Assembly (NCBI GenBank): GCA_963971425.1
Contig: OZ020518.1
Location: 1,379,001 to 1,443,000 of the forward strand
Source: Bryoerythrophyllum caledonicum
Taxonomy: Eukaryota > Streptophyta > Bryopsida > Pottiales > Pottiaceae
Reading direction: 5' to 3'
Length of the DNA: 64,000 bases
Position numbers and translations under genes: made by a program. Under the pieces are notes generated by a model. The model was not told the DNA's origin. It worked only from the letters and a program-made list of their open reading frames with translations, and did no database searches. Below, in pieces: positions 1-64,000 of the stretch; position 1 is the stretch's first letter; each line of letters starts with the position of its first letter.

Positions 1-50
1 GGAAGGTCAACCGGCACCGACAAGGAAGGTCAACCGGCACCGACAAGGAA
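1..50. repeat. 25-bp tandem duplication
   Basis: Two exact back-to-back copies of a 25-bp unit starting GGAAGGTCAACCGGCACC open the window. The array may continue to the left, outside the window. Confidence 0.9.
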
Positions 51-186
51 GCTACGTCTAAAAAGCTCCGAGCCAAGCATAAAACCCGAACCTCGGGTAG
101 GTCCGAGTATCCAAGCAGTAAGTCTGAGCATTCGAGCTGGAGGTCTGAGAGCAAGGCACAGGGCGAGCATCACTGTGACCAGCAGA

Positions 187-835
187 AGGAGAGGTGAGGT
201 AAGTTCGAGCTCACTTGTGCGAGGGAGGTCCGAGCTCACTGGTGCGAGGTAGGTCCGAGTTCATTGATGCGAGGAAGGTCCAAGTTCACTGAAGGTCCGA
301 GGACAAGGACAAGACGAGCATCACGGTGACCAGCAGCACCAAGACGAGCATCATGGTGACCAGCACCAAGACGAGCATTACGGTGACCAACAACAAGACG
401 AGACGAGGATCACCAAGACGAGCATCACGGCGACGAGCATCACGGTGACCAGCAGCAAGACGAGACGACGATCACCAAGACGAACATCATGGTGACCGGC
501 AGCAAGACGAGACGAGGATTACCAAGACGAGCATCACGGTGACGAGCAGCACCAAGATGAGCATCACGGTGACCAGTAGGAGGAGAGGTGAGATACGTCC
601 GAGCTCACTTGTGCGAGGGAGGTTCGAGCTCACTGGTGCGAGGTAGGTCCGAGCTCACTTGTGCGAGGTAGGTCCGAGCTCACTTGTGCGAGGGAGGTCC
701 GAGCTCACTGGTGCGAGGGAGGTCCGAGTTCACTGAAGGTCCGAGGGAAAGGACAAGACGAGCATCACGGTGACCAGCAGCACCAAGACGAGCATCACGG
801 TGACCAGCACCAAGACGAGACGAGGATCACTAGTC
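187..835. repeat. Higher-order GC-rich tandem array
   Basis: Two unit types alternate. Type A (GAGGTCCGAGCTCACTKGTGC, about 25 bp) fills roughly 190-293 and 590-735. Type B (ACCAAGACGAGCATCACGGTG, about 24-30 bp) fills roughly 294-585 and 736-830. The A+B block is therefore itself duplicated. Open frames here (for example + strand 661-906) are only translations of the repeat, so no gene is called. Confidence 0.85.
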
Positions 836-900
836 CAAAAATTCCACTCTCCAAAAACACCCGAGAATCACTCTTGATCCAAGTTCTTTGTCCCGGGATG

Positions 901-2300
901 GTCTAGCGTCAACCGTTAAGTAGTTTTTCTTTAATTGTAGGTCAAAAGTTATCTTTTAGTGGATTACTTAAGTTCATGCATTTGTTTTTAGGGAATTAAG
1001 CCTTAAAATGCCTCACACTTAGCATTTCACTCTTAAGGTATTAATCCCAAGGATTTATATGCTTAGGTAGAGCCTTACTCCTCTAAAGAGCCTTGCTCCT
1101 CTAAAGAGCCTTGCTCTTGAATTAACTATGAGTGTGCTTGTTGGTTAGTTTCTTAGTATTTGCCATCTTCGGCTCATGGATCCTATCCATTGCACTCATT
1201 GTTTGTTCCTTAATTAATTCCATTTAAATTTACAATGTTACCTCATACACTTTACTTTACTTTTCACGTGCATCCAATCCGCTCACGCATTCATTACAAG
1301 TATTAAGTTCAAACAACATACAAGTTAGATTAAGTTCCTAAATAATCCTACTCTAAGTCTCGACTTAAGTCTAACTATCTATTAGTCCTTAACACTTGAA
1401 TGCCAAAAGAGTATCTTCACTCTTATACTTGTATGACTTAAGTTTTCTAACTCAAACTTAGGTTCTATCATCCAAACTTAAGTTTTCCCTCGTTGTAGAC
1501 TCAAGTCCTAACACTTAGACTTAAGTCCTATCGTTTATACTTAAGTTTTTTCTCACTCTATACTTAAGTCCTATTACTCTAGACTTAAGTTTTATTACTT
1601 AAACTTAAGTTCTATTCCACTTTAGACTTAAGTTTACTTATTTACACATGCACAAGACTCCCGTCTTATGACTTAAAACTTAAGTTTCCATACTCAAACT
1701 TAAGTCTAACATCAATTACTTATGCATTTCTCACATAAATGCATTAAGTTTCTGACTTCAAATTAATTTCTAAATGCCTTACATACACTTAGATTTATTC
1801 TATTAATATTCACAATGTCACTTTGACATAGTTAGGATCTTCCCTAACTTTATCTCTTGAAGTTTCAATATTTAAGTATTCATATTTCACTCATATGTAC
1901 ATTATTCATATTTCATAATACATTAATTTAATTCATCAATACACACACAATTTCATGTCACATAATTAATTAGGATAGTTTCCTAATTTTTACAATGAAG
2001 ATCTAAATAAAATAATTAATGCATTTATGCATAGGAATTTATTCACAATTAATACCTCATGCATATAATTGCATTTACAAACACAATGTCAAATTTATTT
2101 TATGAAGCACTTAATATTATTGCAATTTATACATATTATTTAAGTCACACACACAACTTTACATATGCAAATTCATTAATAATTATGTATTAATAATTTC
2201 ACACAACATAATACTCTTACAACATAAGAGATTTCTTCAATTGCTAGCTTTTTTCACCTAAGCTAGGGCTCACTCCAATCTTCCTCCAAGGAATGTTTAC
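901..2300. other. AT-rich non-coding stretch
   Basis: There is no convincing coding sequence. Near 1070-1130 a short GAGCCTTGCTCCTCTAAA unit repeats about three times. The middle part holds the ACTTAAGT array listed separately. From 1800 to 2250 the sequence is simple A/T-rich DNA. It is probably the flank or subterminal part of a DNA transposon; no end could be fixed. Confidence 0.5.
1373..1705. repeat. Dispersed ACTTAAGT palindrome array (11 copies)
   Basis: The perfect octamer palindrome ACTTAAGT occurs at 1373, 1436, 1476, 1519, 1539, 1562, 1583, 1603, 1626, 1678 and 1698: eleven exact copies in 333 bp at irregular spacing of about 20-60 bp. The DNA between copies is not repeated, so this is a set of dispersed sites, not a microsatellite. 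It resembles the subterminal binding-site arrays of plant DNA transposons; function is inferred. Confidence 0.8.
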
Positions 2301-2363
2301 GGAAATGGCCAAGAATGCTAAAAATTCAAGCTATTAATTCTACTCAAAGCCAAGAGGCACACC

Positions 2364-4257
2364 TCTTGGGACCAAGACACTGAAATGCAGAACTCAAAAA
2401 CAAGTTCAGACCAAATCGATTAGAACTGAATCTGTTTTTTGAGTCCATGCGGCAATGCTATGTATACTCATTTCAGTGCAATGCAAGTATATCGAGATGA
2501 TCAACAACTTCTGGAGGCTATTTTTATTCATCACTTTATGAAAATCGAGATCGAGGCTCACACTAACTCAAGTCAAATCATTTCAAATCAACCTTTGGAC
2601 GCTAATCACATACTTCCGAACATCTAAACTAAACTCAGAGCGTACCTCTAGATGTAGCTATTATTATTTTGCCTCGTTCACTAATTCATCTATATGTCAG
2701 TCTTGGTCCCGAGACAGTCAAAACTCAACCTTAAACCAGTTTAGACCTACTCAAATTATATCAACTAAGACCAATTTAGTGCATGCGGCATTCCAATTCA
2801 TACTCATTTCAGAACATTGCATGAAGTAAATCTTCTCACCAACTAATCCTGAAGGGATTTATGATAAATCCATTTATGATTTTCGAACCGAAATAGGCAT
2901 TCTTGATATCGTCATGAACTTTCGCAAGAAACAAATTAAGTACCTTTACTAATCTCGAAGTTCATGTTCGGAGCCGAGACACTCATATTCGGTTTTGAAG
3001 AAAATTGATTTTGATGGCCACCCTGCTCGGTCAACACTGATATCCGCGAACTAAATGACAGTTACTATGCTTAGGCTTCACAAATGAAGTCGATGATTCT
3101 AAGCAAAGATTACCGGAAAGTATGTCTCGGTGCCGAGACAAGAAGATCGACTGCATTGCCCTCATCGGCTACACACGGCAGAGTTGACAGAACGCGATCC
3201 ATTGAGTTCTCAAAAGTCTCTCTCGGCACCGATAGGGACAATCTAGAAAATTCACTTTCACTATATGATTAAAATATGAGTCATGCTGTTGGCCATGTTC
3301 TTCCAAGAAGCACTACCTTTTGATTAGAGATCATTCGGTCACTCGGAGAGAAGGAGAGCATATCCATCATATCGGCGCAGATGCTCATTATCATTCCTAC
3401 TTAAATTGATGCCTAAACAGATTCTCTTTCATATCACCACCTGTTTGACGCCTGGTGAACGCCACCCATTCTGTGTTCAACGTGAACGGACACGTGCAGC
3501 TAGGTAACGCGAAGATCGCTCCGTTCCAGCAAGTCGTCCGCCACGACGCCGTGGCGGAGGAAATCGGCACGTCGCGATTCACCGCCGGCTCCGTCCACCG
3601 GATCGGCATCCACGATATCCGGTTGTACAACACGGATCACCTCGCGGGCAACATACTCGTGATGAAGGTGGACGGAAGCATGTTCCAGGACTCGCTGGAG
3701 CTCGACCCCATCGACCACGGCCTCTACCACGCCGAGACGCTAGACGCGCATTACTTCGAGTGGCTGCACTGGCACCAAGCGTCTATTCCGATTTTCAAGG
3801 AGAAGCTGGAGTGTATTAGTTCTGAAATATCTGTACCTAATGCTGGCGCTTATTAGAACATAGTTCGATTCACGCGTGCACAACGACCTAAGATGCTGAA
3901 CTGGGCCGGTGGCATCATCGTGTGATGCGACCCTTCCATCTCTCAACATCATTCCAATCTCTCACCCCAAATTGTCACTATAATTCTCGATACAGAAATG
4001 TTCTTCAGCTGAATTCATGAAATGCTTAAGCACACTTAACTCAAGGTGTCTGTGAACTTAGATTCCGAACCCCCAAGACTGCTTCTCGAATTAATAGAAT
4101 GAAATGTCTCAAATGCCTCTCGCGGCAACGATCTAGACACACAAGCTGCAAAAAAGGTACAGACCTTCACATTTTATCCCGATATTCTTATTTAGAACAC
4201 ACCATATGCAATCAGTTATAGCCCGTGGGCCTTTTGAAGTCTCTCTCGGGGCCGAGA
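2364..4257. repeat. Dispersed TCTCGGnnCCGAGA palindromes
   Basis: Palindromic sites of the form TCTYGGNNCCRAGA lie at about 2364-2377, 2701-2714, 2967-2980, 3125-3138, 3221-3234, 4128-4141 (degenerate) and 4244-4257. The best copies are TCTCGGTGCCGAGA and TCTCGGGGCCGAGA. They lie in non-coding DNA on both sides of the PI4K-gamma fragment, so that fragment probably sits inside the same mobile element. Confidence 0.65.
3461..3840 (+). pseudogene. Phosphatidylinositol 4-kinase gamma fragment
   Basis: About 120 codons match the catalytic C-lobe of plant type-II PI4K-gamma enzymes. Visible are HSVFNVNG, the segment SVHRIGIHDIRLYNTD, a catalytic-loop remnant NTDHLAGN (family NTDRHAGN), the metal-binding PIDHGL (in place of DFG) and YFEWLHWHQASIP. 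The ubiquitin-like domains, the N-lobe and the C-terminus are absent, and the family is normally over 500 residues. The piece is GC-rich inside AT-rich DNA and intron-free. It looks like a captured gene fragment, since palindromes of one type flank it on both sides. The changed RH in the catalytic loop argues against activity. The protein family call is strong; expression is unknown. Confidence 0.75.
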
Positions 4258-4362
4258 CTCTCAATCTGGACAATTCCATGTCACAATGAAGGCTACGATG
4301 TTCCTTCTACTATCTCGTACATCTAAACACAAATCTGATTCAGGTAGGACCTCCACCGCAAA

Positions 4363-5236
4363 TCAAGTCAACAGCCTTGGGGATCTGCGAACCCTAAACC
4401 AAGAAACACATTCAAGGAACGCCGCAGGTTTATACAAGAGACTCACATGAGATTTATGGGTTTCACAACGTACCTCTTCCTCGAAGTGCCGCTCCTGATT
4501 ATCCATGCTGCCTTCGACCATATCGACAGCGTCAGAGTTGCGATCGAATTCTCCTACGCTCTGTTGAGTCTGCGGAAAAGACTGTCCTTTGCTCATTCGC
4601 TACAAAGCTGACCTAAGAAACTGTAAGAACCGGAAAGCAATCATCACATAGGACCTAAAACCAGTTAGCAATGGAATGCACTTATTGCAAACCTGCTGCT
4701 CACTATGATGTGATGTTGAGGCACTCGAGGCTGCCCCAAGTTTAGCCTGTCCCTGCCTCAGTTCCTGTTCCAGATGCCGAAGCCAAATCCAAGTCACTTT
4801 CGAACACCATTGATAAGAAATTTTCATAAAGGTGCCGATAACACTGCCCACACGTCAAGGAAAAAGAAATGGGTCTATACTTTCCTAAGAAATCCTAGAT
4901 AGAAGTTCACATTACGATTGCACAAAAAAGAACATCTTTAGGAAAAAAAATATACAACACCTCACTGTCCCCATTGTCAACTGGGTTGTCTTCCTCTGAT
5001 ACTGGAAATAACACGATGGGAGCTACTGCTGAGACATCAAACGTCTTATCCCCTTTGGAACCTCTACCAGTACCCCTTGAAGAATTACCCCCTCGTCTAC
5101 CCATTATTGGCCGCAAATTGTACGGCGTCTCTAAGCTCTCTCTTGATTCTATCCTTTGCCTTCTCTCGAAACGCCTTTGTCTTTCTATAGTCCTCCAGAC
5201 TTCTCTATCTGCTCTCGCTTTCGATCTAGTGATCAT
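4363..5236 (-). CDS. Small multi-exon gene, unknown function
   Basis: Reading leftward, a first exon 5236-4961 begins MITRSKARADREVWRTI and is rich in Arg, then carries a Gly/Arg patch (GRRGGNSSRGTGRGSKG). It ends at a GAG|GTGTTG donor. A second exon lies about 4846-4694 (possible acceptor GGGCAG, donor CAG|GTTTGC) and a third about 4608-4472 (MSKGQSFPQTQQSVGEF..., donor GAG|GTACG). Reading phase between exons one and two does not fit cleanly, so decay or a wrong junction is possible. No domain is recognised. It is divergent from the gene at 5662 and likely shares a promoter region with it. Confidence 0.35.
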
Positions 5237-5661
5237 CTCTCACAATATTGAAGCAAAGAGATCCAATTTATCATTGTTACGTCAATCATAATTAACATCA
5301 ACGCTCAATCATTATGTTCACATTCTCGTAGATATATTTAGTTAATCTACAGTTTCTTAAATTATTTGATATAGGTTGTTAGAATTAATCCTCACTCAAA
5401 TAATTCACTATCAAAGCCGGCGCTCAAATCTAATCTTGATAATCGTATCCTGCCATGTCAGATATTTTTGGCGATAATTATTTAACTAGTATTTTAGTAC
5501 ATTCTAATCCTTGCTGAATTGGTTGTCCAGAAATGACATAAATCAGTATTGACTATTAATTGATATAAGCAAGGTTGCCATAGATTAGGGTTCACCATAG
5601 GTGTATATAAATATCGAGTACTTTTACCCATACCTTCCTCTCCTCTCCATCTCCTGTTCCA
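5237..5661. promoter_or_regulatory. Likely bidirectional promoter region with TATA box
   Basis: This 425-bp AT-rich spacer separates two divergent ORFs. On the + strand a clear TATA-like TATATAAATA lies at 5604-5613, about 50 bp before the ATG at 5662, which is a normal spacing if the 5' UTR is short. No equally good box was seen for the minus-strand gene. Confidence 0.45.
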
Positions 5662-6117
5662 ATGGAAACTCGCTCAAGTCTTCCATGCCATGCTTGTACA
5701 GGATCTCCTAGGTCATCTCAAATTAACTGCACGTTATCCATAGATGGTATTCATGGACCATTTGTTTGTATCGGAGTTTCAGACAACAACAACATGAAGA
5801 TTGCCAACCCAACTGACTGCGTGGTTACACCGGCAAACGATATTCACAGTCCAGATCAACGGACTTCATCGTTGCAGGCGGATGAAACAACCCGGACAGA
5901 TGTCAAGTCTACTCTCAAGAGTCATGCCTCCTCTAAAGTAGGGATTCTAAAACCAGGCACGTACTCAAGATCTCTATTAAGGAGTACCCCACGTCCCGAA
6001 GATCGGAGACTTGGCTCAGCAGTATGCACTGCAGTTCATAGTTCTAATACTGACCATTGTCATAACAATGACGGTGACAATAATGCCAGAGTTTCCTATA
6101 AGCGTGTTCATCGTTAA
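5662..6117 (+). CDS. Small Ser/Thr-rich protein, unknown
   Basis: This is an uninterrupted 151-codon frame from the first ATG after a TATA-like box to TAA. The product is hydrophilic, Ser/Thr/Asp/Asn-rich and of low complexity towards the C-terminus (SSNTDHCHNNDGDNN). There is no signal peptide, membrane segment or recognised domain. It starts METRS, similar to the MITRS start of the divergent gene. It could be a transposon accessory protein or a 5' exon of a longer gene. Confidence 0.35.
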   Translation: METRSSLPCHACTGSPRSSQINCTLSIDGIHGPFVCIGVSDNNNMKIANPTDCVVTPANDIHSPDQRTSSLQADETTRTDVKSTLKSHASSKVGILKPGTYSRSLLRSTPRPEDRRLGSAVCTAVHSSNTDHCHNNDGDNNARVSYKRVHR

Positions 6118-6638
6118 TGAGAATATAGCATTCGTACTTTCTGATGTATGGATTTTATTATTTTAGAGCTATTATCATGCTCTCCACATTATTCGTGGAA
6201 GCCGTCATTCATATGACCAGATTTGCTAATCTGTATTATAACCCATCAATGTTTAGATTGTATGCCTGTACTTGGATTCTACTATTTGAAAACAGTTAAA
6301 CATAACAGCTTTTGAGTGTGTATGATAGAACCACTTCTAAAGCAATCTTTATATTGGTACAGTATGTTTAAGGCATTATCAATTTGTTGCATCTCTCGGA
6401 CTCACATCTAAAATTGTACTTTGGCAGCCGTCTTTCAGCTTAATCTGCAGGACTCTCTTTTAACTTCTTAAATTCCTCTTATTGTGACATAGAATAACCA
6501 GTTTACTTTGTAATTCCTTTCCTGATATACATTCTTGCCATTTCAATGTTCAGTGTACTTGTTGTGTCAAACTGCTGTTAAAGTCCTTCACTAGATGCAA
6601 ATTGAATTCAGTGGTTCATAGTTTAAGTGTGGAATACT
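6118..6638. other. AT-rich spacer before the MULE-like transposase
   Basis: No ORF or repeat of note was found. It probably holds the 5' flank and promoter of the transposase gene. No inverted end matching the right-hand end near 11.0 kb was found, so the left boundary of the element is unknown. Confidence 0.4.
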
Positions 6639-9600
6639 ATGGCCCTTGTTCGTGCTGATCATCATTCTGTTCCGGTCCTTTTTCCATTAGGTGAAGACGA
6701 TCAGGCTACAGTCACTTGTAGAACATTAAGTTTGAGGTTTCAGTTTCGTGAGGACACTATCTTTGTCGAAGAAGAAGTTTTTGACGATCAAACCGGTCTA
6801 CTTTCACATACAGTTGTTCAGACTAGAGGAGAGAATGAAGTCGGATCGTTCTGGTTGCTCAAGCCCGGAAAATATCGTGTGTATGGAGTCTCAGAGTCTG
6901 TGTTAGATGGTTCGACTGAACTACTAACACCTAGGGAGTCGTCCACTGTTAGCATTGAGAGACCAGTGCTGTCTTGGGTAAAAAATGAGCCCGATCTAGA
7001 AACAATTTATGAGTTGAGTGATGATTCCGACAATGAGGTTGAAATTCTAAGATCAGAGAGTAAAGCCCAAGCCGGGCTGTCTCCACATGTAGTTCGGAAG
7101 GAAACAACTCCTCCAGTTAGTCCGACTCGTCATCCTGGTCAGTCCAAGGTTGTGGCAAGTCCTGTTGTCAGTATCATTCATTCATTGATGCGCCTCGGAG
7201 CTCGTAAACGTTCCAAAAGTGTGTTATCTCGAATTAACTTTGATGCAATCAAACTCCAGCAGGTTGATTACCTCCCCCCTTGTTACGATGGGGACGTTAT
7301 CTTCGAATTTCCACCTTTAGGTGACCATGGCCAGAACACAAAAGCCAAGCAGCTTCGTGGAATGGATAGATGGTACGATGGCCATGCTTGGTCTCGTACC
7401 ATTACATCCAATATTCAGAATGATCTGAATCTTTCTTTTCGTACATCCTCTTGTTTAGGCCACCTCCATGCGACAACCGTGACTGTGAGTATCTTCAGCG
7501 AGACCAAAGGACTTCCATAGTGAATGAGATAGAGTGGGAAGGATTGTCTGAGAAGGTGTTTGAAGAGGGGTCCAAGCCTCCCACTGGTTCGACAGTTGTT
7601 TGCAAATCCTGTAACATCCCTCCCACTTGTGTTGCTGTCTGCCCTGCTAAGATCTACTATGTTACTTCCTCACCTCACATTACGAGGGCTTGTGTGCACT
7701 TGGGATCTCACGACCATCCCGTCAAGTCAGGTGATCATCGAGACTTCATCGAACTGACAGACAGCTTGATTGGGGAGCAAGTCAAACGCACCCCATCAGC
7801 CACTCGCTCGGCTATTGTGCTTGAAACTGCTAAGGAAGTACTGGGCCCACTCCTTGCTAAAGAAGGAAAACCACAGAAGATCTTGGAGCTGGACGAGCTG
7901 CAAGGTATTTTTGATCGTTGTAAGCACCTCACCTCGCCCAACATTCGTAACGCAGTCACCACGTTCAGGACTATCCGTCGCTTTGGAGTCATGGACAGTA
8001 TTATCAAGTTACACGGTGCTAGCAATTGGAAGTTTGTGCAGCAGAATAAATTTCCAGGGCAAGGGGCGGACATGGACAAGGTCTTTGTCTTCAAGATGTC
8101 TGAAGTTGGACCGGGCAGCGGAGTCGACCTGGTGAAACGAATGCAAACTGGTGGTGACCTTGAGAACTCCTGGATAATGTTTGACCATGTCAAACGGGTC
8201 AGGTCGTGGACGTCAATGGCTTGCCATGTGTACGATTCCACATATTGCCGTGTGATGACAAATGCAGTATGCGACATGCAGTCCGAAGATGTTGCAGCCT
8301 AGTCAGTCGTATGGAAGAACCTCAACGCCCTCATGGCTGCGCATGGAGTGGACAATGTCAATTTCAAAGGTTTCATGGCCGACAGTGCCCAAGCCAACTG
8401 GAATGCGGTTCAAATCATATACGGAAGTGGAGATGCGTCTGAAAAGATGGTGGACAGAGAAAGGACTTGTCTTTTCCATTAGACGCAGTCCTTGGAGAAA
8501 CATACCAAGGCCGATATCCGTCAAGACCTGCAATCTCAGCATTGAAGACTATGCCAACAATACAAGAATGTAATATCGATGGCGGAAGCCGAGACAAAGT
8601 ATCTGGGAATTCGGGCATGGTGGATGTCATCTGGTGCAGCGACTGAACAAGCGCTTCCTCGACTAGAGCTCTGGCTGGCCTTCTGGCATTTCCGTTACCG
8701 CCAGTGGGGTGGATTCATGGAATTGGTAAGTCTGGGTTTCCCTCTATATGTCCTCTATAGTTCATTCTGTATAGTACAACTACACTAATTCGACCATTAT
8801 TCTAATATGGGAGTGTATTCATATTGTAGGATCTCAATGAAGACGAACTAGCAAAAATGTCATCCTGTAACCTTGCGGAATCTATTCATAACAAGTGGAA
8901 GCAACAATCAGGCGATAGAGGCAGCGACCTATATGTGGCAACAGTCGATGACTTCGTGCGTGCCTTCATGCAGTGCTCAGCATATTACCAATTCCTGAAG
9001 GGAGAGAACCCTGGTACCGGACCGTCAAGGGAGGAATTGAAGCTGAGGCGTGCTCAGAGGTCAGCCTCAAAAACAAGAAACTCCGAACCGCTTCATGAGG
9101 CCATCTTGAAGATGCCTGGCGGTGAGGAGTGGTGCACCAGGACTCCCCACCTCGAAGGGAAAGAGGTGTTCGTTTCTTTGAAGCGTAAACCAGATACTGC
9201 TTTTGGTGACGAACGTGAATCGCACAGGCCAGACAAGATCAGTATATCCCGACCACGCGTCCAAACCAGATCTGCCCGACTGAACGATTCTCCACCTCCT
9301 ATGACAACTCCCGATTCTCCCACAACTACAGATGACGAGCAGCCGCAACTTCCATCAGACGACGCTCCTCAGCAGCTCGACCGTTACCACGTCACCGCAA
9401 TTGAGGAAACAATATGCAACCCTGCCCAGTGGCACATCGGACGTCTGCCTAAGACATCTGCGAAGGCTTGCTTTGCTCTACAAGCAATCACCAAGAAGAA
9501 GTGCGTTGCTCGGATTGTACAAGACGAGAAGAGCACCGCTGCACCTACCTACTTGGGCCTCATGAAGAACTATCGGAAGAATAGGACAGACACCATGGAC

Positions 9601-10278
9601 TTTTCCTTTTGCAACGACGATATTGAGAGATGCGTCAAGGGCACAAAGAGGAAGTGGGTTCTCTCAGTGCCGAGCGTTCCAGAGGTATGGCCGGTTAAGT
9701 TGGGGACCAACTTAACCTGCAAAGAGATCCTCTCTTTAGAAAACGCAGGCTTTAGACTGCCCCAGCGGAAGGAGATGACACCTACAAGACTTTTTCAGGA
9801 CCACCCGTTGCCTGTGGACTTAGCAAGCTACACGACTCCTGCATATCCGGATGAGTTTCCCACCCGGCGTTCAGGGAAGTTGATTCAGCGCAACAAGATG
9901 GCCCCGTCAACAAAGCACGCCAATAATTGTGCCTCAGCCTTATCACTAAAAGGTAGAGTGCGCAAATTGTGCATGCTTCCAGCACCTGCCTTAGGATGCA
10001 TTGTCTCGTTGGATTTCGGCACGCCCCCAAAGGTACAACAATACTACTTGACAATTTCGCAGCTGCCAGCATGCACTTGTCCTAACTTCAAGGAGATGGC
10101 GACTAAAGCAATTGGAAAATGGGGTCAATGGGCCAACTGTAAGCATTTGTACTATTTGTTTACTGTAGTGTCTGGTTTGGACTCAGAATCAGACACGTTC
10201 ATTCATGCAGCTAGTTTTAGCTTCAACGAAGTGAAGCGAGTTTTGAAGGGTGGTTTACTGAAGTACCTTGACTCTTAG
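6639..10278 (+). CDS. Decayed MULE-like transposase (zinc finger, DDE, SWIM)
   Basis: The ATG at 6639 (MALVRADHHSVPV) aligns with the start MASLTSHQGG of the second copy at 12673. An N-terminal family-specific region comes first. It is followed by a Cys/His finger of WRKY-GCM1/FLYWCH style (CDNRDCEYL, CKSC, HLGSHDHPV). A DDE core follows with Asp in MFDHVKRV and FMADSAQANW, and then a C-terminal SWIM finger (CTCPNF...CKHLYY). One intron, 8726-8829 (GTAAG...TAG), joins in frame. Decay: a one-base loss near 7467, TAG at 8300 (expected Gln), TAG at 8480 (probably Trp) and TGA at 8543. About 1,180 codons in all. A MULE-related family is well supported; the copy cannot make full-length protein. 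Confidence 0.8.
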
Positions 10279-10436
10279 AGTTTTCAGTTTCTTCAGAGAA
10301 ACATATGTATGGAGGATTTGTTATAATCATGATGTAGTGAGACTAAAAGGGCCACTACAAGATATTTCACTCACCACATGTATTTCACTGTTCCAAAATT
10401 GCTTGACCCTTTAAGAGTACGTATAATTCTCAATAT

Positions 10437-10640
10437 ACTGAAACAGTTCGTCTTTGACTTGAGACAGTAAGTTATTTATTACTGATACAGTAAGTCTCAA
10501 TTTACTAAAACAATAAGACCCATTCACTGAAACAGTAAGTGATATCATATAACTAGTACAGTATGCCTCATCTTAGTGATACAGTAAATTTCATTTTTAA
10601 GTATACTCAATGCTCATTTGACTAAAATTATATGTTATCC
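10437..10640. repeat. Subterminal ACAGTAAG-type repeats
   Basis: Between the transposase stop and the right end, GATACAGTAAGT-like motifs recur about seven times with changes (gacagtaagt, atacagtaag, aacagtaagt, tacagtatg, tacagtaaa). They are spaced about 30 bp apart in AT-rich DNA. They look like subterminal motifs of the MULE-like element. Confidence 0.5.
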
Positions 10641-10959
10641 CAACTCTAATACAGTGAAAATCCATTTACTAATCTAGAATGTTTCTAAATCACTAGACCC
10701 TAGATAGTATTCAAATTTTTCACGGCCGTAGGCCCTCATTGTACACGATCATAGCCTCTAATGTTCAATTTACCACATTTACCAGATTTTTCACTGATAT
10801 ATTTACATTTTTTCCTGTATCAGAGCCCTTAATTGTCCACGGTCATAGGTCCCAATATTTACGAAGTTTAACAAAAAATTTACAAAAAATACTATTAAAC
10901 CAAAAATACCCCAAGCTTACTGCTTAAAGTTACATTTTAATCAAAATATCTCAAAATTT

Positions 10960-11004
10960 ACCGCTCACCGCTCACCGCTCACCGCTCTACGCTCGCAAAA
11001 TAGC
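10960..11004. repeat. Probable right end of the MULE-like element: CGCTCACC iterons
   Basis: Four tandem CGCTCACC-like units are followed by CTCGCAAAATAGC. The same layout (iterons of CGCTCRCC, then a TAGC-containing tail) occurs at 33470-33525 and, as the inverted ends of another element, at 40420 and 63081. This marks the outer end of an element of one terminal family. Confidence 0.55.
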
Positions 11005-11453
11005 TTCGTCCGATGTGAAAAGGGTCCTAACGAGTCTTGAGTGACCTTTCGGCGTACCGATTGGTGTCGGTTGTGAAGGCTCGTACCAATCCCTGAAATA
11101 TCCTACCTCCAGCTGCAGTTGAAGTGGAGGGAGATTGAGAAGAGGACGGATAGTGGGCGGGTAGGCCCCTTGCTCACTTACATTACGCCGCTCGCAGCCT
11201 CGGAAACATGGGTCTAACACCTCTTCGGGGGGGGATCTCAGTGACACCATAACCATCCAAGTAAGTGAGTAGAGTTAGAAGGAGAGAATGGGAGGTAGAG
11301 TAGTTGTTACTTGTGTCAAACACTAAAATCTCTGCGAGTCCACGGACTACCATCCGTGGTGATATAATCTATATCCGGGTACTCGTGTACCCCGGATGTC
11401 TATAGTGTGTATAGCTGTAACGATAACCCCCCCTCCCTTAACCGGAACTAAGT
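11005..11453. other. Unassigned stretch
   Basis: A minus-strand open frame at 11256-10987 (89 codons) shows no domain and no splice context, so it is not called a gene. The rest is non-coding with a C-rich tract near 11427. Confidence 0.4.
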
Positions 11454-11768
11454 CGAGGTAGGTCCCTGCCCAAAGGTCCCTACCTTCCGACGAGGTAGGT
11501 CCCTACCCGAAGGTCCCTACCTTCGAACGAGGTAGGTCCCTACCCGAAGGTCCCTACCTTCCGAGGAGGTAGGTCCTTACCCGAAGGTCCCTACCTTCCG
11601 ACGAGGTAGGCCCCTACCCGAAGGTCCCTACCTCCCGACGAGGTAGGCCCCTACCTGAAGGTCCCTACCTCCTGACGAGGTAGGCCCCTACCTGAAGGTC
11701 CCTACCTCCTGACGAGGTAGGCCCCTACCCGAAGGTCCCTACCTCCCGACCAGGTAGGTCCTTACCCG
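11454..11768. repeat. 37-bp tandem repeat with internal palindrome
   Basis: About 8.5 copies of a 37-bp unit of the form CGAGGTAGGTCCCTACCC, then GAAGGTCCCTACCTTCCGA. Each unit contains the near-palindrome GGTAGGTCCCTACC. Point differences spread step by step from left to right (ggtccc to ggcccc, cttccga to ctcctga), as expected of unequal exchange. Confidence 0.9.
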
Positions 11769-11941
11769 GGGGAAGCACTCGTACGGAGCGCGGGATGGTG
11801 GCTGTAGATAACGCTCCGGCATTGTAATCTAACCCTTTTCCTTTCTTTCTTTTGATGTAATTATTGTGATATAGGTAACCTGGTGAACATATAGATGAGT
11901 TGTTAGTCGTTGTAGTTCTCGGTGATTCTCTGTGGGAACGA

Positions 11942-12673
11942 TTACCTTAAGGGTATCTTTGTGTTAAGATGTGAATAGTTGCCAACACGTACTACGACAG
12001 GACCCTTTCCTGTTGGAGGCAAATATTTAACCTGTTTCAAATCAAAACTATCGATATCAATTCTAGACAACTCAAACCTAGACCCTTTCCTATTACAGGT
12101 ATGCCGGACATGAATTAGTATGCTTCTGACGTTGCGCGAGCCAGGATAAACTGGGGGCTTCCTTGAAGAATAAGACGGAGACGCTTGAGCATATGATGGA
12201 ACTGGGGTAGTATTAGTACGAGTAGCTAATTGATGAGATGAGGTCCATGAGATCTTTGACTCAACAAGGTTCACATCAGATAGTTCATCTTCCTCTGTAT
12301 CGCTAAGAATATGGACGCTTGGGTTAGACCTAGTGCCTAAACCGGGCACGAGTTCAGTATCACCAGAATCGCCCGGAGGAGTCCTGACGGCTACTGACGC
12401 ATGAGCAGCAAATTGAACATCTGTAACACCAAATACTTTGAATGAACCACGACACAAGCTCCAAAAATATCCAACCGCGTCACTGTCTTTCACTTAATAA
12501 ATGGACTGCTCATAATTACCTACGCTATCATAGACCTCTTGTTCAATGTGGACTGTGCCAACCCGATAACCAAAACGAACACATAGCAATGACTCGAATA
12601 TACAAACTGTGCCATTGTCGCCAATGGGCACGACAAGTGGAGCGCCGCCTTGATGAGAAGTAAGAGACGCCAT
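11942..12673 (-). pseudogene. Truncated second copy of the MULE-like transposase, N-terminus
   Basis: Reading leftward from ATG at 12673, the frame aligns with the N-terminus of the transposase at 6639. Matching pairs are VPIGDNG with FPLGEDD, VHIEQEVYDS with IFVEEEVFDD, VGYFW...FKVFGV with VGSFW...YRVYGV, and IDIDSFDLKQVKYLPP with INFDAIKLQQVDYLPP. A TAA at 12496-12494 falls where the first copy has Gln. The frame ends at 11942, before the zinc finger and DDE core, so only about a fifth of the protein remains. The 37-bp repeats begin just beyond its end. The sequence is well diverged, so this is another subfamily, not a recent duplicate. Confidence 0.75.
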
Positions 12674-12798
12674 GCACAGAGACTATCAGAAGCGGAGTTA
12701 GGTGAGGGAGGGGTTCATTGACAACTGAATTGCGAAAGAGAGATTGAACTAGCTTGCCACCCTCGTTCAAATACTGAACTGGTAAAGACTTGATTATA

Positions 12799-12885
12799 GC
12801 GGAAATATATTATCTTATAAAGAGCAACATACGGCGGAAATCTATATATTACGATAGAGTGAAATTACGGCGGAAATATATTAAT
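12799..12885. repeat. Three ACGGCGGAAATATATTA repeats
   Basis: Copies near 12799, 12832 and 12866 are spaced 33-34 bp apart upstream of the truncated minus-strand MULE copy. They are probably its subterminal or promoter repeats. They differ from the motif of the first copy. Confidence 0.6.
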
Positions 12886-13257
12886 CTATAGAGGATTACT
12901 CCTTTCCAGCCTGTTGGCGGCTTCAGTGGACAATGCGACAAGTTAATCTGAGAAACAAATTAGGAATATGAAAGTCGTGAGCTGAATTACCGTTTACCAA
13001 TATTGTTAATTGTCTTGTTGTAGCCACGGAATGAATACAACTTTAGATCTATCGGATCGTCATTTTTCAAATATGAAGATGCTTAACTTAAATTGTACCC
13101 CGTATTTGACGAATGGAACAGAGGTTAATATGGAAAAGCTATTGTAGGGCTTTGCGACAGCGTGTAAAAAACTAGATCTGATAAGAGCTTAATATTGAAT
13201 AGTAGGTCTTCGGTGTAAACGGAAGCAATATAAAGTAGAAGAAGATCTCTATCACCG
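12886..13257. other. Non-coding flank of the 11-kb transposon
   Basis: No ORF of interest was seen. It lies between the MULE remnant and the CACTG terminus at 13258, and may be the remaining 5' flank of the MULE copy into which the larger element inserted. Confidence 0.35.
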
Positions 13258-13297
13258 CACTGTAGGGTGGAAGCAAGCTAGGGTGGAGCACTTAGTA
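13258..13297 (+). repeat. Left terminal inverted repeat of the 11.1-kb element
   Basis: It begins CACTGTAGGGTGGAAGCA and pairs with 24346-24385 in reverse complement at roughly 80% identity with one small gap. Confidence 0.7.
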
Positions 13298-14214
13298 CGT
13301 CACGAGCAGTTTTTTCAGGGGGTCCCAAACTTCAATGGCCGGATTAGTAGTACTTCCAATGCAAAACTACTAATGTTTTTGGCAATGATGTTAGCAATAC
13401 TAATGAATATTATAAAACTATTGTGCTTTACTCCAAAAAACATTGGGAACACATAAATATATGTACTTTTTTAACTTTCAGAAAGTACATCACTGTCTGG
13501 AATAAAACAACAAAAGTACGAATATCATGTTGTTTGACAAAAGATAGTACAAATTCACACTTAGACAATGGAAGAACATGTTCAAAGCCTTCAAATGCAC
13601 ATTAAAAGTTGTGATAATTTTTAGTCGCTCATTGTGATTTTTACGGTCAAAGTGCTAAAATTGTTTTTGGGCAAAATATACTCAAAAATGATCCAAACTT
13701 CGTTTTTTTTCCAGTATCCAGTCGTTTTAAGGGGATCCCCATGTGGGTAGCAAACTGATTTTCAAGTAATATGAGTAGAAGGTGGCAAACTGAAACACCT
13801 TCCACTCCCGCAAAGGTACCAATTTTGTACTAAAGTACCTTTCACTACCTCGGAAGCGCCGCCAAGGATCATAATGACTCTGACAGTGCGTTGCTATTGG
13901 GTGCCGGCATTAGTAGTCGTCATTTCCTAGTGAGCTTTCCAGCGACTGACATTCCAGGATACGGTTAATTTTTGTGATCTGGATCTAATCAATTTGGCGG
14001 CAGTTCGTCTTCCTCCGATGTGCGCGGGAAGGTCCGTTGGTTTCTCATCTCGTTTGTTATTGTTGGTGTGTTGCGAGATCCGCAGAAGCTTGATTTTGGT
14101 TTAGAGATGCATGTTGCAAAATCACTGTTGCGAGATTTGGTGTAGAGTGGTCGACTAATTGGCTGTGAAACTGTCTGGAGGAGTGGCTGCAAGATTTTGG
14201 CAAGGATCAAAACG

Positions 14215-17200
14215 ATGGGAAATACTCGATTGGCACAACAGCGTCTAGGAATCTCGCGTCCTGGACCCGAAGTTAGGGCAGCAGCGGCCGCCAAGGCCGA
14301 AGCTGAGCGGGTGGTGCGCGCCGAAGGCGCTCGTATTCGGCAGGCTAGGAGGCGCGTGAGACTTGCACATGCAGCGGAGGCGGCGCTTCTGTTGTTGCAG
14401 TCCCAGGATGAAGATCCAGATCCCGCCCGTATCAGTGAGCGCTCTTCGTGTCGGATTTCGAACAAGCTTGCAGGAGCGATTAACAAAGAGTTGAAGGCGT
14501 GCGAAACACTAGGTTGTAGGCGCTTGGTAGTCGAGAAGATTCTCAATCACAACACCATCTGGCCTCAACTGCCTGAGTATTATCCCAGGCCGTGTGAAGC
14601 GAAATCGATTTACGTGTTCCTTGAGAGTTTCAGAACCGAGCTGCAGTCAGTAAAGACGGCGAATTCAAAAGTGTTTTTGGCGAGGAAAGGAGCCCTTCTT
14701 GATGCTGCAGTAAGCGAAGGATGCGACAGTTCAAGGACTCTCTTGCGTGTGCTTCAAGTTCACCCACGAAACATATACGCTGCTGTGGGGAGGAGGATCG
14801 GTGTTGACCCTGCAAATCAGTTCGCGCTTTTGGAGAGGAGAAAGCGTGCTGGAGTGACGGAGTATGTGAAGGAGAAGGTGCATTTGTGGTGGACTCAGCA
14901 AACTCGGGTCAGCCCCAACAAAAAAGATGTCACTCGAAAACGGATTGGGAGAAACAATTACTCAGTGCATGCAACGCACTACCTTACTGAGACTCAGGTT
15001 CGCATGCAAAAGCCTCACATTCAGTTGTTGTTGATAGTCTTTAAGTGCTTGATGACACATTCAGAACTCAAAGATAACCTTGTGCTCCTCTAGTTTTCCG
15101 AAGCTTTCCATGCATTCTTGAAGTCTCTCTGGATAGACTAAAAACGAGTTCAGGGTTTTATATTTTAGTTATAGATCGTGGGAGGGATTGGGTTTAGGGG
15201 TTCAGGGTGAACGAGTTTCAGTGAATTAGTCAGTCCTTATTGCCTGGGGTTTAAGGGGAGAATACAGTGCAGGATCCCTATACGTTCATCACACTAGATT
15301 ACTGTATTTGATAGTTGAACGCCAATCAGATTGCTTTTATCATGTGCTGATTTTTGTACTGTTTGTGATGCATAGTAGATAGTCTTGGTTTCGTGAAGTT
15401 CATGTATGCTACAAAACTTGTACTCTGATCACACCAGAGTACAAGTTGTGTTTAGAGCTCCGGATGTACTGTTTGCTCACTACCTTGATTGGTAAGGCTC
15501 ATGTACAGTCGAGGTAATAGTGCTTAAAGAGAATTCCCCGTGTTAATCTTGGTACTTTCTGATAATAAGTTTGAGAAAAGTACATGAGAGTATATTTTTT
15601 TATGGCAGTTTGTATCATTCACTACTGTGTGTACCTTATGTGGTTATAGTTGGTACAAAATGCTCTACTGAATGTACTTAAAGTATGGAACTGACCGGCT
15701 TCATTGTGTACTTCGTACTATAAGTACAGAAAGAGTAGAGCAGTAGTTGTAGAAAGGTGATAGAGGTACACACAGTGGTCCCTAACCTGTAATCCCTTTA
15801 CACTGTTTGTTTACAATTTACTGATGTGTTTGCTACTCTTGGACATACCCAACTCTTTTTAAATTTCAGGGATGCCCACCCTGAGTGCAGGATCAAACAA
15901 AGGGCTTTTGAGTACTTAAAACCCTGGTACGTAAAAACTCTCAAAGATCAAAATACGTGTTGTTGTATCTATCACACAGAAATGGATATGATGAGAACAG
16001 GGTTAAATGATCTTAGGTCTTGTTCTAAAGGTTTACATTCATCTCAGTCTTGCAATTGTGCATGCAATATTTGTGGAGATGGACAGGGGCATTGTGAGGC
16101 GCATTCCCATGCTTTTGAGAGATTAACAATGTTATGGACATCTTGTGTGTGTCCAAAGGGTGATTTTGATAAGTGGCACGTGTTAGATTGCCTCATGGAT
16201 AATTGTGGTGAATGTGGGATAAGGAAACTTAACTTTTGCCCTCATGAGTTGAGCTTTAGTACTGATCAAATAGTTAAGTGGAAATGCTTTGAGCAAGTTG
16301 TTATTGGGGTTCATGAGGATACTGGTCGTGATAGTAAAAGAATTCAGCAGGTTCACAAGGAAACTTCCCCAGGTGAGTTCGTATCTTACCTTAAATCTAA
16401 GGTGGGAAATTTCATAATCCACAATTTTGTGGCAAACTGGCAGGACTGTGAGTGCAGAAAGATGATGAACAATTTACCTCAAGGTGTTTTGATATCACAC
16501 ATTGATTTTGCTGAGAATTACAGTTTTGCAATACAAAACGAAATACAGTCAATGCATTGGTATTCCACATCCATAACCATCTTAGTTCACATCACATTGT
16601 GGAGATTACCCCCAAATGAGGCAGGTGAGGATGGTGGGATACAAAAGTATACCCACTATTACATTTCTGACGATAAGAAACACGACACGCTTTTTGTGCA
16701 ACACTGTTTGCTGTTGCATTGGAACTGGATGTTGAATTCTAGCTGTAGGCCGGTGGAGCATTGGGTGTACAGTGACGGCTGCGCAACACAATTCAAAGGA
16801 TCTCGTACAATGTACTTTGTTGCTCGATACCCAGGTCTGACGGGGTGCAGCATGAGGTGGAATTATTTTGGCAGTGGACACGGGAAAGGTACCCCCCTCA
16901 ATGTTTGGTTTAACTTGCAGCTCTAAAAATGTTGGTCTTATATTCTGTACTTCATAAGGCAAGGTGGAGAGTCCATGGTACTAATAGTAGTGATGGTGAA
17001 AAAAGACCAAATTTTTAGTGACTGGTCTGCTGGTTTCCACTTTATAATGTACAATTGGGCTACAGTAGTCGTACTCGGAGTACAGTTAGTGCCTTCGGAA
17101 CTGTGTGGCTACTACTCGTAGTGTAGGAGGAGTTGACTTCGAGTAGTACAATGAGCTCCGTATGCTGAGTAGCTTTTGAGTACCCCGTTGCTACTTACAG

Positions 17201-18320
17201 TACAGATTTCAGTATAGTCATTGCCTGTTTTGTACATTTTACCAGGACTTCAGATACAATGAGTACAACATACCACATTTATGACATGGTTTTGGTGCCT
17301 TGTATCACAAATGGAGTACAAATAGTTGATTAATATGAGTATGTTTTGTACTAATTGTACATGCAACATGTGGCAAGGGCTCGGTTGCTTTGGGCCAGTA
17401 CTAACTAGTTTTCATGTCTGATCTTAATAGGTGAATGGGATGGTGCGGGCGCGGTCATCAAGAGGGCCATTCGAATGCATCAGATCCAGCATCCAGAGGA
17501 TGAGATGGCAAATGCGGGGCATGTAGTTGATTTTCTGAAATCCAGATTTTCTAACCGTGTTGTGAGTTCGTATGAGCAGTCGAAAGAGTTGCCCATATCT
17601 CGCGAGTTTTGGCACATTGGGATAGAAGGTGTGGACAGAACTAATGAGTGGGAATGCAAAACGATTCCGGGCTCTAGCAAGTTTCATTCAATTTTAGGAC
17701 AATCACAGACTGACCCAACCTTGCTTTTGGTCCGTGAATTGTCGTGCTTTTGTGCTCCTTGTATTAATCTTGATTGGGTAAATTGTGAGCAGCAGACACA
17801 CGTTTCCCACTGGCGTGTGGTCCGCTTGAGGCCAAAATCTACTGGACCTGTACAAGCTCAGATTGCCGCAGTTGAAGAGCCAACCGTTTTGCCTGATAAT
17901 GGAGGTGCTGGAGTGCAAGGGGATATCCTTCAGGTGGGCGACAACTTCGTCATACCAGCGGAGGAAGGCAACGATGAGGGGGTCGAGTTTTACATTCTCC
18001 AATGCCAGAAGTCCAAGTTCCGGGTCCAGCAAGATTTCATGTGTCCATGGGGCGGCGATTTCAGAAAGGACGACTATGTCATATCAGGTTCATACTATCA
18101 GAAGTATGGCATGGCTTCTGATACATATGTTCTCCTTGATGCTTCTCCCATAGCGCATGTGGATGCGCATTTGGTGAGACATTGCAAATTTGCAATGATC
18201 TTGGCTTCTCATGTCGTTAGGGGTAATTCTGCTGTGTATAGGTTGGGTGTAGAGACAGAGCTTCTAATCAAGGAGGCTCTCAGAAATTGGTGGGCTACGG
18301 ACTTGGCATTAGAGTCGTAG
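14215..18320 (+). CDS. DDE-like transposase with SGHGKG...EWDGAGAVIKR motif
   Basis: ATG at 14215 starts MGNTRLAQQRLGISRPG and an Ala/Arg-rich helix, then a conserved HATHYLTETQ region near 14980. After a first intron (acceptor TTTCAG at about 15869; donor not resolved in phase) comes DAHPECRIKQRAFEYLKPWYV and a Cys/His-rich block (CCCIYH, CNCACNIC, CGECGIRKLNFC). The likely catalytic core is HIDFAENYSFA (Asp), VYSDGCATQFKG (Asp) and YFGSGHGKG. Intron 16889-17430 joins exactly as GKG|EWDGAGAVIKRAI. The C-terminal part ends at TAG 18318-18320. The family is a widespread uncharacterised RNase-H-fold transposase type; the DDE role is inferred. Both the intron and the surrounding DNA are rich in GTAC. 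It looks nearly intact. Confidence 0.7.
15094..15868. other. Intron of the DDE-like gene, GTAC-rich
   Basis: No coding signal was found. The DNA is studded with AGTAC/GTACT (for example 15577-15586 and 15700-15726), as are the intron at 16889-17430 and the minus-strand intron at 20843-21405. The clustering of the tetramer palindrome GTAC in all three introns is unusual. Confidence 0.5.
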
Positions 18321-18472
18321 ACATGTGCAGGTCTTTGCTTGACCCTGGATGGATGTTCAAGGGCTACTTTTAGTTGATTTAGGCATATTCTCTGCTGCTT
18401 TCAGCGCCATGGTCACTGTGCTTGTACTTGCACAATGACAAGAGATATTGTCCTTTTGCTTAATTTTCGCCT

Positions 18473-19703
18473 TTAATATCGAGGTGGGGCTGAGCAGCTT
18501 CCCAGCTTCCTACCACGGCAGAGTTTGCTTCCACAGAAACAAGGGGCACTCCCTGGTGCCTCCCAAAAAGCCGTCCCGTAGTCCTGTACATGATCCACAG
18601 AAGAAGTGAGTTTTCAGCCAACAGATAGAGAAAAGCAAGTACTGAACCAGCCCTAGCACTCGGATGACAGTAGAAAATTAGGAAGTTCAAGCGATAACAA
18701 AACAGTAGGAAATTAAGAGATTTGTTACCCAAGTTAGTTCCTCAAGGGGATAGATATGCCTTTTGCCAAAAAATGCCACATGGTAGATATGAGGATCACG
18801 GCTTTCAATCCTCACTGGATAGTCCATCAAATTGGCATCTTCACAGCGATGGTTAACAAACCTCCCGACGTTGCCGTATTTGAAACCGTCTATACACAGA
18901 GCTTCAGTGTCCTTCACCCCAGCCTCGGTTTTCCAATCCGCGTTCAAGTCCAGCGTATACCAGCCGTGGATAAGTGATTCTGCATGCCTGCTAATGAGCT
19001 CTGCATTGCTACAAACCTCTCCTACATATTCAAACACAAATGAACCAATGGGAATGGGCTGAAAAGTTCGAACCCCCCAGCCTTTCTCTCTAGTCCAGAA
19101 GACCCCCACCTTCACCTTCATGCCGTGTTGAACCACCCTGTTACCACACTCCATGTGACAACCACACGTCAAATTGCACTCCCATATAAACTTTCTGGGC
19201 ACATGCCCATGACAAGTAACATTGAGGTCAAAATTTGCCCCATTTCCCCCGCTGCCCACGTAACATCCGTGCCCCTTGTCACAGAAGAGTAGCTCTGGCT
19301 CCCCCTACAAAGCAACACAATCCAACACGAAATGTCAATGTCAATTATCTAACATAAACACCTTGAAGGGAATTCTATAAAGCAAGTTCTATGAAGTAAA
19401 TTACATAAAGCTGAATCGTACCTGCTTCAGCATGTGAGGGGCCAACCTTCCGCCCTCGGTGTAAGCAAACTACCCTCCATTCTTCATTGCGCACTCACAT
19501 GCCGGTGCTTCTAGCAAGCAGTTTCTCACTGTACAGCTGCACATGCTTTCTAGAGCATTTTCTACAACTACATGCTCAGAGAAAACGCTCTTTGTTACAT
19601 ATGTGAATGGCAACATGTGGCAAGGGCCTTCCACGTGGTTAAACACTGGAACCGCATGTTGTTCTCTCCCTCTAGACAGATCATTGCAATCTACCCAAGG
19701 AGC
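18473..19703 (-). CDS. Transposon-borne SUVR-type histone H3K9 methyltransferase
   Basis: Three exons join in phase 0: 19703-19422, 19304-18729 and 18583-18473. Exon one is a pre-SET domain (VPVFNHVEGPCHMLP, CSCTVRNC, ACECAMKNGG...FAYT). Exon two runs from CGCHMECGNRVVQ into SET: EKGWGVRTFQPIPIGSFVFE, YTLDLNADW, ALCIDGFKYGNVGRF, NHRCEDANLMD, EELTW. Exon three supplies DYG and the post-SET CFCGSKLCRGR. The order and residues match plant SUVR1/2/4 (lysine methylation of H3K9), including the SUVR-type NHRCEDAN. One TAG interrupts the pre-SET where Glu is expected (GG*FAYT). Convergent with the transposase gene. A 5' exon is probably missing; it may be the C-terminal end of the RING-like gene just upstream. 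Confidence 0.82.
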
Positions 19704-19905
19704 CTGCCCAAATAGAAAAAAGGGTTATAAAACAATAACCCATAGTGGTGAAAACACTTTCATATTAATAACCTAAACAAGATAAGGAGGATCTTATCTT
19801 ACATAACTCACAACCTACTGCTTGCAAGTCACTTGGCTGGCAAGATCCTAAACATAGCTATAAAACATATTAGAAATAACAGTGTGCTGGGGCTAAGTCA
19901 CCGTT

Positions 19906-22900
19906 TTACCATTTTTTCCTCCCCTTGGTTCCCGACTGTGCCAACTGAACTCCAAGGGCGAGTGACTCCATCTTCTTTACCTTCTTCTTTGGGCCTCCAG
20001 GACCTGTCCCATGGATGTCCATCTCCATGGCCTTCATCGCATCCTCCCGGTTCCCCATGGATCGCCGGTTTCCGCTGGTTCGTCGTGGTGATGGCTCAAT
20101 GTCCACATCCATGTCGTCTGAAGAACATTTCCTGGCCGGAAGAGACCCCCGCTTGTTGCGTCCATCACCTAGCTGAGTGGGAGAGAAGACGATCGCGTGG
20201 TGCTCCTCCTCGGACTTCCGTCGCCTTCCACGTGTAAGCACACGTTCAACTACAGCAAACGTCTCGGTGACGGAAGGCCCATCCACGTCCACCCCCTTTG
20301 CGATTGAAACAAGGTCCAGCACGGTCCCAACGCCGTTGTTAGTGGCCCCGTTTGCCACTTCTTGCAGTGGCGGTGACACATCCCCTATATTTTGGCTGTC
20401 GTCCCCAAAATCCGCCGCAAGAGACATTTCAGGGGCCTCTCCGTCTGATACATTTGGGGATTCATGTAGACTTCCCTTCACAATGTCTGCAAGCCATCAA
20501 CAGAAGGCACAAAAGTACAGTAAGTATTTGATGGCAAATGCAGTGCAAACGTTATATGGGACTAGTTATAAATTCTGGAGTACGTACCTTGGTTTGGTGA
20601 CACCGTGGGTACCACTCGTGTGTCCGATTTCTCCTGGCATTGAGCCTCGGCGGGTTTTTGTGCCACACGAGCGGGTTGTGGCATAGGCATCACAAATTCC
20701 CTTTCCTTCTCGAGGTTCACGCTCTTCATTGCCGGCGACGAAGATGGACCCCCATCCCTGGTCCCATTAGGGATAGCCCTGCAAGAAGCAGCGAGCTCTT
20801 GGACAAACTCTCGCCTGTCTGAAATGACATTAGGACGAGGACCTGCACATAGCACAGAAGTGAATTAACAGGCTATCATAGTCGGCCAAGATGGAAGTGA
20901 AAGTACACTAACTACTTCATATGTACTATAGAAGTGCTTAAAGTGTACCTAAGCTGTTCATGAAACACTGTAAGTACAAAATTTCGTACTCAAGGACCCA
21001 ACATGTACATATTGTTGTGTAAAGTAAGTAGGTTGAGTATTAAAAATGCTTCCACATACACTTCTTGTACCCCTGTACCCTGGCTTCGTACATAGATTAC
21101 TACTTTCCCACTTTTTATCACATCAGTAGTACCAATTTCGAAAATTGCGTCAAGTGAACCTAAGTTGTTCATTGTCTGTACTTCTATTCTGTAACTAGAC
21201 TACTGATCGTACCACTTTGGACATACACTATCTACTAACTTCACACCACATTACTCTAAGAGATCAAAGTTCAACGCATAGTATTCTAACTGTGGACAGT
21301 TGGATATTCAACAAAGCTCCGAAGTACCTAAGAGTACCACTGTCCTACTTAAACTATGCATTATGCCATCATGCACCAATTTAAATTAGAAGGTTAGATA
21401 CATACCCGATTCCGCAATGCCTTTCCCTTTACAATCCGATGGCTGACCTTCATTACGCATGGGTACCTCCTCTGGAAGGACCGCCTGAAGCTCCTGCTGT
21501 TGTGCAGTATCTTCACTTGCAAGAAACCAGCCAAAGCTCTTGTACCAATTCGCGCTCCCTTCCCAAATACAATTTGCCTCCACACATTTGTTCCCCTTGC
21601 TGAAAACAACTAGAGAACACCATGGATGGTACAGATGTTTGCAATTTGCCACAACAATATCAAAATCTGGAAACTCAAATTCACACAGTGAGCACCGTGT
21701 GATCGAGAGGTAAGTCTCATTTACGACAGACCCGGCTGGCTTGGGGTACGTGAAAGGCCAAGGTTGAATCGAGCGCGGCAGACCGCCGCTCTGAAGTTTG
21801 GCTATCTCTTCGATGAACGCTGCAAGTTGTCGCTGCTTCAGGACGATGCTTGTTTCCGAGTGCTGCAGCTCCTCGGCTTTCTTCTCAGCATCCCGTTTCG
21901 AATTGACAAATTTGACCTCATGGTCGGCCTTCATGATGCCTAGTATGGTCTTCTTTGTCTCTGCTTCCACAACCCCTTCATCAGTTGCTGGGACCCTTGA
22001 CTGCAGGCCTTCGAGTTGCAAATCCAGGCTCCCAAGAAACAACTCGATGCTCCTTGCCCGGCCTGCCCAGCCTGATCTCTTCGTGCTTGGGTTGGAGCCA
22101 AGGCTGCACGCGACTCGCTCATCTCCACGGACAGCACTCGCATCAGTGCATTCATGTGCGACACCCTCTCCTGCGTACGCGAGTCCGCGGCTTCCTCGAA
22201 GCGAGTCGGTATTCTTGATGCACAAACTTCAGACTCTTGCTGTACAGCCAATGCCACATCTTGAGCTAGCTACTATCTAGTGCTGGAGTGCTAATGGTGC
22301 CACAGTCCAAGCATCAAACACAAACACAAGCATGCATCACAAAAAAAATAGATCATCTGTAAAGAAGACCTTACCCGCCTCGATGACCCCCCCTTTCCTA
22401 GACACGCTGCCATGCCTTTCTCCAACTTGACTTTTTTGAAGCCGTCTCGAATTAACTCCACGCCTTTTTGCTTACAGAGCACCAGCTTTGCTCTCTGCGT
22501 ATCCCACCGTTGTCTTTGGATGTGGTTAGTCTCCTGGCCGTAGGCGGCCCAGTTCACCTTCCCCCTCCCTCTGTCGTGCTTCAAAGCAATGCCTTGAGCA
22601 AATTTAATCTTCAAGAAACTCGGCATCTTATCCTTGTCATGCTGGTACACAATTGGGTGTAAGTATTTCACCCTCGCTAGGACGCTCTTGTCGGTGCAGT
22701 CCTGCCACTTGTAGCCTGCACGGCCGCCCTTTCCGCACCGCCTCCCAAACAAACCTGCAACCAGCTCCTCCGGCACCTCACCTTTTTTGAAGCGATGTGG
22801 GTTCAGGCCGGTGCCCTCGAGCATGTAGTTGTTCTTGAAATCACTGATGTGCAGTATGGGAGGCGGTTCCTTAAGTTTGGCAAGAGCTCCTTCGATGTCA

Positions 22901-23013
22901 TATATCTCCTGCTCTTCCTCAGAGTCGGTTACAACTTCTTCATCCCGCTGCCTCCCGACTGAGAGAGATTTCTTTCCCGATGTCTTTTCTCCATTCTTGG
23001 TCGGCTGAAGCAT
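19906..23013 (-). CDS. RING-like zinc-finger protein of the 11.1-kb element
   Basis: Four exons: 23013-22375, about 22260-21406, 20842-20588 and 20486-19906, with consistent phases at the last two junctions. Exon one (MLQPTKNGEKTSGKKSLSVG) is acidic then basic. Exon two has a helical region, then a RING-like finger: CSLCEFEF, NCKHLYHPWC, NKCVEANC, followed by NWYKSFGWF. A one-base shift near 22050 splits exon two. The final exon ends in Lys-rich PKKKVKKM and KGRKKW, likely nuclear signals. The CxHxxHPxC core and the following W...FG resemble the RING protein at 34561. A GT just at its apparent stop (TG|GTAAAAC) leaves open that it splices into the SET exons at 19703, making one RING-SET protein. 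Confidence 0.6.
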
Positions 23014-23970
23014 GCTGAAAACCTATACACTCTCACCGGGCAACAAGCAGTCAATTACAAACTAAACCGTCTGGGAGTGCATATGTGCACTACCAGCACC
23101 CTAAATCCTGGAACGGCAATTCAGCACTCCGCAGAAGCTTTCAACAAACACAGACAAACTTTCCCAAAAACTAAGACTGACTTGAATCTGCTAGGCATGG
23201 CACCTGAAGTGTCGACCTTGTTACGAGTAATCTCAGGGCGACCAGCCTTGCTTCTGACCTCAAGGGCCGTGCACTCTCGCAGCGTCTCCACCCTAGATCG
23301 CAGCACCCCACACATTCGGTGTGTCCTGCTCATTTCACCTGTGTAGCTCGCATTGTAATAAACACAAATGCATCAAACTACAACCCAAAACCCAAAACCT
23401 CACAATGCCTGGACATCCAACCTGACATGTAGCCACCAGATCTAACTTACAATCACTCGCTGGCAAAAGAATCCGACTCAAACATGAGAAAATAGTGCTC
23501 GACAAGAAAACTGAGGATGTTCACGTACCTCTAGCAAGTTCACACAGAGACGCAAAACGACGACCTTCATCACGACGACCTGCAATGCGCTTAAGAAAGA
23601 GCGGTGGAGCTCACACAGAGCTTTCAGCAACCGATTGTGAGCCCTCACTATCGCACCTACATTACAACCGTAAACCCTAGATCCCAACTCGCTACCTAAA
23701 CCAACACTAACCCAAGCCGCCTGCACAAAGAAAACACGACAATTCAAAATTGCCCAACACCCTGGACTCACAAAAATTGGCCTATACGCATAATGCCGAC
23801 CTTCCTACACCTGCTTCAGTCGATCCTAAACCTCCAAAACAGGACCTAAACTCTAAAACAGCAGCCATTCGCCCTCCTCCTCCAGCGCTTCCGCGACAGC
23901 AGCGCGCGCAATAGAGAGGATTCAAAACACGCCGATCTCCGAGACTCCAGGCGGAGGTGCGAGACGAAGT
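23014..23970. other. Upstream region of the RING-like gene
   Basis: Several frames are open but none has a domain, conserved motif or splice partner. The minus-strand frame 23771-23478 and the + frame 23077-23346 overlap and look like chance. Probably promoter and subterminal DNA. Confidence 0.4.
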
Positions 23971-23973
23971 TAA

Positions 23974-24139
23974 CCGGTAATCACCAGTCTGGACGTTGTG
24001 ACCACCGGTGATCACCAGTGGTGCCATTCCCGCCAATTATGAGCCACTGATCTGCAAGATCTCAGCTGTCAAACCCCACCCCAACCGCCAACGACCGGTG
24101 ATCAGCAGTTCATGGTCGTGGACGACTGGTGATAGCCGG
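23974..24139. repeat. Subterminal CCGGTGATCACCRG palindromes
   Basis: Four copies lie in 166 bp inside the right end of the 11.1-kb element: CCGGTAATCACCAG (23974), CCGGTGATCACCAG (24005), CCGGTGATCAGCAG (24095) and CTGGTGATAGCCGG (24126). The core GGTGATCACC is a perfect palindrome. The layout CCGG-N-GATC-N-CCGG parallels the CCGGAGATCTCCGG sites of the 18-kb element. Confidence 0.65.
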
Positions 24140-24345
24140 TCTATGTGTCACAAAATTAAACCTCGCCGATAGCCTCCAAAAACTACACTCTACACGACTT
24201 TCGAGGCTCCTAAAGCCGCGCGTGCCACACCACCTGCCAGACTGTAGGAATGCTAAAAATATTCATTTATACTCAATGTACACAAGGCAAATTGGATCCC
24301 AAAGAAGGATTGACTTTTACCACTTTTTTGGTACAATAGGTTGTC

Positions 24346-24385
24346 CGAAAGTGCACCCACCTTAGTGTGCTTCTACCCTGCAGTG
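24346..24385 (-). repeat. Right terminal inverted repeat of the 11.1-kb element
   Basis: It ends TGCTTCTACCCTGCAGTG. It pairs with 13258-13297. Confidence 0.7.
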
Positions 24386-24470
24386 ATATTGCACTGTGTT
24401 GATTGGATTCATAGGGAGACTCTAATGTTGAATGAGAGTGCGGATGAGTGGTTTGGCTATCTTGTAGATG

Positions 24471-25449
24471 ATGACTAAGATAGGTGGCCGGAAGAAGTGA
24501 AGTACCAATTTCTCCAATCCGAAGCAGACGCGGGCTGGAAAGGATCGGCGCAAACATCAGTCATTGCTGGCTGCTCAGAACCAGGAAGTGGAATCATCTG
24601 AATCGGGCGAACGATTTAGGGATTTGGCAAGTATCCACCAGGGACCGCAACCCGTCCAATCAAGGATCAAGGTATGATTAGTGTTTTGGGATTTTCATTT
24701 CATGTGGCTGAATAGAAGAATGTCAATAGGTTCATCTGATTCTGGCGTCACGGATTGTTATTCAGGAGTCTTGCACCGTCGTTAGTATTCCTGAGCATTT
24801 AGAAGAGGCGTACTCTTTAAAAGATAACTCTGGGAAAATGTATGAAAGATCCAGCACCGCTGAGACCTCGTTGCAATTAGATAAGGGATCTGAAGGCAGT
24901 AATGGCCAGTCTGACTGCCAGAATAGTGACTCAAGTGAAGAGTATGGGAGCCTGGCATATCAATCACGACCCACACATGTGGGAAACGGTTCCTCATCAA
25001 AGGCATCCAGTAAGGCTGGAACGGCTCATCGAAGAGGCGTTGAGAACCTCGTGGACAAATTCCAGGAACCAGGGTGGGACCCACCAAATCAGGTATGTCA
25101 CAATCCGATTATGCTTTCAACAATCTGTACCAGTTATAATGCTTACATGAGCGACTCTTCCTGTCTTGATTCTCTATGGTCAATGAGTTTTGAGTTGGAC
25201 ATCAAGCTCCCGATAACAAGGGTAATTTAGCCGTGAGCCACCTTATGGGATTTGGCTCATCATTTCTAGGTAATTGAATGCCAAACCGGCCAAAGGGCCT
25301 TCGGGAATAAGGTCAGGAATCGTGATTCACTAGAGGGTGAGGTTCCTCGCACCTTCTTGGATGAGCTCCAATCGGGTAGTCGTGTGAGCATGAGCACAGT
25401 TTTGGCATCGGACTCTGCTTGTCGGGTTCGGTTCTTCATAGGTGACTGA
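24471..25449 (+). CDS. Three-exon gene of unknown function, one nonsense codon
   Basis: Exons 24471-24671, 24766-25092 and 25270-25449 are all multiples of three and join in phase 0 at good GT...AG borders (AAG|GTATG, TTCAG|GAG, CAG|GTATG, CTAG|GTA). The product is about 235 residues, hydrophilic and Ser/Gln/Glu-rich (KQTRAGKDRRKHQSLLAAQN; LEEAYSLKDNSGKMYERSS; NLVDKFQEPGWDPPNQ; VIECQTGQRAFGNKVRNRD). A TGA at 24498-24500 interrupts exon one at codon 10; an internal start after it is possible. There is no recognised domain. The agreement of three exon phases supports a real gene, probably part of another element. Confidence 0.45.
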
Positions 25450-25640
25450 GGTCTGAGGAACCCTAATCGAGATGTTTGTGTAGTGCTTCGGTTCATCTTC
25501 GTGATGGAATTTCTAAATCATGTGAGAATCTCCGTCGCTACAGGCTGTGAGCGGGGGGAATAAGTGAGGAAGTTCGAGGGCACCCGAGGCGGAAGTGGAG
25601 AAAATGGATGCACTTCAGGTACGTCAACAAGATCCTTTGG

Positions 25641-26256
25641 TCTTTAGCTCCAGTTCTAGATCTCATTTCCTGTACTTTCCATCATGATCTAGGACGTAGC
25701 AAGGGTTGGGAGAGGTAGACTGTTAGGAGGGGAGAGTGTGAGGACTGGGTGAGAGGGTGGGAAGTGAGTGGGGTGTGCGTGAGAGACTGAGTGGAGTGGG
25801 TGGGGTGTGTGAGTTCGGTGGGGAGTGCCGAGAGGTGAGGCTTGTGTACGTTGCAGTCTCTGTTGCATGGGGAGGGGCTAGCTTGTGTGAGCATGATTCA
25901 CGTGCATATGCTTTGGGCAATTCTGTATGGTTTGAAGAGAGCGCGAGCGATGGTCCACTAAAGCTAAGAGGAGATTCTCGGTTTTTAACAAAAATCAGTG
26001 ACCCCTGATTTTGGCTTTCGGATCTGAAAGCCATTTTCAGGGGTCACTAATTTTCGTAAAATTTTGAGATTCTTCTCCTAGCTCATTTGCTCTTCGTCGC
26101 GCGTGTTTTTTTTTTCATGGACTATTGGTCTCCAGCTCTTGTTCATGATTTCATTTCCTGTACTTTCTATCAAGATCCAGGACATAGCGAAGTTGGGGAG
26201 AGCTAGACTGTGAGGAGGGGAGAGTGTGAGGACTACGTGGAAAGGGTGGGGAGTCA
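25641..26256. repeat. Diverged 130-bp direct repeat
   Basis: The block 25641-25772 recurs at 26130-26256: both contain TCATTTCCTGTACTTTC, GATCYAGGAC, AGACTGT and GGAGGGGAGAGTGTGAGGAC, followed by purine-rich GAGTG tracts. The MITE at 25962-26083 lies between the copies. Confidence 0.7.
25962..26083. mobile_element. Small foldback MITE, about 122 bp
   Basis: A long imperfect inverted repeat. The left arm reads GAGATTCTCGG then AATCAGTGACCCCTGA. The right arm reads TCAGGGGTCACTAATTTT then GAGATTCTTCTCCTAGCT. The centre is GGCTTTCGGATCTGAAAGCC, itself a hairpin. There is no coding capacity. An AGCTA-like sequence on each side may be a short target duplication or part of the arms. Confidence 0.7.
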
Positions 26257-27335
26257 CAGAGGTGAGGGTGAGTGACTGAGTGGGGAGGATGACGAGAGAA
26301 TATGGGGACGGTGGGGTGACTGTACTCGGTCCTTCGGGCTGGAGAATATCAGTAGCTTCTTGGTACTGGCTGGGGTGGTCGCTGAGGCAATGCTCGTCTC
26401 GTGGACGATCAGAGATTGCATGATCTTGATTTTTTTCATGATTCTATTCCAATTCCAAGTTCAGCTAGATGCAATTGGTTGATTTATGTGAGCCAAATAA
26501 ACCGCCCCTAAAGGGTGGCTTATCTTGAACACAAGATCCTAATACGAGGGCCTAGTTCCTTGTGTAACCAATCCTCAGTCCATTCATACACAACTTATAC
26601 AAGCATGGTGACACATCTCACGTTCACTTAGGTCCCTTGTGGTTGATTAGTGAGGTGGTGACTTAATCCAGCCTTTTGATTGAACCCACCTTTGAACAAG
26701 TGTAACTTTTGCTCTAGGGCTCCGAATGCAACGTTTCCAACTCTTATGGGTTCAATTCAGCATTCCGAACTTGATTAGATCCTTAATGATCAGTTTCAGG
26801 CTTAGGTGTGACCCTGGAACCAGTTGGCAGCAGACAGGCTTTCCTATTTTCTACAAACTTATAATCCTAATTATCTCCTTGACTCTAACTCCGATTCTTA
26901 TGTTTGTTTTTTTTATTCTTATTAGTTTTTTGTGCTTAACATGAGGGCAGCATTCAATCAACCATGCAACTCAATCATGAACTCATAACCAACGACCAAC
27001 AGTGCACACTCAACATATAAGTTTATTCAAGATCGTGCACCACATTCCTACGCATATACCACATCCATTCACACAAGAATCCACTCCAGCCTTACTAAGA
27101 ATGAGCCTCCAGCTGCGTTCACTTACTAATGGCGTTTTAATCGATTGTTTAGTTGAATATATAGCAAACCCTAATTCTACCAAAAAATTGGCAGCGCTTC
27201 CGCGTGGTTTTTGTATTTAGAAAATTAGGTTTCACGTCATACACAAGGAATTTAAGAGGTCCGAGGGAGAAGAGGGGCTCCCTGATTTAATTCGGTTCAC
27301 CCTCCATCCTTAGCCTTCGAATTGCTCACTCCAGC
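26257..27335. other. Non-coding stretch
   Basis: Open frames here (26726-26944, 27002-27220) lack domains and splice context. Nothing else is recognised. Confidence 0.4.
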
Positions 27336-27866
27336 TCTCGCGACCTTCCTCCAGCTCGTGTGATCTTCTTCCTCCTGTTCGTCGTGTGATCTTGCTCCAG
27401 CTCGTGTGATCTTCTTCCTCTTGTTCGTCGTGTGATCTTGCTCCAGCTCGTATGATCTTCTTCCTCTTGTTCGTCGTGCTTGCTCACTCCATCTTTCGTG
27501 ATCTTGCTCCAGCTCGTGTGATCTTCTTCCTCTTGTTCGTCGTGCTTGCTCACTCCAGCTCGTGTGATCTTCTTCCTCCTGCTCGTCGTGCTTGCTCACT
27601 CCAGCTCGTGTGATCTTCTTCCTCTTGTTCGTCGTGTGATCTTGCTCAAGCTTGTGTGATCTTCTTCCTCCTGTTCGTCGTGTGATCTTGCTCCAGCTCG
27701 TGTGATCTTCTTCCTCTTGTTCGTCGTGTGATCTTGCTCCAGCTCATGTGATCTTCTTCCTCTTGTTCGTCGTGTGATCTTGCTCCAGCTCGTGTGATTT
27801 TCTTCCTCCTGCTCGTCGTGCTTGCTCACTCCAGCTCGTGTGATCTTCTTCCTCTTGTGATCTAAC
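27336..27866. repeat. 46-bp minisatellite
   Basis: About a dozen copies of a 46-bp unit built from CTCGTGTGATCTTCTTCCTC, TTGTTCGTCG and TGTGATCTTGCTCCAG, with a variant ending TGCTTGCTCACTCCAG. Forty-six is not a multiple of three, so each copy shifts frame. The long minus-strand frames (27297-28024, DEQEEEDHTSW repeats) are a by-product. Confidence 0.9.
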
Positions 27867-28803
27867 CTAATCTCGTTCACCAGTTCGGGGCCGGGGCTTC
27901 CGGCTCTCTCCCCACACAAATTCAGTCTCTCCCCTGTTCTCTCTCTTCCTACTCCTCGCACACTAACCGAATGAGGCTTCTCCAGGGGGTAACCCCCCAA
28001 CCTTTGCTCTCCTTGAGTTCCCAAAGAAGTTCCCTACCGCCTTTGGCCTTCTTTCATAAATGGCTTCCTTCTTACAAAACCTACTAACCCTATGACTCAT
28101 AATTCCGTGCCACCCCTGCATTTAACAAGAGTGGATGTCCCACTAACCAAGGAATATCTAAATCTAAACATTAACTCCATGCCACATGGGTGTGCATGAT
28201 CTCAATAAGTGAGCTATTAGCTAATTTCCAAGGAGGCTAAATCTAATTTAATCTACCTAAATTGAATCCCCTTTGCTTGGGGTAATTCCTAATTTTACTT
28301 AGCGAGTGATGAGGGGGTTGTCCAAGCCTTTTGGACCTTTCCCACTATTTTTTTAAGGGCTTTTAAGCCTCTTCTTTTCTTTTCTTCCCTTCACCATCAT
28401 TTCTCTTCTTCTTCCATTTTTTTGGTTTCGTGATTTCTTCATCGTGACCAACTGCGATCCACGACTTGGTAGGAGGTAAATTCTTCTCCATCACTATTAA
28501 TTTTAATTTTTTTTCTATTGTTTTTTGTCTTTTTTTTTTTTTCTTCATTGTTTCCTTTCTATTTTTTTTTTGGCTAACTACCTAAATTCCGCGATTGCCA
28601 ATAAGTGGTTCCTAGTTAAGGAATTAGCGCATGGAAGGCTATTTAGCTATTTTGATCAAAAGACCACGAGCTAACCAATGGGATAACCCATTTTCACCAC
28701 TTATTAGCCTTAATGGACCCGATGTGAGGTCCATTCATCACCGTGAGCCGTTTTTGCGGCTCACAATTTGGTTTCTCATGCATACATATTGCAGGTTGAG
28801 AGT
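27867..28803. other. Upstream region of the ParB-methyltransferase gene
   Basis: Poly-pyrimidine tracts at 28360-28580, then a spacer containing the inverted pair GTGAGCC/GGCTCAC at 28743-28763. A good acceptor (CATATTGCAG at 28784-28793) just before the ATG at 28804 suggests a 5' UTR intron. No other gene is seen. Confidence 0.45.
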
Positions 28804-31800
28804 ATGGAACCTTCAACGACTTCTTCACGTGGGGACGTTGAGATTATAGAGGACGAAGCACGCATCACTGAACTTGTTGATGAGCATGGGCTGGCTCCAA
28901 CACTTCAAAGTTTGCGGAGGTCCATCCGTGGGACCTCTTACGACATCCTACAGAGCAGCATTTGCTCCTTTGCTGGTGATCTCCCCATTCCGCTGTGCTG
29001 GATGGTGCCCATGATTGAGGTTAGATTACCTCTTCGTAGTGATGTGGAGAAATTGAAGGGGGAGTTCGTCAATGGATATCGGCCTGGTTCTGCTAGTTTT
29101 TATGTGTCTGTGAAGAGTTTCTCCTTTGTGGAGAAGCGGGTGCAACCAGCAGACAAGTCAACGTGGTCTGAGCTTTGGATTGAAGAGGACCGGAAGTTCG
29201 AGGAGCTGTTGAAGACCAGAGAGGAGTACCATGCGTTTTCAGAGAAGTTCTTCTTCGTCTGGGATGGCAATCATCGCCATATGGCTTGGACCGAGGTGAT
29301 TTCCCAACTTCACCCATCTGATGTGTCCTTTCACGTGCCTGTGAGAACCATGGTTATCGAGCCAACTATCGAGAATCGACACATCTTGCTCAACGTGATG
29401 ACCGACTTGAACAGGTACAAACTAAGTTACTTCAAAGTTTGTTTGTTTCAATTGCTTACATTTCTAGGTATATTATTTAATGAAACTGAATTGTTCTTTT
29501 GTCATAGGCAAAAAGAATCAAATCACGTTGTGCAACACCTGACACACGACCTAAAGCGTGTTCAGCATTTCGGCCTCTTAGAGTTTGAGCAGTTGAAGGG
29601 GCTCATCAGCGATGAGGATTATGAAGTTAGTGTCCTTGAGTGGTCAAAGAAGGGACAACGAAAATGGTATCATATGACTCTCGAAGCATTTGTGAAGCTC
29701 ATGTATGAGGTTCATAATGATCCCTTTGTACATGTTGCACTGGCCAATGATTTCTTATTCATACTCCAGTTCTAAATATTGAAACTGATATGGAGCTTAT
29801 GTTGACCACAGAGGGACCTGATTGTTGTTCAAGAGGAGCAGATTCAAAAATTTAAGGACAACTTGGTCACAAGTGTCAGTGAAGATCAGCGTGGAAGTGC
29901 GGCAGAGTTGGTGAGTCGTTGCACTGAAGCTGTGCAAAAGAAGAAGACGACTTGCCAGACCATGCTCACACGGTTGTTGGCAACTGCCAACCCGGCTAAC
30001 GGGGAGGATTTCTTCAAAGAGGTAGGGAGGGTGTAATTTACATAATCCTTACCATATAGAATTTCTAACTCCCAGCCTAATGAATTTCACTCTAATGATT
30101 GATTTTGTGAGGCAGGTGAATCGTCACTTTGATGTTTACCAGGTGCGGCCCGAGATGACTCCCGAGAAACTCCAGCTCATCGCCACGGCTAGGGTAGCTG
30201 CAAAGTTCAAGTCGCGCTGGAGCAGGTGGTGGAACATGAGCAAGGGTAGCAGGATGGAGTATAACTTCCCCGCGTCGCCAACGTCGGATAAGGTTCTTTG
30301 TGTCTGGATTGACAAGGCAGCGTTCTGGGCTGGGGTAAGGTTCAATCTTTCTTGACATTCACCACATCTTTTTCTATATTTCAATGATCAATTTCTAACT
30401 ATCAGAATTTTATTTCACAGCTAGAAGAAGAGGCTGAGGAGCTCTACGCAGAGATTCTCCTTGAGGACAACATTGTCCTCAAGACTGAAGGGCTTCTGAA
30501 TACCGTCCCCACCATTGGAAAATGGATTGAGGCAAAGAGCATGACATTGTGGACGAAGGTGTTCTCTACTCAGATCGGGAAGGGGGGCTCCTACACGAAG
30601 AGCGAGGAGTCTATGGCGCAGGACGGTTGCGAGAAGGCTCTGAAGCGGATTGTGATGCGGTATTTCTGGAGGGTGCTCATGGCCCAAGGATCCTTGGTGG
30701 CTAGAGATCTACCCATCCGTTTCACAAAGTGGATAGATACTTCTGCTCCAAAATGTATCTTCACAGATTCACAGAGGCGTCGGTTTTCTGTGCACCACCT
30801 CCTCCAATGCCCATGGTGCTTGGAGATGCGGGAGGTGGATCCAACCCCTGGAGACAAGGTACAGCTGCGAGTGGCCTGCGAATCCATTGCGGTTCCTCCT
30901 GTAGTTCGCAGCATCCTTCTCTTGTTGGCGGCTCCCTTGGCAGCTACTAAGGAGCAATCTGAGAAGGCCAAAGCCAAGGCTGCTAAGAAAGCAGCAAAGG
31001 CAGTAGTTAAGGAACAGGAGAGGGAGGCTGCTAGGCTAGAGAAGGAGAGTTCCAAGAAGGAGAAGAAAGAAACGAAGGAGAGGTACAAGGAGCTTGCGGC
31101 TTTGGTGGCGAAGGAAGGCCCTCAGAAGTTGTTTACTCAACTCGGAGGTTTTGGAGGATTTGCAGTCCCTCCAGCGGTGACACTGACGATGGGCGTTTCA
31201 CCCTTAGCTAGCAGTCGCCCTTCAACATTTGATGTGAAGCCCTCGCAGACGGTGTACTCGATATCAATATTCGATCTTCCTCAGTCTTCTATTGCTGTGA
31301 AGGTCATGTGTGAGAGTGCCCTCTCCATCATGTCTCTATTTGATAGTGTCGCTGTGGAGGATGACGAACCCACAGCTTGGAAGGAGCTTCGCCTGTTTTT
31401 GAAGGAGCACTCGGGCTCGCGACATCGGCGACATGAGGCATTGGATTGCACTCTAGGTTTGGCGGATATGGTACTATTCGGCGTTCCAGAGGATTTACCA
31501 GTCCCCGACATTGACGGTGGCATCGTTGTACCGATTTGGAACAAGCTTCCAACCCGGTTATCAGACGGAGGTAAGAAAGAATCCCATTGGATTTATAGGG
31601 CCTTTGAGATGGTTGGGGCATTACTTCGTGACGGAGCGCCACTTATAGTTTTCTACCCTGATTCGAAGTTCATCTCCAATGAGCTTGTAGCGTGGGCCGA
31701 TTGGGCGGCTTTGTCGAGGAGACGAAGTGGTTTGCCATTAACGGGCTGCCACTATTCCGCGATGGCCACCCTGGGCGCACTCACAAGTGCTTCCTTGTGA

Positions 31801-32746
31801 AGTGCTTCGTGAGGAAATTGGATCCAGCGGTTCCATTCTCTTTCTTTGATAGGATGGAGGTGCAACGAGATGGGATTCAGCTGTCTTCAGATGGTCACAT
31901 GACCAATCTCATTACTCAGGAGACTCTGACCATGAGGGCGGATAGCGACGTACCATGGCGTGGTACGCGAGAGAAGTCCACAAACCTCATGGAGGCTCTG
32001 ATTGATCTCTGCACTCAAGAGGAGGACATTGTTCTGGATCTCACAGCATCTACAGGTTAGAAATGTTTCATATCAACCCACTTCATCAGTTATACTCTTG
32101 ATTTTATGTGCTAACACCGTATGTTTTATTTTTCATGAAGGGGCGTCTATTAAGGCTTGCAAGGCTCTTAAGCGACACATTTTGGCACTAGAGGAGGACC
32201 GAGAGTTGGTGGAAGAAATCCTCCTTCCTTTGATCCCTAACACCATTGAGGTCGAGTCAGCTGCACCAATGGTGGTGGGGGAAGGCTCTTGCAAGCGCCC
32301 CTTGGAGATTGATGACGACGAGCCAGAGGTGAAGACCGTCCCAAAGAGACGTTGTGAGTAAGTCCTACCCTTAATAGATTTTAGTTTTGGAATGCGGTTT
32401 GCAATTTTAGTTTAACACATGCTTAAATTCTAAACCGGACTTTAATTTGTGCAGTCGGCCTTCGTCGTTGATGGCATCATTGTCACGGTCTCATGTTGGA
32501 GTGCTTTCTTCCTTGTTGTTGGAGGTGAAGAGCCCCATGCGTCGATTCCATTTGAATCCCTGGGATGCCACTGTTGCAGACGCCATGGCAGCACAACATT
32601 CCCCTCCACGTCTGCAAACGGTAGTCCCACGTAGGTCCCGTACATGTCCTTTCATAGATGGGGAGGCCAGCGTTAGTGGCTCGGAGAGTAGTGATAGTTC
32701 TTCGGACGATAGTGACGCGAGTGACCTTTTCGCTACAGGATCTTGA
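28804..32746 (+). CDS. ParB/sulfiredoxin-like domain fused to amino-methyltransferase-like domain
   Basis: Seven exons join with matching phase: 28804-29414, 29508-29709, 29812-30021, 30116-30334, 30421-32055, 32141-32357 and 32455-32746, about 1,128 codons. Near residues 60-200 lies a ParB/Srx-like domain ending FFFVWDGNHRHMAWTEVI (GxHR motif). A Lys/Glu/Ala-rich coiled coil follows (31,000). The C-terminal third resembles beta-class N6/N4 amino-methyltransferases: a helix-sheet segment FEMVGALLRDGAPLIVFY, then REKSTNLMEALIDLC (motif X position), then the SAM-binding DIVLDLTASTGASIKACKAL. The catalytic DPPY is not evident: LADMVLFGVPEDLP or IFDLPQSS lies at its place. A one-base shift near 31700 breaks exon five. 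An acidic Ser tail ends the protein at TGA. ParB-methyltransferase fusions are known from phages and plasmids; in a plant-like element this is unexpected. Confidence 0.7.
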
Positions 32747-33470
32747 TTCCTTTGCATTGGTTTGTTGTTTTGTTTTACTATCACAGTACTACTTGTTGGT
32801 TGTCTTCATTATTTTCCCAACATTGGTCATCTTCATTCATGTCAATATCCCATTCTTTTCACGTATGTCTAACAAAAAACAGCGTATATCATTAATGCGT
32901 GATGAGAATATTTCGTTCTATCATGGATTAAATATTTGATTCATTATAAATATCCTTTGTAACTTCGTTACATGTCCTCTGAGTTTACAATCTTTATATC
33001 TTAGGCATTGCTATTTTTTAATCAATTGCTGTCGAAGAATAGGAATATTTCAATTTAGAGTGGTTCACACAGAACAAGTATCTCCATGGTATCTAATTTT
33101 TATACCCTAGGTATTACATGGATATCACCTAGGTATTATAAGGGTATGAACTAGGTATCACTTAAATTCTGCCTGCCACCCTAAACCATATAATTTGAAA
33201 CTTTTCCATTGAATTTCTTAGTCTATTGATATGTGGCCACACCCTAAACTCTAAACCCTCACCCATAAGCGTCCCTTCCAATTTCAATTGAAATGTTGCA
33301 ATCAATCCTAAAGTACTCATACTTCCATGTGTCGAAGTACATTGTCATCGTAAAATTCTATTTATTTTTTATATGCCAACACAGTCTAAATAGAACCCAC
33401 GGCCATAGGTGACCCTTTTCAAAGTCAACAAAAAACACTACGAATTTTTTTTTAAAAATTCAGTGCTCAA
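32747..33470. other. 3' flank of the ParB-methyltransferase gene
   Basis: AT-rich, with no gene. Around 33100-33150 a TAGGTATYAY phrase repeats four times (TACCCTAGGTATTACATGG, CACCTAGGTATTATAAGGG, ACTAGGTATCACTT). It shares CACGGCCATAGGT and AAGTCAACAAAAAA with the MULE right flank at 10.84-10.87 kb. Confidence 0.45.
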
Positions 33471-33525
33471 CACTCGCCGCTCGCCGCTCGCCGCTCACAA
33501 GATAGCAATCCTAGCATTTTAGCAG
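33470..33525. repeat. Terminal-type iterons CGCTCGC
   Basis: CTCGCCGCTCGCCGCTCGCC, then GCTCACAAGATAGCAATCCTAGC. It has the same iteron-plus-TAGC layout as the MULE right end at 10960-11004. It probably marks the right end of the element holding the ParB-methyltransferase gene; no left partner was found in the window. Confidence 0.5.
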
Positions 33526-33687
33526 TACATGTAACCATGTCTTCTAGAGCACACAACCATGTAAAATAGGAAGTTTGATGTGCAAGTATTGTTTTAAAGG
33601 CTTACTTTCTTGTATTCATTATGGGCTTTTTTTTTTTTTTGTTTCGTTTTTGATGTATTTATTTCCTTGAAGACTACACCGTTCCTT

Positions 33688-33890
33688 GAATATAGTGTTG
33701 AATATAGTGTAGACAAGACTATTTGAAATTTCCTACACTAATTGAAAATTTACATGCAATTGTTGACTGACACACACTTGCTTGAGAACAAATACCCAAT
33801 CAGAACTTGGCATGCACATGCTTTTATGGAAATTAGTGTGAGTGATCTACATCAATAATCCCTCTACACTATATTCAGTGTTTAGTGTCT
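33688..33890. mobile_element. Small MITE with GAATATAGTGTAG ends
   Basis: A perfect 13-bp inverted pair: GAATATAGTGTAG at 33700-33712 and CTACACTATATTC at 33864-33876. Each is next to another partial copy of the same motif. About 200 bp, no coding capacity. Confidence 0.55.
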
Positions 33891-34560
33891 GGATTGGGTG
33901 CACGGACCAGGGGTTAGTGCCAAGTCGGCTAGGACTGGGCGCGCGACGGGTTGCGGACTGAGCGAGGACAGTTCGCGGACTGGGCGCGAACTGGGAGCGG
34001 ACGGTTTAGACAAATCCGGAGCGGACGGGGATCGGACTGGGAGCGGACAGCCCGCGGACTGCCCGCGCCCCGTCCGCGGTCTGGGCAGGGAATGTCCGCG
34101 GACGTGGCGCGGACGGGGTGCACATGTTATAGAAAGCGGAAGGGGTCCCCATTGTTTGACACTTTCTTAGTCCTAGAAAGCCTTGACGCACTTGCCTCCA
34201 CGTTGACGGCAGTGTGCGGGGCTTCAAAGGGGGAAAGTGCTCCTTTTGAGGACCTTTATTTTCCCAAGGGGAGATGTTTGTCCTCAGAAGCATCTGCTTT
34301 TTCACTATTATAGGCGATGGTTATGCCAACGGTGGGGTTTCAGCAATCTATCCAACCATGGCAACATTATTTTGAAGTGCATGCTTCAATTTGTAGCCTA
34401 GGCAGCACTATTTTGAAGTGCAGGTAGTCTTCGGATTGTTGGAATAGAGCAGTTGTTTTAGAATTCTTGTACGATAATAGATAATGTGGGAAAGTAAATA
34501 TATATTATTGTAAGTAACTTTTGTGATACGGGAATCTGTAGAAGACTTTAGAAGAATTTC

Positions 34561-36795
34561 ATGATGGAAAGCAAAGGTGGCAATCAAGGAGCACGGAGGA
34601 TGATGGTTGACAAACCAAGCGAGGAGGGTTTTACAGCGAAAAGGACAAAAAGATACCCAGCAGATTTGGAGATGGAGGTATACGCAAACCGTGATCTTCA
34701 AGCAAAGGAGGGTTGGGAATCAGTGCGTGAGCCATGGACAACCGACAGTGCATTGGAGTACATCAAGTTTGCGCATCTCGACAGATGGTGGCCTGCGGAG
34801 CTCCACCCTAAACACTGTGTAGCAAAAGCAGTCACTTACACATAGATCAATGATGTGCATGTGAAGTGGAGGTTCCTCGAGATCCTACGTGCCCTTTCTA
34901 ATTTGGAGAAATGGCCGAAAAATAATATTTCTAGATCCATTGCAGCATTGATGTATGCAGAATATCAATTAGGAAAGCAAGTGGATTGGTCAACGATTCA
35001 CGACCCCTTTTCAGGTGGTTGGAGACTTGGACGTCATCTTTCAGCAAAGAAACCTCGAGAGATTCCAAGAAACAATGCCCCTCAATGGTTCCTTGATAAC
35101 CCTACCTTGTATGACGATCCAAATGATGAAGTGCCGTTCAATCGAGAAATAATTGTTTCACCAAGGAAGAGTAGCGGTCGAAAGCGTAGAGGAAGGAAGG
35201 TCGAGGCCACACATTGCAAAGAATTGGACAAGCATGCTCCAAACGAGATTGAAGAGGGGTCAAACCCACTTTCAACAATTTTGGAGATGGCCAATGCTAT
35301 TCAAAGCAAAGCCGCTGACGCCCCAAAGAAGTTTGATGAAGATAAGTATGGTGAGTTATAGGCACAATTGGAAGTGCTTAGTGTGGAAATACAGAGGTTG
35401 CAACATGGACGAGACGATGATGTGGAAACGGTGTCAAAAGTACGTACGCTAGAAACAGAAAAGAAGAACTTGCTTGTTGAAGTGACCCATCTACGCAATC
35501 AAGTCAATGAAGTCAACAATAGCAATGAAAAGTACATGATTGAAGTTGCAGACTTAAAGAGGGAGCTACAAGAAATCTAGGCACAACATGTAGCAGCGGA
35601 GATGAAGCATGCAGGTTTGCAGCAAGAGTTGGATGAATTAAAATAATATCGGTAGAACGAGAAATCGGCCCGAAACAATCTTAAATTTTTGGTTTCAACA
35701 ATAATCGATGAGCGCGAAGAGATGATGCTCACAACAGTATTTGCCATGGCACGGACACGGCAATACGAGGCGGAATTCCAGAGTATATGCGCTGAATGGA
35801 CATCGGAGAAGAAGTTAAGGACCCTTTTGCTCACATCATGGCCTCGTAATGAAACCATGTATCCAATCAGCTGGGACGATAGTGATCCGTCGCTACTATT
35901 GAACAACAACAGTATTGATTGGAGGCTTGTGACAGAAGAGGATCACCGTTGGGACATTGGAGAAATGCATGATCATCCAACTGAAATGATTGGAAAGCCG
36001 TTGTGGCAAAGACCACACCCCATGACATCCGACGGATCATCATGTCCTATCTGCGATAATCCTTGGGGTCCTGAACGGTGTTATATGATTGGATCGTGTG
36101 GCCATTCGTTCCATCCGCATTGTTTAATCAAGAGTATGATTCGTTCGTGTACTTGCGGTGTATGTAGGGCGCCATTACATCCACGTTTGTATCTTCAATT
36201 TGGCCTACGGGATATCATACCAAGTCACTGGGTGTATCGTCAAGATGATTATGACTTTGCACTTGAAGACTTCAATGGAAACCCTGTTGAGTGGAGTTGG
36301 AGACATAATATGTCCAAGGCACAACTGTGGCATACCTTTCAAGGGAAAGAATTGTTAGATGATCCGGACAAACTAGTACATGCAGCAAATGAGATGTATC
36401 CTGACAAACCGGCAGATTACGGCATGAAGATGTTTTTTTACGAGACCCTAGGGTGGCATTGGAATCGTCAAAGAAACGAATTGGTGCACGGCTTAAAACC
36501 GCCACCATATTACAACTCATCTGGCGAGCGAGCTGTGGGGGATCTAGAATTACGAAGGGCTTATCGTGATACAACACTTCCTGCAACAGCTAGAACGGAG
36601 GAATTGTATTGGGAAGAACGCTACCCTAAAAAACGACTACTTGTGGCGGCGCTTGATGCCATTTTGAAAGACGTCGCCCCGGAGGTGAAGGAATGGCTTA
36701 ATGGTCGGGAGATACCTCGATATCGGCAAGGTCATGGACGTCATGGATATCGAACGCGGAGTAATGTTCAAGCAAGAGATGCTGCAAGAGCTTAG
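34561..36795 (+). CDS. RING-finger coiled-coil protein with five in-frame TAR codons
   Basis: One frame of 745 codons, intron-free. The N-terminal third contains KFAHLDRWWPAELHP and VKWRFLEILRALSNLEKWP, followed by a basic patch (RKSSGRKRRGRK). A coiled coil occupies about residues 240-370. The RING lies near 495-540: CPICDNPWGPERC, SCGHSFHPHC, CTCGVCRAPLHP. The rest, ending TRSNVQARDAARA, is conserved-looking but unknown. Stops TAG 34843, TAG 35359, TAG 35578, TAA 35644 and TAG 35653 interrupt it, each where Gln would fit well (DELK*YR*NEK). There is no frameshift and no TGA. The RING suggests a ubiquitin ligase role; substrate unknown. Related in layout to the RING-like protein of the 11.1-kb element. 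Confidence 0.65.
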
Positions 36796-37641
36796 AGCAT
36801 CACATTAATTTGCGGAAGTAAAGGATTAAAGATTCAGTAAACTATGACCAAGTCTAATTTCCCGAATGAATTAGTGTAACCAAAGCTCTCGTGTTCTTAT
36901 CTTTGACATTACGAACATAGAATTCACAGTGAGTTGTATACAACGAGATATTTTTTGCCCATTTTGAATGCATTTATATCGAGGTTCAAAGCAAATTTGG
37001 ACATTACCGTTCTCACATTGCCAAAACTTGTAGTTACACGGCGACCTTGTTGTCTCCCCCAAATCCCACCCCTACAGCAATGGCAATTGCAAAGAACAAT
37101 TCAAAGGAGAAAAACGACGCCCATTTAGCGGACAGGCCGCGGGCAGTCCGCGGTCTCTGGGGGCCAGTCCGCGGGCAGTCCGCTGCCAGACCGCGGGCAA
37201 GTCCGCGGGCAGTCCACGGGCAATCCGTTGCCAGTCCGCGGGCTCTTCCAACCTAATCCGCGCCCCGTCCGCTGCCAGTCCGCTGGCAATCCGCTGCCAG
37301 TCCGCGGGCTCTTCCAACCTAGTCCGCGCCCAGTACGCGACCAGCCCGCTCCCCGACCCCGCTGTTCTCCAGGTTCCCAACCCTATCCGCAATGTTCCCG
37401 ACCCCTTGCATCTTATATAAAGACGGATAGGCCATTGACGTCCTCACTTTTTTCCCTCCATTTCCTTGCCCAATAGGAACCCGAGACCTTGTTGCGCGAG
37501 CACCATTGCACGGGTTTTGAGGGTATAGGAGTTGGGAGAGACGAATGCGGGGGAACCCTTGTCAGTTTTTTCCAGACTTACTCACTTTTGCACTGCACTT
37601 TAAGTGATCGATTTAAGTGACCAGTTAATTATTTTACAAGA
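36796..37641. other. Intergenic spacer with GTCCGCGG block
   Basis: Holds the 3' flank of the RING gene, the GC-rich palindrome block at 37120-37370, and a probable promoter of the next gene (TTATATAAAGACGG near 37412). Confidence 0.5.
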
Positions 37642-39594
37642 ATGGCCGATAGCAGGGTGCATTATCAAGATGCAGACATGCAACTCCACGAGGCTCATCA
37701 GGTGGAAATTCAATCAAACACTGCTACAGCTGATCGTGTGAGCGGTGGTATGTTGGCGAGAGGACAAGGTAGTGGAAGTGGGCGAAGTGACAGGGGTTGC
37801 AGGCACGGCATGGAACAACTGCACCAAGAATTTCATGCACTTGGACGAAATAATTCTCGTGGGTCGCAATCACATTCACGAGGCACCGTAGGATCTCGAG
37901 GGATTCTACGAGGATCAGCGCGGGGGACCAGTGAAGCTGGGCGGTCACGAGGATCACAGTGTTTGAGCGGATTTCGACACCCGGGAGCTCGCAGTTCTAG
38001 CGGATCAAGTGGTGAGCCCGCAGCAGGAGAGCCATCGTTGAGGGCTGTTCAACATGGTGCGGTATCATCTGCAATAAATTCCTTGGTTCCAAGCGAACCT
38101 TCGGTTGGAGCGGGATAAGGGCGGGGTAAATGGCCAGCTTTTTCAAAAGACTCAGAGCCCTACAAGAAAAGAGCAAGGACAAGCCATTTGGATGCAATGA
38201 GCAAGGAATTTAAGTTCAGGGTGGTAGCAGATATATTATTTTGGATGATAGAGAAAGGTCTATCCAGGTTGGAGAAACAGTACTTGTGTAACGGCGCTAC
38301 AGGACTAGAAGCTATGGAGGCAAGAGTGGTACTCATTATCCAAAATATTGCCAATGAAGAAAAATTCTGCGAAGATAAAATGAGACATTCAATGGACACA
38401 TGGCCCATATTGTTTGCCAAACAAGCTATTCACAACCCCGTGAAGACTATTTGGGATGTCTATTACAAGGAAGATGTAAGCAAACAGGCAATGGATGTGA
38501 AGTTATTGTTTGAGAGACTCAAAGAGGGGGTAGAAGCAATCAAGCCGAAAGGGAGATCTAACCTCGCTATTCCTTGGATTGATCAAGATTTGGTTGCGCG
38601 GGTTGCGAGTAGAGGTCGCGAAGGTGTAGTGTGGCTTCCAATGCATGCGGAGGTAAAGGCTTTGGATACTAGAAATTATGAAGGAGGCTTTGGAGTTGTC
38701 CGACGTCTGAGTATTGACCGTGTAAGTTGCATTCAAGCACACATGGACTTTGCGGGGAAAACAATCAAGGAGGGTAGTCGTGAAAAAAATCGGGAGAAAC
38801 GTTCAATTGAGGCGCTAGCGTGTCCAGTGGACCACGTAGGGGTTATCAAAATCCAGTACCTGGATAGAAGAACATACGAGTCGTATACTCTATGGTGGAA
38901 CGGTGGCTCACTAGCATCCATTTGGAGGATCGATTCAAAATATGACGAGGAACACGAAAATGATATTCTAAAAACAGCTGGAATCGACCTTGAGGCTCGT
39001 ATGGAACTATGCGTGTATCGTAAAAATCGGGCCTATTTAGCGTGGACACTACTGTGCATCATGGATGTGATACATTCCTAGCGCCTATTGCACAACAACT
39101 TGAGCCCCAACAATGTTATGCTTCATTTTCCGCCAGAGAAAAAAGATGTAGTATACATCGGGTTGTGTGATTGGGGAATGGCATCATGGGACGGCACAGA
39201 CAAGATGTCAAACTACGGCCAACCCTCTAGTACAGAGCTAGGTGCTTTCCGAGTTAAGCATCGTCATGCTGCCCCCGAGCTATTCCATGTGTATGGGAAG
39301 CCCGGACCACCAACATCACCGAGGAGAATGGGAACAAAGCATAAGCACAACCATAGATCTGAGGCGTATGCAGTGGGGTACTTGGCAAGGAGGATCTACA
39401 ACCGCGATTGCTCTTCAAGCTTATTCCAAAAGAACAAAGATCCGAGTTCATTGTCCAAGCGATTTGAGCAAGCCATGGACAAGTTGTTGAAACCCGATCA
39501 ACTAGAGAGATCAACCGTCACGCATGTAGTAGACTTGTTGAAAGGACTGCCCTACAATCTAGCTACACCATGGGATTTCTTCCGCAATGAGTAG
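37642..39594 (+). CDS. Pseudokinase-like protein with RGG-like N-terminus
   Basis: One frame of 651 codons. Residues 35-150 are Gly/Arg/Ser-rich (GSGSGRSDRGCRHG; GSRGILRGSARGTSEAGRSRG), suggestive of nucleic-acid binding. From about residue 340 a protein-kinase fold is visible: Gly-rich loop YEGGFGVVRRLSI, a VAIK-like FAGKTIKE, catalytic loop LLHNNLSPNNVML near 484 (HRD changed to HNN, so the catalytic Asp is Asn), CDWGMASW near 510 (DFG changed to DWG) and HAAPELF. Loss of the HRD Asp predicts weak or no phosphotransfer. TAA at 38116 and TAG at 39079 interrupt the frame, both at Gln-compatible places. A TATA-like TTATATAAAG lies about 230 bp upstream. Confidence 0.65.
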
Positions 39595-40419
39595 TATATA
39601 GTACATTGTGATTTCATAGTCCTTAGATACTGTAGGGTATGTAGCATCTTCTCCATGTTGTAAAGTGTTGTCTAATTTGTATTCGATTATTTGCAAGAAG
39701 AGGATGCTTTTTTGGACTTCCCTGTAATTTTGAATGAAGAACAACTTTGTACAAATTGTTTTGATTTGGTCTCCCAACCCCGCCCTTTGTATCTTCAGAA
39801 ATAAAAATGGAATAACGAAATTCAAAAATATTTTAACTACCTATCCGTAGCCTGTCCGCGGGTCCAAGTTCAGTTTGCTGCGTATTCGCAGCCAGTCCGC
39901 GGCAGTGTCCGCACGCAATCCGCGCCATGTCCGCGGACGGTCATCGCATGTCCGCGTGCAGTCCGCTTCTAAACCGCTCCCTCTGAAAAACCCCCCAACT
40001 TAATTAATTTTCACTGAAAGGTTAATACAACACAGCAAAAGGTAAAAGTGGTGAGATACACGTAGGATGTCAGTGCCACATAAGACGGCCACGTCGATGC
40101 CAAGGTAACATATGTACCATACATAGGGGTAAAGTTCATCTTTTACCCTAGGTTGACTCTATTGTGTCGTGACAAGAGGGTCCGTCACGACATGTCACGT
40201 CATGACGGCACGTCACTGTCACAATGTCACGATAGACAACTCTGGATCTAGGAGTGTTGGAGATGTAGGGAAGGAGGGAATACTTGGTTGGGAGTAGCAG
40301 GATTAAAGAGACATCTAAAGTACCTCAATATGAAGCTGAAATCCTTACAGCGCTTTAAGGACTCCGTGCAAGGGGAAATAATAGATACGCAAGCGAACTC
40401 TAATTCTTCCAACAACAAC
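39595..40419. other. Right flank of the GTCCGCGGAC element
   Basis: Contains the third GC-rich palindrome block (39850-39980) and a GTGTCGTGACAAG...GTCACGTCATGACG stretch near 40160-40230 with several nested GTCACGAC/GTCGTGAC inverted phrases. No gene. Confidence 0.45.
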
Positions 40420-40480
40420 GATGCTAGAATGCGAGCAGTGAGTAGTGAGCAATGAGCAGTGAGCAGTGAGCGGTGAGGAG
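40420..40480 (+). repeat. Left end of the outer transposon
   Basis: ATGCTAGAATGCGAGCAG is followed by tandem TGAGC/AGTGAGC units up to GAGCGGTGAGG. Confidence 0.7.
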
Positions 40481-40939
40481 GGAGGATAAAAATGGACAGG
40501 AATATCCTAATTATAGGAATTTTCTATAAATAATCTACGGATTTTTCTTTTAAAAGTAGTTTTGGCAACCTATTACCGTGGTTTACAAATGTCTTTTGTG
40601 ATTTTTCACTTACAAATGGGCTATGAAATTGCTTCACATGAAAATAAATGTTGAATTTTAGAGACAAACCTAACCAAACTTTAATATGGAGTTGGCTATT
40701 TCTTGTCATTAAATGGATGAATAAGTTTGAATGATAAATTTCATGGATGAATGAAGTTTAGGGCATCCATTCAAAATCTCATCTAGTTTTACGAAAATTT
40801 CTCTATGAGCGACACGAAATTTAATGGGAAACAAAAACTATGTTAGTTTACAGTGCCTCATAATTCATGCCGCATAAAAAAAATATACCTTTCAAGAGTG
40901 ACGAGGAATCACTGAACTACAAGATTTTAAAGAAGTCAA

Positions 40940-41830
40940 AAGAGGTTCCTCTGTACCAAAGAGCCTACTAGGCCCATTTATTTCTTTTTTTTTTGTCTAA
41001 TTTTTTGTCTAATTTTTTTGATTTTTTTTCCCGTTCCCAACAACGGGTTAAACATGTTTCAAAAAAAAATTCTTCAACAAATTCTACTATTTCTACAAGT
41101 GAAAATCGTTGAACTTCACAAGTTTTTTGTGAAGCCCAAAAGGATTCCTCAGTACTGAGGAGCCGTTTTGGCCCTCCAAAGTTTTGTGTACTTTCAAAGT
41201 TAAACTATAAAAGAGGCAATAACTTGCCATAACTACTATGACCAAAACAAAAAAACTTAGAGATTACTGTTGCGGAGTAGGAGCTGTATTTCATTGAAAC
41301 TAAGAATTGGTGCATATATATACTTGTCGTCCTCCACGTCTGCCTTGCACAAAAATCTGTATATATAATACAAGTGTTTGTTGTTCACCCAAGCTTTGCG
41401 TTTGCCCAATGCTCCACTGCGATGAAGATTATAATGGAAGCTAGAATTTTAGTGTTCAAAATTATATACAATCTTGAAGTGCCAAATGGGCACTTCGGTA
41501 CCGAGGTGCCATTTTTCCCCTCACTCAAATTATAGTCGAAGCAAGAATTGTAAAATTATGCAAAATTACAGTGGAAGCAAGAATTTTTGTACTCAAATTT
41601 ACGGAGAAGTTTGGAGTGCCAAATGAGCAATTTGGATAACCCCTTAGGGAAAAAAATTCTTAGTGGGCCACAATTTTTTAATAAATTTTTAAATTTTTTT
41701 TTTTGTATTTTTGTTTTTTTTGTTTCCTTGGTACCAAGGTGCCCCGCGACAGGTTTTTTTTTTTTTTTTTTTTTTTCGCCCTTAGACGCTCCCCAATACC
41801 GAGGTGCCCTTTAACACGTGGTAGTGGTAG
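40940..41830. repeat. Left subterminal CGGTACCG palindromes with poly-T
   Basis: Copies: TTCCTCTGTACCAAAGAG near 40944, TTCCTCAGTACTGAGGAG near 41145, CTTCGGTACCGAGG near 41495, CTTGGTACCAAGG near 41726, CCCAATACCGAGG near 41792. Long T tracts follow most of them, as on the right side at 62.1-62.8 kb. Confidence 0.6.
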
Positions 41831-41899
41831 TGGTTTTTTTTTTAATTTTGGGATTTTACCCTCAGGACGCTGTCGGGTAGAGAGGAGCGCGCCTTGAGA

Positions 41900-43467
41900 A
41901 TATGCGAGGTATCTCGCTGTGACTTTTAATAGTCTGCTATGGAGTTCCGTCAAATCTTATAATCTTCAATCTTTAGTCTTCGGTCTTAAAACTCCTCCCC
42001 GTTGGCCTATCATGTGGTGGTTCTAAAGGGTTAAGGGTAAGGGTGGGTGATAAGAAACCACGGTCTCGGACGGGAAAAACGGGACGGCCAGACCACGAGC
42101 TGAAACCGTCCGAATGATTGGCTCCTAAATTTCAAACCCACGGTGACCAGCAATTGCGCCACACCAATGAGAACAACATAAATATGACCGTGTGGGTGAT
42201 CAACCCCACTTCGCCACAACAAAATTTACGAAACAGAATTGAAAACAATTAGCCTCCAAATCCGGCTAGGAATAACAAAATAAAGACAACGAGCCTCGAA
42301 ATCTGGCTAGGAATAATAAGCCACAACACATGAGTCTTCATGTCTTCTTGTCTTCAAGTCTTCAAATCTTCATGTGTTCAAAAACACAAAGAAACTCAAA
42401 GAAGTGTTCAAAAACACAATGGAAAAGATTCCACCAAGGCTATAACTTTCAAACAGGTGCCACAAATGACTCAAAACTCCAAATATTAGGTGTAATAACT
42501 CTGTAGAAAGCTAATACAAATAACTAACACTCCTCCAAATTTCAAGTCATTCTAAACTACAGTCCAAAAGTAATACGAGTTCAAAGTTCCGCCCTTCTAT
42601 ATATTAAGCCGCTCATAACTTCTGTTTCAAAACTCCAAATTTCAATTGTAACAACTTTTTGAAGAGCTATAACAATGGTGCACACACTTATTAAATCTCA
42701 AACCATTCTAAACTACTGTCCAAAAGTTATGACTTGTTGAAATCTCTGCCCTCTCAATGGATGGCCTCGGATTGTCACAATTTCAAACCTTCATAACTTT
42801 TGCAATACCACTTCAATTTACTTAAATGATAGATTTATGAAAAGCTAAACAAAAATTCTACAGCTCCTGAAATTTTCAAAGAGAGACGCAAAAACTACAT
42901 ACTTTGGTGGCCGCCCAAATCTCTGCTCCTCTTCGTTGAGTGGCAGCAGACCTTCCTTCACTCACACGCTTATAACTCTTTGTTTACAACTCCAAATCAA
43001 GCAAAAATAATCTATCTGGAAGCCCATCTCAAAGAGAAAAAAAACCCTCAAAATTTCATTCCAAGTTGTTTTTTACAACCAAAGTTATGGCCCATCAAAC
43101 CCTCAGCTCTACACATCCACACACACTTCACTCTAAAAGCACACTAACTCCTTTTTCCCCCAAAACCCGACTGAGAGGGAGAGAGAAGATGCTTACCTAT
43201 CCTCTAGACCCCTAAGGTGGATAATATCAGCCCATGCGAATATCACATGGGCCTCAAAACACCCATTGGCCCTAGGAAAACTCAAAAGATAAGTATCTAC
43301 TTATCCTTAAAGGTCAACAAACCTTTAGAGTTCTAACTAAGAGGTAACTACCCTCTATCTACCATCTTTTAACTTCTAACATTCAAATGGAACACAAAAT
43401 ACTTATAGTTAGTTTACAGCTTCAATCAAAATCAAGTATAGGTAAAAACTAAAGTCAAAGAACAGTG
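41900..43467. other. AT-rich interior of the outer transposon
   Basis: No domain-bearing frame was found. A loose repetition of phrases such as CATAACTTTTG, AACTCCAAAT and TTCTAAACTACWGTCCAAAAG occurs at 42440-43090, suggesting an old internal tandem repeat of about 110-140 bp. Confidence 0.4.
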
Positions 43468-43926
43468 CTATTTCATCTGCAAGAACTTGAGGATGCGCTT
43501 GATAGTAATTGCGATGTAATCTGCACGTTGAGTTTTTGTCAAAGGATTCACTGGCCCTTCTAACCAACAATGGTGGCCATCGCTTATCTCGATTGGCCTA
43601 GGTATACAGAAATAATGGTCTTCGTTCAGGCCCTCAAAACTTCCTTCAAATGTCACTTCATAGGTGCCTAGTTCAATACATCCAGTTCGAAGTAAAATTA
43701 CTAAAACACGAGCGTCCCTTTGGAGATTACCATGCCAACGCTGTTCAACACGAGGCTGCTTCAGCGGACGAGAAGATCCAGCTTCATCTTGTGGGTGGAA
43801 TGGCAATGGTGTGGAAACTGCTAGCTGGGATGGTTGAATTGGCAACTGAGACAAAGAAAGCTATAAATCTACCTCCGGTTCAGACTCTAGATCTTGTGAC
43901 TTCATAAAAACCCTCCAGTTTGACAT
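43468..43926 (-). CDS. Small unknown protein of the outer transposon
   Basis: The frame from ATG at 43926 gives MSNWRVFMKSQDLESEPEVDL, TAG at 43863-43861 (Gln-compatible), then LSLSQLPIQPSQ and, to the stop at 43468, a well-structured part: RWHGNLQRDARVLVILLRTG, CIELGTYEVTFEGSFEGL, HHCWLEGPVNPLTKTQRADY, ITIKRILKFL. 153 codons. No known domain. The hydrophobic/charged pattern of the C-terminal 90 residues suggests a folded domain, probably the last exon of a longer gene. Confidence 0.4.
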
Positions 43927-44115
43927 ACTAGTTCGAACTTCAAATCCAAACACAAACTCTAAGAACATAAAGGAATACTTCGAATCGGTGAATACTGTTT
44001 ACGGCTTTCGCCTTTTAAACAATTCCATGAGCAATAAGCGTCACCTTGAGCTACTGGAAGCGTCACCAATAAGTTTCGTACTCCTAATCAAAGTCCTTTC
44101 CAAAAAGATAAACAA

Positions 44116-44163
44116 GTAAATATTTATACAGTAATGCCATATTTCACTATTTTTGGACTTTGC
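44116..44163 (+). repeat. Left terminal inverted repeat of the 18-kb element
   Basis: It starts GTAAATATTTATACAGTAAT and ends with the small palindrome TGGACTTTGCAAAGTCCA. It pairs with 62043-62086 with two single-base gaps. Confidence 0.75.
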
Positions 44164-44260
44164 AAAGTCCAGAAATAAGGAAGAAGGATTTCAGTGTAGT
44201 AGAACTGTGGCACCAAAGAGATTGAGAGGGATACAAATAAAATTAATCTTAGTCATTCAG

Positions 44261-44470
44261 CCGGATATCTCCGGATGATTTGAGTCAGACGATACGAATC
44301 GATTACAGTGATAGAACCTTGCTCAAGGCGAGGTACGGTATTATCGACAGAAATCCTATTGACTCGATTTTCTTCCCAGAGAATACTTAGGGGTTGCCTT
44401 GAGAAAATGAATTTAGAGCAGAAGGCATTGACATTTCATGGATGCTGTTAAAAGAGCCGGAGATATCCGG
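44261..44470. repeat. Outermost left palindrome pair, GATATC variant
   Basis: CCGGATATCTCCGG (44261-44274) and its inverse CCGGAGATATCCGG (44457-44470). The right end mirrors this with CCGGAGATATCCGG (61665) and CCGGAAGATATCCGG (61836). The internal copies all have GATCTCC instead. Confidence 0.8.
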
Positions 44471-44653
44471 TCGAAAGCAGGGAAAGTAGAAAACATTTGG
44501 TCAGTTTTCAAAAACAAAATTGTTTTTTCGGAAGGGAGTCCGTTTACAAGACCATCACATACTTGATCAACTCTACGAGACAGCAATGACTAGTCTCAGT
44601 GAAACTCCTGGATGAAAGACCAATACCTATCCTGGCACTACCTCTCAAGACTT

Positions 44654-45091
44654 CTAAAGATCTTTCCAGTGCGCCGGCACGTACAGGTCCGAATCAACAT
44701 TAGACCCTGTGTCACAACCAGTTTGAAATGGGCTGCAGCCGCCCTCCGAAGAAGATTCCTCCTCGTCATCATACCATGGGTCGTCGTCCTCCTCTTCTTC
44801 AACCAAAGGACCTCCAAAGACAGTCTCATCTTCATCATAGTCGACCTCGTTCTCGTCCTCCACTTCATAGTCGATGCCGTCCTCCTCCTCTGGAACATAC
44901 TTGCTCTGAGCGTCCTCCTCCAATTCGTCCCGAACACGCCGATTGGAACTTATCGCCCTTGTGTATCTGACTTGAAAGCGAAGCACTCGTCCCTTCTCCA
45001 AACCCTGAGCGTCGCTCACCATCCTTCGTGAAACTCTCCGGTCTACCGAATCAAACTCTTCCCTCTCCCTCTTCCTACTTGCGAAAGCCAT
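44654..45091 (-). CDS. Small acidic protein
   Basis: Complete 145-codon frame from ATG at 45091 (MAFASRKREREEFDSVDRRV). The N-terminal 60 residues are strongly basic; the remainder is a long acidic tract (EEEDGIDYEVEDENEVDYDE; EEEEDDDPWYDDEEESSSEG). It ends SDLYVPAHWKDL. No known domain. The basic-plus-acidic design suits a nuclear, chromatin-associated or activator-like protein. Three exact palindromes lie 590-890 bp upstream (45679, 45762, 45970), so it may be regulated through them. This is an undecayed frame, unlike its neighbours. Confidence 0.6.
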   Translation of the reverse strand: MAFASRKREREEFDSVDRRVSRRMVSDAQGLEKGRVLRFQVRYTRAISSNRRVRDELEEDAQSKYVPEEEDGIDYEVEDENEVDYDEDETVFGGPLVEEEEDDDPWYDDEEESSSEGGCSPFQTGCDTGSNVDSDLYVPAHWKDL

Positions 45092-46048
45092 CTCCTCTCT
45101 CTCAACCCTGGCTATGGACTAACAAAACTAACAAGTTGAAAGACAAAACATATGAATTGGTGCAGACCTGAACCCTTTCTTATACTATCCTCTCTACCAA
45201 CCCACTAATTACAGTTCTCGAGCGTAGGTAAAGGATGAGTCATTGATATAAGTTGCCATAACACCGAGACTGATAGAAATAAAGGCAGCTTCCACAGACA
45301 CGTATGACCAACATGGTAGGCCACGCGTCAAGCGTGTTGTCGTAACGTGATGTGCGAAGTACAATTCCGCCGCCAACCATTAGCATCACATCAATGATAA
45401 GAAGGTCCTTGTACAACTGATATGAAGTGTGTCATTGACCACGAATTATCATTTTAGTTGTGGCATGTCAAAAATCTAAAAAGGAACCAGCCACGGGAAT
45501 AACCAAAAGGTCGCTGATACATTGTTGAAACATCCATCGTAAAATGAAATGCAGTACCGTAGTCACAGAAGATCTCCGGATATGATTCAATACTATTCAG
45601 AACACCTAGGTAAGCTCAAAATTAGGAAGCTCAAAATTGGAACCCCATTGTTGAGAATGGGGGATGTGAATCTCCTATCCGGAGATCTCCGGCTAGATCT
45701 CACCGACTAAAACATGGCAATATACGAACACCCTTAGGTCCACAAAAGATAACTTCCATAGCCGGAGATCTCCGGTAAGCTTTGGGAGAGACATGAGGGT
45801 CCAAAAATATACCGCTAGCAGAATCCAATCAACAGTAACTCTGTCACTCTTCAATGTACCCAAATTACAGTGAATGGAAGAGCACACTTTCGGTCCTCTT
45901 CACGATGACTGGCGAGAGCTGAAAAGAGGGATGTCGAACTCGGGCCCAGATAAATAAAAGCGTCCACAGCCGGAGATCTCCGGTGCTCTTCGGTGTGGAC
46001 GTAGCAACTCTACGAGATTTTTCACAAAGAGAGTTTCACAGAACTGAA
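45092..46048. promoter_or_regulatory. Spacer with palindrome cluster upstream of the acidic-protein gene
   Basis: Exact CCGGAGATCTCCGG at 45679, 45762 and 45970 plus a half-degenerate copy near 45567. They sit between the 3' end of the transposase-like gene and the start of the acidic-protein gene. No ORF of interest. Confidence 0.6.
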
Positions 46049-49000
46049 TTATACATAGAGGGACTGATCAACGTATAAGGGATTAGCGGCATTCGCTTTC
46101 TCTAAGTTCACAAGTGCTGCTTCTTTCATTTTCCGTGGAATGGACCTCGTAAGTTGGTTAACTTTGCTTGACCAGGTCGCAAACAACACGGAACTCACAT
46201 GACACCAAACAGGCTTTTCTTGGTCCGCAATCCAAGTGGCTTCCCAACAGTCCTGGTACTTCCTCTTCAGATTTTTCTGCTTGTTATCAGGCTCCCAATA
46301 CTTAACGAGGAATTTCCCGTAGTTGACATTACCATCTTCCCTGACGACCTCTGAAACTGCTCTTTCCTGCCAGACAAGATAGATGTCAGGATCACTAGGT
46401 CTTACTAAAATCCAGGAGCCATGACGAATGTCACGCCAAGGATTAAAAGTGGACTTGGGGGCTTCATTAGCGGGTCCGCAGTAAGGTTCAAGAACCTCAT
46501 CCTTGGGAGTGACAACCTCTGGTTGTGGAAGCAATCCTAGAAGATTTTCACCTCCGTCATGAGAGCCTCTCCAATCATGGACAGGCCAGAATCCCTCTTT
46601 GAGTTCGGAAGGCGTCTGGGGAAGTGGCTTGTCTAGCTCGTCGATGACATCCTTCCAGTACTGCAGGTATGGGCGGATGGAGTCCGCGTACCCTGCGTAC
46701 TTAGTCATTCCGGACGCCCAGTAGTCAACGTACTTCCGAAGCCCCGTCTTTATAAAGTTTTTGTTCTCCGCCGCTTTCCTGGCCTTGTCTGTAGCAACAT
46801 CTTGGTTTCCAACAGGGCTCTGCTCCTCATTACCCCATATAAGCTTGAAAGGAACGGGATTGGGAGATCATGTTGGAAGCATGGGACGTCCGAAGTCATC
46901 TACCTTCCAAAGTTTTATCGGCTCTCTGTTCATGGCTAACCATTCTGCGTCAACGACAGATTTCTTGAACTTCATGACCGGAACACCGTCATTGTCAACG
47001 AAGAACTTGAAAAGATGCATATCACTAAGTCCCACCAGACGTGCCGCCCCGCTGCATAGATAGCCATCAACATACGATTTGAAGTCTTGGATAACTTCCG
47101 GCATGAAGGCTAGTTTTTGTGACTTTATGAATGCCTTCATCAAATCCGCCAGAATATATGTATTGCTTTTCTTCAATTCTTTCGATAGATGACTAAAGTA
47201 AGCATCAATATCTTCATGCGTATGTCCGACAACCAAGAAGCCAACCTGTATCTCCTTGAAAACACCTCGAGCAGTTAGCAGTGATAAGAATGCCATCAAG
47301 TATTGGTTCTTGTTGTCCTTCGCTAAGTTGTCAAGCTGTAGAAACAATTTCGGTGGCAACGGTTTCGATCCGTTAAAAGCACTGGGCTCCACGGGCTCTA
47401 AAGCGTCGACGCACCTGCTCTTTCCCCTCATGAGCGTCGCAAACATCGAGTTTGGAGGAGGGTGCTCGAAGAGCGCGCGCGTCTCATGTAAAGGTCCTCC
47501 CTCAAGCCGCCGAAAAAATTTTGCCAGAGAGGAGATGGTGGCGTTCGAATCTCCAGGCCATAATGCAGGAGCATAGTGAGCATACGCTCCATCGACATGA
47601 CCGTGAGCCACCATTCCAGTGACATTCATGGGAAGTTGTCCAAGACCAGATGTCGCCTTAGTAGTCCTCCACATGCGAGGAAGGGCAGTCTTCGCCGTGT
47701 CCATCTTGTCGTGAATGACACAAAGAAAGGTCAGCGGCTTCGCCTTCGACTCCTCTCTCGATGTCGCGTAAAGCTTCCGGCAAGATTGCTGGTGATTCAA
47801 GTGAGCCTGCCTATTGCTATAGAATAGCTTGTAAGCGGGCATTCCCTTTGGAGTCGTTAGTAAGAACTGATTGAATTCATCGCAAGTATTGCATTTTGCG
47901 AAGGTGCTTCAAGATGGCTTAATAGCAACATTCCCAAAGAATTCATTTCTAACCCTACTAACTGTGGACTAACTTACAGGAGGAAGACCGTAGGAGTCGT
48001 TTGTCTGCAAGATTAAATAATTACCAAGTGAGAAGAGTATTTCAAAAAGACAATCCAGCAGATAATGCGAAGTACAGAGTATAGCAAATGAAGGTCATTT
48101 CATGTCAACGATGATACAGCCGGAGATCTCCGGTTCTGAAACTAGGACTTCGGTCAACTGAAGAAAGAGAGTTCTAATCCATATCATTATGCAGGGACAA
48201 ATAACGTACAGCATTGACACTGGCTCGAATTTGATTCCAGTTGTTTCCCACAGGAAGATACTTGAGAGTGTCAATCCGACCATTCCGGACACTACGCATT
48301 TGGTGAGGCATCTGATCCGCGTTGTCATCAATAATCGACGTCATTGACCCCATCGCTTGTATAGTGGCAAGCCGTGGGCGCTTGATGCCCTTGGTACCGT
48401 GAGTTGCATTGATGATTCCTCTACTGAAATGTGCGATGTACGAGTGAAACGTGGACTTCCAAATTCCATGGATTGTGTACCATGCAACGGAGCAGACCTC
48501 CGTTCCCAATAGAGTGACGTACTTTCTCTTCCGGTCCCCGTCAATTGAGTGAAACGGCCCGCCTACCAAGATCGCATACTCCTTTCGGTCTTCAAAGGAT
48601 TTGTCATAGAATTTCTGTCTAACAGAAAGAGTCTGGGGTTGTTGAAAATATTGGCAGCATCGTCTAGGACAGCACCTTTCCGAGCTGACTTTGCGAATTT
48701 TGTCATCCATAGTCCTCTTGGTGTACAAGGATTCTTTCTTGTTGAGGTCTTGCTATCGGGAAATAAAGCGGTAAGGCTCCTTTGCACGACCCCCCAAATA
48801 AGCACCAGAATCAGGTTGCAAAGGCAAGGATGCGAAATGATCTATTGTGCTTTTTAAAGATCTCCCGGAAGGAAAACAACATTCAAGAATGGGCCACGAT
48901 TCATGACTCATAATTCTCTCCGTGTCCCCCACAAAAACGTCAAGGACAGTTACACCAATGTTATCTTCTCCCAAGCATCCACTACGGAAATGATCCGCTG

Positions 49001-49523
49001 GTAACGAGGCCATGATTCTTCCAGAACAGAGTACTAACATATCCCCATCCAATCGCTGCACTTCAAGTCCAACCCATCGCTCTCGTGGTACGAAAGGGTA
49101 CTCGTCGGACCGGAGATCTCCGGTTGGAATCTTCACATCCGCCCTTCTCCACAGGACCGTCCGCCGAAGTGTTTGAACAAGTGAACCATATCCGCGTTGC
49201 AAGGGAATGAGTGGAAATTCTTCCGCTAAGGACGTTATGGCCGTTGGTCTAAGTAATACGAACTCACTGGAACCGACTGGTATGTCAATTCCAAGCCATT
49301 GACCAACTGGGTGAACCTCGACAATTGACGCTTCTCCAATTTCGCTTGAACCTGGCCTCAAGAGGTTCACGGACAATCCTGACCACAAAACCTCCGACCT
49401 TCCAGTAGACTCTTCGGATGGATCATCTTCTTCCATAAAATCCGCTCGACCGAAATTGGGGCACTGAGCTGCGACCATGGCAAGATCGTCCGAGTCACTC
49501 TTCCACCAATTAGAGTCAGACAT
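46049..49523 (-). CDS. DUF7869-like putative transposase of the 18-kb element
   Basis: Exon one starts at ATG 49523 (MSDSNWWKSDSDD) and runs to about 48174. A 27-bp exon follows (48004-47978, TNDSYGLPP), then 47917-46049. The middle shows the family pattern RCCPRRCCQYF, KFYDKSFEDRKEY, GTEVCSVAWYTIHGIWKSTF, then STFAKCNTCDEF, FLCVIHDKMDTAKTALPRM (first Asp), LFLQLDNLAKDNKNQYLMAF (second Asp) and VVGHTHEDIDAYFSHL. This is the RNase-H-like core of eukaryotic DUF7869 proteins; a DDE transposase role is inferred. The C-terminus has HGSWILVRP...KFLVKYWEP, reminiscent of a BAH or Tudor-like fold. Interruptions: TAG 48755-48753 (Gln-compatible), TGA 47911-47909 and TGA 46870-46868 (both Arg-compatible). 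A palindrome at 49110 is translated within exon one. Confidence 0.7.
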
Positions 49524-49637
49524 TCTCCCGTCCTCCGTCGGTGGATGTTCGGCTGGTGGCCGATGGCCTTAGTACATGAATAAGTGGACGTGGATTAGAA
49601 CTGAATAACCAAGGTCAAAATCGTAGGGTCTGTCTAG

Positions 49638-49934
49638 CCGGAGATCTCCGGATGACTCGATAATGATCAACAACGTCCACTCCTTGTGTAAGTGAAGATG
49701 AGAAGGGTGAAGCTAGAAGTTCCATTCGTATCTAACCGGAGATCTCCGGTTCATCCAAACCACGCTGCCGTGATATCTTTCAATGGTCATCTCGCCCTTG
49801 AATAGCCGGAGATCTCCGGAAACCCTAGGCTCGTAAAATGGGACAGCCAGATGTTTTTGGGATAGTTGCCGTGGCCTGCAAGTGAGCATGGCAGAATCCA
49901 GACTGTCATGGCTAGAACAGCCGGAGATCTCCGG
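49638..49934. promoter_or_regulatory. Palindrome cluster upstream of the transposase-like gene
   Basis: Four exact CCGGAGATCTCCGG sites at 49638, 49736, 49806 and 49921, 70-115 bp apart, beginning 115 bp upstream of the ATG at 49523. Their position suggests promoter binding by an element-encoded protein. Confidence 0.65.
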
Positions 49935-50758
49935 TTCGCATTTATGTCGTCATCAAAACATCGGCCGTACGGAATATTCGAGGGTGTGGCAGAAAGATTC
50001 AGTCGCCAATCCCTGATCAGTCACGTCATCTTACTTCTCGAGTCGAAATATATTAGGCGCTCGGGATCTATTTGTTAATTAGGAGACGATTTAGTTACTG
50101 AATCACTACACGACAGCTCCCGATCGACTTTAAGGGCAGAATGAAAGACAATCTACACCAATCCTCTCAAATTGAATGCGGATACGAAATTTTACGAGGA
50201 AACAAACCTAACACTCCTTGAATACCTACTTTCTAATTGTTTCCCTGCAGAATTCTAGCACGATGTCGCGTACGCAAACACTCTCACTAACTGGCTCAGC
50301 TCCCACAGTATCCCAAACCTCTAGAGCAAAAAAGGATGAGAGCTGAGTTGAAAGATACTCTTATCAACCTCCTCATCACCTCCTGGTGGGAAAATTCAGG
50401 CGCTCAAATTTGAAACGAATCTTGGGCATGCATACTCTATCATAGTAACTGCTGTACACCATCATGATAGTGCGGATTCTTCGACGTGCCTACGACCGAG
50501 GCCACATTCCACTCATGATAAATGAAAGGCTCGTACTCATGGGATGACCGTATTGTAAGGAAACCATCTAGTTCCCAAAGTGCTGCAAATTAGAAAACGG
50601 AAGATGAAGTATGCACCCTGGTGTATCTTTGTGATTACTAGGGCCGTATCACGTCATGGACTAAGTCACAGTATAATGTAATCGTATTATACTTCTTGTA
50701 CTCACCATTGTAAATGAAATTATACCCTACCCATGGAAAACAGTCGGCCCACTACTAC
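49935..50758. other. Central spacer, left part
   Basis: No palindrome and no convincing ORF. It contains a fading AT-rich non-coding sequence up to the nested foldback element. Confidence 0.4.
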
Positions 50759-51757
50759 CCAATACACTAAAAGTTTCATTTAGTGTAATAGCACGAATAG
50801 TGTACTTACCTTAGTACTTTAATTGCAAACAAGTTGACAAATAGTGTACTAATTGCAAACAAGTGTACTTTCTAAATAGTTAATTCGATCAAAATTAACT
50901 TTATCAATGATAACTTTATCGGAATACACTTCATGGAATTTATTTTTTTTAAGCTTATTTTTACAAGATATTACTTTTTCAAGTTTTACTTCTTAAAAAG
51001 TTTACTTTTACAAAATTTACTTTTCCAAACATTTATTTTTTCAAAACTTTACTTTTCCATTCAATTACTTTTTCAAAACTTTACTTTTTCAAAACTTAAC
51101 TTTTTCAAAACTTAACTTTTTCAAAAATTTACTTTCTTCCAAGTTTACTTTGAAATAGTGAACTTTTGATAAAGTTCACGTTTTTAAAAGTTCACTTTTT
51201 CAAAAGTAATTTTTTTCAAAAGTTCACTTTTTCAAACGTTTACTTTTTCAAATCTTTACTTTTTCAAATGTTTACATTTGGGAAAGCTTATTTTTACAAA
51301 AATTTACCTTTTCAAGAGGTAAGTTGTCTTTTTTCCCCGAATTGATGTTTTTCCATAGTTCTTGTTTTTTTCAAAAATGTTGTTTTTTCCTAATTGTTTT
51401 TTCCTAATTGTTGTTTTCGAAAAACTGTTGTTTTTTCCTATTTGTTGTTTTCCCAAATTGTTGTTTTTTCCTAATTATTGTTTTTTCCCAATTGTTGTTT
51501 TTTCCAATTTTTTGGAAGTGAGTTTTATTTTTTCTCTTCTTCACCTTTGAGAAGACATAATTCTCTTCTACTTTCAATACACTAAACGTGCACGAGTAAA
51601 ATAGTTAATATTCCAATCTTTACAAAAGTTCACAAATAGTGTAGTAGTTCACATTTAGTGTACTATTTTGTCACTACACTAATTGCGTAGTTGACAATTA
51701 GTGTATGGGTTCGTATTTAGTGTCCACTACACTAAATGAAACTTTTAGTGTAGTATT
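50759..51757. mobile_element. Nested foldback element with 25-bp inverted ends
   Basis: TACACTAAAAGTTTCATTTA at 50763 (25 bp in all, to 50787) is matched in inverse at 51728-51752. Between them are additional AGTGTA motifs and two simple arrays: TTTACTTTTTCAAAAC-like units at about 50930-51330 and GTTGTTTTTTCCTAATT-like units at 51360-51520. No coding capacity. Confidence 0.75.
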
Positions 51758-51964
51758 GTTCAACTGACACTACAGGACACAAGTAGAACGTCGACATTCG
51801 TTTCCAATGTGAAATATCTCCAAAATTTCCTAGTTCGACAGAAGCTATTTGTCTACTTTTGAAGATACGTGCACAAATAAATAACTGAGCAGATGCTTTC
51901 AGAAGTACAGCAACCTGGTCCTATGAAAACAGGTACAGCTTCCGTGGTAAGGATGGATTGTTCA

Positions 51965-52155
51965 TCACGGTTTTAGGGTTTAGGGTTTAGGATTTAGGGT
52001 CTAGGGTCTAGGGTCTAGGGTCTAGGTTTAGGATTTAGGGTTAAAAGCTCAGGGTTCAATGTTTACGGTTTAGGGTTTAGGGTTCAGGTTTTCTACTTCA
52101 CGGTTTGGGGTTGAAGGTTAAGGGTTCACGGTTTACGGTTCACCGTGGAAGGTTC
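51965..52155. repeat. Interstitial TTTAGGG-type repeats
   Basis: Degenerate plant-type telomere units: GGGTTTAGGGTTTAGGATTT, then four GGTCTAGGGTCTAGG units, then GGTTTAGGGTTTAGGGTTCAGG. This points to a green-lineage genome and to an old internal insertion or repair event. Confidence 0.85.
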
Positions 52156-52404
52156 TGGGTTCATGAAGGTCGAGGGCTTATATCACCTTTAAATCTATAA
52201 ATTAAATTTTTTTTGATACTATGAACAATAACCTTAAATTTATCGATAACTATAACTTTAAAAAAACTGGATTCAATAGCGTGTAAGAAAATTTAGCGAT
52301 AATTGAACTTTAACTATTTAAGACTTTGATACATTATAATTTAGTTAGAGGGAGAATAAAGAAGAGAGGGAGGATAATGGATTTAATTTTAGAGTAGACT
52401 AGCT

Positions 52405-52665
52405 GTTGGCGCTTGCTTTGCAATGCATTAGCCCAACCATTTTTATGTACTTTTTATATTTAAAAATACTAAAAAATGAAAGGTGGAATGATTCACTGTA
52501 CAGTTGACACCGCGGTTCAAGTAGCGTTTTTGTAGTTCACATCATGGTTGACTACGCGATAGTTCACTTCGTGGTTTATTGCGCAAATTATGATTTTAGT
52601 ATTATGGCTAGGAGTTGGCGCTTGCTTTGCAACGCATTAGTTCAACCATTAATGTAGTTTTAATA
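52405..52665. repeat. Duplicated GTTGGCGCTTGCTTTGCAA block
   Basis: GTTGGCGCTTGCTTTGCAA plus a CATTAG...CAACCATT tail occurs at 52405 and again at 52614, 209 bp apart. A third partial echo (CAACGCATTAGG) is at 53638. Confidence 0.75.
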
Positions 52666-55033
52666 TCACAAAATAATTAAGAAGAAAGGTAACAACAATG
52701 TATATATCTCTTTGAAACCTATGCATGATTTAATAATGCAATAGAATAGAATAGAAAAAATAATTATACTATTACAATAGTACAATATTATTAACCAAGG
52801 ATGGATATTGAGTAGGAAGGGTAAGTAAAAGTAAAATAAATTAAAATCAAGGGAGAGGGAGAGTAAGGGAAGGACAGTAATTGAGAAGGAGAGTAAGAGA
52901 GGGAGAGTAAGGGAGGGATTTATTTTAAAGTAGTTTATATTTTTAGAATATGACACTAGGGGAATTTAGGAAAAAAAAAATAAGTCAAAATTAGAAAAGA
53001 GATGGAGAGGGAGAGTAAGAAAGTGAGGGAGAATAAGGGATAGGGAGGGAGAGTAAGCGAGGAAGAGTGCGGGATTTATTTTTGGAGTAGCAGGTTAATT
53101 TAAGAATGTGTAATTATTGAAATCACGGGGAGTCTAAAAATTACTAGAATCAAGATTAAAAATGAGATGGAGATGGAGAAGGAGGGGAGAGCAAAACATA
53201 AATAAGAAAAACAAGTGAGGAAAAGAAGGGAGGGAGAGTAATGGAGAGGGAGATTAAGCTTATTCACTTATGACGTTTTAAATTCAAGTATAATGATTAC
53301 TCTAATACCCAGTGAACCCGAGTATCTACTGTAGTCATATGTAATACCCAGGAATCCGGGTATCAATACGTCTTGTCACACATGCTCACGACATTGACAA
53401 TTCATGATTGTGAAATGTACACGTTGTATATGTACGTGATTAGAGCTGATTTTTAAGTTCACCCACTGTCATCATGAGCCGTCCCACCCCTTGAGCCGTC
53501 CAGCTTGTCCATATCGGGTTAGGGGAACTCCAAGCATCAAACCTTTCTTGTTTTTTATGGGTGTTGTCTTTGTAATGTCGTAGGTAGTGAGCGGAAGTGG
53601 CGAGAGGGGTTTTTTTCGTGGTTTGCGCAATAGGCGTCAACGCATTAGGTTAGGGCGGTCTGCGCTGTGAGAGGCTGTCGGTGTGCGAGGTGAGTGTTGA
53701 TAAAAGTGAGGGACATTGAGCATATCGTCGAGAGGTTGTTTCTGGATATGGACTGAAGGTCGGAGAGTAGGACTGGAACAGAGATATTGAAATAGGCATT
53801 TAAATTGAGCGAGCGCCTCGGTTCACCAGCGAAGCAGAAACAACGTTGCGGTTGAGGGTGGCGTCTTCACGAACGACCACGACGAACGGGTGCGCCGAAT
53901 CGGTCAGTGAAGAGGTATGTACTGTCTCACAGATTAAAATTCAGTGTCATCAAATATCGTAGTTGCCCAGGACTGCTTAGAATCGGCATTGGGGCAGGTG
54001 TAGGGTTCGGTAAGCGCCATTAGGGTTCAAGAGAGTCAAGTAATTCTGATGTTGTTAGACGTTGAAGCGGAATTGTAGGGCTTAGGGTATAGGATTCTGG
54101 TGTTCAGTGCATTCAGTATAGAAGGTTCATAAATGAGCATGTTATGCATGTTATGCGTGTAAATGAGCATGTTATCCGTAAATGAGCAGTGTTGAAATTT
54201 GTTTTGCGGAAATCTTGTCAATCAGATGTGGACCTTAAATTCTAGGGCATCTGAAAAATAGTAGAGTTTGTGAAGCTGAGTTGTTGAATGTTGATGATAT
54301 TTAGAGCTGTGAATTCGCTTCGATCCCGAGGAGTTCCTCGAGGAGGTTGGGAAATGGCGACTGGAGCTGGAACGTCGAGTGAGACTTCATGGAAAGGAGA
54401 CCGGTAAGTCCACAACATTGAATTGTTTCCACTATGTCCGAGCGACCGTGTGTGGATTCTTTATTTGATTGTGATTCAAATTTGTTCATTTGATTCCGAG
54501 CGGGTGTATGAAAATAGAGTACACTTGAATAATGAATAGAAACCTCAGAAGATGAGTACTAGAATTCAGATATCTGTTAGGTTATAGTCGATTCATTTTT
54601 TGATGTCCCATGAACAGAAGTGTGTTTCAATTCATGTATATGCGTGTGATTATGGTATTGAACGAACGTTAGAATGTGCTTGTCCATACTGAGTCTTTCG
54701 AGTCCGGTCCGATTTAATGACAAGAGTAATCCATGTACAAACGTCACATTCGGCGTTCCATCGGAACATTTGCAGATTCAATTTCGTGTGTGTAAGGTCG
54801 GTTATTGAAAGCATTGTGTGAGCATTCGATACGTCTCAAAACATTGTGTGAGCATTCGATACGTCTCAAAATTCGATACGTCTATTTTGAGCATTGTGTT
54901 TTCTATTTTGAAACATGAATTTTGAGTATGTAAAACTTCTAGAGTAGTATGTCAAACTTCTCTGTGAATGAATGTGAATATACGCGTGATGGTCAGTAGC
55001 GATTAGTGCAATGTTATTCCGTACTTGCTGCAG
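52666..55033. other. Central spacer, right part
   Basis: Purine-rich GGGAGAGTAAG tracts fill 52830-53250. The rest has no gene. Duplicate phrases ATTCGATACGTCTCAAAA (54825 and 54855) and GAGCATGTTAT (54137 and 54166) are short local tandem events. A 5' exon of the right-arm gene may be hidden near 53.7-54.5 kb but I could not define one. Confidence 0.4.
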
Positions 55034-55496
55034 CCGGAAATCTCCGGTTGCATCCCGAACGGAATACGGAGTTCCAATAATCAGCCGGAGATCTCCGGAT
55101 AATGTCGAGGCTGATGAGTCTTAAAATATTTATCCACGATTTAGTAAATCTCGAAAATATCCGGAGATCTCCGGACATTACGAAGCAGTGCATATACGCG
55201 CGTAGGAAGATGTGAATATCGTGAAACTCGTCATTCTGGTCATCATCTGGAGATCTCCGGTTCAGGATAGAAATGGATCCGACTGATCCGCACCGAATTG
55301 TTCCTGGACGGATGCACACGACTTCCACAAATCAGCCGGAGATCTCCGGACACTTTCGCAATGGAATTAAACGAAAACGAATGCCATTGCTACTCACAAT
55401 CCGACATAGAGCTGTAGATCTCGGGACGTTTCAAGTAAGTATCGATACCCCCTCACGCCGACTATAGATCTTGCCTGCCGAACCGGAGATCTCCGG
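55034..55496. promoter_or_regulatory. Palindrome cluster upstream of the right-arm gene
   Basis: Sites at 55034 (CCGGAAATCTCCGG), 55085, 55161, 55247 (CTGGAGATCTCCGG), 55336 and 55483: four exact and two variant copies in 463 bp. It mirrors the cluster at 49.6-49.9 kb, so both divergent transcription units start beside a cluster. Confidence 0.65.
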
Positions 55497-55646
55497 CTGA
55501 GCGCATGCAAGATACTTCAAGCGATTTAAGATCATTCAAGTGTCTGTAGATCTGATAATTGTGCGAAGACCTCCCCTAGCTGGGGCAGTAATAAACTGAT
55601 TTAAAAGCTCGTTTTCTATCATCCATTCCTAGGAATACAGCCGGTT

Positions 55647-58600
55647 TTGAATGACGGACTCCCCATAGGTTACCGGTTAATTGCAGTGATTTCTAACAGC
55701 GTTTGTGTTCTTTCAAACTCATCTTGCAGGGATTCATGGACAACCACACTTTCGACTGAATGTCGTCCCGGGAAGCTTGGGGCGTTTGTAGAGTTCTGGC
55801 TCCCTGAGTTTGTCTACAGAGGAATTCACAATGTTGGCTACGTCTACAGATGCCGACAGAGCATTAGCCAGTGGGGAATGAAGCTCTTAAAAACCTCTGA
55901 AGAAGCCTGGATATACGTCCCCCAACTTTGGATTGGGAAACGCGGACACCCCAACATTGGACTCGAGGTTCTAGAGATGCAGGGTCTTGACGACGAGGTC
56001 TGCCTCTTTGTTGTCCAGGAGAACGTCGACTCATCCACCAAGCCTCTCATATACGGCTTGATTCTGGAGACATCAAAGATTTCGGATGAGATGGCGGAGA
56101 CATGTCAGACTGAGAACTTCTTATACGGCCCTTCCACGAGTGATACTTGGAGGCCGGAGTACGTTAATGAGCAGTGGAAGTGGATGGCAGAAGCACAAGA
56201 GAAGTCCCGAAAGCCCGTTCCAGACCCGACACCCATTTTGTCCCTGACACCAGAATCAACCCCGGGAAGAAAACGCAAGACCACCTTGAAAACTTCGACC
56301 CCAGGTTCCTCGTCACGGGCGGAGAAGGGAAAGAAAGCGAAGGCCGATGAGCCTGGCCTCGCGATCAAATAGTGCCTGAACTTCACACAAGCTGACCTCG
56401 CCAAAATGAAGCGGACTGAAGTTGAAGCAATTGGCAAGGTTCTCGACGACGCGTTCAAAAACATATACATACTCAAGAATAAGCCTTTGACAGTAGAAGA
56501 CCCTGTCACGAAGAAGGATGTCGTGAAGCTCGTTCATTTCAATAACCTACAAAGGGCCCCCCCTGGAGAATTAGTGTACAGGGGCATCCAGAAAGAACGG
56601 CTCGAAGGAATCATCAACGCAGTTCGCGCGTCCTCGAAGGCCACGGCCCTTGAGATTCACATTCGAGTCTTGCCACTGAAGAAAAAACCTGAAGGAACTA
56701 TGGTGGAGTTCTTTGCGACCAAGCCGACGAAGGAGGACTGCCTTAGGGACACGACACACTTTTACATTATTGGTAGTCAGCATACTGTGGAGGCGCACAA
56801 GATCTTGTCAAACGAACTGCCAACAAAGTGGACGCTTGAAGAAATATCACACTTCTCTATCATCCCGGTTTGGACCAAACCAAACCCCAAAGACATGACC
56901 CTGCTACAACTCTCGCGCGCTCTGAACCAAGATCTGATAGGTCTACGGAAGGAGCAGAGTTTTACCCAGCAGCTGCAAACGTGCAGAGTGAAGTGGTTTG
57001 AGTTCGGAAAACCCGCCCCCCAACTCTATGGTCGTCCACAATCTGACGAATTCTCGGTAAGCTTACATCCTCCGCCTGAATATATTTCAATTTTATCAAT
57101 GCGCTTATTCTTCAAGCAACCAATCCAATCTACCGGAGATCTCCGGCTGCTCACACACTGAGTTATATATTATTGCAGACGTTCCAACGGCAAGTAGTGC
57201 CGACGGTTTTCACTCACCTCGGCAAAACTGACCCAAAAGACGCGAAGGTCCCTCTTTTATTCGAGATGGATGACGCGGTGGTCCAGAAGTGGATCCGAAT
57301 CGATAGGATGTTCGTCGCTCGACTCCTGCCAGACTCGAACGGGAAGACTGGCGACCGAGCTAAGCTGAAGCGGAAGCCTCTGGTGTAGAACGACTTCAAG
57401 CCACTCTATAAAAATGCACGCTGAAGACCTTGACTACCTCGCAGAGTTAGTGCTCGCGAAGAAGGTCTGTGTGAAGTCCTCCAAAGCGGCAAACCAAGAT
57501 ACTATGAAAAGGCAGGCCGAGACACTCGAAAACGCGGCGAACAGGGAGAAGAGAATCCGGGCAATGAAGAATGAACTGATGTTAAATTACAAGTCGCATC
57601 CCCTTCCCTCGAAGGCTGCTGACTTCGTCCCTTACACGAAGGAGCAGTGGGACGCCTTTGCGGCAGAGTGGAATATTGGACGGGTTCAGCTCGAGTCCTA
57701 GGTGGACGCCGCTAATCACTCTGCCAAGGGTAAAGCTTGGCTTGAGGGTTGACTGAAGGCGATCAACAAGGAGACCGACCCCACCCCAAACGTCCTTGTG
57801 TCCATTTGGAATCAATACATTGTTGAAGATGTTGTCGAGGCCACACTCACGGATGACACGTCCCTGTTCGACTCCAAATACACCTGCAAGGTTATGCCAG
57901 AGAGAGGGGGTGAGATCGCCGAAGTACTTATCATGCCGGACATTCAGGAGTGGCGTAACGTCAATGACCCTCACTTTTACTTCTTTTTCCTCAATCGCGT
58001 GAAAGACGACATATGCCGTGCACAGGTCCTGGATGCGTTGGACTTCAGAACCATTTTCGACCATCTGGAAGTGGACACGAAGGACGGGAGGACGAGGGTT
58101 AGATCACCGTCCGTTCTTATCACCGATGTCGCAGGATTCGTTGAATTGAAGAGGTACATCAGTCTTCGGCAGGGAGAGTCCAGGGGCAAGGTGAAATTGC
58201 GGGCGGCGCATGTGGTCTACTACTTCCCCCACCCAGGTGATTGGTTTCCGACCCCAGTAATCAGGGTCGAGGAGGCAGTGTACTGTGTATTCCTGTATGA
58301 ATACGACTCGAGCGAGACGCCTGCTCAGTCATTCAAGAGGCTCTACAAAGTCCACGCAGACAAAATGCAGGCCTTCTTTTCAGCTGCTCAACATCAAGAA
58401 ACCATCCAGCGCTGGAAGCAAACCGGTGTCCCATAGCTGAGGATCTCGGTCCTCGATTCGCTGTTCACGGGGTTCATTAGAGAGGTTTGGTGGTCGTCAA
58501 TGTCCATGGTGGACCACATTTAACATACCTCGGATTGGTAAGCAGGACATCCTTCCCAAGCACTTCAACGTCATAGATTTCTGGTCCGTCTTCAGTTATA

Positions 58601-60740
58601 TATTTTGGATGACGCCTTACGCATGTTTTATCTTGCAGACTCACGACGCGCGGGTCCTTGAGATTGTGAGCAGTGAAGATGCCAAACTCAAGGCAGAAAC
58701 CTGCGCAGAAGAAATATTCAAGTACCACTTGAATATCTTAGCCGACGTATCCGACGCTGCTGCCGAGGAGGCAGAGGAGACTGCCATCACTGGGTCAACC
58801 CCAGGCGCTGGTGTTCTAACACGGGCAATGTCGAGGATGAACTACACCGGCGAGGTATAACGCCTAAGAAAACTACATGACCCGGAGATCTCCGGTTGCT
58901 CATACGTTTCGGATGCCCTCCATATTTTAAGGCTCTTCTTTCTCATGGCCATGCTCAGATATAGTTCACCCGGTAGACGAGGACCACTTTGAACCGAAGA
59001 TCTCCGGGTGTATCATACACTTTTTTTTTGTATTGCATCCTAATTTTTTTCACACTGACTTCATCAATGTGACGCAGAGGCCTGATGCCACGATGATTGA
59101 AGTTGATGTGCGGTATGAACCGAGTTCATCAGCGGCACCCAACATTGGACTCCAGTCCTTGGCCACAGCCGCGCGGATCATCGGTGCGGGCACCCCAATC
59201 GACCCCATACAAGTAAATGTTGATGAACCACCTCTTCCTATCAGACAAGCCTCGCCTAGTTCAAGAAGCAACTCTACTCCGGACGCTAGACAGGGTACTT
59301 CTGAAAAGGAAACCAATTGGCATTCCGGCATGCCACGTTCTCCTCTGCCAGAACGGGACGATGACACGACACTGTCCAATCGCCTGGACTTCGACGACAT
59401 CCAAAGAGCACCCGGAGATCTCCCGCTAGACGACCCTTCGAGGACGCGTCCAGAAGTTGAGGTTGTGTGCAAGAGTGCCGAAGACTTGACGTTGCGTGAC
59501 ACCGATCAAACGATGGATGAGGCGCAACAGACTTTGCGTGAATTACATGCTATGAGCCCTCTACGCAGCCCTCCGCGAAGCCACGGGCACCTGGCTCAAA
59601 AAGAGAAGAAGAAAGCAATCGCGAAGAATCCTGCGGCGAAAGCTCCTCCTCCTCCACCTACAATTCAAACAAGGGCCCAGAAAGATAAGGTGAATAGTTA
59701 CTTGTCCATTAAACCTTCTTCATTGTTCTAAGGACAGTTCACTCGATGCAGACCTTATTCTTACCACTTCATTACTGGAATTCAGGGGTCCGCCGGATCA
59801 ACACAGTCGAAGGATGTCGGTGACAGAAATCCCGCACAGACTGCTCAAGTCGCTGGTGTAGCTCAAACTTCTAGGGATACTCCACCTACTGTCCCAGGTG
59901 CCTAATATGTACATTCATACTTATGTGCCATCATCTATATAGTGCTCATTCTTCCATCGAGCAATTCTGGATTGTGAGTGCAGAACACTTCTATATGTAT
60001 AATTGAAATTTCACTGTGCTGAACAACTTCCTCATCTCAGTCTACGTACTCGTATTTTGGGTTCAGGTTCGACAAAGCTTACTACGATCGTCCGAGAGCC
60101 TCCAACCGAGGATCAGGTAACATCCAATCGGGTTTATCATGTCGTGTTTGACTTAAATGGAGTTCTTGTGCACAAGGGGGAATTCAAACAGGGACAACCG
60201 AGAGACATCAAAGTAAGGCCTGGTTCCATTGAACTCCTGAACTTCGTGGGAGAGAAGGCTACTATCTCATTCTGGAGTAGTGTGGTGGAAAAGAATATTG
60301 TAGATATTATCAAGGAATTGCGCAAGAAAGGTGTTGTCATTCCGGAAGGTGTCACAATCCTGACGCAGGCCCATTGCACAAAAACATCATATACGCTCCC
60401 ATCCCATCCAACGAAGCCAATTTTCCTAAAGGACCTGACAATTTATAACACCAAGGCGTGGCCCAGGTCTCCCAAAGATGTCTTGCTTGTGGACGATACC
60501 CCACTAAAGAACGTCCTTAACGATCCATTCAGCGCAGTTCATCCGCCATCATGGACTGGGTTGTCGAATGAAACCTGGTTGTCCACCATTTTTCTCCCAT
60601 GGCTCTCCGGACTGCTAGCGTCAAATGAGGATGTTCCCGACTTTGTTAGACGTCATCCTTTGATGTTTGCCAGTGATCCAGTAGACAAAAATTCCAAAGA
60701 GGCCCGCTCCGTGGTGAAGGGTATAATTCCGGCGCCTTAG
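55647..60740 (+). CDS. ParB-like protein fused to FCP1/NIF-type HAD phosphatase domain
   Basis: Exons about 55647-57056, 57179-58537, 58639-58854, 59078-59689, 59786-59897 and 60067-60740; phases agree from 58639 onward. The 5' end is open (no ATG; upstream exon likely). Near 56.5-56.9 kb a ParB-like segment: YRGIQKERLEGIINAVRASS, then HFYIIGSQHTVEAHKIL, then a part parallel to the ParB-methyltransferase protein (FSIIPVWTKP...LSRALNQDL). A Pro/Ser-rich linker follows. The end is a HAD domain: VVFDLNGVLV (second Asp of DxD is Asn, as in the plant DLNG family), TISFWSS, DVLLVDDTPLKN. Interruptions: TAG 56370, 57386, 57699 and 58434, TAA 58521, TGA 57751, a shift near 57405 and possibly one near 58537. 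Palindromes lie in its introns (57133, 58882, 58993). Confidence 0.62.
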
Positions 60741-61095
60741 AACAATGAATTATACTGGATATTATAAACTCTATGCTTTGTAAATGTTAAGTCAAGGATG
60801 TCTGTGGGATTTCAACCATTCAATTTTGAAGATAAATGTTGTTGTCAGTAACGTTATTTGTTGAGGTCCTTCTTTTGATTTGTTATTGTTAGTGTCTCGC
60901 CCCCAAACTTCAACTTCCAATATCTATGATCACTTTTGAGTATTCTCCTGACCATTTCGACTGCCGAACGTTGGTCTGGGAGGGGCACCCGAAGATCTCC
61001 GGTCGAATTCCTATCACTTGAACTCCTCCTACCATATTTTCTCTTCATTCCAATGTTCAATTTCTAATTCGATGGTCTTGCCTTCTTATTTGCAG

Positions 61096-61548
61096 GTCAT
61101 AATCATATTTCTCCGCGGTCCTCTCTGCTCGGACGAGGTCCTTGACTCGGCCAAATCCCGCTCCACGCAGCTGCCTTCCTTTGATGACACGGCAGATGTT
61201 ATTCGAATACTACTGCGGTATTTCAATGTCGGGATTTGGTCTCCTATGCGTCCAGATAGGCTCATGGAGGCGGCCCAAGTGTTATTGCCCCCAGACATCT
61301 TATCAGATATTCTTTTTTGCTATGCCAACAAACAGACTCGAAGGCCTAGCTATGTTAGGTTTCTCCACATCTTCAAGAAGGCCTCATTTAATCCTCGAAC
61401 AAGGCATTATTTGTGGTCCAAATGTGTTGTTGTTGCAGATCTAGATCCATTCAAGAATCCTAGAAAGGCTATAGTCCATTATCTAACTTATGGGAGACAC
61501 CATACAGGACGGGTAGAGGGCATCTATAAAGCACTTAAATTAGAATAG
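61096..61548 (+). CDS. Unknown C-terminal exon, right arm of the 18-kb element
   Basis: An exon after a good acceptor (TATTTGCAG) reads VIIIFLRGPLCSDEVLDSAK, then DDTADVIRILLRYFNVGIWS, EAAQVLLPPDILSDILFCYA, RHYLWSKCVVVADLDPFKNP and KAIVHYLTYGRHHTGRVEGI, ending TAG at 61546. 150 codons without a break. The composition is typical of a folded, mostly helical domain. I do not recognise the family. It may be the last exon of a small gene or of the long gene upstream after alternative splicing. A degenerate palindrome lies just upstream at 60989-61002. Confidence 0.45.
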   Translation, partial: VIIIFLRGPLCSDEVLDSAKSRSTQLPSFDDTADVIRILLRYFNVGIWSPMRPDRLMEAAQVLLPPDILSDILFCYANKQTRRPSYVRFLHIFKKASFNPRTRHYLWSKCVVVADLDPFKNPRKAIVHYLTYGRHHTGRVEGIYKALKLE

Positions 61549-61664
61549 TTGAATCGATTTTCCGTAGATTACACGCGCCTCTTAGCAACGGCCACCCTTT
61601 ATTTATTGTATGACACTTTTTTATAATGAAATAGTTTAGTATTGGACTCTTACTCTGATTTCAT

Positions 61665-61850
61665 CCGGAGATATCCGGTTGCATGTTCTATCAATTGCGA
61701 GTAATTTCTGTCCACAGCTCTGTCCCATTTTTCCCTACCACATTTTTTCCAACTACACATTTGTGATGTACAGTATGTCCATCAATTTCTTTTTTTAGGA
61801 CTCGGTTCTTCTTCTGAATTCCACCTTGATATTTACCGGAAGATATCCGG
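61665..61850. repeat. Outermost right palindrome pair, GATATC variant
   Basis: CCGGAGATATCCGG (61665-61678) and CCGGAAGATATCCGG (61836-61850). They mirror the left-end pair at 44261 and 44457. Confidence 0.8.
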
Positions 61851-62042
61851 CTGCATGCTGCCGACTCACGTGTTGTCAAAATTCAAATTTGGTCGCTCTA
61901 GCCATTTCTTCCTTCATAAGTGTCATTGGTGATGCATTTAATGTTTAAATAGTACTCTAAGCTCCTCGGCTTTTATGCTTCACTATCTTTTATGAGGCAC
62001 ATCTCCGGATCTTTCTTTTAGTCCTTAGTCCAAAATTCACCT

Positions 62043-62086
62043 CAAAGTCCAGAAATAGTTAAATATGGCATACTATAGATATTTAC
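62043..62086 (-). repeat. Right terminal inverted repeat of the 18-kb element
   Basis: CAAAGTCCAGAAATAGTTAA to ATATTTAC. It pairs with 44116-44163. Confidence 0.75.
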
Positions 62087-62100
62087 ATCAGGACAACGTT

Positions 62101-62790
62101 CCTCGGTACCAAAGAGCCCCTCGGCTTGTTTTTTTTTTTTTTGATTTCGCGTACAGGGCGCTCCTCAGTACCGAAGAACCGCTCAGCTAGGTTTTTTTTT
62201 ATTGGTTTCGCCCTCCAAGCGCCTCCTCAATACCGAAAAGACCCTCCACTATTTTTTTATTTTTTTATTTTTTTTTTATTTTTTTTTTGGGTTTCGCTCT
62301 CATGGCGCTCCTCGGTATCGAGGAGCCCCTCGGCTATTTTTTTAATTTTTTTTTTGGTTTCGCCCTCAGGGCGCTCCCTGGTACCGAAGAGCCGCTCAGC
62401 TAGGTTTTGTTTTTTTTTTGTTTCGCCCTCCAGGCGCCTCCTTAGTACCGAGGAGATCCTCGACTATTTTTTTATTTTTTAAATTTTTTTAAAATTTTTT
62501 TTGGGTTTCGCCCTCATGGCGCTCCTCAGCACCGAGGAGCCCCTCGGCTCTTTTTTTTTTTTTTTTTGGTTTCGCCCTCAGGGCGCTCCTTGGTACCAAA
62601 GAGCCCCTCAGCTAGGTTTTTTTTTTTTGGTTTCACCTTCTAGGCCCTTCTCGGTACCGAGGAGTCCCTCAGCTGAGTTTTTTTTTTTGGTTTCGCCCTC
62701 CAGGCGCCTCCTCAGTATCAAGGAGCCCCTCGACTTGTTTTTTTTTTTGTTTTTTTGGGTTTTCTGTTTGGTTTCGCCCTCGGCTGGTTT
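62101..62790. repeat. Tandem array of CTCCTCGGTACCGAGGAG palindromes with poly-T
   Basis: About ten units of 55-75 bp. Each has GTTTCGCCCTCAGGGCGC, then a near-palindrome TCCTCGGTACCGAGGAG, then CCCCTCGGC, then 10-20 T. Copies start near 62101, 62160, 62226, 62307, 62373, 62437, 62520, 62585, 62648 and 62705. The long open + frames here are translations of the T tracts, not genes. It is the right subterminal region of the outer transposon. Confidence 0.85.
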
Positions 62791-63080
62791 TTTCTTTTTT
62801 TCTTTTTTTCTTTTTTTACTAATATTTTAGAAGTTGCTATATTATTTAAAACTATAAGCTAAGCAATCATTCATCTACATACATCTATCTACATCCATCC
62901 ATCTATCTACATTCATCCAAATATCCTCCAAACAGTTTATTTCCAAGTTTTTAAATCCAATTTTCTCCCATTTTGAACTTTTTCTATACTACGGAAATAG
63001 GTCACAATATAAAAATTTTTCTTGTAAATCATTCCAAATCTGTGGTTATGGGGTGCTCGACTGGAAAAAAAATTGCCTTC

Positions 63081-63123
63081 GGCTCACTGCTCATTGCTCG
63101 CTGCTCGCATTCTAGCATTCATG
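63081..63123 (-). repeat. Right end of the outer transposon
   Basis: GGCTCACTGCTCATTGCTCG, then CTGCTCGCATTCTAGCAT. Inverse of the left end at 40420. Confidence 0.7.
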
Positions 63124-63509
63124 CTTCCAACGACAACCAGGTCACCCGAGTCCAAACTTATACACAAAGATTGACCACGATAGTGGAATCGGACAAACTA
63201 ACGAGGTCAAAATGAACTTGGTTCTTACAACACCTCCACATGCACAATACTTGTGGGTATACCGTGTCTGTAATGGCCCTTATTTGGCTCCACTGTGTTT
63301 GGAATAGAGACAAAACAAGCGGAAGTTGCTACTAGAAAGGACAAGTGCGAGGCCCTATTAGAATAGCGTACTTTGTCACCTATTGAAGAGAGATCCTACA
63401 AAAGCTTTTGCATCCCATAGCAAAGGCTGAGGTGTGTGAGTGTTCACAGTCTGTGAGTCCCCCACCTCCTCACATCCTCTTGCATCTCAACTATTTCCAT
63501 GATGTTGAA

Positions 63510-64000
63510 AATTTTAACTCAAAATATGCAAGGGTTAAAAATGAGAAAAATACTAGTAGCTTGCGCAATTATCTAACACCTCTATTAGGAAATTTAGATG
63601 TTCTTTTTCTTCAATAGCACAAATTAAGAAGACAACCGTTTCTGGACCATGAGCTTAAACTTTAGAGCTAGGCTCAAGTCTATAAGAGAAAAGCACAAGA
63701 ATGTAATTAGGTTGTAGCAGGCAAGGGGGGCTTGGTACTTTTGTACTAAATAGAATTCACCATCTTATGAAGGACCCTAGTAGTGAGGATATTGGGATAC
63801 CGAACGTGTATGCCCCACATATGCCCTATCAACAGTCTATTTTCATGCAGGAATTAGTAGAAAAAATGCCCTTAGATTGTAAATGGGTAGTGTATGGAGA
63901 CTTTAACTTCATTGAGTCAACAAGAGAGAAGCTCTCAACATCAAGTAGAACTATCTTAGACCGGAAACTCTATAAGTTCACCCCCTCTAAAAAAGTGTGA
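63510..64000 (+). mobile_element. LINE (L1-like) endonuclease region, decayed, runs off the window
   Basis: Parts of an APE-type endonuclease of plant L1 non-LTR elements are visible: LTQNMQGLK at about 63515, then RNYLTPLLGNLDVLFLQ followed by TAG where the catalytic Glu of the QEHK motif is expected (63615-63617) and HKLRRQPFLDHE. Further on in another frame come NVYAPHMPYQQSIF and WVVYGDFNFIES (63808-63930). At least one frameshift separates the pieces. The reverse transcriptase would lie beyond the right edge. Confidence 0.75.

Follow-up and report, generated by a model that had tools for sequence, protein, structure and literature searches.

A palindromic word recurs at 24 places in a giant DNA transposon of Bryoerythrophyllum caledonicum and, as far as the matches listed go, is private to that transposon's family. 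Its sites are symmetric, are conserved between two subfamilies and are scarce in coding sequence. We think it probable, on balance, that the word, some 20 bp long in full, is where a protein with two-fold symmetry binds, one that works for the transposon family and controls the element's own transcription, as VANC does. Binding by a protein, the identity of that reader and the effect of binding are what we infer from these features of the DNA.

The element, its ends and its genes

Searching the 437-Mb genome from which the window comes (the whole 64-kb stretch of DNA analysed here) showed that the giant transposon is multi-copy. We compared the window copy with two others, A (loci L163 and L164) and B (L165 and L166), taken as 20-kb stretches. 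Copy A is 86–88% identical to the window copy in the two longest blocks and 68–78% in the other blocks, and copy B is 91–93% identical over the three longest blocks, its right end lying outside the stretch. Homology to A and B alike starts at 44134, and the element spans 44134–62071 in the window (17,938 bp, ~17.9 kb); the extent first proposed, 44261–61850, marks the outermost edges of the palindromic sites, not the termini. In all 30 loci, the window among them, the left boundary falls on one and the same base. Since the query itself began at 44134, it is the flanks and not the start of the match that establish this boundary: the 24 bp outside it vary among the 30 left-end loci, save for L180 and L184, which share them.

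The two terminal inverted repeats (TIRs) are 93% complementary, and a few copies deviate from the left one by one base or more. The right end was examined in the window and in copy A, which has a similar right TIR; homology to a third copy, L201, ends short of the right end. The ends read ATGCCATATTT, and no CACTA termini were found there. The target-site duplication is possibly TTAT/TTAT in copy A, with AGTA set against ACTA in the window. The principal features of the element are the following.

44134–44162, plus strand: left TIR, 29 bp, beginning ATGCCATATTT
44655–45091, minus strand: small acidic ORF that is also open in copy A; counted from the first ATG it codes for 145 aa
46052–49532, minus strand: transposase gene, DUF7869 (PF25273, E=3.1e-43)
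55605–58857, plus strand: accessory gene with presumed introns (homologues P0121–P0127), its reading broken by stops in the window copy
56373–57056, plus strand: ParB-like region of the accessory gene (protein alignment, hhalign)
60003–60740, plus strand: NIF/FCP1-type HAD phosphatase-like ORF (PF03031, E=1e-12)
62043–62071, minus strand: right TIR, paired with the left

In the window copy the transposase reading is interrupted by stops at 48753–48755 and 46868–46870. The fold of the transposase is predicted to be DDE/RNase H-like (AF2 model, pLDDT 74, pTM 0.78), and this, with the TIRs and the precise left end, fits a DDE/RNase H-type DNA transposon. TTTAGGG-like repeats lie within it at 51972–52100, and elsewhere the window encodes a SET-domain protein (18690–19304); both would suit a plant or a green alga.

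A literature search on DUF7869 found nothing, and among the titles and abstract openings listed from a mostly open-access literature none describes a private palindrome like this one. Relatives of the transposase were sought in viral contigs, where none of 100 pattern-matched stretches was confirmed, and in genome contigs, where eight loci of one cyanobacterial metagenome-assembled genome (MAG) were 24–36% identical. The palindromic word is absent from these eight loci, in which the most repeated palindromes are 8-mers in three to four copies; being distant and short, the loci say little about how general such a word might be.

Number, length and position of the sites

The exact 14-mer CCGGAGATCTCCGG occurs at each of the 15 positions originally given (45679, 45762, 45970, 48120, 49110, 49638, 49736, 49806, 49921, 55085, 55161, 55336, 55483, 57133 and 58882), is absent from the rest of the window and did not appear in 100 shuffles. 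Allowing up to three mismatches gave 28 matches in the window, of which 27 lie within 44261–61850 (15 exact, eight with one mismatch, one with two and three with three; the match at 45980 overlaps an exact copy); the sole match outside, at 24005, has three mismatches. With up to two mismatches the word occupies 24 places within the element, in keeping with the "about 25" copies first counted.

Genome-wide, the exact 14-mer was found 2718 times against three for a reversed-letter control (4841 and 58, respectively, when one mismatch is tolerated), which rules out a chance word. Copies share positions by descent, so that the independent sites number about 24 rather than 2718. The 50 exact places listed of these 2718 all fall within the first 6.8 Mb of one contig (C1), in four clusters, each 4–15 kb long. 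Three of these hold 16, 16 and 7 places and the fourth, among the matches listed, at least 11; a transposase match lies in three of the four. The original prediction had named two observations that would count against it, namely that the word is common in unrelated DNA or that other family copies lack it. Neither was seen: the 50 listed places are all clustered, and all 30 transposase loci, the window itself included, carry three to five exact copies within 4 kb. As a background, at least 120 stretches of viral contigs contain the 14-mer, and none of the 120 listed holds two copies.

Fourteen base pairs proved too short for the site. Alignment of the 23 window sites with at most one mismatch (46 arms) revealed symmetric, degenerate arms that extend it to about 20 bp, CAnCCGGAGATCTCCGGnTG: counting outward, 37 of the 46 arms have A at −2 (p=1.7e-13), while −3 is occupied by C in 23, T in 13, G in 10 and A in none. 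The 22 sites of copy A (44 arms), which are mostly the same as those of the window by descent, have A at −2 in 34 of 44 arms and a single A at −3. Such arms are the trace of a dimeric protein and not of repeat copying.

Promoters, introns and spacers had been named as the places where copies sit, and 22 of the 24 sites are indeed noncoding. By our own gene model, coding spans make up 46% of the element yet hold two of the 24 sites (p=7e-5). Clustered sites are spaced 51–208 bp apart and are not clean tandem repeats. The sites are distributed as follows, with a strand given for the subterminal ones.

44261–44274, plus strand: subterminal site, ATATC form CCGGATATCTCCGG, identical in 26 of 31 copies
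44457–44470, plus strand: subterminal site, ATATC form CCGGAGATATCCGG, identical in 24 of 31 copies
45566–45983: cluster of four sites (the variant at 45566, then 45679, 45762 and 45970), 475–880 bp upstream of the acidic ORF's first ATG; the 45566 variant, CAGAAGATCTCCGG, is retained in 30 of 31 copies
48120–48133: site in a presumed transposase intron, between the ORFs 48174–48752 and 46868–47908
49110–49123: site within the transposase coding sequence, exact in 29 of 31 copies
49638–49934: cluster of four sites (49638, 49736, 49806 and 49921), starting 115–398 bp upstream of position 49523, where the first transposase ORF has its first ATG
55034–55496: cluster of six sites (55034, 55085, 55161, 55247, 55336 and 55483), upstream of the plus-strand accessory gene
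57133–57146: site in a presumed intron of the plus-strand gene (exact match, ORF map)
58882–59007: two sites (58882 and 58994) in a presumed intron of the plus-strand gene (exact and mismatch scans)
59412–59425: coding-sequence site CCGGAGATCTCCCG, a variant that copies A and B share
60989–61002: site CCGAAGATCTCCGG upstream of the last plus-strand ORF, the exact word in copy A
61665–61678, plus strand: subterminal site, ATATC form CCGGAGATATCCGG, identical in copy A and a one-base variant in L201
61837–61850, plus strand: subterminal site, CGGAAGATATCCGG in the window and CCGGAGATATCCGG in copy A (mismatch scan, copy alignment)

In copy A, too, all four subterminal sites are of the ATATC form, and the window's site at 61837 carries further changes. 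The inner two lie 323 and 393 bp from the element ends. That the subterminal ATATC sites form a separate class kept at the ends suggests a second role for them.

Conservation between copies and candidate readers

We followed five sites through 31 copies of the 4-kb transposase region. These copies form two subfamilies, of 20 and 11, whose majority letters differ at 441 of 4039 columns and at none of the 70 site columns. Within subfamily A, changes in sites (8/1000) and in other non-CpG bases (707/71352) occur at about equal rates, and within subfamily B they are fewer in sites (4/550 against 897/39395). Near-neutral decay of sites in the inserted copies of subfamily A, together with conservation between subfamilies, is what would be expected if selection acts only on the moving lineage.

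With a site chosen if any of the window copy, A and B matched, the two halves of the window copy show 99.4% and 95.2% identity to A in site columns, compared with 73% and 77% in the 25-bp flanks; with B the corresponding contrast is slight in the left half (97.0% against 91.3%) and lacking in the right (91.4% against 90.9%). Copy A can be aligned free of gaps to 21 of the 23 window sites that carry no more than one mismatch, and 15 of these are identical, compared with 10.8% of 4429 noncoding 14-mers, which overlap and are therefore not independent, and the aligner may favour site matches. The proposal of an element-wide recognition code is borne out to the extent that the word is element-wide and private and evolves like a recognition site.

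The leading candidate for the reader is the accessory protein, encoded opposite the transposase and carrying the ParB-like region. Its most conserved stretch is THFYIIGGQHTVEAHK, followed by IIPVW and then LSRxLNQDxxGxxKE, and judged by eye we take this to resemble the ParB N-domain boxes. Comparison of the accessory profile with five viral or phage proteins (L102 and L197–L200) by hhalign gave a weak match (score 35.3, probability 27%, E 6.6e-4), against controls of at most 27.9 for 40 column shuffles and 15.4 for a reversed alignment. In it VHFxxLHRAPP..VYRGI..ERL lines up with the start of the ParB-like proteins, and IIGGQH is matched to IIDGQH. As yardsticks, L102 falls short of the Pfam threshold for ParB_N (E 0.16) and has DUF6551 as its best match, and L197–L200 are ParB-like by their record authors' naming. 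A Pfam search of the accessory proteins and a tblastn search of P0121 against phages gave no ParB match, a PDB sequence search with the accessory protein gave no match, and the AF2 model of the ParB-like region (pLDDT 43) was not used. The resemblance of the accessory protein to the ParB N-domain is weak and unproven.

In the mechanism that we favour, a dimeric, element-specific protein would bind the ~20-bp palindromes. Through arrays of four to six sites before three gene blocks, and single sites in introns, promoters would be switched on or derepressed, and the subterminal ATATC form would mark the element ends. The reader would be encoded by the element itself, most likely as the accessory protein, so that its own family would be recognised and the host spared. 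The boldest version compatible with the data, to which we give a low probability, is a parS-like system. Here the ParB-like accessory protein would load at some two dozen private 20-bp palindromes, coat or mark the DNA of its own family and keep promoters open against host silencing, and the subterminal form would help to pair or mark the ends.

Another possibility, though an unlikely one, is that the transposase binds all sites, the internal ones titrating it or repressing transcription. Repeated sites bound by element proteins have precedents in EnSpm TNPA and the Ac transposase; here the element has a transposase gene whose product is predicted to fold in a DDE-like way, and sites of a distinct, maintained form lie near both ends. 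However, at least 20 of the 24 sites are internal, many of them clustered upstream of genes, the inner pair of subterminal sites is hundreds of base pairs from the ends (323 and 393 bp), and subterminal and internal sites are not alike in form. The clusters upstream of genes would also suit a host transcription factor or chromatin protein parasitised by the element, but all 50 of the 2718 exact places listed are clustered and the host thus seemingly has few sites of its own, which makes a host reader improbable.

We consider it very unlikely that the word is a methylation-linked signal, with CCGG or GATC as the substrate of an element methyltransferase or as a methylation-sensitive switch. Each exact site does contain two CpG and one GATC, and algal transposons encode ParB-like and DNA methyltransferase proteins, according to the available text of PMC12477816. 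However, the reading by eye of VVVNVxGGxHxT, in the accessory protein's C-terminal part, as methyltransferase-like found no support in comparisons with one template, the viral methyltransferase L036: hhalign gave 16.0 against 21.3 reached in 20 shuffles, and 281, 38 and 71 of 500 shuffles aligned locally as well as the three query forms did. Nor does CpG decay (to TG or CA) within the subfamilies differ clearly between sites and elsewhere (4/200 against 136/4080, and 3/110 against 111/2103); it is slightly lower in sites, on small numbers, and gives no clear sign that sites are protected in inserted copies.

Least probable of all is that the word has no function and spread as a very small amplified repeat or incidentally through local duplication: sites 49736 and 55483 are gaps in copy A, which indicates that local gain or loss, taking in adjacent DNA, sometimes occurs, but site flanks are unrelated apart from the symmetric degenerate arms, site columns resist substitution between lineages, variants of the word are mostly substitutions, and spread by micro-insertion is disfavoured by the copy alignment and flank analysis.

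Known systems and significance

In EnSpm elements the TNPA sites are subterminal, about 12 bp long, repeated and bound by an element-encoded protein. The element described here likewise has repeated short sites near its ends, but most of its sites lie well inside it, and those near the ends have a form of their own. Bacterial ParB/parS pairs a palindromic site with the ParB protein, a CTP-dependent sliding clamp, and serves segregation. Here too there is a palindromic DNA word in several copies and a protein with a ParB-like region, and a parS role is putative; the difference is that about 24 sites lie in 18 kb, where the role would be regulation and not segregation.

The likeness to VANDAL/VANC and EnSpm/TNPA that was originally drawn is apt for a possible mode of action, whereas membership of either group is unsupported. 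No VANDAL/MULE or EnSpm proteins were found among the 10 ORFs scanned with Pfam; with E values as high as 1 admitted, PF25273 (DUF7869) is the one family that the transposase ORF matches, and there is no match to a MULE-type transposase (VANA), so that the element, judged by its transposase, does not belong to the VANDALs. VANC binds its motif and brings about hypomethylation. VANC proteins read short, family-specific motifs, related proteins reading different ones, and the motif of VANC21, the 9-bp YAGTATTAY, accumulates as tandem repeats and is not described as palindromic in the available text of PMC5735166. As seen in that text, the systems share a family-specific motif in the noncoding parts of a multi-gene transposon, with a transposon-encoded reader in the case of VANC; they differ in that the 9-bp motif there is in tandem, while here a palindrome of ~20 bp is dispersed, the transposase is of the DUF7869 type and the reader is putative. 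By analogy, the mode of action may be like that of the VANC system.

A published parallel to the gene arrangement is Sola1-1_Ec32, a 21.5-kb Sola1 element of Ectocarpus in which a gene for a ParB-like and methyltransferase protein lies opposite the transposase, the algal ParB-like accessory protein being proposed to bind its own transposon (PMC12477816, in the text available). Judged from that text, both are DNA transposons some 20 kb long in which a large gene lies opposite that of the transposase, with a ParB-like domain there and a putative one here. They differ in the methyltransferase domain, present there and unsupported here. The Ectocarpus element is filed as Sola1; the binding site is not given in the available text, whereas a candidate site is at hand here.

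If the pairing of word and accessory protein that we propose is right, it would provide a candidate target site for the ParB-like accessory proteins of giant transposons, such as those described in the available part of PMC12477816. If true, our reading of the word as the family's own binding site would also add a second transposon, and a non-VANDAL one, with an element-wide address word. Setting near-neutral decay in inserted copies against conservation between subfamilies is a general strategy for seeking such words.

The phosphatase-like reading frame and the transposon interior

A plus-strand open reading frame of the transposon (60003-60740) carries a NIF/FCP1-type phosphatase domain (PF03031, E=1e-12). 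Since its first acid motif reads DLNGV, the encoded phosphatase-like protein may be inactive, judging by motif rules. Degenerate telomere-like TTTAGGG repeats occupy the middle of the transposon, at 51972-52100.

Repeats elsewhere in the window

Directly adjoining the right end of the transposon are repeats of ∼60 bp with GGTACC at their centre, resembling CTCGGTACCGAGGAG (62097-62755), and two related units lie at 40944 and 41722 (40.9-41.8 kb). GC-rich repeats with an 11-bp period, found at 33953-34125, 37114-37366 and 39871-39979, contain half palindromes of the GTCCGCGG type and may make up the repeats that belong to a different large element. Near the start of the window, the 8-bp palindrome ACTTAAGT occurs in 12 copies within 0.7 kb (966-1698).

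Other copies and distant relatives

Two copies of the transposon, L180 and L184, share an identical 24-bp left flank, and one of them may therefore be a segmental duplicate. The distant DUF7869-related loci L121-L128 come from contigs binned in a MAG of a cyanobacterium (Trichormus); these contigs probably represent eukaryotic contamination of that bin.
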